Virus record (IMG/VR): IMGVR_UViG_3300046506_000050
Coordinates: 1 to 46,947 of that record
DNA: 46,947 nt
Direction: 5' to 3' (one strand)
Source: a virus
Made by a program: the position numbers and the translations under genes. Numbering within the stretch: the first letter of the stretch is position 1; every line of letters begins with the position of its first letter. The notes under the pieces were generated by a model, which saw only the letters and a program-made list of their open reading frames with translations, searched no databases and had not been told where the DNA came from. Shown here in pieces: positions 1 to 46,947 of the stretch.

Positions 1-127
1 AGGGCGACAAGCTCGCGCTGACCGTCCCGGATGATCCTGCGAAGGCGGCTCAGTTCTGGAAGGACAACCTGCCCGCAGGGTTCTACGCAGTGCGCGACAA
101 CCAAGGGCTGTACCAGGTGTACTACGG
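1..127. repeat. Terminal overlap of a circular assembly, left copy
   Basis: These 127 bases are identical to 46821-46947. The reading frame of the gp15-like gene runs unbroken through the join, and the joined gene is an exact multiple of three. An exact 127-base overlap is typical of a de Bruijn graph assembler closing a circle, so it is most likely an assembly feature and not a biological terminal repeat. A T7-like terminal repeat would be expected in non-coding DNA beyond the terminase, not inside a virion gene. Confidence 0.93.
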
Positions 128-272
128 CTATCGCGTGAAGGGCGACCAGAACGCAGCGACGACACAGTTGGACCAGAACCAGCACGACTACCACTCCCCG
201 TGGAATACGCAGAAGCGTTCGTTCCAGAACCAACTCCAAGACGCGGCTTCGACTCGCGGCACTGTCCGATGA
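1..272 (+). CDS. gp15-like internal virion protein, C-terminal end (continues from 46947)
   Basis: This is the 3' end of the gene that begins at 44510; the window boundary cuts it. Joined across the 127-base overlap, the product is 860 residues ending in STRGTVR. The stop TGA (270-272) overlaps the ATG of the lysozyme gene (269-271) as ATGA, which implies translational coupling. The role is described under the 44510 entry: in T7 the equivalent protein forms part of the inner core ejected into the host envelope. The tail of the protein is polar and Gln/Asn-rich, with no recognisable domain of its own. Confidence 0.9.
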   Translation, partial: GDKLALTVPDDPAKAAQFWKDNLPAGFYAVRDNQGLYQVYYGYRVKGDQNAATTQLDQNQHDYHSPWNTQKRSFQNQLQDAASTRGTVR

Positions 273-1168
273 CACCTGAGCAACCTCCCATCATCGCGTC
301 GGAGCAGCCCCCAATCCTCCAGGACCAAGGGCTGCACCCCGACGTGGACCCCGATCAAATCGCGCACAACGCGATGAAGCAAGTGATCGACAAGCAGACG
401 CAGCAAGGTCTGCTGAAGGTCCCTAACACCCCCATCCCTGGGGCCACGACGTACAACGTCGATTCGTTTCTTAACTACCTCCACATGAACAAAGCAGATG
501 TACCTCCGTTCAAGGGAGCGGCTGTACCCAATGGCGGCTGGTTCGACCAGGCGTCGCAGGCAATCGGTGGCACCGAAGGCTTCGAGGGTCGTGCGTACTG
601 GGGCGTCTATGCGCCCGAGCGGCAGACCAACGGCATCTTCGTGAAGCCGGGGCAAGTCAGCGCGAGCACGAAGTCCGAAGTATCGATCGGTTACGGCTAC
701 AACCTAACCGGCAACGCGGACTCGCGCGACGTCTTCAAGAAGCAACTCGGCTACTCGGACGCGGACTATGACGGCGTCCTGAACGGCACGAAGGAAATCA
801 CGCCCGACGAGGCGCTTAAGCTGCGGGCCTACAAGATTTACGAGATGAACGGTTACCTGAACAATCTCGTCAAGGTGCCGCTCCAAGACTACCAACGCGC
901 GGCCCTGGTCTCGATGGTCTACAACTTCGGCCCCGGTGGCTTCAAGAAGACCGGCATCCCCGATGCGATCAATGCGGGCAAGTCGCCACAAGAGGTCGCT
1001 CAGTTGATCCAGAACGCCTCCCCGAACCAGAAGAAGCTCCAATCGCGACGTCAGGCCGAAGCCCAGCTTTTCCTCGGTGCGAAGAACGGTGCTTCGCTGC
1101 TGGCCAGCACCACTTCGAACTACACACAACCGGCGCAAGTCGGTGACCCCAACGACGACCAGTCGTAA
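269..1168 (+). CDS. Virion-associated lysozyme (GH24-like muramidase)
   Basis: The 299-residue protein probably cuts peptidoglycan during DNA entry and may also serve in lysis. After a Pro/Gln-rich leader of about 95 residues comes a GH24-like domain: candidate catalytic Glu103 or Glu106 in GGTEGFEGRAY, then SIGYGYN (139-145), QRAALVSMVYNFGPGG (209-224), and an RRQAE segment near 283, the usual C-terminal signature. ATG 269 is preferred over an in-frame GTG at 200 because it forms an ATGA overlap with the upstream virion gene. In T7 the peptidoglycan-cutting domain is fused to gp16; here it is a separate protein just before the gp16-like gene. No signal peptide is visible, and no other endolysin was found, so it may do both jobs. 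The family call is by motif only. Confidence 0.8.
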   Translation: MTPEQPPIIASEQPPILQDQGLHPDVDPDQIAHNAMKQVIDKQTQQGLLKVPNTPIPGATTYNVDSFLNYLHMNKADVPPFKGAAVPNGGWFDQASQAIGGTEGFEGRAYWGVYAPERQTNGIFVKPGQVSASTKSEVSIGYGYNLTGNADSRDVFKKQLGYSDADYDGVLNGTKEITPDEALKLRAYKIYEMNGYLNNLVKVPLQDYQRAALVSMVYNFGPGGFKKTGIPDAINAGKSPQEVAQLIQNASPNQKKLQSRRQAEAQLFLGAKNGASLLASTTSNYTQPAQVGDPNDDQS

Positions 1169-1173
1169 CCCAA

Positions 1174-1189
1174 AGCCCCTTCGGGGGCT
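1174..1189 (+). terminator. UUCG-loop hairpin between lysozyme and core protein genes
   Basis: AGCCCC and GGGGCT form a six-pair stem with a TTCG tetraloop, followed by CTCTCTC rather than a clean T-run. It could be a weak terminator or a stabilising hairpin. It lies 13 bases before the ATG at 1202, so it could also affect initiation of the core protein gene. Confidence 0.4.
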
Positions 1190-1201
1190 CTCTCAAATTC
1201 T

Positions 1202-4200
1202 ATGGCAGACAATACGACCCCAGCACCCGTCATCGACGCCGTCCCTGGTGTCGGCATGGACGCCCAGCCGAACAACGTCGGCATCCACGTCAAGCAGGAC
1301 ACCGAAGTCGCTGACCTCGGTAAGCCCTCCGCGCTCGAAGTAGCAGCGGCTGACTGGCGCACGAATACCCTAATCGGGCAAGGCTACCGCGAGTTGACGC
1401 ACGCAGACATCTCCGAGCCGAAGGACCCTTCCTTCAACCCGTGGGAATACCTGAAGCAGAACGAGGCGCAGTACCGGGACATCCTCCCGTATGCGCTGGC
1501 TGACTCTTCGATCAACATGATTCAATCCGAGGGCGGGCTTCGCACGTACCTCGACGGCCAACGTCTCAACCTGAAGGACCGCGAGATGGTCGCTCGGGGA
1601 GACACTTGGGGTCACCTGGCAGGCATGGGTGCCTCGATGTTCGACCTGACGTCCGCTGCCTCCTTTGGTGGTGTAGCGCTCGGAGGCATCAAGGCTGCCT
1701 CGACTGTCGGTAGCGTCCTCAAGAGCGCTGGTGTCTTCGCGCTCGACGCGGCGGCACAGGAAGGCGCACTGCAACTTACGGACTCCACGCGAGACGCAGA
1801 CCCCAAAGACCTCTTCATGAACATCGGCATCGCTGCTTCGCTCGGCGGTGTCGTGGGTGGCATCTTCAAGCACGCAAAGCCTGACAGTGTCCTCAACCCA
1901 ACGCACCCCGACAACCCGCTGCATCCCGATAACGTGGACAAGCCGCAGCCGGTGGTCGAGATGCAACTGGGTCAGACGCCCGAAGAGGGCTTCACGCTCG
2001 ACCCCTACGGTCGCAAGGAGCCCACGTTCGGCACGGCTGACTCTGTCGGTGCGGCTCGCGCTGATGCGAATGCAGCGTCCGACTTCGAGGCTGGCACTGA
2101 ACTGGCCCAAGGCGGCCGGATCGCACGGGCACTCGACAAGACAACGACGTTCATGGGTGCGACGCCTATGCAGCGCTTCAGCAACTACTCGATCCCCGAG
2201 GCCCGCGAATTGTTCCTGGGCCTGGCTGATACGGGCGGCATGCTGACCAAGGCCAACCTGGAGGGTGTGTCTCACGGCCCCTCGGCGGAAGACCTCGCGC
2301 TGCTGAACGGGCAGAAGTTCAAGTTCGACATGGGCCAGATCGATAACGTCTGGAACGAAGCGAACCAAGCGCTCGGTCAGTCCGCGTTCGAGACGAACGT
2401 GAAGGACAAGCTGACCTCTGCGTCCCAAGGCGCGGTCGATAGAAACACGCTGCCGCGTGATGCGTTCAACCAGGCAGTCTTCACGATCATGCGCGGCTCG
2501 AACACGGCCACGCCCAGCGCTCAAATCTCCGAGAACGTCATGAAGGCCCTGCGGGACTCGGGACTCACCGAGGCTCAGGCCAAGGTGGTTCACCCGCTGG
2601 TCTACAAGGCAGAGAAGACGGCCCACGACTCCATGGAGGCTCTGTGGGACCGAGGCGTCAAGGTGGGTGCAATCGAACCCGACGCGAAGGGCGAAGGGCG
2701 CTACGGCGCTCCCCAAGTCTATGACCGTGCCCAGATCGCGCGGAACATGCAGGAGTTCAAGAACGACCTGCACGAAGTGTTCGGCTCGAACCCGACCGAG
2801 TGGTGGCTACGCGAGGAAGGTCACATCAAGGACCCCAACGCAGCCCCGCTACCTGAAGGCGTCGAAGGGCCGCAGTACGCGTCCTGGGACGAGATGAAGG
2901 AGAAGGCCACGCCCACGGAACTGAACGACGTCCTGCGGGCATGGCGCGGCGAAGAGAACGACTGGACCAACTCGATGCTCCAGGCGCGGGTCGATGAGGC
3001 CACGCGTCGGCAAGCGGGCGCACAGCACGACGCTGCGGACATCCTGCAACTTCACGCTGGTGCAGAGCGCGAGTGGAAGCGTGCGAAGCTCGATGAGATG
3101 CAGACGCGCGGTCGGAGCCTCGAACGGAACGCCGTGCTGCGCAAGGTGGCCTCGGCTACCTACGCGGCGCAGAAGGCAGACGCCAAGGTAAGCATTGCAC
3201 TGGACAAGCTGGGCGGCGACGAGTCGGCATACACCGACATCGTGAACACCCTGCAAGAACAGGGCATGCGTGTCGATGAGGCTGGTGCAGCCGTCCAGAA
3301 GGCGCGTGAGCGTCTCGCTGCAACGTCTGAAGCTCAGAGCCTCACCGAGTCCCTCAAGGGCAAGGTGGAGGACCTGAAGGGCCAGCAGGCGGCTACCCGT
3401 GCGGAGAAGGCTGATGTCCTCGGAGAACTGAAGGACGTCTCCGAGAACCTGGGTGGCACCGAGCGTGCCCGTGCTCAGACTCCGCTCCGTCAGCAACGCA
3501 ATGCGCTCAACACGCAGCGCAAGGCGACGCAGGCTGAGATCAACGAGGCGAAGGCCACTATCCGCGAGGCCATGGAAGAACGCCGGGAGGCGCAAGAGTC
3601 CCTGCGACGCGCGAACGCCGACTTCGACTCAGTCGCCAAGGACTACGCGAACAGCCAGCGATGGCACGACGCAGCGGCGGCTGAAGTGAAGAAGATCATG
3701 GACGACGAGAAGGAAGCCCTGCTGAAGCCTGGGCTGGAGCACGAGATGGACGGGCACATTGATGCCGCTAGCCATCTGAAGGAGAAGCTGGAGGAAGCAA
3801 CGGCTGCACGTCGGGACGCATTCGAGTTGCGCAAGCAACTGGGGATGGCCGCGACTGAAGCCGAGGCTGAGTCCAACAAGTCCGCTCATGCTCTGAAGAA
3901 GTCCCTTCGCGACCAGCGACGCCTGGCGCACGAGACGCACCCGGTCCAGAAGGCCGTCGATGAGATGGCGAATCACTTCGCCGGGATCGACAAGGCACCA
4001 AGCGGTCTCCTGCTGGACGAACTGCCCGACTCGGGACGCGTGAAGGAGCGCAAGATCACCTACTCCGATGAGCAGTATCAACGGATGGTGGACAAGGGCT
4101 TCCTGAAGTCCAACGTGGCTGACTTGATGGAGGCGTATCACAAGGACCTCGGCGGGCGCATCGCGCTCCACGAAGCCCTGGGTGGGCCGTTCAACAAGCG

Positions 4201-5611
4201 TATGGAAACAGTGCTCGACTCGTACGACCGGAAGATCGGCGGGCTCGACGGCAAGGCCAAGGTGGCAGCGCAGCAAGAGAAGGCGATGGTGCAGAAGGAC
4301 CTGGAAGGTTTGAAGAACCGAGTCCTCGGTGTATACGAGCCTCGCGGGGACGATCCTGTGACCTACTTCCTCGACCGCGTGCGCGACGCCTCGACTCTCC
4401 GCTTCGTCGGTGGGTTCGTGATGGCGGCTATCAACGACTTGGCAACCGCTGCGTTCGCGGCTCCTGGCTCGGCCCTGAAGGCATTGACCGGCACTGGCAC
4501 CCGTCAGTTCGCTGCGATCCTCAAGGACGTCGCCAAGGGCTCAGAGGGCGCAAAGGAACTCGCTATGCTCATGGGCTCCTTCGAGCATGGGCTGGTGGGC
4601 AACATGTCCGAGCGTCATCTAGGTCGCGGTGCTGGTCGAGAGTACGTCGGGTTCGGTACTGGATTCACGCGGAAGGCAACGACCGCGCTCGAAGTCGGCA
4701 TGCAGCAAGGCATCACTGCGGTCTCCAAGCTCACGGGACTCTCTTCGTGGTCGGACAATATCCGGCGCACGGCGGGCGTCTTCCAGATGGCGAAGATTCG
4801 GCAGTGGGTGGGCCAGGGTTTCGATGCGCTCTCGAAGGGCCAGCAGGCGCAACTCACCGCGCTGGGCATCGGACGCACTGAGGCCAACGGGCTCGCCAAG
4901 CTGTTCGCTGAGCACGGCGAGACGGCAGGCAACGGCTTGTTCTACCCGAACATGGGTAAGTGGGGCACCGGCAGGGACGCGCTGAATCTGCGCACCACGC
5001 TGGAAACTGCGCTCATCAAGACGCAGCGTCGCGCCTCCCTGACTGGCGGCTACGCTCACACTCCGCTCATGATGGACGGCGCGGTGGGTAAGCTGTTCCT
5101 CCAGTTCCAGACGATGGCGTTCGCCTTCGCAAATCACTTCGTTCGCGCGGGTGTTCAGTACGGCGCAGTAACTGGGGACCACACACGGTTCGCTATGGCT
5201 GTGGGCTGGGCGCTCGCTACGGGCGTAGCAATCAACGCCCTGAAGTCGTACCTCAAGGGTGAGGACCCTATCGACCAGTTCGAGAATCGTCCCACCGAGT
5301 TCGCGTACAACATCCTGCAACGCTCGGGACTCCAAGGAGCCTACGGTGCGTACATGGACTCTGGCGTGAAACTTCTCGACCCTCAACTGAAGCAGCAGTT
5401 CGGCTTCACGCTTGGTGGTCAGGGCTCGAAGTTCGCAGCGAATGCGTGGTACGAGAACTTGCTGGGAGCATGGAGCGGCACCCTGAACACGGGTGGTTCT
5501 CTGGTGTCCTCGGCGGTTCAAGGCGATACCGATAAGGTCGCGTCGAAGGCCAAGCAACTCATCCCCCTCAACCAATACTTCGGACTCTCACGATTGCTAT
5601 TCCCTGAGTAA
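1202..5611 (+). CDS. gp16-like giant internal virion (core) protein
   Basis: At 1469 residues this is the largest protein of the phage, comparable to T7 gp16 (about 1318). T7 gp16 is ejected and builds the trans-envelope channel. Position (after the gp14/gp15-like genes, before the tail fibre), length and composition support the call. The N-terminal part has Gly/Ala-rich hydrophobic stretches (residues about 130-225). A very charged Lys/Glu/Ala region (about 600-960) reads as long coiled coil, and the C-terminal part has further hydrophobic helices (about 1060-1100 and 1330-1360). Unlike T7 gp16 it shows no lytic transglycosylase domain; that activity appears to be supplied by the separate lysozyme upstream. 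Its stop overlaps the tail fibre start (TAATG). Confidence 0.88.
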   Translation: MADNTTPAPVIDAVPGVGMDAQPNNVGIHVKQDTEVADLGKPSALEVAAADWRTNTLIGQGYRELTHADISEPKDPSFNPWEYLKQNEAQYRDILPYALADSSINMIQSEGGLRTYLDGQRLNLKDREMVARGDTWGHLAGMGASMFDLTSAASFGGVALGGIKAASTVGSVLKSAGVFALDAAAQEGALQLTDSTRDADPKDLFMNIGIAASLGGVVGGIFKHAKPDSVLNPTHPDNPLHPDNVDKPQPVVEMQLGQTPEEGFTLDPYGRKEPTFGTADSVGAARADANAASDFEAGTELAQGGRIARALDKTTTFMGATPMQRFSNYSIPEARELFLGLADTGGMLTKANLEGVSHGPSAEDLALLNGQKFKFDMGQIDNVWNEANQALGQSAFETNVKDKLTSASQGAVDRNTLPRDAFNQAVFTIMRGSNTATPSAQISENVMKALRDSGLTEAQAKVVHPLVYKAEKTAHDSMEALWDRGVKVGAIEPDAKGEGRYGAPQVYDRAQIARNMQEFKNDLHEVFGSNPTEWWLREEGHIKDPNAAPLPEGVEGPQYASWDEMKEKATPTELNDVLRAWRGEENDWTNSMLQARVDEATRRQAGAQHDAADILQLHAGAEREWKRAKLDEMQTRGRSLERNAVLRKVASATYAAQKADAKVSIALDKLGGDESAYTDIVNTLQEQGMRVDEAGAAVQKARERLAATSEAQSLTESLKGKVEDLKGQQAATRAEKADVLGELKDVSENLGGTERARAQTPLRQQRNALNTQRKATQAEINEAKATIREAMEERREAQESLRRANADFDSVAKDYANSQRWHDAAAAEVKKIMDDEKEALLKPGLEHEMDGHIDAASHLKEKLEEATAARRDAFELRKQLGMAATEAEAESNKSAHALKKSLRDQRRLAHETHPVQKAVDEMANHFAGIDKAPSGLLLDELPDSGRVKERKITYSDEQYQRMVDKGFLKSNVADLMEAYHKDLGGRIALHEALGGPFNKRMETVLDSYDRKIGGLDGKAKVAAQQEKAMVQKDLEGLKNRVLGVYEPRGDDPVTYFLDRVRDASTLRFVGGFVMAAINDLATAAFAAPGSALKALTGTGTRQFAAILKDVAKGSEGAKELAMLMGSFEHGLVGNMSERHLGRGAGREYVGFGTGFTRKATTALEVGMQQGITAVSKLTGLSSWSDNIRRTAGVFQMAKIRQWVGQGFDALSKGQQAQLTALGIGRTEANGLAKLFAEHGETAGNGLFYPNMGKWGTGRDALNLRTTLETALIKTQRRASLTGGYAHTPLMMDGAVGKLFLQFQTMAFAFANHFVRAGVQYGAVTGDHTRFAMAVGWALATGVAINALKSYLKGEDPIDQFENRPTEFAYNILQRSGLQGAYGAYMDSGVKLLDPQLKQQFGFTLGGQGSKFAANAWYENLLGAWSGTLNTGGSLVSSAVQGDTDKVASKAKQLIPLNQYFGLSRLLFPE

Positions 5612-7686
5612 TGCCGTTTCCGCAGACCTACCAGACGGACGGAGTTCAGACCGTCTGGTCGTTCGACTTTCCTTACCTGGATAGGTCGCACATTTTCGTC
5701 ACGGTGAACGAGGCTGCACGCGCGTTCACTTTCGTTGACGACCATACACTCAAGATCGTAGACCTCTTCGGGAACCCTCTCGCAGAAGGTCTGCCTCTCA
5801 AGATTCAACGGGCCACGCCCGACATCGTTGAGTTCGCCGCGTTCAAGGACGCGGCGAACCTGACGGCAGACGACCTGAACCGTGCGCGGCTCCAGGTGTT
5901 GTTCCTGATTCAAGAGCGCTCGGGCGGCATCGCGGGCTCAGTGGGCACAGTGATCCAACTGCTGTCCAACGAGATCGAGACCATCTCGGGTGCGCTCGAC
6001 TCCCTGGCCGAAACCCAAGGCATCCTGCAAGCTGGCCTCCAGACTCTCGATGGTCTCTCTGCAAAAGTGACCGCCGTGGAGAACGGGGCGAAGGCCCTGC
6101 AAGACCAGATCAACCAGGAGATCACAGACCGCGACGCTGCGAACTCCCAGCTTACCCAGCGACTCGATGCGCTGACGGTCGAGCAAGACAACATGTCCGC
6201 ATCGTTTCACTCGGACATCAACCTGCTCCAGTCGGGTCAGGCAGTTCTCGCAAGCAAGACCGACTCGCTCGAAGCCAAGATCGACAACCTCGACCTGGGC
6301 AACAGCGACGAGGAAGACCTGTCCGCGTCGATCATCCAGGCGGCCATCGCCTCGGTGAAGAAGGACTCGGCGCTCGCACAGCAGATCACGACGCTCGAAG
6401 CCGACGTCAACAACAACGTCAAGGCGCTGATCCAGACGGAGCAGACCGTACGCGCGGCTGCGGACGGGGCACTGGCCGAACAGATCACTACGCTCCAGAC
6501 CCAGATCGATGACAACTTGGCGCAAGTCGTTCAAGACATGCAGACCAAGATCGACACCACGAACGGGAAGGTGACCGGACTCTCGGCGCAGTATTCCCTG
6601 AAGGCAGTGGTGCAACGTGCAGACGGCAAGCCAGTCATGGCAGGCATCGGACTCGCGGCGACGGCTAACGATGACTATGTCGGGTCCGAGATCATCATGC
6701 AGGCTGACAAGCTGCTGTTCGTCGCACCGGGCTCCACCAACGATACCCCGAAGGGAATCCTGGAGGCGGGTCTGGTGGATGGCTCACCGACCGTGGTCAT
6801 CCCATCGAACATGATGGGCGACCGGAAGTACCCAGGTCGGCTGCTGGTGGACGGGTCGGTTGAGGCACGGTCGATCAAAGCGAACACGATCACCGGCGAC
6901 AAGCTGGTCGCGGGGACCATCACGACCGACTTGCTCTCGGTGGGCCTCGGAGTGAACCTCCTGAAGAACTCGGAGTTCGTCAACCTCGACGGATGGTTTT
7001 ACGCGGACAACGTGGGCGGCTCGGGGCAGTCATATGCCTTAGACCTGCCGGGGTGGTTCCCTGTGGGCGCACACGCTGCGTACATCCTCTCGAACGGTAC
7101 GTGGTCCTCGACGTCCCCCGACGTGTACGTCGCGGAGTTCTACTCGGACACATGCGCCGTCGTGGCCTCCAGCTACTACGAATACTCCGCCTATGTCGGA
7201 ATTCACCGCTGCATCGGTGACGTGGGTATTCAGTGGCTAGACTCCGCAGGTGCCGTCATCTCCAATAGCGGTTTCGGAACGCCCAGCGCTACTCGCTCGA
7301 CCGTGGGTCAGATGGCAGGCGGCCAAGCGCTCTCGGGTTACCTGCGCCTCGGTGCGATTGCACAGGCCCCGGTTAATGCGGCAGGTGCGCGTCTCATCGT
7401 CCGCAAGGGGATGAACAACACCGACGTCAGCTCCTACATGTTCCTCACGCACCCCATGGTGGCTGAGACAACTGCGTCGGCTACACGTCTACGTCCGTAC
7501 AACCCAGCGGGTCTCGGGACACTCATTACACCCTCGGGCATCTCGACGCCGTCCCTGTCCGCGCTGTCCGCGAACATCGGTCTGCTGCGTACTGCCACAA
7601 CGGGTGCGCGGCTGGAGATCGAATCGAACCAGCTTCGGGTCTATGACAGCAACAACGTGCTCCGCGTGCGTATGGGTATCTTCTGA
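5611..7686 (+). CDS. Tail fibre protein with T7 gp17-type N-terminal anchor
   Basis: This 691-residue protein begins MPFPQTYQTDGVQTVWSFDF, and the first 110 or so residues match the T7 tail-fibre attachment domain (Phage_T7_tail family) that docks the fibre to the tail. Residues about 115-320 are heptad-like and Gln/Asp/Leu-rich, giving a long trimeric coiled coil. The C-terminal half is Gly/Ser/Thr-rich and likely beta-structured, suited to receptor binding or to carrying further tip proteins. Start ATG overlaps the gp16-like stop, and its own TGA overlaps the ATG at 7686 (ATGA). Three further small fibre or tip genes follow, suggesting a multi-protein receptor-binding apparatus rather than the single gp17 of T7. 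Confidence 0.92.
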   Translation: MPFPQTYQTDGVQTVWSFDFPYLDRSHIFVTVNEAARAFTFVDDHTLKIVDLFGNPLAEGLPLKIQRATPDIVEFAAFKDAANLTADDLNRARLQVLFLIQERSGGIAGSVGTVIQLLSNEIETISGALDSLAETQGILQAGLQTLDGLSAKVTAVENGAKALQDQINQEITDRDAANSQLTQRLDALTVEQDNMSASFHSDINLLQSGQAVLASKTDSLEAKIDNLDLGNSDEEDLSASIIQAAIASVKKDSALAQQITTLEADVNNNVKALIQTEQTVRAAADGALAEQITTLQTQIDDNLAQVVQDMQTKIDTTNGKVTGLSAQYSLKAVVQRADGKPVMAGIGLAATANDDYVGSEIIMQADKLLFVAPGSTNDTPKGILEAGLVDGSPTVVIPSNMMGDRKYPGRLLVDGSVEARSIKANTITGDKLVAGTITTDLLSVGLGVNLLKNSEFVNLDGWFYADNVGGSGQSYALDLPGWFPVGAHAAYILSNGTWSSTSPDVYVAEFYSDTCAVVASSYYEYSAYVGIHRCIGDVGIQWLDSAGAVISNSGFGTPSATRSTVGQMAGGQALSGYLRLGAIAQAPVNAAGARLIVRKGMNNTDVSSYMFLTHPMVAETTASATRLRPYNPAGLGTLITPSGISTPSLSALSANIGLLRTATTGARLEIESNQLRVYDSNNVLRVRMGIF

Positions 7687-7988
7687 TGGCGATTGGTCTC
7701 GAAGTCTACGACGGGGCCGGTCGCCTCATCCTAGACGCCACGTCGCGCCCAGGCCGCATCAAGGGGTTCGCGCAAGTCAACGGCAATGCCGGAAGCGTCA
7801 GCGCGGACCTCTCGGACGGCACACCCTTTTACTCGTTCCAGCCTGACTTCATGTTCAAGCACATCTCCAACGTGACCCCTCCGCCTATCTTCACGATCAA
7901 CAGCGGCGGTGTCTCGTGGGTGTATAGCGCGGGCACGGGTAGCTTCACGAACCCGATTACAGGCTGGGTCATCTATGGAGTCTTTTGA
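7686..7988 (+). CDS. Small tail-fibre accessory or tip protein (DUF6453-like)
   Basis: The 100-residue product starts MAIGLEVYDGAGRLILDATSR and ends in an aromatic Gly-rich segment (GWVIYGVF). Short proteins of this look commonly follow tail-fibre genes in phages. The family name is a recollection from the N-terminal pattern, not a search result. Its N-terminus resembles internal segments of the next gene (GLQVFNDVGVLIADAA), suggesting duplication of a small beta-rich module. It is coupled by ATGA overlap to the fibre gene. It may cap the fibre, act as chaperone or contact the receptor. Confidence 0.65.
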   Translation: MAIGLEVYDGAGRLILDATSRPGRIKGFAQVNGNAGSVSADLSDGTPFYSFQPDFMFKHISNVTPPPIFTINSGGVSWVYSAGTGSFTNPITGWVIYGVF

Positions 7989-8720
7989 TTGGGCGCAGGC
8001 TTTCAAGCGTGGACCGACTCGGGCCTCATACAGATCGATGGGCTAACCCCGAACTACCACCTGAGTCAGCAGTATCAGACGGTGACCACACAGGCTAGTC
8101 TGCCCACCGTGACCAACAACGTCGGGAACCAGTTCTCCGCCACGTACTACCAGGCCACCTTCAACTTCACCGGAACCAGTCCGCTATTCGCCTTCTGGGC
8201 AGACGGTGGGCAATGGGTCACGCCGTGGAAGTTCCAGAAGACCGGGGACCTCACATGGCAAGTCCAGTTCATCTCGGCCTACGCGTGCAACATCCGGTTG
8301 TTCATCTTCGACCTGGTGCCCGTGCAGGCCACGACTGCGGGTCTTCAGGTGTTCAACGACGTCGGTGTACTAATCGCTGACGCCGCCTTCCCGATGGCTC
8401 GGGTTATCGACGTGGTCGATGGGCAGTACCTGGCAGGCGCGGGCTACGACGCAACGGGCACTTCGATGCCTGGACCAGGAACGCTATCCCGTGACTACGG
8501 GAAACCTGTGGCCGTCGCATGCGCGTTCCCGGCGCACTACCTGTTCAACACGGGTGATGGCGGAGGCGGTGAGACGACGATGTCTGGCTGGAGTTTCAGC
8601 GGCAATCAGATCACCTGGGAATTTCACACCTTCAACGGCACGCGGGGCGACCACTACGTGGGCTACCGCGAGGCGACCTATTACCGCTTTATGGTTCTCG
8701 ACATGATCGGAATTCTCTAA
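7989..8720 (+). CDS. Tail-fibre accessory protein, two repeats of the 7686-type module
   Basis: The 243-residue product contains an N-terminal copy of the module (WTDSGLIQIDG) and a second near residue 118 (LQVFNDVGVLIADAAFP), each followed by an aromatic-rich beta region. It therefore looks like a tandem duplication of the neighbouring 100-residue protein. No ATG exists at the front in this frame; the TTG at 7989 lies immediately after the TGA of the previous gene and is the likely coupled start. Its function is probably in the receptor-binding tip, inferred from position between two fibre genes. Confidence 0.65.
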   Translation: MGAGFQAWTDSGLIQIDGLTPNYHLSQQYQTVTTQASLPTVTNNVGNQFSATYYQATFNFTGTSPLFAFWADGGQWVTPWKFQKTGDLTWQVQFISAYACNIRLFIFDLVPVQATTAGLQVFNDVGVLIADAAFPMARVIDVVDGQYLAGAGYDATGTSMPGPGTLSRDYGKPVAVACAFPAHYLFNTGDGGGGETTMSGWSFSGNQITWEFHTFNGTRGDHYVGYREATYYRFMVLDMIGIL

Positions 8721-8723
8721 ACA

Positions 8724-10472
8724 ATGGCATGGTATTCAGCCGGTACAGTCTCGGTGACCAATGGAAGCACATCGGTCATAGGGACTGGCACCAGTTTCAT
8801 CCAGAACGTAAAGTCTGGTGACATTTTCATCGCCCTGACAGACGGTGGAATCTACGAGGTCGATGAGGTCGTATCCGCGACTGCATTGACCCTGAAGCGA
8901 CCCTACGGCGGCGCTACGACGTTCCAGGTTGCCTACGAGGTCGTGCCTACCTCGTCGTATCTGAAGACCTTGGCGACCCAGGTGACGGACTTGATCGCCC
9001 TCTACACCGCGATTCCAGATGATGTCTCTGCGTCTCAGGACGCAGCAGCAGCATCGGCGGCTGCGGCAGCGGACTCAGCAACGTCGGCGGGGCAGGCTGC
9101 ACAATCGGCCTCCGCGTTCAAGGACGCAGCCGCCGCTTCTGCAACTGCCGCAGGGGCGTCGGCCTCGAACGCGTCTGCCTCGGCGGCGACCGCTGGTCAA
9201 CGTCTGACCGACGCGCAGACAGCAGCAGCGAACGCTGCGACTGCTCGGGATGCTGCACAGGCGGCACAGACCGCTGCACAGACCGCACGCGACTCGTCGC
9301 AAACCTACGCGGCCAACGCTCAGAACTGGGCCTCCCAATCGAGCGGGACCGTGGATGGTACGAACTACTCTGCGAAGTTCTACGCGGCTCAGGCTGCGGC
9401 GAGCGCTGCGAGTATCACCTTGCCTCTCCCAGTCGCCAGCGGCGGGACGGGTTCAACGACGGCTGCGGCAGCGCTGTCGGCTCTGGGCGGTGCGCCGAAA
9501 GCGTCCCCGACTTTCACGGGAACGGTCACACTTCCACAGTTCACGCTCATCAGTTCCGCTGCTGGCAATGCACGTCAGTTCTCGTGGCAAACGGCGGGTC
9601 TCAATCGTTGGATTATGAGCACCAACGCAACCGCCGAAACCGGCGCGAATGCTGGTTCGGATTGGTCGCTTGATCGGTACACCGATGCAGGCGCGTACGC
9701 CGACACTCCGCTGTCGATTAAGCGCTCATCCGGCCAGGCAACTTTTAGTCAGCGTCCGCTCTTTGGCGCAAACCTAGCGTGGGACTCGGGCAACCTGAAC
9801 CCCGCTATCTACGCTCAATTGTCAACTGCTGCGTTCACTGGTGCAGTCTCCATCAAGGGCACTCCGTGGGCCGCATCTGCCCTCTCAACGCGCAACGACG
9901 CAACGACGGTCTGGGGGGTCAGCGGCTACGCTTCTTACCAATCATCGGGCGGTGCCTTCATCGGTCGCGTGGATTCCCCGTCAACTTCGTTGGCTTCGTG
10001 GTTCTTCGGAACCGCTGGGGTAGGGTCTATTACGACTAACGGCAGCAGCACGACATACGGCACTACGTCTGACTATCGGCTCAAGCAGGACGTCGTGACG
10101 CTGAGCGGTGATGACGCCGTGGCTTTGATTCGTCAGGGCCGCCCCGTGCGCTATACGTTCGTCTCCGATGACACGAACGCGCCGCATATCGGCTTCATCG
10201 CCCACGAGTACCAGGCTGTCCAGCCCGAGGCCGTAACGGGCGTCAAAGACGGGACGGCGATGTCGGCCATCCCCTCTTACGACGCAGACGGCAATATGGT
10301 CACGGACCCAGAAGGAAACCCGGTTTATCAGATTGCCCCGCAGTATCAGAACATGGACTACGCGAAGCCAACGCCGATTCTCTGGGCCGCGCTAAAGCAG
10401 GCGCTCGAAGAGATCGACGCGCTTAAGACGCAAGTAGCCGCACTCACCCCTAACGCAACACCCTCCACTTAA
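8724..10472 (+). CDS. Tail fibre/spike with C-terminal S74 intramolecular chaperone
   Basis: The 582-residue protein has three parts. The N-terminal 90 residues start MAWYSAGTVSVTNGS, a small beta domain common in tail-fibre assembly proteins. Next comes an Ala/Gln/Thr-rich low-complexity coiled segment (about 95-215). The distal beta region ends in a peptidase S74 domain. The S74 signature SDYRLKQDV lies near residue 450, followed by IGFIAHEYQ and PEAVTG. S74 domains trimerise the fibre and then cleave themselves off, using a Ser/Lys pair seen here in the signature. This gives the phage a second fibre besides the gp17-like one, so it may bind two receptors or build a branched fibre. Confidence 0.88.
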   Translation: MAWYSAGTVSVTNGSTSVIGTGTSFIQNVKSGDIFIALTDGGIYEVDEVVSATALTLKRPYGGATTFQVAYEVVPTSSYLKTLATQVTDLIALYTAIPDDVSASQDAAAASAAAAADSATSAGQAAQSASAFKDAAAASATAAGASASNASASAATAGQRLTDAQTAAANAATARDAAQAAQTAAQTARDSSQTYAANAQNWASQSSGTVDGTNYSAKFYAAQAAASAASITLPLPVASGGTGSTTAAAALSALGGAPKASPTFTGTVTLPQFTLISSAAGNARQFSWQTAGLNRWIMSTNATAETGANAGSDWSLDRYTDAGAYADTPLSIKRSSGQATFSQRPLFGANLAWDSGNLNPAIYAQLSTAAFTGAVSIKGTPWAASALSTRNDATTVWGVSGYASYQSSGGAFIGRVDSPSTSLASWFFGTAGVGSITTNGSSTTYGTTSDYRLKQDVVTLSGDDAVALIRQGRPVRYTFVSDDTNAPHIGFIAHEYQAVQPEAVTGVKDGTAMSAIPSYDADGNMVTDPEGNPVYQIAPQYQNMDYAKPTPILWAALKQALEEIDALKTQVAALTPNATPST

Positions 10473-10485
10473 TTCAGGAAACATC

Positions 10486-10710
10486 ATGGCAGACATCAAG
10501 ACCAAGTTCATCTTCACGAAGAACGGCGCAGTATCAGCAGTTGTGTTCCCCGGCGAGCCCGTGAACAACACGTACGGCGAAGCGGCCGGCGAAGTCCCGT
10601 TCGAGACCGAAGTGGGCGTGGGCGACGCATGGCCGCTCGCTGACACCTCGGCTCCGAAGGGCAAGGCAAAGAAGGCCGCTGACCCGGCACCGGACGCCCC
10701 GGCTGCGTAA
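10486..10710 (+). CDS. Small conserved-looking protein of the lysis/tail border
   Basis: The 74-residue protein is preceded by a good ribosome binding site (CAGGAAACATC before ATG). It has a short beta-like N-terminus (TKFIFTKNGAVSAVV) and a Lys/Ala/Pro-rich tail. No family is recognised. Its TAA overlaps the ATG of the holin gene (TAATG), so it is co-translated with lysis genes. It could be a minor virion or fibre-related protein. Confidence 0.7.
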   Translation: MADIKTKFIFTKNGAVSAVVFPGEPVNNTYGEAAGEVPFETEVGVGDAWPLADTSAPKGKAKKAADPAPDAPAA

Positions 10711-10994
10711 TGACCGACCAGTTCTCCTTCCGTCAATTCCTGGCGGTACTGGTGGGCATGGGCGTCATCATCGGTCTCGGGAAGCTCTTGGCTTCTGACG
10801 AGAAGTTCACCTGGCGGCTGGCTATTGGCCGCGCCATCGTGAGTGCTGGTCTCTCCGTGGCCGCTGGCGCGATCATCGCGTTCATCCCCGGCCTATCCCA
10901 AATGGCGATCCTCGGACTCGCCGCAGCATCGGCAGTGCTCGGTGAGCAGTTCATCGAGAAGCTCATCCACCTGAAGGCAGGCGGCGGTCAGTGA
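10710..10994 (+). CDS. Holin (LydA/class III-like)
   Basis: The 94-residue membrane protein shows hydrophobic segments near residues 9-28, 40-58 and 62-80 separated by short charged turns, with a charged C-terminus (EKLIHLKAGGGQ). This is the layout of small phage holins. The stretch around LAIGRAIVSAG and the segment ASAVLGEQFIE recall the LydA/phage_holin_3_3 group, a family call by eye only. The holin would permeabilise the inner membrane at lysis. It is overlapped on both sides (TAATG before, GTGA after), sitting with the terminase genes as in T7 (gp17.5 next to gp18). Confidence 0.78.
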   Translation: MTDQFSFRQFLAVLVGMGVIIGLGKLLASDEKFTWRLAIGRAIVSAGLSVAAGAIIAFIPGLSQMAILGLAAASAVLGEQFIEKLIHLKAGGGQ

Positions 10995-11323
10995 CCAAGG
11001 GCCGCCCTGAGCGGCTCCGAATCCTCGGGCGGTACTTCGGCATCGAGCCGATGCCCGAGGCAGACACGGAGACCGCCTACGGTCTCATGCACCCCGACAC
11101 TCGCACCATCTCCATCGCTGATGGGATGGCTGGGTTCGATGAGGTGGACACCGTACTTCACGAAGTCATGCATGCAGTTCGATTCGCCCAGGGCCGCGAG
11201 TATGGCGGTGAGGTCGAAGAGGACTACGTGCGCTCCCTGGCTACGGGCCTGACCAACGTATTCCGTGACAACCCCGGCTTCGTCCGGTGGGTCGTCTCGA
11301 CACTGAAGAAGGACAACACTTGA
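10991..11323 (+). CDS. Small putative zinc metallopeptidase-like protein (HEVMH)
   Basis: The 110-residue product carries VLHEVMHAVRF at about residues 54-64. This contains an HExxH zinc-binding motif preceded by a hydrophobic residue, as in zincins, with acidic residues (GGEVEEDYV) downstream that could give the third ligand. The family resembles minimal metallopeptidases found in phages, but no named family is claimed. It starts with GTG overlapping the holin stop and ends in TGA overlapping the TTG of terS. It replaces the Rz-like gene (18.5) found here in T7. It might process a virion or host protein, or be a catalytically dead scaffold. Confidence 0.7.
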   Translation: MTKGRPERLRILGRYFGIEPMPEADTETAYGLMHPDTRTISIADGMAGFDEVDTVLHEVMHAVRFAQGREYGGEVEEDYVRSLATGLTNVFRDNPGFVRWVVSTLKKDNT

Positions 11324-11604
11324 GTGACAAGAAGGACGTCCTCCAGGAGCGCTTTGAACAGTGCTTGCTGGATGGACTGAAGGGCCAGCCCTTGGTGAAC
11401 AAGGACGGTCCTGTGCTGGACAAGGAGTCGGGCGAGATTCTCATGGTCGCCCCAGACTCTTCGTTCCTCTCCGTGGTCCGTGCGTATCTGAAGGACCTGT
11501 CGGACAAGCTGGGCAAACCGAAGACCCCCGAGACGGGTAAGTCGAAGGGCATGCTGGCTGCGTTCGAATCGAAGCTCCCGTTTAACTCGACCCGTCCGAA
11601 TTGA
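11320..11604 (+). CDS. Terminase small subunit (DNA maturase A, gp18-like)
   Basis: The 94-residue protein is close to T7 gp18 (89). Its position directly before the large terminase and its N-terminal charged helix with hydrophobic spacing (DKKDVLQERFEQCLLDGLK) fit the small subunit that recognises concatemeric phage DNA and assembles the packaging motor. The start is TTG 11320, overlapping the previous TGA as TTGA; an in-frame GTG further upstream would overlap the previous gene by 34 bases. It ends in TGA overlapping the TTG start of terL. Confidence 0.85.
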   Translation: MSDKKDVLQERFEQCLLDGLKGQPLVNKDGPVLDKESGEILMVAPDSSFLSVVRAYLKDLSDKLGKPKTPETGKSKGMLAAFESKLPFNSTRPN

Positions 11605-13466
11605 TCCATCGCCCCTGGTGGTGGCAGTCGGACGACCCTGTACGGGAAGACTTCCGAAACCTGCTTTACCTGGTCTGGGAGCACATGGGGCTCCCCGATC
11701 CCACACCCGCGCAGTACGACATCGCTTACTTCCTCCAGCACGGCTGGGCAGGCTATGGCGTCACTGAAGCTGGGGACTATTTTGAGTGGTACGGCAACGA
11801 AGCAACCGAGCCGGATCGCACTGGCTGTCGCCGTCTAGGCGAAGCCGACGAGAAGTTCCGCGAAGACATCATCGAGGCATTCCGAGGTATCGGGAAGTCG
11901 TATGTGACCTCCGCGTTCGCGCTGTTCCGTCTGTACCGTCGCCCGTTCGATGAGAAGATCATCGTACTGTCCGCGTCAGGTTCCAAGGCCAAAGAGTTCA
12001 TCTCGATGACCAAGACGCTCCTGCTGACCATGGACCTGTTCGAGCACCTTCGACCACGGGACGACCAGCGGGACACAGCGTACGCATTCGACGTCGATGG
12101 GGCGTCCATCTCCCAGTCGCCGTCCGTGAAGGCTGCGGGTATCACTGGGCAGATCACGGGCTCCCGCGCGACGCTCATCATCGCAGACGACATCGAGGTC
12201 GTGGACAACTCCCGCACCGAGGAAGCTCGGGAGCGGCTGCTGCACAAGACCAACGAGTTCGCCGCGATCAAGGTGACGGGCGGTGCCGACGTGATCTACC
12301 TCGGGACGCCTCAGACCGAAGAGTCGATCTACACGAAGCTCATCAAGCTCATGGGTGCCGCCGGCTGGATTCTCCCTGCCCGGTATCCCACGGCTGACAA
12401 GCGGGACGCGTACGTCTTCGAGCGCGAAGGCGGCTCACAGATCGATTGCCTGGCTCCGCGAGCACGGCGAGTCGATAAGGACCCGAGCATCGCATGGACG
12501 CCCACGGACCCCGAGCGGTTCAACGAGACCGAGTTGCAGAACCGGGAGGCCAAGGGACGTTCCTACTTCGCCCTCCAGTTCCAGCTTGACACTTCGCTGT
12601 CCGACGCCGAGCGCTACCCGCTGAAGCAGCACGACCTCATCGTGATGTCCTGCAACACGTTCAAGGCTCCCCAGATTCTCCAGTGGGGCCACGACACGGG
12701 CGGGAAGAACAAGCGTGTGGACCTGATGAACTACGGGTTCTCGGGCGACCACTGGCTGGCTCCGCTGTTCGTTGACAGCGAGTGGCGTGAGTACGAGCAG
12801 TCCATCCTCTTCGTTGACCCCTCGGGGCGCGGGAAGGACGAGACGGCCTGGGCGGTCGTGAAGACGCTCAACGGTATGCTGTACGCCGTGGAGTCCGGTG
12901 GCTACGCTGGTGACCCTGGCGAGGCTATGCTTCAGATCGCAATGGCCGCCAAGAAGCACAAGGTCCACGAGATCGCAGTCGAGCCGAACTACGCTGGAGC
13001 AATCTGGATCAATGCCTTCGAGCCGGTACTGTCGAAGGTATGGCCCGCAGAGAAGCCTGGCGACACCTCGGGCTGCACGGTGCGCGAAGCTGAGTGGAGC
13101 AGGACCCAGAAGGAAGTGCGGATCATCGAGACGCTGGAGCCGGTCATGACGACCCACCGGCTGGTCGTGGATGAGTCCGTGGCCTCCGATGGCACCCTGA
13201 TGTACCAGCTAACGCACATCACCCGAGAGCGGAACTGCCTGTCCCATGACGACCGCCTGGATGCACTGGCGGGCGCTGTGGCCGAGTTGGCCGCTACGCT
13301 GCGCATGGACGTCAACCAGGCCGCACGGGAGATGAAGGAAGCCGAAGAGGACGCAGTGCTCGAAGAGTTCATCGAGGGATGCTTACGCTCGGCTGCTGGG
13401 GACTACGAGGCGCGAACGCTGCATGGCGAACGCGTGTGGCAGGACGAGTCCCACTACCACCTGTGA
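11601..13466 (+). CDS. Terminase large subunit (DNA maturase B, gp19-like)
   Basis: The 621-residue packaging ATPase/nuclease is close to T7 gp19 (586). Walker A is seen at RGIGKS (95-100, Lys99), Walker B at LIIADD (192-197), and the C-terminal RNase H-like nuclease has FVDPSGRGKDE near residue 404 and DDRLDALAGA near 548. It pumps DNA into the prohead through the portal and cuts concatemers. The start is TTG 11601 in a TTGA overlap with the small subunit. It is the last + strand gene before the long non-coding region, as in T7. Confidence 0.97.
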   Translation: MIHRPWWWQSDDPVREDFRNLLYLVWEHMGLPDPTPAQYDIAYFLQHGWAGYGVTEAGDYFEWYGNEATEPDRTGCRRLGEADEKFREDIIEAFRGIGKSYVTSAFALFRLYRRPFDEKIIVLSASGSKAKEFISMTKTLLLTMDLFEHLRPRDDQRDTAYAFDVDGASISQSPSVKAAGITGQITGSRATLIIADDIEVVDNSRTEEARERLLHKTNEFAAIKVTGGADVIYLGTPQTEESIYTKLIKLMGAAGWILPARYPTADKRDAYVFEREGGSQIDCLAPRARRVDKDPSIAWTPTDPERFNETELQNREAKGRSYFALQFQLDTSLSDAERYPLKQHDLIVMSCNTFKAPQILQWGHDTGGKNKRVDLMNYGFSGDHWLAPLFVDSEWREYEQSILFVDPSGRGKDETAWAVVKTLNGMLYAVESGGYAGDPGEAMLQIAMAAKKHKVHEIAVEPNYAGAIWINAFEPVLSKVWPAEKPGDTSGCTVREAEWSRTQKEVRIIETLEPVMTTHRLVVDESVASDGTLMYQLTHITRERNCLSHDDRLDALAGAVAELAATLRMDVNQAAREMKEAEEDAVLEEFIEGCLRSAAGDYEARTLHGERVWQDESHYHL

Positions 13467-13469
13467 GGC

Positions 13470-13667
13470 TTAGGGAGTCACGGAGGTCTCACGGGACTTC
13501 CTGGACTCCCGCTTCCAATCCATCTGCGCCCATGTACACACCACCACTATCAACGCAATGATCCCAACCACGTAGCGCCACGCCACGCTGTCGAAAGCCC
13601 CATTGCCTCCGAGGGGTACAACGGCCAGGATGATCGCGCCTATAATCAACGTCACTGCGTACTTCAT
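13470..13667 (-). CDS. Small two-helix membrane protein on the minus strand
   Basis: The 65-residue protein (MKYAVTLIIGAIILAVVPLG...) has two clear transmembrane segments (about 3-20 and 28-48) and a basic/polar C-terminal tail (DWKRESRKSRETS). GGAAG lies 8 bases before the ATG on the minus strand. It converges on terL with a gap of three bases. Minus-strand genes are rare in T7-like phages, so it may be a lysogenic-conversion or superinfection-type gene expressed from a prophage. T7 has a small + strand gene 19.5 at this place; no homology is claimed. Confidence 0.6.
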   Translation of the reverse strand: MKYAVTLIIGAIILAVVPLGGNGAFDSVAWRYVVGIIALIVVVCTWAQMDWKRESRKSRETSVTP

Positions 13668-13769
13668 GCTCGCTACTTCCAGGTAAGGGTTTGAACCGCA
13701 CAGAACGGCCTAGGACGGGATGTTACCTCAAGAGGTACGGGTAGGATGTCCGAGATGTCGGGAGCCCGT

Positions 13770-13825
13770 CCTGGGACCTCCTGGGAAGCGGGGGATGGCT
13801 TGTGGTTGCCTGGGAGTCCCTGGGA
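13770..13825 (+). repeat. Four CCTGGGA repeats, two pairs each spaced 10 bp
   Basis: CCTGGGA starts at 13770, 13780, 13809 and 13819. Within each pair the spacing is 10 bases, one helical turn, and the two pairs are 39 bases apart. This regular phasing suggests a protein binding array, for example for terminase or a replication protein. Function is not shown. Confidence 0.5.
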
Positions 13826-14132
13826 TACCTCGGGCTCATTTTTCTCCCAAAAATGCGTGGTAAGGTGTTCGCCGCCGCGCGAGCCGATTTTCCCCCATAG
13901 GGGCCGCCAGGGTCCTTGGGCGGATCGAGGGATTCTGCTGCTGGCTGGGAGCGGCACAGGCCACACCAAAGCCCACACCACGCACCACGGTGAGCGGCTA
14001 AGTGACTGATTCTATTGGGGTTGCGGGGTATGGCAATCGGATTAGATAGACCCTGACCGGGCTCACGGGGTGTCCACGGGTAGCACGGGACGCCTGAAGG
14101 GTCACGGGGCATCGAGCCATTGCGGCTGACTG

Positions 14133-14170
14133 TGGGCGAGCGCATGCACTTGCACGCTACTGTTTTTTTT
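14133..14170 (+). terminator. Possible rho-independent terminator with nine-T run
   Basis: AGCG-CA-TGCA pairs with TGCA-CGCT (one bulge, tight loop), followed after four bases by TTTTTTTTT. The loop is very short and the U-tract is slightly displaced, so strength is uncertain. Placed after the terminase, it could end late transcripts before the early region. Confidence 0.35.
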
Positions 14171-14260
14171 TGTTCTCCGGGCTTAGGGACGCTCCGGGCT
14201 TCGCCCTCCGCTCACCACACGGGATGCACACGCAAGCACACGCATTCCCTAGACGCTGGG

Positions 14261-14285
14261 TGAGTAACTCAGCACATGGTAAGAG
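14261..14285 (+). promoter_or_regulatory. T7-type promoter-like site (family A), copy 1
   Basis: GAGTAACTCAGCACATGGT matches the family A consensus GAGTAACTCMGCAYAKGGT seen at six places. ACTCAGCA-A-GG aligns with ACTCACTATAGGG of the T7 promoter with the same spacing to the start-site G. It would drive transcription from the non-coding region into the early genes by the phage polymerase. Confidence 0.55.
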
Positions 14286-14649
14286 TGACGCCGGGTGATC
14301 TATAGGACACACAGAGGGGCTCACTGTACCCATGGTGACAGGCACGGGTAGCACGGGCATACACCATGCACACAGTCCGTTCTAAGCCCTCGCTGATACC
14401 TGCTCCTGAGTTAGTTCTATGGTGGTGTGCCTGAGACGCCTATAGACGCTCTAAGCGCCCTTGTTCCGCTCAGGCATGCGTATGTATCGCCCAGCGTCGC
14501 CGCACGGCTCAGCGACTCCACACGGCCGCCTGATGTCCCATGCGATACCAGGGCGATACACACGCACACCTGAGCGGGATACTGACCGCACGGGAGGCAC
14601 GGAGACGCCCTAAAGACCCTACAGCTTGATCGGGTATTCAAGAAAGTTC

Positions 14650-14678
14650 TTGTCAGCAACTCACTTCATTTCTATGAT
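14650..14678 (+). promoter_or_regulatory. Strong host sigma70 early promoter with embedded inverted motif B
   Basis: TTGTCA (14650-14655; 5 of 6 consensus) and TATGAT (14673-14678; 5 of 6) are separated by exactly 17 bases. This is the best host-type promoter in the window and stands directly before the first early gene (ATG 14732), where T7 has its A1-A3 promoters. The spacer GCAACTCACTTCATTTC contains the inverted core of the repeated motif B (GAAGTGAGTTGC). A repressor recognising motif B would therefore sit between -35 and -10 and block the promoter. Confidence 0.82.
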
Positions 14679-14731
14679 TCGTTTCAAGCACTGCGGTGCG
14701 ACGCGAAACAGCAACTAACACGGGGTGTAAG

Positions 14732-14962
14732 ATGACGGTGAGCCTGGCAAGACAGCGGGAACGATTGGAGATCACAAAGATGCGAGCAGACATTCGCAGG
14801 TCGCGTATGGAAGCGGGGAAGCTCTACGTAGAGGGCGCGAAGCTCATCGCGGAGACGGCAAAACTCAACCGTGAGCGAGCATGGCTCCCCTTCGTCGCTG
14901 GTGGCGCATTCGTCGCGGCAATCGCGGGCGCATTGGTCGCCTTGGTCAAACTGATTGGCTAA
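14732..14962 (+). CDS. First early gene: small coiled-coil protein with C-terminal membrane anchor
   Basis: The 76-residue protein has a basic, heptad-like helix (about 5-48; RQRERLEITKMRADIRRSR) and a C-terminal transmembrane segment (about 52-73, FVAGGAFVAAIAGALVALV). ATG 14732 is preferred over an upstream GTG because GGGGTG stands at ribosome-binding distance. As the first gene after the host promoter it is expected to act immediately on the host, perhaps at the inner membrane. The family is not recognised. Confidence 0.7.
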   Translation: MTVSLARQRERLEITKMRADIRRSRMEAGKLYVEGAKLIAETAKLNRERAWLPFVAGGAFVAAIAGALVALVKLIG

Positions 14963-14990
14963 CGTGGATCATGGGCGGCATAGTGCCGTC

Positions 14991-15012
14991 CTGAAGTGAA
15001 GCGAGTGACTTT
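14991..15012 (+). repeat. Motif B copy 1
   Basis: CTGAAGTGAAGCGAGTGACT, then TTAT, in the gap between the first and second early genes. It matches the motif B copies at 21353 and 24021 in nearly every base. It is the only + strand copy that does not overlap a stop codon; it lies 30 bases past one. Confidence 0.7.
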
Positions 15013-15025
15013 ATCGGAGTGTGTT

Positions 15026-15133
15026 ATGCGAAATGTTGATTGGGTAGCGGTTGCGTTTGCCGTGGTAATCCTGGGCTCTTTTGGCCTGTGGCTGGTCGCA
15101 TTGTTTGCGCTGCTGACGGGATGGGGGTTCTGA
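15026..15133 (+). CDS. 35-residue single-pass membrane protein
   Basis: The product, MRNVDWVAVAFAVVILG then SFGLWLVALFALLTGWGF, is almost entirely one hydrophobic helix. It is preceded by GGAG at a workable distance (CGGAGTGTGTT) and its TGA overlaps the ATG of the next gene (TGATG). No family is recognised. Tiny early membrane proteins of phages often perturb host membrane functions or exclude other phages, but this role is not shown here. Confidence 0.65.
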   Translation: MRNVDWVAVAFAVVILGSFGLWLVALFALLTGWGF

Positions 15134-15282
15134 TGTTTCTGGTGCGGATTGAAGCGGGTAACGGAGTTCGTGCGGTGCGCGTGGTGGCACGGGATGCCCA
15201 GGACGCACAGTGCAAGGCAATCGGTTTTTTCGAGTTTAACGGCGTGGTGCATGGGGCAATCCTGAGCATCAAGCGTATCTAA
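15133..15282 (+). CDS. 49-residue early protein
   Basis: The product begins MFLVRIEAGNGVRAVRVVARD and ends ILSIKRI. It reads as a small alpha/beta protein with two or three strands and one helix (DAQDAQCKAIGFF). It is coupled to the membrane peptide before it by TGATG. The open frame extends upstream, but no better start is supported. The pattern is typical of early phage host-takeover proteins of unknown target. Confidence 0.65.
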   Translation: MFLVRIEAGNGVRAVRVVARDAQDAQCKAIGFFEFNGVVHGAILSIKRI

Positions 15283-15292
15283 GGGGCATCAC

Positions 15293-15439
15293 ATGACGCA
15301 TAAAGACATCTATCGTTTTCACACGGTTCCGGCGACGCACGAAGCGTGGACGCTGGAGGAAGTAGCAAATGAAATCCCAGCGTTCGATGAGTGGGAGTTC
15401 CAGCGCGAGATGGACGAATCGAATGCTGGCTGGAAGTGA
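15293..15439 (+). CDS. 48-residue acidic early protein
   Basis: ATG 15293 is preceded by AAGGGGCATCAC, a good ribosome binding site. The protein (MTHKDIYRFHTVPATHEAWT... ending NAGWK) is acidic and Trp-rich. Its TGA is part of motif B copy 2. No family is recognised; the small size and acidity are common in early inhibitors of host proteins. Confidence 0.65.
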   Translation: MTHKDIYRFHTVPATHEAWTLEEVANEIPAFDEWEFQREMDESNAGWK

Positions 15440-15454
15440 AGCGAGTAACTGACA
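15433..15454 (+). repeat. Motif B copy 2, overlapping a stop codon
   Basis: GAAGTGAAGCGAGTAACTGA continues as CAAGGGGTGAC. The TGA of the preceding gene is inside it. GCGAGTAACT is also the left part of the family A sites, so this copy is intermediate between motif B and the promoter-like family. Confidence 0.7.
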
Positions 15455-15466
15455 AGGGGTGACACC

Positions 15467-15718
15467 ATGAAAGACGTTAAAGACATGACGCGCGGCGAGA
15501 TCGAACGCGCATTGGAGCAGGCAGGGAAGCGCGTCAGCAAAGCGTGTGACGCATTCATCAAAGCGGGTCGCGGTCAGGAGCGCGTGCAAGACATCTTGAA
15601 ACAGTCGGACGGGCTCAGTGTGAAGTACCGCGAGGCAAGCGACCGATACCGCGAGGTCAACGCGGAATGTGAGCGGCGCATGACTTACCACGGCTCACAT
15701 CAACGCGTCAAAGCGTGA
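15467..15718 (+). CDS. 83-residue helical early protein
   Basis: The protein is highly charged and helical (DMTRGEIERALEQAGKRVSKA; YREASDRYREVNAECERRM), probably a two-helix coiled coil. The ribosome binding site AGGGGTGACACC precedes ATG 15467. It ends two bases before hammerhead ribozyme 1, so self-cleavage would trim its messenger just behind the stop codon. Function unknown. Confidence 0.7.
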   Translation: MKDVKDMTRGEIERALEQAGKRVSKACDAFIKAGRGQERVQDILKQSDGLSVKYREASDRYREVNAECERRMTYHGSHQRVKA

Positions 15719-15720
15719 CA

Positions 15721-15772
15721 GGTCGAAACGGGCGCAAGCCCGTCTAGCGGTAGAGCCGCTACTGATGAGACC
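15721..15772 (+). ncRNA. Hammerhead ribozyme 1 (type II), upstream of ardA
   Basis: All parts of the hammerhead core are present in the type II order. Stem II is GGTC (15721-15724) with GACC (15769-15772). GAAA follows at 15725-15728. Stem III is CGGGC-GCAA-GCCCG (15729-15742), then TC with predicted cleavage after C15744 (GUC triplet). Stem I is TAGCGG-loop-CCGCTA (15745-15761), then the invariant CTGATGA (15762-15768). Cleavage would release the ardA messenger with a short hairpin at its 5' end, 45 bases before the start codon. The segment from CTGATGA to the ribosome binding site and ATG is repeated almost unchanged at ribozyme 2. Confidence 0.93.
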
Positions 15773-15788
15773 AACCTGGAGAAACACC

Positions 15789-16277
15789 ATGACCCGCATA
15801 TATGTCGCTTGCCTCGCTTCCTACAATTCCGGCCGCCTGCACGGCGTGTGGATCGATACCGCAGGATTGGACGCGGACGACATCCAAGAAACGGTAAATG
15901 AGATGCTGGAAGCGTCGCCTGTGGCTGATGCGGAAGAGTGGGCGATTCACGATCACGAGGGGTTCGGCGGCCTCCTGGGTGCACACGATTCGTTTGAGCG
16001 CGTGGCGGAACTGAGCGACGCACTGAACGAACACGGTGAGGCGTTCCTTGCGTACCTGGAGGTCTTCGGGCAGGACGCTGACGTCTCAAAGTTCAGCGAT
16101 GCATACCGTGGCGAGTGGGACAGTGAGAAGGCATTCGCTGAAGACTGGGCAGTAGAGACGGGCTTGATTGATGAGCAACACCCGATGTTTTCCTATGTGG
16201 ACTGGGAGCATTACTGGAATGCGGACCTGAAGCACAGTTTCAGCGAGCACAACGGGCATTTTTTCTACTGCGATTGA
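15789..16277 (+). CDS. ardA: ArdA-type antirestriction protein
   Basis: The 162-residue acidic protein matches the ArdA family: IYVACLASYNSGRLHGVWID at the N-terminus, then EEWAIHDHEGFGG (about 48-60) and EAFLAYLEVFG (about 86-96). ArdA mimics the bent B-form DNA bound by type I restriction-modification enzymes and blocks them, the job done in T7 by the unrelated first gene product Ocr. ATG 15789 is chosen because CTGGAGAAACACC precedes it; an in-frame ATG at 15765 lies inside the ribozyme core. Its messenger is expected to be freed by ribozyme 1. The stop is followed by motif B copy 3 and then ribozyme 2. Confidence 0.92.
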   Translation: MTRIYVACLASYNSGRLHGVWIDTAGLDADDIQETVNEMLEASPVADAEEWAIHDHEGFGGLLGAHDSFERVAELSDALNEHGEAFLAYLEVFGQDADVSKFSDAYRGEWDSEKAFAEDWAVETGLIDEQHPMFSYVDWEHYWNADLKHSFSEHNGHFFYCD

Positions 16278-16300
16278 AGTGACTCACTGATAGCGATAGG
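16274..16300 (+). repeat. Motif B copy 3 (partial), overlapping the ardA stop
   Basis: TGAAGTGACTCACTGATAGC shares the GAAGTGA half of motif B. Its second half, ACTCACTGATAGCGATAGG, resembles the family A site at 17104. It overlaps the TGA of ardA and ends where stem II of ribozyme 2 begins. Confidence 0.5.
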
Positions 16301-16348
16301 TCGAAACCCCGCAAGGGGTCTCACGGTGAGTCCGTGACTGATGAGACC
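16299..16348 (+). ncRNA. Hammerhead ribozyme 2 (type II)
   Basis: Stem II is GGTC (16299-16302) with GACC (16345-16348), then GAAA. Stem III is CCCC-GCAA-GGGG (16307-16318), then TC with cleavage predicted after C16320. Stem I is TCACGG-TGAGT-CCGTGA (16321-16337), then CTGATGA (16338-16344). Stems I and III differ in sequence from ribozyme 1 on both strands while staying fully paired, which is covariation. The ribosome binding site and ATG of the next gene follow 16 bases on. Confidence 0.93.
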
Positions 16349-16364
16349 AACCTGGAGAAACACC

Positions 16365-16760
16365 ATGACCGAGACGCGCGAGCAACTGACGCCCGCTGAA
16401 CTTGACCGCTTCCACCGCGCATACATCGAATGCGCCCTGTGGTCTTCCGTGAATCACGACGACGCACTAGGCGAGAGCCTGGAAGGCTATGAACTCGCCA
16501 CCGTGACCCATAACGACATGCTCAATACGTGCCGCTTGTGGACCGATGCGAACATCGAGCTATTGGACGCAGCATGCGAGCGCGACGGCTACACCATCGA
16601 ACGCGCAGGCCATGACTTCTGGCTCACGCGGAATCACCACGGCGCAGGGTTCTGGGATCGTGGCCTAGGCGACATCGGCGCACGCCTGACGGACGCGGCG
16701 CACCTGGAGGGATCGGTTGACCTCTACGTTGGCGATGATGGTGAGGTCTATCAACAATGA
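16365..16760 (+). CDS. Acidic early protein of a widespread phage/plasmid family
   Basis: The 131-residue acidic protein carries a C-terminal block AGHDFWLTRNHHGAGFWDRG followed by LGDIGARLTDAAHLEGSVDL and YVGDDGEVY (about 83-130). I recall this motif from many phage and plasmid hypothetical proteins, without a settled function. Its acidity and its place between ardA and other early genes would suit a further DNA-mimic or antidefence protein, which is inference. ATG 16365 is chosen from the CTGGAGAAACACC site; the in-frame ATG at 16341 is in the ribozyme. Its stop overlaps the next ATG. Confidence 0.75.
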   Translation: MTETREQLTPAELDRFHRAYIECALWSSVNHDDALGESLEGYELATVTHNDMLNTCRLWTDANIELLDAACERDGYTIERAGHDFWLTRNHHGAGFWDRGLGDIGARLTDAAHLEGSVDLYVGDDGEVYQQ

Positions 16761-17068
16761 CAATCCAAATCATGAAAGAGGGTGCATGCGTGGCACGCTC
16801 GCGTAACCTGCGCGGCATCCTCGACTATGCGCGGCGCTCGCCTGTCGCCCATATCGAAACCAGCATGGGGTATGACGGTTCGCCTGTGCGTGGCTTGGTG
16901 TTGGTCAAGTATGCGGACGGGGCGCATTGCCTCACTGACTTCGCCTCGTATCACATCATGATTGATTGGTTGCGCGGGCGTCGCTCATGGCGCGGCGCTA
17001 CGTGGACGCATCGCGGGGAGGATATGGGCTACCTCACGCAGCCTGGGATCATCGCTGGGACGAAGTGA
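16757..17068 (+). CDS. 103-residue early protein
   Basis: It is coupled by ATGA to the preceding gene. The sequence (MTIQIMKEGACVARSRNLRG; VLVKYADGAHCLTDFASY; WLRGRRSWRGA) reads as a small alpha/beta protein with a basic C-terminal half. Similar short proteins occur in phage and plasmid early regions, but I cannot name the family. Its stop codon lies inside motif B copy 4. Confidence 0.72.
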   Translation: MTIQIMKEGACVARSRNLRGILDYARRSPVAHIETSMGYDGSPVRGLVLVKYADGAHCLTDFASYHIMIDWLRGRRSWRGATWTHRGEDMGYLTQPGIIAGTK

Positions 17069-17082
17069 AGCGGGATGCTGTA
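17061..17082 (+). repeat. Motif B copy 4, overlapping a stop codon
   Basis: CGAAGTGAAGCGGGATGCTG contains the stop of the preceding gene (TGA) and matches motif B except for three positions in the right half. Confidence 0.6.
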
Positions 17083-17103
17083 AGCAACACCTTTGCGGCA
17101 AAT

Positions 17104-17128
17104 TTTACTCACTCAGCATAGGATAGCG
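17104..17128 (+). promoter_or_regulatory. T7-type promoter-like site (family A), copy 2, divergent
   Basis: ACTCACTCAGCATAGGATAG matches the ACTCMGCAYAKGG core but lacks the left GAGTA block. It lies just before the gene at 17133. It is weaker than the other family A sites. Confidence 0.4.
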
Positions 17129-17132
17129 CCCC

Positions 17133-17351
17133 ATGAGAAGAGTCCTAATCCGCTTTCAAGGCTACGCATTGTCCCAGGAGGTCGCGCGACTGTTCAGCGA
17201 CCGTAACGCAACCATCACGCGGGACCGGTCGAGCAACTGGTTCCGCCTGGAGATCGATAAGAACGCAGACACCCTGGGGGCAATCCGCGCAACCCTCCAG
17301 GATCGGTGGCCCCGCCATCGCTTCATTGTGTCGTGTGTTCGGGTGAAGTGA
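17133..17351 (+). CDS. 72-residue basic early protein
   Basis: The product (MRRVLIRFQGYALSQEVARL ... FIVSCVRVK) is Arg-rich with a beta-alpha-beta-like pattern (RVLIRFQG; SQEVARLFSDR; FRLEIDK). It might bind nucleic acid, but no family is recognised. Its TGA is inside motif B copy 5, and ribozyme 3 follows 16 bases later. Confidence 0.68.
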   Translation: MRRVLIRFQGYALSQEVARLFSDRNATITRDRSSNWFRLEIDKNADTLGAIRATLQDRWPRHRFIVSCVRVK

Positions 17352-17362
17352 GAGATTATCAA
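17344..17362 (+). repeat. Motif B copy 5 (left half), overlapping a stop codon
   Basis: TGAAGTGAGAGATTATCA keeps GAAGTGA-GAG and again includes the stop codon of the preceding gene. The right half is diverged, so this is the weakest copy. Confidence 0.4.
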
Positions 17363-17367
17363 TGACA

Positions 17368-17419
17368 GGCCGAAACGGGCGAGAGCCCGTCTCACGGTGA
17401 GGCCGTGACTGATGAGGCC
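17368..17419 (+). ncRNA. Hammerhead ribozyme 3 (type II), with no close downstream gene
   Basis: Stem II is GGCC (17368-17371) with GGCC (17416-17419), a paired U-to-C change relative to ribozymes 1 and 2. Then come GAAA, stem III CGGGC-GAGA-GCCCG (17376-17389), TC with cleavage predicted after C17391, stem I TCACGG-TGAGG-CCGTGA (17392-17408) and CTGATGA (17409-17415). Unlike the other two, it is not followed by a ribosome binding site. The next credible gene starts 456 bases later, so this copy may define the 3' end of the early message. Confidence 0.92.
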
Positions 17420-17875
17420 AGGAAAGCAGGCGATTTGAGCGGCTCAGGCCGTCTAGGGTCGCTGAGCTATTCGTCAGACGTTGCGAGCGGCTCCCAGGCG
17501 TGCTGTCTAGCGTCCTGGGCCTATTCTCTCCCCTTACGCGCGTGCGCGAAGCCCCGAAAAACAATTAAAGATGTGCCGAATTTACAGGATTGAAAGTGCG
17601 TCGTAAGCGTAAAGTTTGCACCCGTCGAGACGTCTGTAAGGGTGGATAGGGGTAGCAGCCACTCCTGAACAGCCTGAGTCAGACCGATCGAGTAACTCCG
17701 CATAGGGTAGAGGCTAAGGATTATCTTTAAGACTCTATAAGACTCTAAGAGAGGGCCGCAGAGCCCTGGAGTAGCAATGTAGATCGTGATGAAGCTAGAC
17801 GCTGTAATAGATGTGGAGTAAAGTGAGTGGCCCTAATTCGTCTTACATAAACACCACTTCAAGGGAAAACATCAA
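17420..17875. other. Non-coding stretch between ribozyme 3 and the regulator gene
   Basis: No convincing gene is present. A hairpin with stem CCCAGG/CCTGGG (about 17490-17517, inner GCT-GTCT-AGC) is followed by a pyrimidine stretch and could be a terminator. The family A site lies at 17689-17713, followed by repeated AAGACTCTA blocks and a GGGC-loop-GCCC hairpin (about 17752-17765). As it separates early lytic genes from the regulator/integrase module, this segment could also hold regulator operators or the attachment site; no tRNA-like core was seen. Confidence 0.55.
17689..17713 (+). promoter_or_regulatory. T7-type promoter-like site (family A), copy 3
   Basis: CGAGTAACTCCGCATAGGGT followed by AGAGG is a near-consensus family A site. 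It lies 163 bases before the XRE regulator gene and would let the phage polymerase, or a factor binding this site, control the lysogeny module. Confidence 0.58.
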
Positions 17876-18244
17876 ATGACCGTCAAAACTGATTCGTCTA
17901 CAGCCGTTCTACGTGCTCGCTTTGGCGCTTGGCTGAAGGAAGCACGCGAGGAAACGGGGTTGACCCAACTGGAGATGGCCGTACACCTGGACTACGGCTA
18001 CCCCATGATGGTTTCGCAAGTCGAGCGTGGCGTTACCGTTATGCCCGAGCACGACATGCGCGTGTGGGCGACTGTGCTGCGTTTAGACGTGGTCGAGTTC
18101 GCAAAGCAATACCTGTATTACTGCAAGCCGTTTGTTTATGAATGCCTGTATGGCAAGGACCCATATGCTGCCGAAAAGCTGCCCCGCTCAGCAAAAACAA
18201 TCAGTCCTGCCCCAAAACGCGTACCTAAGCGCACTGCAAAGTGA
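17876..18244 (+). CDS. XRE-type helix-turn-helix regulator (cI/Cro-like)
   Basis: The 122-residue DNA-binding protein has a Cro/C1-type domain in the first 80 residues: FGAWLKEAREETGLTQLEMA, then VSQVERG, where the recognition helix is expected. The C-terminal tail is rich in Lys, Pro and Arg (SAKTISPAPKRVPKRTAK). No LexA-like autocleavage domain is present, so this is a short repressor or Cro-type protein. It stands directly before a small gene and the integrase on the same strand. It is the best candidate to bind the motif B or family A repeats and to hold the phage in lysogeny. A ribosome binding site (AAGGGA) precedes ATG 17876. Confidence 0.85.
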   Translation: MTVKTDSSTAVLRARFGAWLKEAREETGLTQLEMAVHLDYGYPMMVSQVERGVTVMPEHDMRVWATVLRLDVVEFAKQYLYYCKPFVYECLYGKDPYAAEKLPRSAKTISPAPKRVPKRTAK

Positions 18245-18479
18245 CGCACGCGCCTTGTGGGGAGCCCGAGTAGAGAACCTGGAGACCGAGTATCCCGAGA
18301 CGCCCTGGTTTGCCATTGACGTCGAAGACGGGCACGTAGTGCTCGAAGCTGTAGAAGGATTCATTCAAGTAAAGCGCGACTTCACGCTCATCGCTCGCAC
18401 TCGCATGGGTGCCGGGTGTGTCGAGAAGCTGTGGCCGCTGGTTCGTTCCTATGTGGAGGCCCAACTTGAGTCTGTTTAA
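18165..18479 (+). CDS. Small protein between regulator and integrase
   Basis: The conserved-looking part is WGARVENLETEYPETPWFAI onward with GHVVLEAVEGFIQVKRD and a C-terminal helix. The start is uncertain. ATG 18165 (AGGA six bases before) gives 104 residues but overlaps the regulator by 80 bases; TTG 18255 gives a shorter product without overlap. The 3' end overlaps the integrase start by 14 bases and contains its ribosome binding site. The family is not recognised; it could be an excisionase-like or regulator-associated factor by position only. Confidence 0.6.
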   Translation: MLPKSCPAQQKQSVLPQNAYLSALQSDARALWGARVENLETEYPETPWFAIDVEDGHVVLEAVEGFIQVKRDFTLIARTRMGAGCVEKLWPLVRSYVEAQLESV

Positions 18480-19683
18480 GCGACCGCCACGCGAGGCGTG
18501 GTATTACGAGTTCACCATCAACAAAACGACGTACCGGAAAAGCACCGGGACCTCGAACAAGCGTGAGGCCCTCCAGATCGAGGCCAAAGCCCACGCAGCA
18601 GCGCTGGAAGACCAGCGAGAGCAGCGCGACGGCGTAAAGCGCATGACGCTGTACGAAGTTTCCAAGAAGTGGCTGGAAGTCTCGGAGATGACTCACCGGG
18701 ATCACCAGTCCAACCTGAGCCGCGCACGGAAGCTGTTCGGCGCAGAGTGTCAGCGACGCGGGGCCGAATGGGTGCTGGTGGAGGGGGCGCGGTTTGGGCT
18801 CCCCAAGACGCTCATGGTCCACGACATCACGCAGAGCATGCTGCACGACCTCAAGGCCGCCCGCGTGGCCGAAGGGAACACGACTGCCACGATCAATCGC
18901 GAACTCGGGCTCATCCACACGTTGATGGGCTACGCGAAGTCGCTCGACATCGTCATGCCGTCCAAAGAGATCGTATGGTCGGACAGGCGCAACCGCGCCG
19001 CGTCGCTGGTGGGCGCAGAGCGCAAGGGCAAACTCAGGTGGCTCACCGTCGAGGAAGAGACGCGCCTGATTGCAGCGCTGGCCGAACGCATCGTAGAGGG
19101 CGACAAGGCCGCGCAGGATAACCACGACCTCGTAGTAATGCTCCTGGACACCGGGGCGCGTTACAGCGAGATCGCAGAACTCCCCTGGCGTCAGGTGGAC
19201 CTCGAAAATGGGACGCTGCACCTGTTCCGCTCGAAGACGCAGAACGAATCTGTGTTCCGGCTCACCAGGCGAGTCCAGGAGATTCTCAGGCGTCGCAAGG
19301 AAACCACCTGGCCGAAGTCCTACGTGTTTCCGGCCCAGATAGCGATAAGCCTGGGTAAAACAGCCTCGTCCGAAGGCGGTCGCCCGCGTTACCCGCTGAC
19401 GGACTACGCTGAAGGGGATCGCCCGCGTGGACACTCCACGGACAGCATTCAGGGAGTCATCGACAAGCTCGGGCTGAACGACGACCCGACGCTGGACAGG
19501 GTGACCCCGCACACGTTCCGAGACACCTACGCGTCGCGGCTGGTCCAGGCGGGCGTGAGTCTGCTGAAGGTCCAGAAGCTGCTCGGGCACTCCACGCCCA
19601 TGATGACCCAGAAGTATGCGCACCTGTCGCCGGATGCCACTGGGCAGGAAGCTGCGGACGTTCTGGATCGGATGCGCGAGTAA
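18466..19683 (+). CDS. int: Tyrosine-type integrase
   Basis: The 405-residue site-specific recombinase carries the full catalytic set in the C-terminal domain: Arg232 (TGARYSE), His349-x-x-Arg352 (TPHTFRD), His375 (LLGHSTP) and nucleophile Tyr384 (TQKYAHL). The N-terminal half holds an arm-type (WYYEFTINKTTYRKSTG) and a core-binding SAM-like domain. TTG 18466 is chosen as start because a perfect GGAGG lies six bases upstream. It would integrate the phage genome into the host chromosome, so this T7-like phage is probably temperate. The last codons overlap the family A site at 19677. Confidence 0.93.
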   Translation: MSLFKRPPREAWYYEFTINKTTYRKSTGTSNKREALQIEAKAHAAALEDQREQRDGVKRMTLYEVSKKWLEVSEMTHRDHQSNLSRARKLFGAECQRRGAEWVLVEGARFGLPKTLMVHDITQSMLHDLKAARVAEGNTTATINRELGLIHTLMGYAKSLDIVMPSKEIVWSDRRNRAASLVGAERKGKLRWLTVEEETRLIAALAERIVEGDKAAQDNHDLVVMLLDTGARYSEIAELPWRQVDLENGTLHLFRSKTQNESVFRLTRRVQEILRRRKETTWPKSYVFPAQIAISLGKTASSEGGRPRYPLTDYAEGDRPRGHSTDSIQGVIDKLGLNDDPTLDRVTPHTFRDTYASRLVQAGVSLLKVQKLLGHSTPMMTQKYAHLSPDATGQEAADVLDRMRE

Positions 19684-19702
19684 CTCCGCACAGGGTGACG
19701 AC
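19677..19702 (+). promoter_or_regulatory. T7-type promoter-like site (family A), copy 4
   Basis: CGAGTAACTCCGCACAGGGT followed by GACGAC overlaps the integrase stop codon. The 33-base block up to CCCTATCG recurs at 20172 with one change. GGGT-GACG-ACCC can form a small hairpin at the start of the transcript. Confidence 0.62.
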
Positions 19703-19709
19703 CCTATCG

Positions 19710-19725
19710 GCCCGCTTCGGCGGGC
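19710..19725 (+). terminator. UUCG-loop hairpin after the integrase
   Basis: GCCCGC-TTCG-GCGGGC, six GC-rich pairs with a stable tetraloop, followed by TTAG rather than a T-run. It may end integrase transcripts or protect the 5' end of transcripts started at 19677. Confidence 0.45.
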
Positions 19726-19747
19726 TTAGTCACAACTGGAGGTGAAA

Positions 19748-19936
19748 ATGGATGTGCAGCAAGCCGAGGCGTACAAGCAGAAGCCTCGCCCCGTCCTGAT
19801 AACGGTGAACGCCGAAGCGGTCGAGCGTGCGTGCAAGGCTCACTGGCCGTCGTGGGAAAGGATGCGCCCTGACCATCAACGTAAGTGGCGGGCAAAGATG
19901 GAGACCGCGCTGCTCGCGATGTTGTTTGCCGAGTAG
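19748..19936 (+). CDS. 62-residue helical protein
   Basis: The product (MDVQQAEAYKQKPRPVLITV ... ALLAMLFAE) has a Trp/Arg-rich helix (KAHWPSWERMRPDHQRKWRA). A strong GGAGGTGAAA precedes ATG 19748. It is transcribed from the family A site at 19677. The family is not recognised; the basic, aromatic helix could bind nucleic acid or a protein partner. Confidence 0.6.
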   Translation: MDVQQAEAYKQKPRPVLITVNAEAVERACKAHWPSWERMRPDHQRKWRAKMETALLAMLFAE

Positions 19937-19942
19937 GGCCGT

Positions 19943-20149
19943 CTACTGATCGGGATGCCCTGGGTAGTACAGGGCCAGCGCATAGAGGCCGGTGAACTCG
20001 TACTGACAGGATTCGCAAGTGAACTCCTGGTGGACGGTAGCCGCGCCGATAGCGCAGGCACCCGCAGTAACGTTGGGTGAGTTGCAGGCGGGACAGGTGG
20101 TCAGGTAGGTCGCTTTGACTAACGCGGTCCAGTCATCGGGGTCGATCAC
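19943..20149 (-). CDS. Minus-strand zinc-ribbon protein
   Basis: The 68-residue protein has two Cys pairs (CPAC near 19-22 and CESC near 45-48), a classic small zinc ribbon. The GTG start at 20149 is preceded by GGGAGG six bases upstream on the minus strand. It runs against the + strand genes, is convergent with the 62-residue gene, and is divergent from the family A site at 20172. A minus-strand gene next to the integrase could be expressed in the lysogen. Zinc ribbons of this size often bind DNA, RNA polymerase or a partner protein; no specific role is shown. Confidence 0.72.
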   Translation of the reverse strand: MIDPDDWTALVKATYLTTCPACNSPNVTAGACAIGAATVHQEFTCESCQYEFTGLYALALYYPGHPDQ

Positions 20150-20171
20150 GGCGGCCTCCCAGGCAACTCAT

Positions 20172-20197
20172 CGAGTAACTCAGCACAGGGTGACGAC
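20172..20197 (+). promoter_or_regulatory. T7-type promoter-like site (family A), copy 5, before the RNA polymerase
   Basis: CGAGTAACTCAGCACAGGGT then GACGAC is the closest match to the T7 promoter (ACTCAGCACAGGG against ACTCACTATAGGG). It stands 275 bases before the first RNA polymerase gene, so the polymerase could amplify its own messenger. The preceding GCAACTCATCGAGT contains an inverted GAGT/ACTC arrangement. Confidence 0.65.
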
Positions 20198-20202
20198 CCT
20201 AT

Positions 20203-20440
20203 CGCGGCATGGTAGTCCGGAGGCTCTGAGCACGGCAAGACAAAGCCGGTTTCGCGCCTCACTACCCCGCGACATGGGTCCTTCCCCAAAGGCTTCCCAT
20301 AAAGTGATTCGCTTTAAAGTGAGTTTCTTTATGAAAAGTCTGTAAAGCCTGTAGAATAAGGCTATTGCGGTGCCTAGGGTGGTGTGGTTGACCCGTAACG
20401 GGATTCGGCTATCACAACCGTAGGTGTCGCTTCGGTAACG
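20203..20440 (+). ncRNA. Highly structured leader of the RNA polymerase gene
   Basis: Between the family A site and the RNA polymerase N-domain gene lies a non-coding leader with nested pairings. GCGG/CCGC (20204/20267), GGTAGT/ACTACC (20211/20261), GAGGC/GCCTC (20220/20256) and CGGC/GCCG (20233/20245) make one long interrupted hairpin. AGCCT/AGGCT (20346/20359) and GGTTG/CAACC enclosing CCCG/CGGG (about 20385-20420) follow. TTGACC with TATCAC 16 bases on (20388-20415) could also be a host promoter. Such a leader could stabilise or regulate the polymerase messenger. No known riboswitch class is recognised. Confidence 0.5.
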
Positions 20441-20472
20441 TCCTAAGTTGTTGATTTTATTGGAGAGACACG

Positions 20473-21366
20473 ATGGTCGCATCTGAAAGCGAATCGGATC
20501 AAAGCACTACATCCCACACCAAAACACTTCCCATGAAGCCGGTGCCTGTAGGTGCGACCGACACAACGGCCCAGCGTCACTGGGAGCACTGGCAGGTTCA
20601 GCGCGGCATCGAGCGCTACCGCAAAACTCTGGTCCGCGAGACCAAAACAGGGGGCGTCGTTCAGCGTGGTCTGGACGAGGTTCAGCACGGCCAGCGGATC
20701 GCGTCCGAACTCATCGGGCCGATGGTCGCCGCCGTGAAAGCAGCGCAGCAGGCATTCGCTGACCGCTTGAACGACGCCCAGGGACGCGAGATGTCCCGCC
20801 TGCCGGATAGCACGACCATCCTGACAATGCTCCCCGCTGACACCATCGCCGCCTGTGCCGTCCTGACAGCGCTGGCGAACCCGGTGGACGCGGGGTGGAC
20901 CTCGGTGCGCATCCTTTGCGCCGCCCGCATCCGGCACGAACTGGAGTACCAGGCGTGGCAACAGGCAGAGAAGGCCGCCGAGAAGCTACGCAAGCAGACC
21001 GGCGAGGACGGGGTGAACCTGTTCAAGCTGATGCTGCACCGGAACAACGGCGAGGTGGACAAGCGCGTCTTCGACAAGTGGTCGAAGAAGTCGCAGACCC
21101 TCCAGAAGCTCGACTGGGACCAGCGCACCAAGGTCCACGTTGGCGGTGAGGTCATGTCCATGCTCATCGAGTCCAATGGCTGGTTCGAGATCACCGAGGA
21201 ACGCGAAGAGGGCCAGAAGTTCGCCCGTCAGTACTTCGGTATGACCGAGACCGCCCGAGCGCTCACCATGAGCCTCCAGAATTCCTGCGAGTTGCATCGC
21301 CCCTTCCTGGCTCCCATGATTTGCGAGCCGCAGGACTACGTCTTCATTTCCCCTGAAGTGAAGTGA
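20473..21366 (+). CDS. Phage RNA polymerase, N-terminal domain subunit (split T7-type polymerase)
   Basis: The 297-residue protein corresponds to the N-terminal domain of the T7-type single-subunit RNA polymerase, which in T7 binds the upstream promoter and the nascent RNA. KVHVGGEVMSMLIESNGWF (220-238) aligns with T7 IHVGVRCIEMLIESTG. CELHRPFLAPMICEPQDY (272-289) aligns with the T7 segment ending QPCVVPPKPW at the end of the N-domain. The protein then stops; the catalytic part is encoded separately at 22333. The two lengths add up to 860, close to T7 (883), with no loss at the junction. GGAGAG precedes ATG 20473. The stop codon sits inside motif B copy 6. Confidence 0.87.
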   Translation: MVASESESDQSTTSHTKTLPMKPVPVGATDTTAQRHWEHWQVQRGIERYRKTLVRETKTGGVVQRGLDEVQHGQRIASELIGPMVAAVKAAQQAFADRLNDAQGREMSRLPDSTTILTMLPADTIAACAVLTALANPVDAGWTSVRILCAARIRHELEYQAWQQAEKAAEKLRKQTGEDGVNLFKLMLHRNNGEVDKRVFDKWSKKSQTLQKLDWDQRTKVHVGGEVMSMLIESNGWFEITEEREEGQKFARQYFGMTETARALTMSLQNSCELHRPFLAPMICEPQDYVFISPEVK

Positions 21367-21376
21367 GTTGCTTTAT
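21353..21376 (+). repeat. Motif B copy 6, overlapping the stop of the RNA polymerase N-subunit
   Basis: CTGAAGTGAAGTGAGTTGCT then TTATC. The stop codon TGA of the N-subunit gene is inside. GAAGTGAGTTGC is exactly the inverse of the sequence within the spacer of the early sigma70 promoter at 14656-14667. Confidence 0.72.
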
Positions 21377-21403
21377 CATCTACATCTGACTGGAACTGAC
21401 ACC

Positions 21404-21568
21404 GTGCAAACCCAAGACACCAAGCCCGCGAAATTGATCGTGGGCAACATCATCATCGACTTCGCCTGTCCGGTGCCCCTGCGCATCGGTGACGACGAAT
21501 CCACCCGCAGGATCGCCCTCGCCATCGAGAAGGCGCTGAACGAAACCTTCGAAGGAGCGGCAGCATGA
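21404..21568 (+). CDS. 54-residue protein, first of four genes between the polymerase halves
   Basis: The product (MQTQDTKPAKLIVGNIIIDF ... EKALNETFEGAAA) has a beta hairpin-like start and a C-terminal helix. GTG 21404 is the likely start; TTG 21368 lies inside motif B. Its stop overlaps the next ATG (ATGA). The family is unknown. Confidence 0.6.
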   Translation: MQTQDTKPAKLIVGNIIIDFACPVPLRIGDDESTRRIALAIEKALNETFEGAAA

Positions 21569-21801
21569 AGATCGCTGCATTCATCGTGCAGCGCACGAGC
21601 AAGCTGGACCCGCGCGACGTCACCGAAGCGGTATACGGCCTGCCCCCGCGCATCGAGCGCGAATACCGTACGCACAGCAACGACCGGTTCGTCACGAGCC
21701 ACCGTCAGCAGGCCGACGAGGTGGTAGATGAGTTGACGGACCTGTTCGGTCATGTGAACACGTACGAAGTCGTGGAACTGGAAATCGAGGTGCAAGCATG
21801 A
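21565..21801 (+). CDS. 78-residue protein between the polymerase halves
   Basis: An acidic alpha/beta protein (MKIAAFIVQRTSKLDPRDVT; DEVVDELTDLFGHVNTYEVV; ELEIEVQA). It is coupled on both sides by ATGA overlaps. The family is not recognised. Its two beta ends and middle helix suggest a small ferredoxin-like fold, which is inference from the pattern only. Confidence 0.7.
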   Translation: MKIAAFIVQRTSKLDPRDVTEAVYGLPPRIEREYRTHSNDRFVTSHRQQADEVVDELTDLFGHVNTYEVVELEIEVQA

Positions 21802-22034
21802 TCGAAACCCACGACATCAACGACGTGGCCCCGAAGGGCTCCACGCACATCTTCGACGCCAAGGTGAGTCTTCCGGGCTGTTCCCAGCTTGTCGTCAAGG
21901 AGTCTTATAGCGACGGCATGCCCGTCACGATGCACTTCACCGCCGAGGGTTACGTATTCGGTCCCGACGACCTCCGCTTCCTCGCCAAGCTGTTCAAGCG
22001 CATGGCGAAGAACATCGAAGGCCGGGGAGACTGA
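21798..22034 (+). CDS. 78-residue protein between the polymerase halves
   Basis: The product has three likely strands (THIFDAKVSLPG; QLVVKESYSDG; VTMHFTAEGYVFG) and a C-terminal basic helix (DLRFLAKLFKRMAKNIEGRG). The family is not recognised. It starts with ATG overlapping the previous stop (ATGA), and its stop is one base before the next ATG. Confidence 0.7.
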   Translation: MIETHDINDVAPKGSTHIFDAKVSLPGCSQLVVKESYSDGMPVTMHFTAEGYVFGPDDLRFLAKLFKRMAKNIEGRGD

Positions 22035-22035
22035 C

Positions 22036-22278
22036 ATGCCGCGCATCTCACCCCTGCAAGCAGCCCTGACCCGCATCGCGGAACTGGAGAAAGCCCTGGA
22101 GTCCGAGAAGAACCAGGCCAAGTGGGCGCGTGATGGTCGCGAGTCAGCACAGAAGGAACTCAGCGATGCGCACGCGATCATCGACGTCCTGCCGGGCGTC
22201 CTGCCGCAAGAGAAGAAGGACTACGGTACGAACCCGCTGGCCGTGCGCATCGCAAGCTGGCTCGCTTCGAAGCAGTAA
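22036..22278 (+). CDS. 80-residue coiled-coil protein between the polymerase halves
   Basis: A heptad-rich helix (ALTRIAELEKALESEKNQAK; ESAQKELSDAHAIIDVLPG) covers the first 55 residues, followed by PLAVRIASWLASKQ. It is probably a dimeric coiled coil. ATG 22036 is preferred over a longer frame because it directly follows the previous stop. It is the last gene before the catalytic polymerase subunit, 54 bases away, with a GCCC-CTCG-GGGC hairpin between. The family is unknown. Confidence 0.68.
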   Translation: MPRISPLQAALTRIAELEKALESEKNQAKWARDGRESAQKELSDAHAIIDVLPGVLPQEKKDYGTNPLAVRIASWLASKQ

Positions 22279-22332
22279 GAAACACCCGCCCCTCGGGGCA
22301 CCCTGAGACGCTGACCGGATACTGAAACCGAC

Positions 22333-24024
22333 ATGACGAAACTGACTGGTGGTTACCTGACCTTGAAGACCGACGCCGTGAAGTCCACGGAGTTCGCCAA
22401 CGCCCACACCGCCTCACTCGAAGCTCCTGTGAAGGGAGCGCACCTGGAAGCCCTCAACCACATCCAGAAGACCCGCTGGGCGATCAACACGGACGTCCTG
22501 TCCGTCGCTGAACGCTGCAAGGCGCTGGGCCTGGCGGTTGCGGGCTTCCCGAGCGCGGAGGAAATTCCGCTGCCCGAGTTTGATGGCGACATCGAGTCCG
22601 ACGATGGCAAGGCGCACAAGCGTGAACTCCACAAGATTCACACGGCGAACGCACGGAACGCGGGGATGCGCCTGAAGCTCTGGTCGCTGCTGGAGATGGC
22701 CCGCGACCTCGTGGACTTCCCGGCGCTCTGGTTCCCGCACTATGCGGACTTCCGTGGCCGCTTCTACCCGCGTCCCCAAGACCTGCACACGCAAGGCGAC
22801 AGTCTGGTCAAGGGCATGCTCCGCTTCGCAGAGCCGGTATCGCTGACCGACCGTGGCTGGTACTGGCTACGAGTCAACACTGCGAACTACTTCGGTGAAG
22901 ACAAGCTGCCGCTCGCAGAGCGTGCGCAGTGGACCATGGACCACCTGGAAGGCATCCTGGCCGTCGCCACGAACCCGATTGACGACCACAAGGCGTTCGA
23001 GTTCTGGTCGCAGGCTGACAGCCCGTGGGAGTTCCTCGCGGTTTGCTTCGAAGTGAAGCGAGTTGCCGACTTCATGATGGTCAACGGGACGGTCGCGGGC
23101 TTCCCCTCGACCGCTGTGTGTCGCTACGACGCTACGTGTTCGGGCATCCAGCATCTGTCCGCTCTCATGAAGGATGAGCGTGCGGCCTTGGAGGTCAACG
23201 TGCTGTCCACTGGCAAGCGTGCCGACATCTACAAGCGCGTGGCTGAGTTGGTGAAGGTCGCAGTCCAGCGCGACGTGACCGATAGCCGACTGGCTGAAGC
23301 GGCTGCGCTGTGGATCGGCAAGGTGGAGCGCAAGACGGTGAAGCGTGCCGTGATGACGACCCCGTATGGCGTGAGCGAGCGCGGCATCCTGACCCAGTTG
23401 GTCCAGGACGGCTTCGCAGACCACATCGACAACGGCAAGGAGCGCTACGCGGCGGCTGAGTACCTCACGGGAAAGATCGTGGATTCACTGGACGAGTCCA
23501 TCGAGGCCCCGCGCCGCGCGATGGGCTACTTCCGTGAGGTCGCGGCCTTCCTCGAAGAGAAGGGTCTGCCGCTGGTCTGGGATACGCCAAGCGGGTTCAC
23601 CGCGAAGCAGGCGTACTTCCGCACCAACGCCACGCGGACCCGCACGCTTCACGGTGACGTCACGTTGCGCTGCGAGGTCCCCGAGGCTGGCTTCCAGCCC
23701 GGTAAGCAAGTCCTCGGCGCGGCTCCGAACGTCGTCCACTCGTTCGACGCGGCCCACCTGGCTCTCGTCTGTGTCGGTTTGAAGGAAGCTGGTGTACGTG
23801 ACCTCGCGTTCGTCCATGACAGCTTCGGGTGTCACGCAGAGAACAGCGACCTCCTGCTGGAAATCACGAAAGAGAAGTTCATCGAGATTTACAGCGGCGA
23901 CGCGCTCGCCGTGTGGCGCGAATCAGTCGTCAAGCACTCGGGGTGCCCCGATGTACCCGCAGTACCCGCACTCGGCTCACTGGATGTCGAGTGTGTCCGT
24001 TCATCCGAATTTTTCTTTTCCTGA
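22333..24024 (+). CDS. Phage RNA polymerase, catalytic subunit (split T7-type polymerase)
   Basis: The 563-residue protein holds the palm, fingers and thumb parts of the T7-type RNA polymerase. It begins MTKLTGGYLTLK, matching T7 TGITGGGYW right after the N-domain. ALWFPHYADFRGRFYP (131-146) matches the T7 IWFPYNMDWRGRVY block. Catalytic residues are present: Asp266 (YDATCSGIQH, T7 Asp537), Lys337 and Arg338 (VKRAVMTTPYG, T7 Lys631/Arg632), Tyr345 (T7 Tyr639) and Asp496 (FVHDSFG, T7 Asp812). The end, SSEFFFS, matches the T7 C-terminal foot (DFAFA). It should need the 20473 product to recognise promoters. A 17-base copy of motif B lies inside at about 23050. The stop codon overlaps motif B copy 7. 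Confidence 0.95.
   Translation: MTKLTGGYLTLKTDAVKSTEFANAHTASLEAPVKGAHLEALNHIQKTRWAINTDVLSVAERCKALGLAVAGFPSAEEIPLPEFDGDIESDDGKAHKRELHKIHTANARNAGMRLKLWSLLEMARDLVDFPALWFPHYADFRGRFYPRPQDLHTQGDSLVKGMLRFAEPVSLTDRGWYWLRVNTANYFGEDKLPLAERAQWTMDHLEGILAVATNPIDDHKAFEFWSQADSPWEFLAVCFEVKRVADFMMVNGTVAGFPSTAVCRYDATCSGIQHLSALMKDERAALEVNVLSTGKRADIYKRVAELVKVAVQRDVTDSRLAEAAALWIGKVERKTVKRAVMTTPYGVSERGILTQLVQDGFADHIDNGKERYAAAEYLTGKIVDSLDESIEAPRRAMGYFREVAAFLEEKGLPLVWDTPSGFTAKQAYFRTNATRTRTLHGDVTLRCEVPEAGFQPGKQVLGAAPNVVHSFDAAHLALVCVGLKEAGVRDLAFVHDSFGCHAENSDLLLEITKEKFIEIYSGDALAVWRESVVKHSGCPDVPAVPALGSLDVECVRSSEFFFS
23050..23066 (+). repeat. Motif B core inside the RNA polymerase catalytic subunit gene
   Basis: GAAGTGAAGCGAGTTGC is identical over 17 bases to motif B at 24023. 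It encodes EVKRVA at a non-catalytic place. Chance identity of 17 bases within a genome this small is unlikely, so it may be a functional site inside the gene. Confidence 0.5.
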
Positions 24025-24044
24025 AGTGAAGCGAGTTGCTTTAT
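24021..24044 (+). repeat. Motif B copy 7, overlapping the stop of the RNA polymerase catalytic subunit
   Basis: CTGAAGTGAAGCGAGTTGCT then TTATT includes the TGA stop (24022-24024). It is nearly identical to copies 1 and 6. Both polymerase subunit genes therefore end in the same motif, in the same phase relative to transcription. Confidence 0.75.
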
Positions 24045-24073
24045 TTCATTTTATTGGTCAACCCGAGATAACC

Positions 24074-24994
24074 ATGAACAAGCTGAATTACGCAAACGCC
24101 GCTGCCCTGATCGCTGACTACCAAGCTGGCGCAAAGTTCGAAGTGAATTACAGCGGGCGAGTTCGTCCCGTGACGGACATCGTGCCGGGGTCGTACATCC
24201 AGGACACAGCCCGCGTCTACATGGAGCAGGGGTCGCTTATCGAGTTCTACGCGAACGGGACGCACCGAGACTACCCCTCGTGGACGCTGGTGAAGACCGC
24301 CGACGCCCCGAAGGCCGCAGAGCCATCCCTGATCTACCCGCTGCCGTTCAAGACCTTCGATGAACTCGTGGAGGCGTTCGAAGCTGGTACGGAGTTCGTC
24401 GTGGAGCGCGGCTCGAAGTATGTGCGTGGAGTTACGTACAAGGTGACGTCGCTGACGCGTGCCCGCGCCGGTGTTCGCGTCGTTTGCGCCGATTACAGCG
24501 CGGGCGGGTGGGGTGGCTTCGATGAGAGCGGCAATCACTACGCTGGCGTCAGCACCCTCAAGGTGCGCGGCGAGATCAAGCGCCACCCGCTGGTCGAGAA
24601 GGTTCAGGCAGCAGCCGTTTCTGCCGAAGCCCCGCTCCTGAAGCGCTTCGTGCTCGGTGAAGACTTCCACTGCCCGAAGACCGGCGAGAACCTGCACTCG
24701 GTCGTGTTCGTCAAGGGCGTGCTCCGCGTCTACATGGTGGACGCAGCGACCGGCAAGCTGTGCTACTCGACCAACTACAAGCACGACGGCGTCCACAAGT
24801 TCCACGCTGACCGCTCGCTTGTCCCCGGCAAGTACGTCAAGCCGGTTGCCCCGGCACCGAAGACCATCAAGGCGACGATCTACAAGCACGCCTACAACGG
24901 CTCGCTGTTCGTCATCCGTGAAGGCGAAGTGCTCCCCGAGATTCGCGGCATCAACAACGCGAAGGTCGTGGGCACCACGGAAATCGCTGAGTGA
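24074..24994 (+). CDS. 306-residue protein of unknown function after the RNA polymerase
   Basis: The protein is beta-rich, with two internal segments of similar pattern: AALIADYQAGAKFEVNYSG near 11 and ELVEAFEAGTEFVVERGSK near 101, each followed by VRxVTDI/VRGVTYK. This suggests an internal duplication. The C-terminal part contains HCPKTGENL and several Lys-rich strands. No family is recognised. It is followed at once (GTGA overlap) by a small gene and SSB, so it may serve replication or the switch to middle genes. ATG 24074 is the first start after the polymerase stop and motif B. Confidence 0.72.
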   Translation: MNKLNYANAAALIADYQAGAKFEVNYSGRVRPVTDIVPGSYIQDTARVYMEQGSLIEFYANGTHRDYPSWTLVKTADAPKAAEPSLIYPLPFKTFDELVEAFEAGTEFVVERGSKYVRGVTYKVTSLTRARAGVRVVCADYSAGGWGGFDESGNHYAGVSTLKVRGEIKRHPLVEKVQAAAVSAEAPLLKRFVLGEDFHCPKTGENLHSVVFVKGVLRVYMVDAATGKLCYSTNYKHDGVHKFHADRSLVPGKYVKPVAPAPKTIKATIYKHAYNGSLFVIREGEVLPEIRGINNAKVVGTTEIAE

Positions 24995-25311
24995 CCGAGC
25001 AGTACTTCACGCGGGCCAGGGAGTTCGACCTGGCTCCGCTTGTGCAGGTGCTGGTGGTCGATTACGGGCACATGTCCGCAACCGCTGCCAGTGCCTTCGA
25101 ACGCAACAAAGAGGACACGGCGCTCGCTGTGCTTCTCGCTCTCGCAGTAGCAGCAAAGTCGGTTCGAGACGCCTTCGACCTCCCGGTTGAAGCCTGGGCC
25201 GAAGCCAACTCCCTAGCGCTCAATCGCGCATCCCTCACCAACCAACTCCCCCAACTGCCGTTCGTAGCCGAACTGGAAGCGGGACTCAACTCCAACCGAA
25301 ACCATGGCTGA
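24991..25311 (+). CDS. 106-residue helical protein before SSB
   Basis: GTG 24991 overlaps the previous stop. The product is mostly helical and Ala/Leu-rich (ALAVLLALAVAAKSVRDAFDL) but without a clear membrane segment set, and ends EAGLNSNRNHG. It overlaps the SSB start by eight bases. The family is unknown; its placement suggests a replication accessory role. Confidence 0.65.
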   Translation: MTEQYFTRAREFDLAPLVQVLVVDYGHMSATAASAFERNKEDTALAVLLALAVAAKSVRDAFDLPVEAWAEANSLALNRASLTNQLPQLPFVAELEAGLNSNRNHG

Positions 25312-25921
25312 AGCAAAGAAGAAGTCGAAGATCATCGAGAAGTGTGTGACGCCGAAGGGCGTCTTCATGTACGCCTGGCTGGACAAGCCGGATAACAGCG
25401 AATACGGCAAGGGCAAGTACAAGGCCGCGATTCTGCTGGAGCAGGGGGTGAAGGAGAACGACGCCTTCGCCAAGAAGCTCAACGACGCCCACAAGGCTGC
25501 GAAGGGCAAGGCGGATTCGAAGCCCGCGAAGGACGGCTCGGCGCTGGCCGACGCTGCGCAGGAAGAAGACGCAGAGAACACGAAGAAGGAAAAGCTCCGT
25601 GGGTTCTGGGTCATCACCGCGAAGACCAACCAGAAGCCGTCGCAAGTCGCGGCTGATGGCAAGACGAAGCTGGGCGAGACGGCACGTTCGGGTGACTACG
25701 GTCGCCTGTCGGTCGCACTGGCCGAGTACGACACGGGCTCGAACAAGGGCCTCACGCTGTACCTGAATGGCGTGAAGCTACTGGAGCGTCGCTCGGGTGC
25801 TGGTGACCTAGGCTTCGATGACGAGACGGACGACTACGAGAACGACACGACGCCTGCGTCGATGGACTCGGACGAATCGACCGACTCGGATAGCGGTTCG
25901 AGTGACAGCAAGGACTTCTGA
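25304..25921 (+). CDS. Single-stranded DNA-binding protein (gp2.5-like)
   Basis: The 205-residue protein has an OB-fold-like core split by a Lys/Ala-rich insertion (about 55-90) and a strongly acidic Ser/Asp tail ending SDSKDF. T7 gp2.5 (232 residues) likewise has an acidic C-terminus ending in Phe that contacts DNA polymerase and primase-helicase. TPKGVFMYAWLDKPD and YGRLSVALAEYDTG support the gp2.5-type fold. Placement before a Holliday-junction resolvase mirrors T7 2.5-3. It would coat single strands and stimulate replication. Confidence 0.85.
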   Translation: MAEAKKKSKIIEKCVTPKGVFMYAWLDKPDNSEYGKGKYKAAILLEQGVKENDAFAKKLNDAHKAAKGKADSKPAKDGSALADAAQEEDAENTKKEKLRGFWVITAKTNQKPSQVAADGKTKLGETARSGDYGRLSVALAEYDTGSNKGLTLYLNGVKLLERRSGAGDLGFDDETDDYENDTTPASMDSDESTDSDSGSSDSKDF

Positions 25922-26285
25922 GTTCCGGCTAGACGTGGTGCCACAACCGGCACCGCGTCCCCGTGTTTCGAAGTGGGGCGCGTATATGCCCGCGTCCTAC
26001 AAGGTGTACCAGAAGGCCATCAAAGAAGCACTGCCACCGTCTCCGCCCGAGCCTCTTATGGGCGAACTCACCATCCAAATCGAGTGTGTCTGCAAGCCAG
26101 TCGCTAAGTCGAAGTTCACGACCCCCATGGGTGACGTGGACAACTTTGCGAAGGGCGTGATGGACACCATGACCGACTGCGGCTGGTGGGGCGACGACCG
26201 CCAAATCACATCCCTACTCGTCACCAAGCGCTTCCCTGAAGCGGGCGAGACCCCCCACATCAACGTACTCATCTCCGAAAAATGA
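25902..26285 (+). CDS. RusA-type Holliday junction resolvase
   Basis: The 127-residue protein shows the RusA pattern: basic PAPRPRVSKWGAY, then GDVDNFAKGVMDTM (77-90) with Asp78, Asp80, Asn81, Lys84 and Asp88, and WWGDDRQI (95-102). These acidic residues bind the metal ions that cut four-way junctions. In T7 this place is taken by the unrelated endonuclease I (gp3). No ATG is available; GTG 25902, overlapping SSB by 20 bases, is the best start and is not certain. It resolves branched replication and packaging intermediates. Confidence 0.85.
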   Translation: MTARTSEFRLDVVPQPAPRPRVSKWGAYMPASYKVYQKAIKEALPPSPPEPLMGELTIQIECVCKPVAKSKFTTPMGDVDNFAKGVMDTMTDCGWWGDDRQITSLLVTKRFPEAGETPHINVLISEK

Positions 26286-26521
26286 TCCCTTTCCTCCTGA
26301 AGTTGCTGGAACGCCTCGCTGCATCCATCGAAGCCGCTGCGAAGCGCGAGACCGCCAAGTGTGAAGCCGCGCTCAAGACCGCAGCCGAACACGTCCAGAA
26401 GGCCAACGGCCACCGCACGACCGCTCGCAAGGCGTACCAGGTGTCGAGCGCACTGAAGGACGTCACGGGCGTCGCTCAGCCGGTCGCAGCCGCACCGGCA
26501 CAAGAAGCAGCCCCGCAGTAA
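26282..26521 (+). CDS. 79-residue helical protein
   Basis: Coupled by ATGA to rusA. A Leu/Ala-rich amphipathic helix (IPFLLKLLERLAASIEAAAK) and a Lys/Ala-rich stretch are followed by a Pro/Ala tail. The family is not recognised; it may be a coiled-coil accessory protein. The structured RNA region starts right after its stop. Confidence 0.62.
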   Translation: MIPFLLKLLERLAASIEAAAKRETAKCEAALKTAAEHVQKANGHRTTARKAYQVSSALKDVTGVAQPVAAAPAQEAAPQ

Positions 26522-26740
26522 GCAGTGCCCAGCCCGAGCGGCTGGGAGTGGTGTAGCTCAGATACCGAATGCAATGCGCGAAAGGAACCGGACCTAGTAG
26601 CGCATTGGTGTAGGTGACGTGAAGCCAGTAAGTAGCGAGCGACGACCTAGCTAGTCGTGCGTGTCGTACCTCTGCTGGTGGAGCCATAAGAGAGCGCTGT
26701 CCGTGGAGGACAGAGGTCGCGTACTGCCACCACCCCCAAC
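26522..26740 (+). ncRNA. Unclassified structured RNA candidate
   Basis: This gap of about 260 bases between small genes has no open frame of note but many stems. GCAGT/ACTGC closes the region (26522/26723). CCCAGCC-CGAGC-GGCTGGG (26528-26546), GGTGT/ATACC (26550-26566), CAATGCGC/GCGCATTG (26572/26600), ACGAC/GTCGT (26642/26654), and ACCTCT/AGAGGT enclosing CTGTCC-GTGGA-GGACAG (26668-26716) lie inside. GTAGCTCAGAT resembles a tRNA D-arm, but no complete tRNA follows. It matches no RNA class I recognise. Confidence 0.55.
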
Positions 26741-26780
26741 CGTTCTGGTTGATCCCCCAACCCTTTAAGACAAGCTGACC

Positions 26781-26987
26781 ATGAAACTCACTCCGCAAGC
26801 CACCAAAGTCCTCGCGCACCTCCAGTCCGTGGGTTCGATCACCAACGTCGAAGCGAACGCAGTCCACCGTGTCCGTTCGCTGTCGCGCCGCATCACCGAG
26901 ATTCAAGACGCAGGCGTGCGCATCGCCAAGACCCGTCGCCGTGACGTCACGGGCCAGGTGTACGTCCGCTACAGCCTGGAGAAGTAA
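26781..26987 (+). CDS. Small winged-helix DNA-binding protein
   Basis: The 68-residue protein (MKLTPQATKVLAHLQSVGSI; NVEANAVHRVRSLSRRITEI; then a basic wing RIAKTRRRD) has the helix-turn-helix plus wing layout found in many short phage proteins that sit before replication genes. It may regulate middle genes or act in replication. Its TAA overlaps the next ATG (TAATG). Confidence 0.75.
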   Translation: MKLTPQATKVLAHLQSVGSITNVEANAVHRVRSLSRRITEIQDAGVRIAKTRRRDVTGQVYVRYSLEK

Positions 26988-27178
26988 TGCGTCCGTACTC
27001 GACCTCTCACCCGGAATTCAAGCTGGCCCCGGCCGCCCCGAGCGGTGGCTGCGAGGGCTGCGAGTTCACGGCTCGCCCCGGCTGCTTTGAGTACTCGTGC
27101 AACGGCACAAGTCTTCCCTTCGGGCACCCCCTGCAAGGCATGGGGCCGCTCATTTGGGTCGCAAAGGACCCGCAATGA
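26987..27178 (+). CDS. 63-residue Cys-rich protein
   Basis: GGCEGCEF and GCFEYSC give four to five cysteines suited to one zinc site. The rest is Pro/Gly-rich. It is coupled on both sides (TAATG, ATGA). The family is unknown. Confidence 0.65.
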   Translation: MRPYSTSHPEFKLAPAAPSGGCEGCEFTARPGCFEYSCNGTSLPFGHPLQGMGPLIWVAKDPQ

Positions 27179-27444
27179 ACCGCGCCTACGGTAAGCCGAA
27201 GGACAAGCTGTTCGCGCATATCCTGGTGATCCTGGGGTTCGTCTTTGTCCCGCTCTCCATCCTTTGGACCGCCGTGCAGGACATCGGGGCGTGGTTCAAA
27301 GAACTGCGCAACGACTTCCGCCGTGAGTTCAAGGGCGGCCTGCGCGTCACGTACCGCTACGCGTTCAACGAAGTCATGGACCACCTGGCGGGTCGTCGTG
27401 CCCGCCGTGAGCGTCGCCGCGCCGTCATCAATGCGCCGCTTTAA
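27175..27444 (+). CDS. 89-residue membrane protein with basic tail
   Basis: One clear transmembrane segment (about 13-33, FAHILVILGFVFVPLSILWTA) is followed by a strongly basic cytosolic-type tail (RRARRERRRAV). ATG 27175 overlaps the previous stop. Such a protein could tether something to the inner membrane; function unknown. Confidence 0.65.
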   Translation: MNRAYGKPKDKLFAHILVILGFVFVPLSILWTAVQDIGAWFKELRNDFRREFKGGLRVTYRYAFNEVMDHLAGRRARRERRRAVINAPL

Positions 27445-27646
27445 AGACGTCCTGGTGCAGCCCGGCTGCGCCTTGGATCAAGCACTGGAGGCCGGGGACC
27501 ATTCCCTGGCACTCCGTATCTACACCGAGTGTGAGGACCAGTACCTCCGCTCTCACTATCCGCTGCTATTCGCAGACCATGAGCCGACACAACTCCAACG
27601 TAACGATTCACCGGGACCTGATCCCGAACGCCCACGCGTCGCGTGA
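27431..27646 (+). CDS. 71-residue protein overlapping the oxygenase gene
   Basis: ATG 27431 lies within the end of the previous gene. The first 50 residues look genuine (QPGCALDQALEAGDHSLALR; YTECEDQYLRSHYPLLFAD), a short helical-hairpin pattern. The last 20 residues overlap the next gene in another frame. The family is unknown. Confidence 0.55.
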   Translation: MRRFKDVLVQPGCALDQALEAGDHSLALRIYTECEDQYLRSHYPLLFADHEPTQLQRNDSPGPDPERPRVA

Positions 27647-28277
27647 GAACCTCGTCTACCTCATCAAAGATGAGCCGATGCTGTTCCGTGCGGAGCCTGG
27701 TTTTGCCTTCGCGCACGGCGACCTCCTGACGATGGACTTCCTCCGTGCAGCCGAAAAAATCTGGGGCAACCTGGACGGCTGCATCGTGGACTCCCGTCAT
27801 CACATGCTGATGCCGGGGATGGTCCCGTGCATCCCTGGGTGGCACACGGACGACGCCCCGCGCTCGCCCGACTACTACGGCGGCCAGCCGAACATCTTCA
27901 CGCCCGAGTACGAGACCCAGCACCTCCTGTGCGTGGTCGATGCGGGCACCGGCAGTCTCACGGAGTTCCTGCGCGGTCCAGTTGAACTCCCACGGGGCGT
28001 AATCGAGTTCAACTATGTCGTAGACGGTATGAACTTCTACAAGTCCGTGGATCGCATGGTCGAGCGCGGCACCGTTGGGGGTGCGTGCGAGCGCGTCACG
28101 CCCATCTCAGGTGACGTCGTGGAGTTCGATGTCCACTCGTGGCACCGGGGCGTCCCGGCGAAGGCCCGAGGCTTCCGATTCTTTATCCGCATCACGCGGG
28201 ACTCCAGACACAAGGTCGAGAACGAGATTCGTTCGAACGCCCAGGTCTACATCACCGACACGAGTTACGGCTGGTAA
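27579..28277 (+). CDS. Putative 2-oxoglutarate/Fe(II)-dependent oxygenase
   Basis: The 232-residue protein has a double-stranded beta-helix pattern. GWHTDDAPR gives His89-x-Asp91, and VHSWHRGVPAKARGFRFFIR gives the distal His189 and an Arg (200 or 204) to hold 2-oxoglutarate. This His-x-Asp...His...Arg order is the hallmark of 2OG-Fe(II) oxygenases. Members in phages include base-modifying and protein-modifying enzymes; the substrate here is unknown. ATG 27579 is preferred over a longer in-frame GTG/ATG run at 27531, which would overlap the neighbour by more than 110 bases. It lies among small genes just before the primase. Confidence 0.68.
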   Translation: MSRHNSNVTIHRDLIPNAHASRENLVYLIKDEPMLFRAEPGFAFAHGDLLTMDFLRAAEKIWGNLDGCIVDSRHHMLMPGMVPCIPGWHTDDAPRSPDYYGGQPNIFTPEYETQHLLCVVDAGTGSLTEFLRGPVELPRGVIEFNYVVDGMNFYKSVDRMVERGTVGGACERVTPISGDVVEFDVHSWHRGVPAKARGFRFFIRITRDSRHKVENEIRSNAQVYITDTSYGW

Positions 28278-28279
28278 TC

Positions 28280-28513
28280 ATGGAAGTCAGAGTCACCGAG
28301 CGTCGGTGGGTCGAGCACCCGTCGCGCTCCAGCGGCCCAGAAGACGCAGTCGTCCAGCTATTCCTGACCGTTCAGGTCGGGGACCAAATCCTCCACGCGC
28401 ACGACACCAGCACGGTCTACGTGACCAATCGCTGGGGCCGGGGAATGCTCGAAGACCACGCGTTCTCGCGGCTCGCTCCCCGCATTCTCGAACTAATCAA
28501 GGCACACGCATGA
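28280..28513 (+). CDS. 77-residue protein
   Basis: The product (MEVRVTERRWVEHPSRSSGP; VVQLFLTVQVGDQILHAHD; EDHAFSRLAPRILELIKAHA) is a compact beta-sheet plus C-terminal helix. It starts two bases after the oxygenase stop and ends in an ATGA overlap. The family is unknown. Confidence 0.68.
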   Translation: MEVRVTERRWVEHPSRSSGPEDAVVQLFLTVQVGDQILHAHDTSTVYVTNRWGRGMLEDHAFSRLAPRILELIKAHA

Positions 28514-28680
28514 AAGCAAACGCATTCGCAGTAACGATGAAATTCCGTGGCTACTTCGTGACGAAGACCGGCGCGGACGCCTACGCCCTCCGTGGTCGCG
28601 GCGAGCGTCGCACGATCAACCACGCGGAACTCCTGACGCTGGCGAACGCCCGTCCGAAGAAGAAACAGGTGACGCGATGA
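28510..28680 (+). CDS. 56-residue basic protein
   Basis: ATGA overlaps on both sides. Basic and short (MKANAFAVTMKFRGYFVTKT ... ARPKKKQVTR), with a Lys-rich C-terminus suited to nucleic-acid contact. The family is unknown. Confidence 0.65.
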   Translation: MKANAFAVTMKFRGYFVTKTGADAYALRGRGERRTINHAELLTLANARPKKKQVTR

Positions 28681-28913
28681 GCACTGTTATCACGATGTAC
28701 CTCAGCCACTTCTATCTGATCCACGGCGGTCAGAAAGTAGTAGGTGGTCCGTGGAAGGTGAAGGGTGCCGCAACCGCTGAGCGCAACCGCATCTCGCGGT
28801 GGAAGGCACGGCGTGAGAGGCAGGGCGTGGACACCTCGTCGTACCACCCGCACGTGGCTGAGTACACGGTAGCAGAGGCGAAATACACCCTCACTGAGAT
28901 CGTGGAACGCTGA
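28677..28913 (+). CDS. 78-residue protein before the primase
   Basis: The product has an N-terminal hydrophobic strand (TVITMYLSHFYLIHGG) and a basic helix (AATAERNRISRWKARRERQG). Its TGA overlaps the primase-helicase ATG (TGATG). The family is unknown. Confidence 0.66.
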   Translation: MSTVITMYLSHFYLIHGGQKVVGGPWKVKGAATAERNRISRWKARRERQGVDTSSYHPHVAEYTVAEAKYTLTEIVER

Positions 28914-30559
28914 TGAAGCACGAGCACGAATCCGAATCAACACTGCTGTCGAAGGGTCCGTGCGATGACTGCGGATCAAGCGACGCCTGCGCGGAATACG
29001 ACGATGGACACACACACTGTTTCTCCTGCGGTAAGACCACGCAGGCTTCGGGCACTCAAGCGCGGCAGCCCGAACCCGAACTTCCAACTGCGCTGCTCCG
29101 GGGCGAAGTCCGAGACCTCACCAAGCGCGGCATCTCCGCAGACACGTGCCGTCGCTACGGCTACTACGTGGGCGAAGACCGCGACGGGGAGCCTGTGCAG
29201 ATCGCAACGTACTGCGATTCCGCTGGAAGCCCGGTAGCCCAGAAGCTGCGCACGCCGGACAAGGACTTCGTCGTCCTGGGCAAGCTGAAGCAAGCTGGAC
29301 TGTTCGGCCAGCACCTGTGGCGCACGAAGGGCAAGAAGGTCATCGTGACCGAAGGCGAGATCGATTGCCTCTCGGTGGCGCAGGCGCTGTCTCTGAAGTG
29401 GCCTGTGGTCTCCGTCCCGAACGGCGCACAGGGCGCAGCGAAGTCCCTGGCCGCTCAGATCGAGTGGCTCGCGGGCTTCGAAGAAGTCTGCCTGTGGTTC
29501 GACAACGATGAGCCGGGACGCGAAGCAGTCGAAGCGTGTGCCCGAGTCCTGCCCCCTGGCAAGGTGAAGTTCATCACGACCCCGCATGACCTCAAGGACG
29601 CCAACGACCTCCTGCGCGAGCACGGGCCTACTGCTGTCGTCAATGCGACGTGGGAAGCCAAGACGTACCGTCCCGATGGTGTCATCGCTGGCGAGGACCT
29701 CACGGTCGAACGCCTGAAAGCGAAGGCCGCCGCTGGGTGGCAGACCCCTTACCCCGTCGTCAACGAGATGACTCGCGGCATTCGTCCGCGCCAACTGTGG
29801 TTGCTAACCGCAGGCACTGGCGTCGGTAAATCGACTGACGCACGCGAGTTCATGTACGCGGCGCTGTGTGAGGGGAAGAAGGTGGGTGCGCTGTTCCTCG
29901 AAGAGTCTGTCGAGGACACGGCGAAGTACCTGGTCGCACTGGACAACAACGTGCTGGCCGAGGACCTCGAAGACAACCCCGAGATTCTCACCGACGCCCA
30001 GTGGGCCAAGAGCCACGCCAAGCTGTTCGGGACCGACAACTACCAGGCATACGACCACTTCGGCTCCACGGACGCCGATGGCCTCGTCGGGAAGATGGAG
30101 TTCATGGCGCTGCAAGGTGCCGAGTTGCTGTTCCTCGACCACTTGACCATCGCCGCGACTGGCCTCGACAACGAGGGGCAGGACCATCTGCTGACCAAGC
30201 TGCGCTCGATGATCGAACGGACTGGCGTCAGCGTCGTAGCGATTGCCCACGTCCGCAAGGAACAGTCGGGGGCGCGAACGGCGGAAGAGGGCGCTCAACT
30301 GACGCTGAGTGCCATCAAGGGCTCCGCGTCGCTCAAGCAGATACCTGACGTCATCATCGCCAAGGAACGGAACCAGCAGGCTGAGAACGAGGCAGAGCGG
30401 GACATCTCGCAACTGCGCGTCCTCAAGGTTCGCCGTGGAGGTAAGACGGGTCCCGCCGACCGGCTGAAGTACGACCCGAAGACGGGCCGGCTGAAGCCGC
30501 TGCCGCGCGAAGTGGACACGATGGAGATGGATGAGTCCGATGACTCAATCCCGTTCTAG
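28913..30559 (+). CDS. DNA primase-helicase (gp4-like)
   Basis: The 548-residue fusion is close to T7 gp4 (566). The zinc finger uses Cys17, Cys20, Cys36 and Cys39, the same positions as in T7 gp4. A TOPRIM primase core follows with TEGEIDCLS (Glu147) and WFDNDEPGREA (about 194). The RecA-like hexameric helicase has Walker A GTGVGKST (Lys306), then ELLFLDHL for Walker B and KGSASLKQIPDVIIA further on. The acidic tail (MEMDESDDSIPF) resembles the T7 gp4 tail that binds DNA polymerase. It unwinds the fork and lays primers. Confidence 0.97.
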   Translation: MKHEHESESTLLSKGPCDDCGSSDACAEYDDGHTHCFSCGKTTQASGTQARQPEPELPTALLRGEVRDLTKRGISADTCRRYGYYVGEDRDGEPVQIATYCDSAGSPVAQKLRTPDKDFVVLGKLKQAGLFGQHLWRTKGKKVIVTEGEIDCLSVAQALSLKWPVVSVPNGAQGAAKSLAAQIEWLAGFEEVCLWFDNDEPGREAVEACARVLPPGKVKFITTPHDLKDANDLLREHGPTAVVNATWEAKTYRPDGVIAGEDLTVERLKAKAAAGWQTPYPVVNEMTRGIRPRQLWLLTAGTGVGKSTDAREFMYAALCEGKKVGALFLEESVEDTAKYLVALDNNVLAEDLEDNPEILTDAQWAKSHAKLFGTDNYQAYDHFGSTDADGLVGKMEFMALQGAELLFLDHLTIAATGLDNEGQDHLLTKLRSMIERTGVSVVAIAHVRKEQSGARTAEEGAQLTLSAIKGSASLKQIPDVIIAKERNQQAENEAERDISQLRVLKVRRGGKTGPADRLKYDPKTGRLKPLPREVDTMEMDESDDSIPF

Positions 30560-30872
30560 CGCTATCGCCAGGACACTGCTTCGAAACTCTCGCTCTCGCG
30601 CTAAACGTAATGGGGTCAAGCACACGCTGACCCTCGCTGACATCTTCGTCCCCGATAGGTGCCCGGTTCTCGGGCTCCGTCTCAAGCCGTCCAAGGGACG
30701 CGCAGGCCCCGCCTCGCCGTCACTGGATCGCATCAATCCCCGCAAAGGCTACGTCCCAGGAAACATCCTGGTCGTTAGCTGGCGCGTCAACGAACTGAAG
30801 AAGAACGCCACCCTGTCCGAGATGGATCGGGTGGCTTCGTTCTATCGCCAACTTGCTGACCGGAACGCATGA
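30540..30872 (+). CDS. HNH/endonuclease VII-like small nuclease
   Basis: The 110-residue basic protein carries CPVLGLRL, SPSLDRINPRKGYVPGN and WRVNELKKNA (about 40-95). It is a pattern I recall from small phage HNH-type or recombination endonuclease VII-like proteins: the DRI-x5-GY-x-x-GN block acts as the beta-beta-alpha metal core and the Cys may bind zinc. ATG 30540 or 30531 are both possible; either overlaps the primase end. It could degrade host DNA or resolve branches; standing between primase and polymerase it is probably not a homing enzyme. Confidence 0.7.
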   Translation: MTQSRSSAIARTLLRNSRSRAKRNGVKHTLTLADIFVPDRCPVLGLRLKPSKGRAGPASPSLDRINPRKGYVPGNILVVSWRVNELKKNATLSEMDRVASFYRQLADRNA

Positions 30873-31042
30873 CCGAACTGAATGTAGACCCGACCGCCGT
30901 GATCCTCAAGCACGCGGTCCTCGAAGACCCGAAGAACTTCCTCCCCGAGATCAAGGCGTGTGCAGACCGCGCACTGCGTGACCTCTTCCTCAACGGGCGA
31001 CGCCCTGTGATGGTTCAACTGACTGTCCAGGTAGCACCATGA
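30869..31042 (+). CDS. 57-residue protein before DNA polymerase
   Basis: ATG overlaps the previous stop (ATGA) and its own TGA overlaps the DNA polymerase ATG, so it is a coupled gene. The product (MTELNVDPTAVILKHAVLED ... VMVQLTVQVAP) is helix then strand. The family is unknown. Confidence 0.66.
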   Translation: MTELNVDPTAVILKHAVLEDPKNFLPEIKACADRALRDLFLNGRRPVMVQLTVQVAP

Positions 31043-32904
31043 AACTCCGTCCTGCTGAACTCCCCATCCTGGTGTGGGACTTGGAGACCGATGGTCTCCT
31101 GCTCGAACTCACGCGCATCTGGTGTATGGCTATTGGGGAACTCGGCACGGACGAGGTCACCGGGTACACCGATCACAACCCCAAGCATCCCCCGCTGACT
31201 GAAGGCGTAGAGCGACTCCGCCGTCACGTCGAAGCTGGGGGAATGACGGTAGCGCACAACGGCATCAACTTCGACCGCAAGGCTCTGAAGAAGGTGACCG
31301 GGGTGGACATCCCTTACGTCAACATCTACGACACGCTGGTCATGGGACGCCTTCGCGATCCCGAGCGTCTCGGTGGTCACAAGCTGGAAGGCTACGGGAT
31401 CGAGATGGGCATTCTGAAGGGCTCCCACCACGAGTGGGATCGCTACTCAGACGAGATGCTCCACTACAACCTCCAGGACGTCGTGGTCACCAAGGCTCTC
31501 TTCGAGAAACTGAAGTGTGTCCTGACGTGGGGCGAGTCGTCGCAACTCGAACACGACGTCGCTTACATCATCGACCTCCAGATGGCGAACGGCTTCCCGC
31601 TGAACATGCGCGAAGCGATGACCCTGGCCGCTCAGTTGTCCGAGCGACGCGAAGGCTACTTCGCAGAGATGCAGCGAGTCTTCCCGCCGATCTTCGTGTC
31701 AGGAGGCGTCACCGTACCGAAGCGCACGATGAAGCGCGACGGCAAGCAGTACACGGTGGATGTCCCATACACCAAGATCGTCCTGCAAGAATTCAACCCC
31801 GGCTCCGAGTACCACGTATCGGCGCGGCTGAAGAAGCGCTACGGGTGGAAGGCCCCGCTCACCGAGAAGGGTAACCCGAACATCACCGAAGCGGTCCTGA
31901 AGAAGCTGGACTTCCCCGAGGTCAAGCCGCTCATCGACTTCATTCGGGTGGACAAGCAGTGGACCCAACTTGCCGCACCGAAGAAGAAAGACGGATCGGG
32001 CGGCGGCTGGATTCACCACGCCGACGATAACCACCGCGTTCACGGCTATGTGAACACGAACGGCGCTGTGACCGGACGGATGACGCACTCGCGCCCGAAC
32101 TCAGCAAACATCGACAAGGAAATGCGCCACATCTGGGAACCCGGCAAGGGCTTCAAGATGGTCGGGTGCGACGCAGAGGGTATCGAACTGCGCGTGCTGG
32201 CTCACTACCTCACGCCATACGACAAGGGACGTCTAACCCGAGCGCTGCTCGAAGGTAAGAAAGAAGACGGCACCGACGCCCACTCGATGAACCGGAAGAA
32301 CACGGACTTGTTCAGTCGGGACGGCGCGAAGACCCTGCTGTACGGCTCGCTGTACGGCGCTGGGGATGAGAAGGCGGGGAACATCTGGATCGCTGACTGG
32401 CGGGCCAGTGGCAAGCCTGTGAGCGAGTGGCCCGAATGGGCGCGTGTTGGTAACAAGCTGAAGCCCGCAAAGGTCATCGGCAAGGAAGTCAAGGCTCGAC
32501 TCATCAACGGTATTGTCGGCTTCGCCAAGCTCATCAAGGACATCAAGGCTACTGCCAAGGAGCGCGGCTGGCTCAAGGGCATCGACGGTCGCCGCATTCG
32601 TGTTCGCCATGCTCACGCATCGCTCAACACGCTGCTCCAGGGCACGGGCGCAATCATCATGAAGAAGGCATTGGTCATCTACTACGCCGAGGTCACTGGC
32701 GTACACGGCTGGCAACACGGCGAAGAGTTCGGCTTCCTCGCCAACGTCCATGACGAAGTCCAGCAGGAGGTGCTCCCACATCTCGCAGACCTCGCTGGCT
32801 CCACCTTCAAACAAGCCATCACCAAAGCAGGCGAGCACTGGGACTTCCGGTGCCGTCTCGATGGTGCATACGACATCGGAAACAACTGGCATGAAACCCA
32901 CTAG
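31039..32904 (+). CDS. DNA polymerase (T7 gp5-type, family A)
   Basis: The 621-residue family A polymerase (T7 gp5 is 704) has an N-terminal 3'-5' exonuclease: WDLETDG with Asp14/Glu16, HNGINFDRKAL near 74-84 and HYNLQDVVVTK near 142-152. Polymerase motifs are VGCDAEGIELRVLAHYL (motif A, catalytic Asp378), a Lys/Tyr-containing motif B around RDGAKTLLYGSLYGAGD, and motif C VHDEVQQEV (Asp572/Glu573). The shorter length than T7 may mean a reduced thioredoxin-binding loop, so processivity may be handled differently. The start overlaps the previous stop (ATGA). Confidence 0.96.
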   Translation: MKLRPAELPILVWDLETDGLLLELTRIWCMAIGELGTDEVTGYTDHNPKHPPLTEGVERLRRHVEAGGMTVAHNGINFDRKALKKVTGVDIPYVNIYDTLVMGRLRDPERLGGHKLEGYGIEMGILKGSHHEWDRYSDEMLHYNLQDVVVTKALFEKLKCVLTWGESSQLEHDVAYIIDLQMANGFPLNMREAMTLAAQLSERREGYFAEMQRVFPPIFVSGGVTVPKRTMKRDGKQYTVDVPYTKIVLQEFNPGSEYHVSARLKKRYGWKAPLTEKGNPNITEAVLKKLDFPEVKPLIDFIRVDKQWTQLAAPKKKDGSGGGWIHHADDNHRVHGYVNTNGAVTGRMTHSRPNSANIDKEMRHIWEPGKGFKMVGCDAEGIELRVLAHYLTPYDKGRLTRALLEGKKEDGTDAHSMNRKNTDLFSRDGAKTLLYGSLYGAGDEKAGNIWIADWRASGKPVSEWPEWARVGNKLKPAKVIGKEVKARLINGIVGFAKLIKDIKATAKERGWLKGIDGRRIRVRHAHASLNTLLQGTGAIIMKKALVIYYAEVTGVHGWQHGEEFGFLANVHDEVQQEVLPHLADLAGSTFKQAITKAGEHWDFRCRLDGAYDIGNNWHETH

Positions 32905-33184
32905 CCGCGTTGTCCTGTTTAGGGACGGGAGGGCGGACCTGTACCTGTCGGGCGTCACGCGTAACCCCGATGGCTCCCTGAAGGCTGGAGAAGTTGAGAA
33001 CGGTTCGTGGCGCTTAGAGATACGCGATGGCGAAGTGCTGGCTAAAGGCTGGCAGGGAGTCATCGTCAATCGCTGGCCGCTCCCCGATTACGAAGAGGTC
33101 CCCGTGAAGCCCCAATGGCGCGGGGACTACAACAACGTCATGCGCCTGGCGCAAGAGACCTATGACCAATGTAACCGAGTTTGA
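32891..33184 (+). CDS. 97-residue protein after DNA polymerase
   Basis: The start at 32891 lies within the polymerase end. The product (MKPTSRVVLFRDGRADLYLS; SWRLEIRDGEVLAKGWQGVI) is beta-rich, with a helical end. The family is not recognised. Confidence 0.68.
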   Translation: MKPTSRVVLFRDGRADLYLSGVTRNPDGSLKAGEVENGSWRLEIRDGEVLAKGWQGVIVNRWPLPDYEEVPVKPQWRGDYNNVMRLAQETYDQCNRV

Positions 33185-33464
33185 CCTGAAGGCGTTCCTG
33201 GCAGCAGCCAAGGACGACGACGGCCTGTCGGATCACCCCGAGCACTTCACGCTCGTGGATGAAGACGACTGGGAGCACAACTACAAGGACTACTTCTGTC
33301 GAGCGCAAGTCTTCCAGCACATCCCCACGGGACGCTATGTCTGCGTGGCTGAGACCCGTGCCGGTAGCTACTACACCGACTACGAGTACACGGTTGACGA
33401 CGTATCTGAAGTCTTTCAGCACACCGAGACCATCACCCGAACCGTCTACCGACTGACCCCATGA
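33162..33464 (+). CDS. 100-residue acidic protein
   Basis: Very acidic and aromatic (DDDGLSDHPEHFTLVDEDDW; GSYYTDYEYTVDDVSE). It could be a DNA mimic by charge, which is inference only. It overlaps its neighbours on both sides. The family is unknown. Confidence 0.68.
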   Translation: MTNVTEFDLKAFLAAAKDDDGLSDHPEHFTLVDEDDWEHNYKDYFCRAQVFQHIPTGRYVCVAETRAGSYYTDYEYTVDDVSEVFQHTETITRTVYRLTP

Positions 33465-34021
33465 ACATCTCCGACCTGCAAGAACTGCTGCCTGCTATCC
33501 GCGACTACCTCCCTGACGCTGTGATTGCAGGCGGTGCGCCGCGCGATGCGTACTTCGGCAAACCCATCAAGGACATCGACGTCATGACGGGCTGCGACGT
33601 AACGCGCAAGACCCTCGAACGCTTGGCTATCTCCGTGGGCGGCCGCTTCGACGTAATCGAACCCACGGACCCCTCGGGCTGCGAAGAGTTCGAGTTCGAG
33701 ATTCACTTCGATGACGGACGTCCGCGTCTGAACATCATCGACCTGAACCCGTTCGACATCAAAGACCCGGTGGACAACATCCACGACTTCGACTTTGCGC
33801 TGTCACAGATCGCAGTAACACCACACGGTGTCATCTGGACGGGCGCATTCACCATCGACAACCTCAAGAACACCTGTACCTACACGGGTGACCGGGGCAA
33901 GGCCCAGTGGCGCATCGACTCGTCGGCCAAGCGTCTGCAACGCCTGAAGGCGAAGTATCCCGAGCGTCGCTTCCGCAACTGCGAGTCCCTCGAAACCCTC
34001 AACCGAATTGGAGGCGCTTGA
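33461..34021 (+). CDS. Nucleotidyltransferase (pol beta / tRNA CCA-adding head type)
   Basis: The 186-residue protein starts with an IAGGAPRDAYFGKPIKDIDV motif (22-41). GG followed by RD and the Asp38-x-Asp40 pair are the signature of the polymerase beta superfamily head shared by CCA-adding enzymes and poly(A) polymerases. A third acidic site is likely in LNIIDLNPFD. It lacks the C-terminal RNA-binding domains, so it is a minimal enzyme. It may add nucleotides to RNA or to another small substrate. The phage carries its own tRNA and self-cleaving RNAs, so an RNA 3'-end role is possible but unproven. Confidence 0.8.
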   Translation: MNISDLQELLPAIRDYLPDAVIAGGAPRDAYFGKPIKDIDVMTGCDVTRKTLERLAISVGGRFDVIEPTDPSGCEEFEFEIHFDDGRPRLNIIDLNPFDIKDPVDNIHDFDFALSQIAVTPHGVIWTGAFTIDNLKNTCTYTGDRGKAQWRIDSSAKRLQRLKAKYPERRFRNCESLETLNRIGGA

Positions 34022-34122
34022 TGCGCGTCACTCTCATAGTGGTAGTGCTGGTCCAGTTGCTTCTTGCGATTGGCGTGCCGGTCCTGGTGCTCGCCGCGCT
34101 GCTCAAGTACGTCTTCGGTTGA
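34021..34122 (+). CDS. 33-residue membrane peptide
   Basis: MRVTLIVVVLVQLLLAIGVP followed by VLVLAALLKYVFG is a single hydrophobic helix with a positive end. ATG overlaps the preceding stop (TGATG) and its TGA overlaps the TTG start of the exonuclease (TTGA), which supports a real coupled gene. Function unknown. Confidence 0.6.
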   Translation: MRVTLIVVVLVQLLLAIGVPVLVLAALLKYVFG

Positions 34123-34913
34123 CCATCGCGCTGATCGATGGCGACGAGGCGATTTACAAAGCCACCGTCATCAAGGTCGAGGACACCGACTGGGAAAACG
34201 AGCAGATCGTTGACCGTCCCCCGACCTTCGAAGAGGCGCAGGAAGCGCTTCAAAAGATCATCGACGCCTGGTGCGACGCAGTGGGCGCAGAGAGCTACGT
34301 GTTCTGCCTGAGCCCGCTGGAGCGCGGTCTGTTCCGTCGAGGCATCTACCCGCAGTACAAGGGCGCTCGCGGCGAGAAGCCCGAGCAATACAAGCCCTTG
34401 GAATCGTGGTGCCACAAGAACCTCCCGGTGGAGTGGTATCCCGGCCTCGAAGCTGACGACGTCATGGGCATTCTCTCAGGCAAGGAGAAGGTCATCTGTT
34501 CGAACGACAAGGACATGAAGACCGTCCCTGGCCGCCTGTACGTCACCGGCAAGAAGCAGAACGCCACGATCACCGCGACACGCGCTGACTGGCAGTGGAT
34601 GTATCAGACGCTCATGGGCGACTCAACTGACGGCTTTGGCGGCTGCCTGGGTTGCGGCCCCGTGGCGGCAGAGGCAACGCTGGAGGGCTGCCACTCGCTG
34701 GAGCAGATGACCCACAACGCTGTCCTCAAGTACCTCTCCCAGAAGACCGGGAAGTACCGGGACGTCTCTCAAACCGCTGCGGACTTCCGTCAGCAGGCTG
34801 CACTCGCGCACATCCTCCGACCGGGGGAGTACGACTTCAACACTGGCCGCGTTCGCTACGCGCTGCCGGGACACAAGGACATCAACTTCGATGCAGCAAA
34901 ACTCGCAAGCTAA
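34119..34913 (+). CDS. 5'-3' exonuclease (gp6-like)
   Basis: The 264-residue nuclease of the FEN/5'-3' exonuclease family (T7 gp6 about 300) has ALIDGDEAIYKA at the start, then WYPGLEADDVMGIL (about 107-120) and CSNDKDMKTVPG (about 128-139), carrying the Asp cluster that binds two metal ions. DSTDGFGGCLGCGPVAAEAT supplies the helix-hairpin-helix-type DNA contact. It removes primers and helps break down host DNA and process concatemers. The start is TTG 34119, in a TTGA overlap with the membrane peptide. Confidence 0.92.
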   Translation: MTIALIDGDEAIYKATVIKVEDTDWENEQIVDRPPTFEEAQEALQKIIDAWCDAVGAESYVFCLSPLERGLFRRGIYPQYKGARGEKPEQYKPLESWCHKNLPVEWYPGLEADDVMGILSGKEKVICSNDKDMKTVPGRLYVTGKKQNATITATRADWQWMYQTLMGDSTDGFGGCLGCGPVAAEATLEGCHSLEQMTHNAVLKYLSQKTGKYRDVSQTAADFRQQAALAHILRPGEYDFNTGRVRYALPGHKDINFDAAKLAS

Positions 34914-34926
34914 AGGCTACATCCCC

Positions 34927-35313
34927 ATGACCCATCACACCCTGGACGACGCCATCGCCAAGGCAGGCGGTTGTACGGGCGTCTCGTTCGATAGTTGCAC
35001 CACTGGCGTGAAGTACACGACGCTCGAAGCGCGTGGGCCGCAAGTGGTGGGCTTCGACCCGACGCCGTACCTGGCTGACGCGGCGAAGGCCCCCGCCGTG
35101 ACACCCATCAACCCGTCGCATTACCGCTCGCATCCCTCGGGCATCGAGTGCATCACCATCACCCAGCACATGGGCTTCAACCTCGGCAACGCGGTGAAGT
35201 ACATCTGGCGCTGCGACCTGAAGCTGGACGCCATCGAGGACTTGAAGAAGGCGAAGTGGTACATCGAGCGCGAGATTGCCAAGCGCGAAGCCAAGACGGT
35301 CGCGCCGCTCTGA
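34927..35313 (+). CDS. DUF3310 / T7 gp1.7-type protein
   Basis: The 128-residue protein ends in the typical DUF3310 block: PINPSHYRSHPSGIECITIT, MGFNLGNAVKYIWRCDL, then EDLKKAKWYIEREIAKRE (about 60-122). In T7 this domain belongs to gp1.7, reported as a nucleotide kinase. ATG 34927 has AAGG upstream; an in-frame ATG at 34891 would overlap the exonuclease. It probably acts in nucleotide metabolism for phage replication. Its TGA overlaps the Rz-like start (TGATG). Confidence 0.88.
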   Translation: MTHHTLDDAIAKAGGCTGVSFDSCTTGVKYTTLEARGPQVVGFDPTPYLADAAKAPAVTPINPSHYRSHPSGIECITITQHMGFNLGNAVKYIWRCDLKLDAIEDLKKAKWYIEREIAKREAKTVAPL

Positions 35314-35915
35314 TGTTCCCGTTGCCCTCCTGGGCGGTCAAGGCGGTCGCTGGGGTTCTCCTGGCGGCTGGCTTGATCGGTGGTGCGTTCCTGTACCGAT
35401 CCCACGTCTACGACGACGGCTACGCGGCTGGTGTCGCGTCGGCCAAGCAAACCCAAGAGTCCGCGCTGGCGCTCGCCCGCACGACCGACAAACTCATCTC
35501 GGACAAGGCTGAAGCCGGTCTCCGAGCCACCATGAAGGATGAATCCAATGCTCACAAAGCTCGCCAGGCTTCCCTGGAAGTTGCGCTTGCTGCTGCTCGG
35601 GCCGATTCTGTGCGGCTCAGCGCTGACCTTGCCCGCCTGCACAACGACGCCGTCGCCGGCCGTAGTCCGAGCGCTGCCGGAACTCCCGCCAGCACTGGCC
35701 CGCAAAGCGATCCCGCTGAAGGAACTGGGGTCAGCATCGTCGCCGGTCCCAGCCAGTTCAGCCTCGCGGACCTGATGCGCAACGATGAAGCGAATTACAC
35801 AATTTGCCGCAAGAATGCTGCGCGGCTTACGGCGGTCCAGGACTGGTACAACGCCGTCAGAAGTGGGGACGAATCAGCCCAGAAACGGGCCATCGCAGAA
35901 GCCCCCAGCGAGTAA
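35313..35915 (+). CDS. i-spanin (Rz-like)
   Basis: The 200-residue protein has an N-terminal transmembrane anchor (about 6-26, WAVKAVAGVLLAAGLIGGAFL) and a long Ala/Lys/Glu/Asp-rich coiled region on the periplasmic side (about 45-115), followed by a Pro/Ser-rich part. A second gene in the +1 frame inside it encodes a lipoprotein (35539-35775), the classic Rz/Rz1 arrangement. The pair fuses the inner and outer membrane at the end of lysis, which indicates a Gram-negative host. Its stop overlaps the family A promoter-like site at 35908. Confidence 0.88.
   Translation: MFPLPSWAVKAVAGVLLAAGLIGGAFLYRSHVYDDGYAAGVASAKQTQESALALARTTDKLISDKAEAGLRATMKDESNAHKARQASLEVALAAARADSVRLSADLARLHNDAVAGRSPSAAGTPASTGPQSDPAEGTGVSIVAGPSQFSLADLMRNDEANYTICRKNAARLTAVQDWYNAVRSGDESAQKRAIAEAPSE
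35539..35775 (+). CDS. o-spanin lipoprotein (Rz1-like), nested in the Rz-like gene
   Basis: The 78-residue (or 75 from the ATG at 35548) lipoprotein is encoded in the +1 frame inside the i-spanin gene. A basic start is followed by a hydrophobic stretch (LRLLLLGPILCGSALTLPAC) with lipobox LPAC, giving Cys34 as the lipidated residue. The mature part is Pro-rich (TTTPSPAVV; LPELPP), as in Rz1. It anchors in the outer membrane and binds the Rz-like protein across the periplasm. Confidence 0.88.
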   Translation: MNPMLTKLARLPWKLRLLLLGPILCGSALTLPACTTTPSPAVVRALPELPPALARKAIPLKELGSASSPVPASSASRT

Positions 35916-35933
35916 CTCCGCACATGGTAGAGG
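35908..35933 (+). promoter_or_regulatory. T7-type promoter-like site (family A), copy 6: late promoter
   Basis: GCGAGTAACTCCGCACATGG then TAGAGGG. It overlaps the Rz-like stop and stands before the whole head-tail block. It is the only family A site in the right half, so it is the best candidate for the late promoter. Confidence 0.62.
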
Positions 35934-35945
35934 GTCCCTATATAT

Positions 35946-35964
35946 CTCTAAGACTCTCTTAGAG
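35946..35964 (+). other. Hairpin at the predicted 5' end of the late transcript
   Basis: CTCTAAG-ACTCT-CTTAGAG is a perfect seven-pair hairpin 20 bases after the predicted late start site. Related AAGACTCTA blocks follow the family A site at 17689. T7 late messages also start with a stem-loop that protects them. Confidence 0.55.
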
Positions 35965-36207
35965 GTGGACGAGGCTGTCACCATCCCGGCCAATTGCCCA
36001 AGCTCGACGGATATTCGTACCATTGGCTCTTGGCTTCTCTCCCAATTCCCACTTCCTGCGGCTGTGGACCTGATCCACGTCAAGGACTACACCGCTGCCC
36101 ACGAACTCATCGGGGCGCACGATGCGATCAAAGCAATCTTCCAGCTTGCGGACGACCTGGACGAAGAACAGCGGGACTCGGAAACGACGGAAGCGTCGGC
36201 TCTATGA
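35965..36207 (+). CDS. 80-residue protein after the late promoter (start uncertain)
   Basis: The frame reads well from GTG 35965 (MDEAVTIPANCPSSTDIRTI; HVKDYTAAHELIGAHDAIKA; FQLADDLDEEQRDSETTEAS), with helices at the end. No good ribosome binding site is visible, and the 3' part overlaps the GNAT-like gene, so the start is insecure. The family is unknown. Confidence 0.5.
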   Translation: MDEAVTIPANCPSSTDIRTIGSWLLSQFPLPAAVDLIHVKDYTAAHELIGAHDAIKAIFQLADDLDEEQRDSETTEASAL

Positions 36208-36574
36208 ACTCCGTGCGTTCCTTCGCTCCGCTGGGCATCCGTTCAGCGAGGATTGGACTCTTGCTCTACTGCGGCGCTGTCCTCACTGGACTCTGCGCCG
36301 TGGTGCTGACATTGAAGTTGCAGTATGGACTCAGCCTCTGGGACCTGGCAGGGCAGCCTTGCACCTTTGTGCTGCCCCAGAATCCCGGCGACGCTGGGTC
36401 ACCCCTGCGACTCTTCGTGCTCTCAGCGATGCAGTTCGATCATCCGGCGCTACTCAGGTAGTCGCTGACCCCCTCCCTCAACACGCGGACTACTTGCGAC
36501 GCCTCGGCTTTCATGAGTGCGTGGGCAGTCCGCAATTCACCTTGGACCTTTATGGGAAGCCCGAAGGCTGCTAA
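36122..36574 (+). CDS. GNAT-fold acyltransferase-like virion/assembly protein
   Basis: The credible part starts around RRLYELRAFLRSAGHPF (residue 25) and runs through GADIEVAVWTQPLGPGRAAL, ATLRALSDAVRSSGATQVVA to ADYLRRLGFHECVGS, the typical last helix and beta-bulge of an acetyltransferase fold. Such a gene often stands before the portal in T7-like phages. The true start is unclear; 36122 is the first ATG but overlaps its neighbour by 86 bases. Whether it binds acetyl-CoA or is only structural (like T7 gp13) is unknown. Confidence 0.6.
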   Translation: MRSKQSSSLRTTWTKNSGTRKRRKRRLYELRAFLRSAGHPFSEDWTLALLRRCPHWTLRRGADIEVAVWTQPLGPGRAALHLCAAPESRRRWVTPATLRALSDAVRSSGATQVVADPLPQHADYLRRLGFHECVGSPQFTLDLYGKPEGC

Positions 36575-36734
36575 GACGCCGGACCCAATCCAACCGGACG
36601 CACCGGCTGCGAAGCTGGTCTCCCCCCTGGAGGATTCCCCGGCGAACGCAGTAGCAAAGAAGACCTCAATTCGACGTTACCTGACGGCCCCCGCGCCGAC
36701 AACGGGTAGCTCAGGAGTCGGTGTTCAGCTTTGA
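36552..36734 (+). CDS. Small tail/virion protein (T7 gp7.3-like)
   Basis: The 60-residue product (MGSPKAAKTPDPIQPDAPAA ... TAPAPTTGSSGVGVQL) has low complexity and ends in a Gly/Ser block plus hydrophobic tail, like T7 gp7.3 (ends ARSSGGGINI), an assembly protein needed for adsorption-competent tails. It lies directly before the portal gene as in T7 and overlaps it. The call rests on position and the C-terminal pattern. Confidence 0.62.
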   Translation: MGSPKAAKTPDPIQPDAPAAKLVSPLEDSPANAVAKKTSIRRYLTAPAPTTGSSGVGVQL

Positions 36735-38260
36735 TGAAGCTGATGGACCGCTACCGGGAGTTGGTCCCTGACCGGGACCCGTACTACCGGCGAGCCCAGG
36801 CGTGCGCAGCGCTGACTGTGCCGTCTGTGTGCCCACCTGATGGGCAGACTCCGCAACAGATTCTCCCCCAGACGTACTCGTCCTTTGGACACCGGGCGTC
36901 CACGAACGTTGCCTCGAAGCTCATGATGGCGTTCATGCCTCCCGGCGATTCCGCATTCAACCTCGAAGCGTCCACGCAGGCACTGCTGAAAGAGGGTGTC
37001 CTGTCGCCGCCCCCGAACATCATCAAGGGCCTGGCGCAATGCGAGCAACTCATCAACGCGAAGATCGAAGCACTGAACTGGCGTCGTCAGACGTTCCTGT
37101 CGCTGCTCCATCTGATCGTGGCTGGGAACGTCGCTGAGTACATCCAGCCTGACGGCAAGCTCAAGTTGTTCCGCCTCGACCAGTTCGTGGTGGTTCGTGA
37201 CAACGACGGGAAGGTCCTCGAACTCGTGATGGCTGAGAAGCTACGCGTGCGAGGGTTGACCCGTGAACTCCAAGCGCTCACTTCGAAGAAGGAGCACGAA
37301 GAGGTCACGCTGTACACCCGCTTCGAATACAAGGACGAGAAGTCCTATGCGGCTCACCAGGACCTGGACGACAAGATCGTCAAGCCCTACGTTGTGTACA
37401 ACGGCATCATGCCCGCGACTGCACTGGCGTGGGAACTGGCCCCCGGCGAGTCCTATGGACGCTCACACGTCGAACAGAATTACTCGGACCTCCTGGCGCT
37501 CGACAAGACCTCCCAGCAACTGCTGGAGTGTGGGGCTGTCGCTGCGCGGAACCTGATCTTCGTCGCACCGAACGCAGCTGGAGGTAACCTCCGCAAGCGC
37601 ATCATGGAAGCCCGCAACGGCTCCGTGCTCTCGGGACGCGGAGGTACTCAGGGTGACGTCCAGCCGTTCCAGTTCAACAACGCGAACGCGATGCAATCGC
37701 TGAACGTCGAGAAGAACGATTTGAAGCAAGACCTGGCTGTGGCCTTCTTGCTGACGAACGACCTTCGACGCGACGCGGAGCGCGTGACGGCCTACGAACT
37801 TCAGATGCTTGTCTCCGAAATCGAGCAGGGCTTGGGTGGGGTCTATTCCTACCTCGGCCCCGAGATGATCGGGTGGCGGCTGAAGAAGCTGGTGGCGCAG
37901 ATGCAAGCCAAGAGCGAACTCCCCGACTTGGGTGACGGCTCCACTCAGATCACCGTGACCACTGGTCTCGCTGCGCTGGGCAAGGACGCCAAGCTGAAGA
38001 AGGTTCAATCGTTCTTCTCTCTGCTGAACACGACGCCTCAAGCGTTCCAGGAACAGGCTGCTCAGTACGTCAAGTTCGACACGATCCTTACGCCCGCTGC
38101 TGCGGCCCTGGGCTTCCCCGAGTCCATCAAGACTGCGGACGAAGTCGCACAGGAACAGCAGGCGGCTCAACAACAGCAGATGCAAGCTGACATGGCGGCC
38201 CGTGCGGCTGGCCCTGTGGCTGGCGCTGTCGCACAGAACGCAATGCAACCCGCTCAATGA
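36734..38260 (+). CDS. Portal (head-tail connector, gp8-like)
   Basis: The 508-residue portal (T7 gp8 is 536) starts MKLMDRYRELVPDRDPYYRR and contains NVASKLMMAFMPPGDSAFNL, FVVVRDNDGKVLEL, SYGRSHVEQNYSDLLALDK and a Gln-rich C-terminal helix (QEQQAAQQQQMQADMAARAA), all in the order seen in T7-type connectors. It forms the ring through which DNA is packaged and ejected. ATG 36734 overlaps the previous stop (TGATG); TTG 36731 would add one residue. Confidence 0.95.
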   Translation: MKLMDRYRELVPDRDPYYRRAQACAALTVPSVCPPDGQTPQQILPQTYSSFGHRASTNVASKLMMAFMPPGDSAFNLEASTQALLKEGVLSPPPNIIKGLAQCEQLINAKIEALNWRRQTFLSLLHLIVAGNVAEYIQPDGKLKLFRLDQFVVVRDNDGKVLELVMAEKLRVRGLTRELQALTSKKEHEEVTLYTRFEYKDEKSYAAHQDLDDKIVKPYVVYNGIMPATALAWELAPGESYGRSHVEQNYSDLLALDKTSQQLLECGAVAARNLIFVAPNAAGGNLRKRIMEARNGSVLSGRGGTQGDVQPFQFNNANAMQSLNVEKNDLKQDLAVAFLLTNDLRRDAERVTAYELQMLVSEIEQGLGGVYSYLGPEMIGWRLKKLVAQMQAKSELPDLGDGSTQITVTTGLAALGKDAKLKKVQSFFSLLNTTPQAFQEQAAQYVKFDTILTPAAAALGFPESIKTADEVAQEQQAAQQQQMQADMAARAAGPVAGAVAQNAMQPAQ

Positions 38261-39060
38261 CCGACACAACGCAAACCACCAACACCCCTGCAACCGAAGT
38301 AGCAGCCCCCGCGACGCCCGCACCGGACACCCCGGAATACGTGGCGCTCATGGCGGCTCGCGCAGACCAAGGCACGGTGACACCGGACCTGACCAAGACT
38401 CCTGAGACCCCCGAGGTCAAGAAGGAACCCGTGGTCGATCCCAACGCACCGACGCCGAAGCTCACGGATGAACCGCCGAAGACTGGCGAGGACGACCCGA
38501 ATGCACCTGAGAAGAAGCCCGAAGGCGAAGCGGACACCCCGCCTGCCTACGACTTCAAGAAGGGCTTCGAGGACGGCTCGGTGGTCGAAGCGTTCAACGC
38601 AGAGAAGACTGACCCGGCTCTGCTGAACACCTTGGCGAAGGCCCTGGGCATCCAGCCCGAGCAGGCGCAGTCCATGGTGGACCAGTTCAAGATGGGCCAG
38701 CAAGCGCTGGTTGCGCAGTCGGAAGCCAAGCTGTTCGAAGCGGCTGGTGGTAAGGCTGAGTTCAACGCGATCATCGCGTGGGGCCAGAAGAACCTCCCGG
38801 CTGACCAGAAGGCGTTCTACGAAGGTCTGCTGAACGGGCCTGATGCAGAGTCGGCTGTGCAAATCCTGAAGCAGAAGATGGCCGCTGGCAGTGACCCCTC
38901 GCTGGTGAACGCCAATGGCGCTCGCCCTGGTGGTCAGGTGTCGGCATTCCGTGACCAAGCAGAGATGGTCGCAGCGATGCAAGACCCGCGCTACCAGCAG
39001 TCGGAAGCGTACCGTCAGGAAGTCGCTAACCGTCTCCGCGTCTCCCAGTTCCGCATGTAA
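38257..39060 (+). CDS. Capsid assembly scaffold (gp9-like)
   Basis: The 267-residue protein (T7 gp9 is 307) is acidic and Pro/Thr/Glu-rich in the first 100 residues, then helical (LAKALGIQPEQAQSMVDQFK), and ends QEVANRLRVSQFRM with a basic end that can bind the capsid protein. This layout fits T7-type scaffolding proteins that guide prohead assembly and leave before maturation. Overlaps are ATGA with the portal and TAATG with the next gene. Confidence 0.9.
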   Translation: MTDTTQTTNTPATEVAAPATPAPDTPEYVALMAARADQGTVTPDLTKTPETPEVKKEPVVDPNAPTPKLTDEPPKTGEDDPNAPEKKPEGEADTPPAYDFKKGFEDGSVVEAFNAEKTDPALLNTLAKALGIQPEQAQSMVDQFKMGQQALVAQSEAKLFEAAGGKAEFNAIIAWGQKNLPADQKAFYEGLLNGPDAESAVQILKQKMAAGSDPSLVNANGARPGGQVSAFRDQAEMVAAMQDPRYQQSEAYRQEVANRLRVSQFRM

Positions 39061-39254
39061 TGCAAACCCAAATCGAAAAGGACGTAGCTGCGCTCTCGGC
39101 GCTGGCGAACACGTCTGTCAACGCGATCATCACTGCGAGCCCCGTGCTTTCCGCCGCCCTGGCGGGAGCCAACCTCGCAGCGACGCGTGACCAGGTTCAG
39201 ACCATCTCGAATGAAGTCCGCTCGACGGGCACACAGACGACCGGCTGGACGTAA
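39060..39254 (+). CDS. 64-residue helical protein between scaffold and capsid
   Basis: Ala/Thr-rich helices (ALSALANTSVNAIITASPVL; AALAGANLAATRDQVQTISN) suggest a small virion or assembly protein. It overlaps the scaffold stop (TAATG). The tRNA gene follows 10 bases later. The family is unknown. Confidence 0.68.
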   Translation: MQTQIEKDVAALSALANTSVNAIITASPVLSAALAGANLAATRDQVQTISNEVRSTGTQTTGWT

Positions 39255-39264
39255 CCGCTTCAAT

Positions 39265-39339
39265 TCCCGAGTAGCTCAGCGGTAGAGCAGCGCACTGTTA
39301 ATGCGTTGGTCGCAGGTTCGATCCCTGCCTCTGGAGCCA
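39265..39339 (+). tRNA. tRNA-Asn (anticodon GTT), CCA encoded
   Basis: A full cloverleaf fits: acceptor TCCCGAG/CTCTGGA (one C-U mismatch), D-arm GCTC-AGCGGTA-GAGC, anticodon arm GCGCA-CTGTTAA-TGCGT with anticodon GTT, variable loop TGGTC, T-arm GCAGG-TTCGATC-CCTGC, discriminator G and encoded CCA. It stands between the scaffold block and the capsid gene on the same transcript. Processing by host RNase P and 3' enzymes would cut the capsid messenger free. Confidence 0.93.
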
Positions 39340-39354
39340 AGTTTCAAACCCTCC

Positions 39355-39375
39355 GGGACCCCATTCGCGGGTCCC
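39355..39375 (+). other. Hairpin in the capsid gene leader
   Basis: GGGACCC-CATTCGC-GGGTCCC, seven pairs, between the tRNA and the capsid start. After tRNA removal it would be close to the 5' end of the capsid messenger, where it could stabilise it. No T-run follows, so it is not a terminator. Confidence 0.6.
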
Positions 39376-39405
39376 AAAACTCCTTCTTTAAAAGACCTCA
39401 TCTAC

Positions 39406-40398
39406 ATGACGTTTTCCGCAAATGCCGGTTCGCCGGTAGCCTTCGGCACGGGCCAATCGAGCCCGGCTGATGACCGCTCGCTGTTCCTCAAGATGTTCTC
39501 GGGTGAAGTGCTCACGGCATTCACCGCTGCAACCGTGACCAAGGGCAAGGTCCGCGAGAAGAACATCACGTCGGGTAAGTCGTACCAGTTCCCGAAGACT
39601 GGCACCTCGATGGCCGAGTACCTCCAGCGCGGCCAGGAGATGATGGGCAATCCGTTCGCTACCGGCGAAGTGGAAGTGACCATCGATGCTCCGATGGTGG
39701 CTCACCACGCTCTGTGGGACTTCGACCAAGCAATGTCGCAGTTCGACGTGCGCGGCCCGATGACCGCAGACATGGGTCAAGCCCTGGCTCGCATGTACGA
39801 CCAGAACAACTTCCGTCAGATCGCACTCGCTGCGCGTACGGCTGCTGTGGGTCCGTTCCCTGGCGGTAACCGTATTGTGAACGCTGGCCTCCTGGCTACG
39901 GGCGCAATCGACGGCACCGTGTGGCTGGCTCAGATTCGCCAAGCGAAGCTGGCGCTGAAGGCCAAGAACGTGCCGGATGGAGTGACCCTGTACGCGGCTG
40001 TGCCGTACGCAGTGTTCGACGCGATCAAGTACGCGCGTGACGCCACGTCGGGTCAGTTCCTGAACCTGCAAGCGCAGATTCAGATGGCGTCGGCTGGCTC
40101 GGGTATGGCAGTGACGGAGTCGATTCGCTTCGAAGGCGTGACGGTCATCCCGTCGAACCTGATCCCGAACGTCAACTCGACGGCAGACACGGCAGTGTTC
40201 TCGAAGTACCGTGCTGACTTCTCGAAGACCACGGGTCTCATGTGGGCTGCGGACGCTGTCGCGGTCCTGACGCTCATGGGCATCTCGACGGAAACCTTCC
40301 GTGACGTTCGTCGTCAGGAAGACTTCATCGTTTCGAAGCAAGCGGTCGGTCACGGCACGCTGCGTCCGGAACTGGCAGTCGAGTTCGCTACGGCGTAA
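39406..40398 (+). CDS. Major capsid protein (gp10A-like)
   Basis: The 330-residue protein (T7 gp10A is 345) starts MTFSANAGSPVAFGTGQSSP and contains LFLKMFSGEVLTAFTAATVT, then GKSYQFPKTGTSMAEYLQRG and VTIDAPMVAHHALWDFDQAM, typical of the HK97-fold capsid of T7-like phages. ATG 39406 is taken because upstream in-frame codons lie in the tRNA. The gene is isolated from its neighbours by a tRNA before it and a structured RNA plus terminator behind it, suited to high, separate expression. Confidence 0.95.
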   Translation: MTFSANAGSPVAFGTGQSSPADDRSLFLKMFSGEVLTAFTAATVTKGKVREKNITSGKSYQFPKTGTSMAEYLQRGQEMMGNPFATGEVEVTIDAPMVAHHALWDFDQAMSQFDVRGPMTADMGQALARMYDQNNFRQIALAARTAAVGPFPGGNRIVNAGLLATGAIDGTVWLAQIRQAKLALKAKNVPDGVTLYAAVPYAVFDAIKYARDATSGQFLNLQAQIQMASAGSGMAVTESIRFEGVTVIPSNLIPNVNSTADTAVFSKYRADFSKTTGLMWAADAVAVLTLMGISTETFRDVRRQEDFIVSKQAVGHGTLRPELAVEFATA

Positions 40399-40401
40399 GT
40401 C

Positions 40402-40547
40402 GTTTAAGAGTGAATGCGCAGACTGATGCGCAATGAAAAAGGCAGCGTAGTAATACGGTAGGCGAGGACGCCCGAGACACCCTCATCCGAAAGGACGTTG
40501 AAGCTCTAGCCCCGTATGTCGGAGTTCAGTACCGACCACTCTTAAAA
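40402..40547 (+). ncRNA. Cloverleaf-like structured RNA after the capsid gene
   Basis: A nine- to ten-pair stem TTAAGAGTG/CACTCTTAA (40404/40537) encloses three arms. TGCGCA-GACTGA-TGCGCA is at 40415-40432. ATACGG/CCGTAT (40453/40512) contains GGCG-AGGA-CGCC (40461-40472) and TCC-GAAA-GGA (40486-40495). GTCGG-AGTTCAGTA-CCGAC is at 40518-40536. The last arm abuts both the previous arm and the closing stem, as the T-arm does in a tRNA. It is not a tRNA and fits no class I recognise. It precedes the terminator. Confidence 0.6.
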
Positions 40548-40552
40548 ACCCC

Positions 40553-40592
40553 ATGGGGATCACTAGAACTTTCTGGTGGTCCCCATTTTTTT
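40553..40592 (+). terminator. Strong rho-independent terminator after the capsid gene (T-phi-like)
   Basis: ATGGGGATCAC pairs with GTGGTCCCCAT (one G-U wobble), extended inward by TAGA/TCTG, and is followed by TTTTTTT. It has the position and form of the T7 late terminator T-phi behind gene 10, which lowers expression of the tail genes relative to the capsid. Confidence 0.9.
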
Positions 40593-40613
40593 CAACATTT
40601 TCCGTAATCTCCC

Positions 40614-41195
40614 ATGGGCGCAATGACTCGGCTTCAAGCCGTCAACCGGATGCTCGAAGCAGTAGGCGAATCCGTCATCCTGGTCGAAGTGGCCGGGGCG
40701 GGGGATTACGCAAACTGTTCCAGCATCATCGATCAAGTTACCTCCGATCTTCTCGCAAAGGACTGGGACTTCAACACCGAGGTCCGCACGCTCACGCCTG
40801 CAACAGACGGCACTATCGTAGTGACGCCTGAAGTCCTGAAGATCGACCCGGTGGACCCGTATGCAAACTACGTGGAACGCTCGGGCAAGCTCTACGACAA
40901 GGGCAACAACACGTTCGTCTTCACGCAGTCCGTGGACGTCAATGTGACGCTCCTGTTCTCCTTTGAGGACTGCCCGTACCACGTCCAGCGAGCCATCGCT
41001 GCCACGGCGACTCAGCGCTACCAGCGCAACTACGTCGGCTCAGCAACGGCTGACAAGTTCATCACCGAGGATCGCTACGAGGCAGGCGCTGACGCAGCGG
41101 ACGCGGAGTCCACCGTGGATGACTACAACATCTTGGACAACCCCGACTTCCACTGGCTCCGTCGTCGCACCTTCAATAACGGCACAATCAATTAA
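40614..41195 (+). CDS. Tail tubular protein A (gp11-like)
   Basis: The 193-residue protein (T7 gp11 is 196) has TRLQAVNRMLEAVGESVILV near the start, then DLLAKDWDFNTEVRTLTP and PYHVQRAIAATATQRYQRNY, the pattern of the T7-type adaptor ring below the portal. ATG 40614 or 40623 could be the start. Its TAA overlaps the ATG of tube protein B. Confidence 0.92.
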   Translation: MGAMTRLQAVNRMLEAVGESVILVEVAGAGDYANCSSIIDQVTSDLLAKDWDFNTEVRTLTPATDGTIVVTPEVLKIDPVDPYANYVERSGKLYDKGNNTFVFTQSVDVNVTLLFSFEDCPYHVQRAIAATATQRYQRNYVGSATADKFITEDRYEAGADAADAESTVDDYNILDNPDFHWLRRRTFNNGTIN

Positions 41196-43519
41196 TGCCC
41201 ATTGATTCCATGCTGCAACCCCGCGTTGGGTCGCTGCACGCAGGGGTGAGCCGTCAGGCCCCCTTGCTCCGCTCGCCATCGCAGATGGACGAGATCATCA
41301 ATTACCTGCCCTCGGTGGACATCGGGGGTCTCGCGGATCGTGTGGGGTCCTCGTACATCGCGGCGCTCGGCGCTGGGCAGTACAAGACCAACAACAACTT
41401 CATGTTCCGCACGACGGACATGCAGCGCTGGGTTTTCCTGTCGCTACTCGGTGGCGGCTTCGAGGTACGTAACCTCTCCAACGGCACACTCGCTTCTCTG
41501 ACAGTCGGGCCGTGGGCACAGAACTACATCAACGGTGCGCCACAACTCAAGACGCTCCAGATCGCGGACACGGTGCTCCTGCTGAGCACGGCGACTCCCG
41601 CACAATGCATCAGTACCGCTGGGACCCCATCGGCCTCACGGGCCTACTACTGGGTCCGTAAGCTGTCCTCGGTGTCCCAGAACTTCTACGTGAACACTTC
41701 GACCGGCAGTGCCTCGTTCAACTACGACGGCAGTGGCGGGGCGAAGACGCGCGAGTGGGTCGCCCAGGGTCTACAGGCTGCATGTCAGGCTTCCCTGTCG
41801 GGTGTGACCATCACACGCGTCGGCTCGCTGCTGCGCTTCACTGGTGACCCTGCGCTGATCGCTTCGCTCACTGGTGGCAACGACTGGGACGAGACGGCCT
41901 CGGTGGTCATCAAGGGGCGCGTGACGAACCTGACCGACTTGCCGTCCACCGGATTCCACGGCGAAGCCCTGCTGGTCGATCTAGGTAACGATGACGCGAA
42001 GTCGTCGTACTGGGTCTCCTACGATAAGACCACGAACTCCTACAAGGAGACCTCGTACCTGGACAACTTCGTGTCCACTGCATCATGGGTTCAAGGCTCG
42101 ATGCCAATGCGGCTGCACCAGACGGGCGTCAACAGCTTCGAGCTACAGCCCGTTGACTGGGTGGTCCGCAAGACCGGCGACGACACCAGTAACGCTCCTG
42201 CGCCGTTCAGTGGTCAAACGATCACGGACATGGCGCTGTGGAAGGGCCGCCTGTGGTTCGCATCGCAGGACTGGGTGGTGGGCTCGCAGCCCGACGACCT
42301 CTTCAACTTCTGGCAGGACTCTGCGCGGGAAGTGGTGGCATCCGATCCAGTCAAGGTGCAAGCCGAGGCTGACCTGGGTGGCGTCCAGCACATCATGTCT
42401 TTCCGTGACAACCTCATGGTGTTCCTGCCAGGGGCTCAGGGAAGCATCGACGGCTCACAGCCGGTGAAGCCTGACACTGCGGCGCTCGGTATCTCGACGC
42501 GCTACACGGTTGACCCGACCTGCGTCCCGGTGGTCCTTGGCGACGTGGTGCAGTACACGGGCACGCAGGAAGGTCGCTCGGTTCTCTGGGAATACCAGTA
42601 CATGCAGGCGTCGGAGAACAACTCCGCGACTGACCTGAGCAAGCATGTGCCGCGCTACTGCCCCGGCAGTGTTCAGCGTCTCGCTGGTTCGGCGCAAGCT
42701 GGTCGAACGTTCCTGTGGACTCCACTGGCTCCCGACACGCTGTACGTGCAGACCTCCTACTGGCAAGGCAACGAGCGCAAGCAGAACGCCTGGTCGAAGG
42801 TACAGTTCTCCCAGATCACGTACATCTGGAACCACTGGGTTAGCGATGGCCTCCTGTACGTCCTCGGGACGCTCGGGGGCTACCTGGCTCTCTTCTCGGT
42901 TCCGGTTGATTCGAACCTGGGCGAGAACCCGCAATCCGACTGCCGTATGGACTTCAAGACCCCGGTGCAAGTCACCTGGAACGTCACGCGTAATCGCAGC
43001 GAAGTCATCCTGCCCACGGGCTACTACCAGGCCACGGGCCTCGTGATCCTGGAGCCCACATCGGGCGGCTGGTGGCGCGAGCACAACGCTACGGTGGTGT
43101 ATGACGGAACGCAGTGGCTCTGCTGGTTCACCGAACAGGTGGACACGAGCAAGCAGTACCTCATCGGTCTGCGCATGGCACGGTCATTCCGACTCTCTCC
43201 GTTCTATCCGACCAACGGCGACAACCAGACGCCCCTCGGGCGGCTCCAGGTCCACAAGGTCTACCTCGACTGCCTGATGGCTGGCGACTTCACAGCGACC
43301 GTCACACGGGCTGACCGTCAGGCTATGGTGGCCCAGCTATCGCCCCGCACCATCGGGACGGCACTGGACCCCGTGACCGGCGCGAACACCCAGTACGGTA
43401 TTCCCTTCAACGCCAAGGGCGACAAAGCATCCCTGACCATCTCCGCGACCACCACGTCGCCCATGATCGTCACGGGGTACACACTCGCCGCACGGTACTC
43501 CAACCTGTTCGCAAATTGA
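41195..43519 (+). CDS. Tail tubular protein B (gp12-like nozzle)
   Basis: The 774-residue protein (T7 gp12 is 794) forms the nozzle of the short tail. It begins MPIDSMLQPRVGSLHAGVSR and contains GKLWFASQDW-like GRLWFASQDWVVG near 345, VKVQAEADLGGVQHIMSFRD, and a beta-rich C-terminal half with GDFTATVTRADRQA. It is collinear with gp11-like and gp13-like neighbours. Its TGA overlaps the TTG start of the next gene. Confidence 0.94.
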   Translation: MPIDSMLQPRVGSLHAGVSRQAPLLRSPSQMDEIINYLPSVDIGGLADRVGSSYIAALGAGQYKTNNNFMFRTTDMQRWVFLSLLGGGFEVRNLSNGTLASLTVGPWAQNYINGAPQLKTLQIADTVLLLSTATPAQCISTAGTPSASRAYYWVRKLSSVSQNFYVNTSTGSASFNYDGSGGAKTREWVAQGLQAACQASLSGVTITRVGSLLRFTGDPALIASLTGGNDWDETASVVIKGRVTNLTDLPSTGFHGEALLVDLGNDDAKSSYWVSYDKTTNSYKETSYLDNFVSTASWVQGSMPMRLHQTGVNSFELQPVDWVVRKTGDDTSNAPAPFSGQTITDMALWKGRLWFASQDWVVGSQPDDLFNFWQDSAREVVASDPVKVQAEADLGGVQHIMSFRDNLMVFLPGAQGSIDGSQPVKPDTAALGISTRYTVDPTCVPVVLGDVVQYTGTQEGRSVLWEYQYMQASENNSATDLSKHVPRYCPGSVQRLAGSAQAGRTFLWTPLAPDTLYVQTSYWQGNERKQNAWSKVQFSQITYIWNHWVSDGLLYVLGTLGGYLALFSVPVDSNLGENPQSDCRMDFKTPVQVTWNVTRNRSEVILPTGYYQATGLVILEPTSGGWWREHNATVVYDGTQWLCWFTEQVDTSKQYLIGLRMARSFRLSPFYPTNGDNQTPLGRLQVHKVYLDCLMAGDFTATVTRADRQAMVAQLSPRTIGTALDPVTGANTQYGIPFNAKGDKASLTISATTTSPMIVTGYTLAARYSNLFAN

Positions 43520-44025
43520 TCCTAGTCCCTGCTCACGAGCATCACATCCGAGTCCTCATGGACAACCTCCGCTTGGAGGACCGGCAAGAGATTGACCTGT
43601 GCCTCGAAGGCTCGGGCCTCGACCCGGTCGATGCGGTGCTCGAACAGTGGCGGGTCGCAGACATTTGCGAAGCGATCCTCACCGACTCTGGTGCGGTCGC
43701 TGGAGTCTGGGGCGTCCACAAGAATCCGATGATGCCCACATGCGGTCTCATCTGGATGCTGGGGACGCCCTTGCTCCCCTCCGTTACTGTCCCATTCCTG
43801 CGTGAGTGCCCGAGAGCTATCGGACGCGCTCACGCTCTCTACGAGGTTCTCGCCTGCACAGCATGGCGTGAGAACTCCCTTCACCTTACCTGGCTGGACT
43901 GGTGCGGCTTCGGTCGCCTCGATCCCGGCTTTGGTCATTTCATAGCATTCACATATGTGCGGCCCACTGGCAGTACCACTGATTATGCTGGCGGTGACTG
44001 CGGCCTCGGCGGCAGTACAGCATAA
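43516..44025 (+). CDS. Internal virion protein gp13-like (acetyltransferase-like fold)
   Basis: The 169-residue protein stands between the tube protein and the gp14-like gene, as T7 gp13 does. It carries the DUF2833-like pattern (HHIRVLMDNLRLEDRQEIDL; ILTDSGAVAGVWGVHKNPMM; GLIWMLGTPLLP; LTWLDWCGFGRL). The start is TTG 43516 in a TTGA overlap. In T7, gp13 is not needed for a stable particle but is needed for infectivity. The last 71 bases overlap the gp14-like gene. Confidence 0.82.
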   Translation: MILVPAHEHHIRVLMDNLRLEDRQEIDLCLEGSGLDPVDAVLEQWRVADICEAILTDSGAVAGVWGVHKNPMMPTCGLIWMLGTPLLPSVTVPFLRECPRAIGRAHALYEVLACTAWRENSLHLTWLDWCGFGRLDPGFGHFIAFTYVRPTGSTTDYAGGDCGLGGSTA

Positions 44026-44509
44026 CCAACAGAACAAGGCGATTGAAGCGCAGCAAGACGCTGCGTACAAGACCGCTGTATCGAACGAGATGGCCGTCAA
44101 GGCCAACCAGGATGCAGTAGACACGCAGGCATTCGCGCAGCGCACTGATCGCGCTCGGGAAGCTGCACGTCAACTCGCTATGGCCCGCGTCGTCTCGGCG
44201 CAGGGCGGTGGGTCACTGGCGTCCATGGCAATCAACATCTCAGGCGCAGCGGCTGATGACTTCTCGCGCATCGACGTGAACGCAGACAGCCAGAAGTCCA
44301 CGCTGCTCGGACAGGAAGGCGCGATGCTTCAGAACCTCGACTCTCAGAACAAGGGTTTCGCATTGCAGTCCACAGCGAACAACGTGAACACTGGTCTCCA
44401 GATCGGAAGCGGCGCGGCCTCGGCGGCTGCAAGCGGCTACTCGAATGTGAACCAGGAGTCGCTTGCCAAGAAGTACGGCTACAACCCCTATTTCCAATCG
44501 GGAGCATAA
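43955..44509 (+). CDS. Internal virion protein gp14-like
   Basis: The 184-residue protein (T7 gp14 is 196) begins MCGPLAVPLIMLAVTAASAA; T7 gp14 starts MCW with a similar hydrophobic helix. A long Ala/Gln-rich amphipathic region follows (AIEAQQDAAYKTAVSNEMAV). It is ejected first and is thought to form the outer-membrane pore of the trans-envelope channel. It overlaps the gp13-like gene, and its TAA abuts the gp15-like ATG. Confidence 0.88.
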   Translation: MCGPLAVPLIMLAVTAASAAVQHNQQNKAIEAQQDAAYKTAVSNEMAVKANQDAVDTQAFAQRTDRAREAARQLAMARVVSAQGGGSLASMAINISGAAADDFSRIDVNADSQKSTLLGQEGAMLQNLDSQNKGFALQSTANNVNTGLQIGSGAASAAASGYSNVNQESLAKKYGYNPYFQSGA

Positions 44510-46947
44510 ATGTCTGGACAGATGGACCAGGGGTTCCGCGACGACGCCCCGAAGGCACCGGACTTCACTGCTGCGCCTACGCTCAACATGCGCACGGCGG
44601 AAGCCACGGGCTCGCAGATTGACGGCAGTCGCGCGGCCTCCGCGTTCCAGGCGATGGGTAATTCCTTCGGCCAGTTCTTCGGCAACGTGAACTCGTCGCT
44701 GGAGAAGGTGAACGCGAACGTCGAATCTACGCGTAAGCAGGAAATCCAGCAGCAGAACAAGGACCTCGACACCCAAGGTGCAGCAGACGCTGCGGCTGGG
44801 CGTGAGGCTGACCCGCTGTGGTCAGATCGAAACTCCTACATCGGTGCGTACCGCAAGGGTGTCGCCACGACTCAAGCGACCGCTCTGGGTCAGCAGTACG
44901 CCGATTGGTTGCGTCAGCAGCCGATGGACGGCTCGGTGGACCCGGTGGTGGCCGCGAAGAAGTTCTACGAGGACCACTACGGCGCAGGCTCTGGCGACCG
45001 GGACGTGGACAACCAAGTCCAGCTTCAGTTCGTTCACAGCGTGCGCAGTTTGGCTGCGGGCTTCCACGAGAAGCAATCGCAGACCATCGAGCACAACATG
45101 ACCGAGACCACCATTGCGGGGGTCGCGGCGAACGTGCAGAGTCCTACGGGTCTCAGCGCGGAGCATGTGCTGGGCTCGATGAACTCCTTCCTGTCGATCA
45201 CGAACGGCAACCAGCCCCAAGCGGCGCACTTGCTGTTCTCGACTCTGGGTGAATCCATCCAGAACGCAGGGCAGGGCCTGGCGGCTCAGGCCGCACTGGA
45301 GAAGGCGGGCTTCGATGAGAAGTATCCGGTGGAGTTCGCGCAGTTCAAGGAGAAGGCCCTGTCTCAGTCGCAACGCGCGAAGGAGATTGGAGCAGCCAAG
45401 TCGCAAAGCGACCTGAACATGCAACTCCAAGCAGCGGTCGCAGATGGCACGGCGACGCCCAGCTTCATCGCGGACTGGATGGCGAACTACCAGAAGGAAG
45501 ACTCCATCTGGGGCTTCGGTCCCAGTGGGATGACCCCTGCGTTCACCGCGCTCAGGAAGGCGTCCAAGCAGACCGCTGGCATCAACGTGGTCACTCGCGC
45601 CTACCAGGGCGTCGATGGGACCAACGAGCCTGCTCTGGTCGCCAACAAGTTCGGTGTGCCGTACAGCGACATCGTGACGAAGCATCTGCCCCAGGCGATG
45701 ACCGAGTTGGTTCAGAACTCGCAGGGCCTGCTGCCGAACCTCGCGGCGACGGCCAACGCAAATGGCCTCATCAATCCGATGGCAGACGACAAGTCTGCGG
45801 CTGAGTACGGTTCGTTCTCCACGACCGACAACGCACAGCACGCCTTCCTGCACCAACAGCCGAAGTACATCGAGGACATGGTGTCCAACTCGCTCATCAA
45901 CGTGACGGACCCCGCGCAGTCCATGCGGGCCTATTCGATCATCGATGCGCAAGCTAAGGCCGTGGGCGAGAACATGCTGGGGAACTACTACAAGGACTCC
46001 AACGTGCTCGCCTTCTACCACTCGGTGAAGGCTCTGTCGCCCAACGGTGACCCGACGCAGATCATGCAGTACCTGAAGAACAACCCGGCTGACGAGAAGC
46101 TCCTGGAGCGTGCTAGTTCGACGGGACAGTTTGACTGGAAGATGATCTACGGCAAGGACGTGAAGCCCGAGGATGTCCAGAAGAAGATTCAGGACTCCGT
46201 GCGTAAGCAGTTCATGTCCGACTCGGGCAACGGTGGGATGGTCTTCGACCCGAAGGTGGGTATCTCGACGGGCGACCTCGACGCCATGACGGCGCAGATG
46301 GCGATTAACTCGCTGAAGCTCCGAGGCGCTGGCAACCTGGACATCTCCGCAGCGGCTGACAGTGTCGCCAAGGCATACGCTCAGACGCGCTACGGTGTCA
46401 CTGGGCAGGACGGTGCAGTTCGCATGATCGACAACCCGTTCCCTCCTGGGGCTGGGCGAGACCTCAAGAGTCCCCTGAACGCCTCGGGACCCGTGGGCGT
46501 CGATAAGGGCTTCGCGCCGATCTATGCCAGCTTCCCGATCAAGAACGCATTCGGTGTGGTCGAGAAGCCCATCGAGACGTCGCAGGACGACCTCGCTGCT
46601 TTCCATGGCGCGTTCCCTGGCAAGACTGACAGCAGCCCCAAGAAGCTATCGCTCGGTAACCCCGACGCGAAGCTCTCGGGTCTCATGCCTGTCATGGATG
46701 GCTCGGTGACTCCAATCCGATTCGCTGCTGGCGAGAAGGTCACGGGCGTCTACCAGAAGGACGGCAAGCAGATCGCGGACCCTGAGTTCGGTGTGGCGGC
46801 TGATCCTTCGTCTCCCCAAAAGGGCGACAAGCTCGCGCTGACCGTCCCGGATGATCCTGCGAAGGCGGCTCAGTTCTGGAAGGACAACCTGCCCGCAGGG
46901 TTCTACGCAGTGCGCGACAACCAAGGGCTGTACCAGGTGTACTACGG
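44510..46947 (+). CDS. Internal virion protein gp15-like (continues at 1-272)
   Basis: Joined across the circle this is 860 residues (T7 gp15 is 747). It is mainly helical and polar (MSGQMDQGFRDDAPKAPDFT; then a Gln-rich helix with NANVESTRKQEIQQQNKDLD near 70-90), which fits the T7 gp15 core protein that stacks on the portal in the head and forms the periplasmic tube with gp16. No enzymatic motif is seen. The gene runs off the window at 46947 only because the circular map was opened here. Confidence 0.9.
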   Translation, partial: MSGQMDQGFRDDAPKAPDFTAAPTLNMRTAEATGSQIDGSRAASAFQAMGNSFGQFFGNVNSSLEKVNANVESTRKQEIQQQNKDLDTQGAADAAAGREADPLWSDRNSYIGAYRKGVATTQATALGQQYADWLRQQPMDGSVDPVVAAKKFYEDHYGAGSGDRDVDNQVQLQFVHSVRSLAAGFHEKQSQTIEHNMTETTIAGVAANVQSPTGLSAEHVLGSMNSFLSITNGNQPQAAHLLFSTLGESIQNAGQGLAAQAALEKAGFDEKYPVEFAQFKEKALSQSQRAKEIGAAKSQSDLNMQLQAAVADGTATPSFIADWMANYQKEDSIWGFGPSGMTPAFTALRKASKQTAGINVVTRAYQGVDGTNEPALVANKFGVPYSDIVTKHLPQAMTELVQNSQGLLPNLAATANANGLINPMADDKSAAEYGSFSTTDNAQHAFLHQQPKYIEDMVSNSLINVTDPAQSMRAYSIIDAQAKAVGENMLGNYYKDSNVLAFYHSVKALSPNGDPTQIMQYLKNNPADEKLLERASSTGQFDWKMIYGKDVKPEDVQKKIQDSVRKQFMSDSGNGGMVFDPKVGISTGDLDAMTAQMAINSLKLRGAGNLDISAAADSVAKAYAQTRYGVTGQDGAVRMIDNPFPPGAGRDLKSPLNASGPVGVDKGFAPIYASFPIKNAFGVVEKPIETSQDDLAAFHGAFPGKTDSSPKKLSLGNPDAKLSGLMPVMDGSVTPIRFAAGEKVTGVYQKDGKQIADPEFGVAADPSSPQKGDKLALTVPDDPAKAAQFWKDNLPAGFYAVRDNQGLYQVYY
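46821..46947. repeat. Terminal overlap of a circular assembly, right copy
   Basis: Identical to positions 1-127; see the left copy. Removing one copy gives a circle of 46,820 bp. Confidence 0.93.

Follow-up and report, generated by a model that had tools for sequence, protein, structure and literature searches.

The window analysed here is the whole stretch of viral DNA in the record, with a length of 46,947 bases. Between its early genes and its T7-type RNA polymerase (RNAP) lies a module formed by an HTH regulator, a small gene and an integrase, and the polymerase itself is divided over two genes:

17876-18244, plus strand: XRE/Cro-type HTH regulator, 122 aa (PF13560, HTH_31), the conserved first gene of the module across the lineage
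18231-18479, plus strand: small gene between the HTH and integrase genes, an open frame overlapping both neighbours, with an uncertain start (frame open from 18132)
18466-19683, plus strand: tyrosine integrase, 405 aa (PF00589, E 6.8e-25), catalytic residues complete
20473-21366, plus strand: T7-type RNA polymerase, N-terminal part, RNAP-N (PF14700, E 2.3e-8; phrog_414 positions 6-245)
22333-24024, plus strand: T7-type RNA polymerase, C-terminal (catalytic) part, RNAP-C (PF00940, E 1.1e-90; phrog_414 positions 249-816)

An exact 127-bp repeat is present at both ends of the record, which identifies the window as a circular assembly whose unit measures 46,820 bp. The large genes are all found on the same strand, and the proteins encoded by the window include, besides the polymerase, a large terminase (a phrog_38 match), a 5'-3' exonuclease and an ssDNA-binding protein. 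The phage-encoded single-subunit T7-type RNA polymerase that characterizes the Autographiviridae is therefore part of this genome, though split over two genes. Megablast of window positions 17000-25000 against phage records gave zero matches. Among 50,697 phage records, every match to the polymerase was below 60% identity, with the best-ranked at 34.9%, the best-listed match to the integrase was at 28%, and no cultured member of the lineage was found. The window is the genome of an uncultured T7-like phage, and from the integrated state of its relatives (below) this phage is very probably temperate. A tRNA-Asn gene is found at 39265-39339, between a scaffold-like and a capsid-like gene, and at about the same place the relatives carry tRNA-Ile (G001), tRNA-Cys (G002), tRNA-Tyr (G003), tRNA-Asn (G008) or none, which makes this a variable tRNA slot. 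The record G001 (L002, L006-L009) is a near-twin of the window with 60,898 bases, of which 11.3 kb are extra. This extra sequence contains integrase-like and resolvase-like frames, abuts virion-protein sequence and is either a chimera or an insertion; its reading as host flank at an attachment junction was rejected because it joins elsewhere than at the attachment site.

The start of the integrase that is common to the relatives is the TTG at 18466, which gives the protein of 405 aa, rather than the GTG of a longer frame at 18409. In the alignment of the window with four relatives, R232, K257, H349, R352, H375 and Y384 (405-aa numbering) are invariant, and this R-K-H-R-H-Y catalytic set of tyrosine integrases lies in an intact frame with no frameshift. 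The protein matches phrog_1 with an E-value of 4.2e-51, and the dN/dS of the gene between the window and its relatives is 0.26-0.45. The first-pass annotation had described a complete tyrosine integrase with Arg232, His349, Arg352, His375 and Tyr384, which is what was found, with Lys257 as a further invariant residue. The position that it gave for the regulator, the small gene and the integrase, between the early genes and the polymerase, is also correct, the polymerase itself being two genes. For the small gene, a weakly similar frame exists at the equivalent place in G002.

The HTH protein matches Pfam HTH_31 (PF13560) with an E-value of 3.3e-6 and 27.7 bits, for a cut-off of 27. Its AlphaFold model has a mean pLDDT of 84, and the closest folds retrieved by Foldseek are those of restriction-modification C-proteins and of the lambda repressor N domain, with a probability of 1.00 but with weak E-values (best 2.3e-3). 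As modelled, the protein is of the XRE-type fold. Of the earlier description as a Cro/C1-type regulator, the HTH regulator stands and the identity with CI is not supported, given that the 122-aa protein consists of the HTH only and lacks the S24 peptidase domain of lambda CI-type repressors. The MarR-like type of regulator described for other temperate T7-like phages is not found here either, as the matches are to HTH_31 and phage repressor-type families. Fourteen strong homologues were obtained, all within the lineage of this phage wherever this was examined, and none among the 50,697 phage records. The homologues share contigs with the integrase and the split polymerase; every one of the 15 genomes examined has the gene, next to that of the integrase wherever the record extends there. 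In six near relatives (G002-G007) a second regulator is found:

L003 8381-9088, minus strand: CI repressor of the S24 type, oriented divergently to the HTH gene (in G002-G007)

This repressor matches phrog_4 (E 2.9e-41) and PF00717 (E 8.4e-19). No homologue of the G002 protein was found in the window, G001, G008, G016, G018 or G019, nor in the Variovorax, Xylophilus and Rhizobacter prophages described below, and in the window the gap at 17352-17875 is too short for such a gene. Because some of the genomes without this CI are integrated, the S24 repressor is dispensable to prophages of the lineage. The HTH protein, being encoded in 15 of 15 genomes, and beside the integrase wherever the record extends there, is therefore a better candidate for the regulator than the S24 CI, and is taken here as the conserved candidate regulator of the lineage. 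Upstream of the HTH gene of the window, the search for palindromic operators gave zero perfect 7-bp inverted repeats. A direct repeat resembling TTTGGGAGTTTGCA is common to G002-G007, between the CI and HTH genes.

The C-terminal part of the polymerase of the window matches T7 RNAP with an E-value of 1.3e-60. The two polymerase genes are separated by 967 bases that contain small frames, and the split recurs in each of the 15 genomes examined, where the gap ranges from 135 to 2,626 bases. Other T7-type polymerases that came up in the same searches have open frames of 812-964 codons, and no report of a split phage RNA polymerase was found in a literature search. Between the integrase and the polymerase, a small zinc-ribbon-like frame lies on the minus strand (19943-20149), with weak Pfam matches.

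A pattern scan for GAGTAACTCNGCANAGGGT with 0-1 mismatches gave copies at 14262, 17690, 19678, 20173 and 35910, where 0.07 are expected by chance. All five of these GAGTAACTC-type sites are on the sense strand, and three of them surround the genes discussed above:

17690-17708, plus strand: phage-promoter-like site upstream of the HTH-integrase module, 0 mismatches
19678-19696, plus strand: phage-promoter-like site overlapping the integrase stop codon
20173-20191, plus strand: phage-promoter-like site upstream of RNAP-N

The versions found in the relatives differ in the upstream part, have AGGGTGACGACCCT in common, and are located after the integrase gene and near the polymerase genes. Variant sites in the relatives are expected if promoters follow their own polymerase. 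The GAGTAACTC repeat looks like a promoter of the phage RNA polymerase and not like an operator. With one such promoter ahead of its own gene, the polymerase would be subject to positive feedback, and another would drive the HTH-integrase pair.

The first-pass annotation had proposed a search of bacterial genomes for integrated relatives with their attachment cores, and these were found, with an empty site as control. Scanning viral contigs with the polymerase gave six isolate-genome records, G002-G007, which we take to be isolates from the naming of their IMG record numbers, and one further metagenome record. In G002-G007, RNAP-N is near one end and the HTH-integrase module near the other, with three of the six ending short of the integrase; this layout is expected if the prophages recombine between the integrase and the polymerase. 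A profile search of genome contigs with the RNAP-C alignment found nothing, and the same type of search with the integrase alignment gave relatives of nearly full length (48-51%) in two Variovorax genomes, one Xylophilus MAG and Rhizobacter. The split polymerase of the lineage lies 40-45 kb from the integrase in three of these four genomes.

In Variovorax sp. J22G73, attL and attR (TGGTAGGACGTACTGGATTCGAACCAGTGACCAACGGATTAAAAG) are identical in 45 of 45 bases and correspond to the 3' half of tRNA-Lys(TTT). The two repeats (contig positions 336181-336225 and 383110-383154) are 46,929 bp apart, and the element between them is bounded by the integrase on one side and RNAP-N on the other. When the flanks are joined, they match the congener G846 contiguously over all 595 bases at 87%, and G846 is thus the empty site for this element. 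In Rhizobacter sp. Root1221, repeats that are also identical in 45 of 45 bases (TGGTAGGCCGTGTTGGACTTGAACCAACGACCAAAGGATTATGAG) lie in a tRNA with a CAT anticodon, 47,886 bp apart. The Xylophilus MAG has an exact 13-bp core in a tRNA gene (45,343 bp), and the metagenome record G008 an exact 18-bp core beside a tRNA with a CAT anticodon (46,133 bp). Halves of tRNA genes at the left end, with identities assigned by eye, are found in G006 (tRNA-Lys), G016 (tRNA-Lys), G018 (tRNA with CAT) and G019 (tRNA-Asn). A related polymerase is present in 5 of 401 genomes of the family group of the Variovorax congener, with the short open frame of the split polymerase in three of the five, including the two found previously. 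The gene order of the lineage is HTH, small gene and tyrosine integrase beside a two-gene T7-type RNA polymerase, and the attachment core of the relatives ends in the anticodon loop and is placed between the integrase and RNAP-N; the prophage therefore begins with RNAP-N and ends with the integrase. By these junctions, members of the lineage are integrated at tRNA genes of soil bacteria such as Variovorax and Rhizobacter. The host sequence that adjoins the G008 core resembles rpoD in our own reading. Rhizobacter sp. Root1221 also has a second, more distant T7-type polymerase with an intact frame of 837 codons (G011 contig C3 42158-43744), which possibly belongs to another T7-like prophage.

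The position of these junctions delimits the corresponding region of the window:

19684-20472, no strand: presumed attP region, the recombination interval of the relatives, whose attL and attR fall between the integrase and RNAP-N

A conserved flank, CCTAAGTTGTTGAT, is found near 20442-20455, and the flank CCTAAGYTRTTGAT, which lies 14 bases after the core in several relatives, is present in the window. ARAGORN and Rfam gave no tRNA in 19684-20472, and no tRNA half is recognisable there; a tRNA-Thr match obtained with relaxed ARAGORN settings was judged spurious. When the DNA of 20192-20472 was compared with 399 Burkholderiales genomes, only short chance-like matches were obtained, many of them to one AT-rich stretch. 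Neither an attachment core within 19684-20472 nor an attB in these 399 genomes was found for the window, and the phage itself was not encountered in integrated form. Since its core was not found, we infer the lysogeny of this phage from its relatives.

The early genes of the window are accompanied by a second type of repeat, present in three copies:

15718-15776, plus strand: type II hammerhead ribozyme candidate, predicted cut after 15744, ahead of the ArdA gene (ATG 15789)
16296-16352, plus strand: type II hammerhead ribozyme candidate, predicted cut after 16320, ahead of the open reading frame 16365-16760 (65.6 bits with our own model)
17365-17423, plus strand: type II hammerhead ribozyme candidate, predicted cut after 17391 (66.6 bits with our own model; fold z -3.0)

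These repeats have the architecture of type II hammerheads, with stems I and III closed, stem II open and an invariant core (GAAA / GUC / CUGAUGA), and their stems vary freely in DNA sequence. The same architecture was found in nine genomes by a motif search. Across 16 distinct copies, standard pairs account for 99.1% of the paired cells, a value that is partly built in because the copies were first chosen by a motif requiring some pairing; the exchange of pair types is not built in. Both sides changed in 10 of the 15 pairs of the three stems, and the covariation score is 0.689, versus 0.165 for shuffled alignments and at most 0.135 with partners slid. Our own model, built from these copies, gave 26 copies in 720 kb, all within the window and G001-G008, where the copies used to build the model match by construction; the copy at 15718-15776, with 69.1 bits (E 9e-17), is itself one of those. 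In more distant prophages there was a single match to this model, with an E-value of 0.16. The best copy of the window against Rfam RF02276 is 17365-17423, with 31.2 bits, which is under the gathering threshold of 37. Nearly all copies are located about 20 nt ahead of a start codon, from which an SD-like stretch separates them. The third copy of the window (17365-17423) is not in such a position and lies at the boundary between the early genes and the lysogeny module. Directly 3' of the first copy is the ArdA anti-restriction gene (15789-16277; PF07275, E 1e-31). The early-gene repeats look like type II hammerhead ribozyme candidates, which are putatively self-cutting RNAs. In T7, RNase III cuts the early mRNA between genes; the hammerhead RNAs may cut the early transcript just 5' of early genes, in a role like that of the T7 RNase III sites, so that most early genes would acquire a 5' end of their own.

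The first-pass annotation had instead placed motif B sites across the early genes in a lysis-lysogeny circuit, where they would be operators. These sites were given no coordinates, and the proposal was judged from the repeats that are actually present; it is not supported, given that the core, structure and covariation of one repeat are those of hammerheads and the other repeat is promoter-like. It is true that the early-gene repeats are spaced along the early region on a single strand, as stoperator-like operators of the HTH/C1 regulator would be. Nonetheless, it is highly improbable that they are operators and not RNA elements, because the hammerhead core is invariant, the stem changes are compensatory (10 of 15 pairs; 0.689 against 0.165), the repeats lie about 20 nt before start codons, and stem DNA that varies freely is unlike a protein-binding site.

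We consider it probable, from the genomes compared, that the window is a temperate T7-like podophage with a circular unit of 46.82 kb, of a lineage found as Burkholderiales prophages. The lysogeny module that had been proposed for this T7-like phage is supported by the intact integrase, the conservation of the module and the integrated relatives. The integrase of the window would then work as in these relatives, and the HTH protein encoded with it would keep lysogeny, with an additional S24/CI only in a sub-clade. Stable lysogeny may have been lost in the window phage, which does not have the S24/CI found in its nearest prophage relatives. A virulent derivative of the temperate lineage, which has kept the integrase and the HTH protein and has lost CI and a usable attachment core, would explain why S24/CI is absent from the window and its near-twin G001 and present in six near relatives, and why the presumed attP region has no recognisable tRNA half. 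This is unlikely, however, as G008 and the Variovorax, Xylophilus and Rhizobacter prophages are integrated without that CI, the integrase and HTH genes are intact and constrained, and the flank CCTAAGTTGTTGAT is retained at the expected place. T7 itself is lytic, which would agree with an integrase module that is passing cargo, inserted in a lytic T7-like phage and outside of its life cycle, but the position and order of the module are conserved across the lineage and matching attachment sites are found in bacterial chromosomes, which makes such an insertion hardly credible. For the temperate phage that we favour, a broader scheme is conceivable but doubtful, in which a two-polypeptide T7-type polymerase needs assembly, its split provides an extra control point between lysis and lysogeny, hammerheads replace RNase III, and the XRE protein is the sole lineage-wide regulator.

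Compared with known systems, the window has in common with T7 a T7-type RNAP after the early genes, and differs in that T7 has neither an integrase nor an HTH regulator and has its RNAP as one gene; T7 is not known to have ribozymes. Rhizobium phage Pasto (MT708545.1), a temperate member of the Autographiviridae, resembles the window in its order of ArdA, HTH regulator, tyrosine integrase, tRNA and T7-type RNAP, and is cited in PMC9145550 and PMC10134795 as lysogenising Agrobacterium. Unlike the window, its RNAP is a single intact gene (9351-11840), which is only 33% identical, its regulator is of another HTH type, from a group described as MarR-like (PMC10134795), and our hammerhead model had no match in the first 14 kb of its genome. 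Pseudomonas phage LUZ100 also has an integrase and an HTH-type regulator upstream of the RNAP, in one operon, and a phage promoter directly ahead of the RNAP (PMC10134795). It differs from the window in its MarR-like regulator, and a split polymerase is not mentioned in PMC10134795. The regulator-integrase pair directly upstream of the RNAP, as in Pasto and LUZ100, is thus found in the window as well. A prophage of Agrobacterium tumefaciens has, like the window, several hammerheads around ardA, with a regulator and an integrase nearby, and differs in that the regulator is marR (PMC3088659). Its triple hammerhead array self-cleaves in vitro and in E. coli (PMC3088659), so the hammerhead device is not new.

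Temperate T7-like phages are few, and no stable lysogens were obtained for LUZ100 (PMC10134795). Further prophages of this kind are cited in PMC9145550. The present lineage supplies defined prophages in named environmental strains, exact attachment sites and a regulator in every member examined, and with its naturally split polymerase and ribozyme-tagged early genes it makes integration, repression and early RNA processing directly testable. That T7-like phages can be temperate is already known (PMC10134795, PMC9145550); what the window adds is a new variant, which differs in the family of its regulator, in having its polymerase split, in an early region rich in ribozyme candidates and in having Burkholderiales as hosts.
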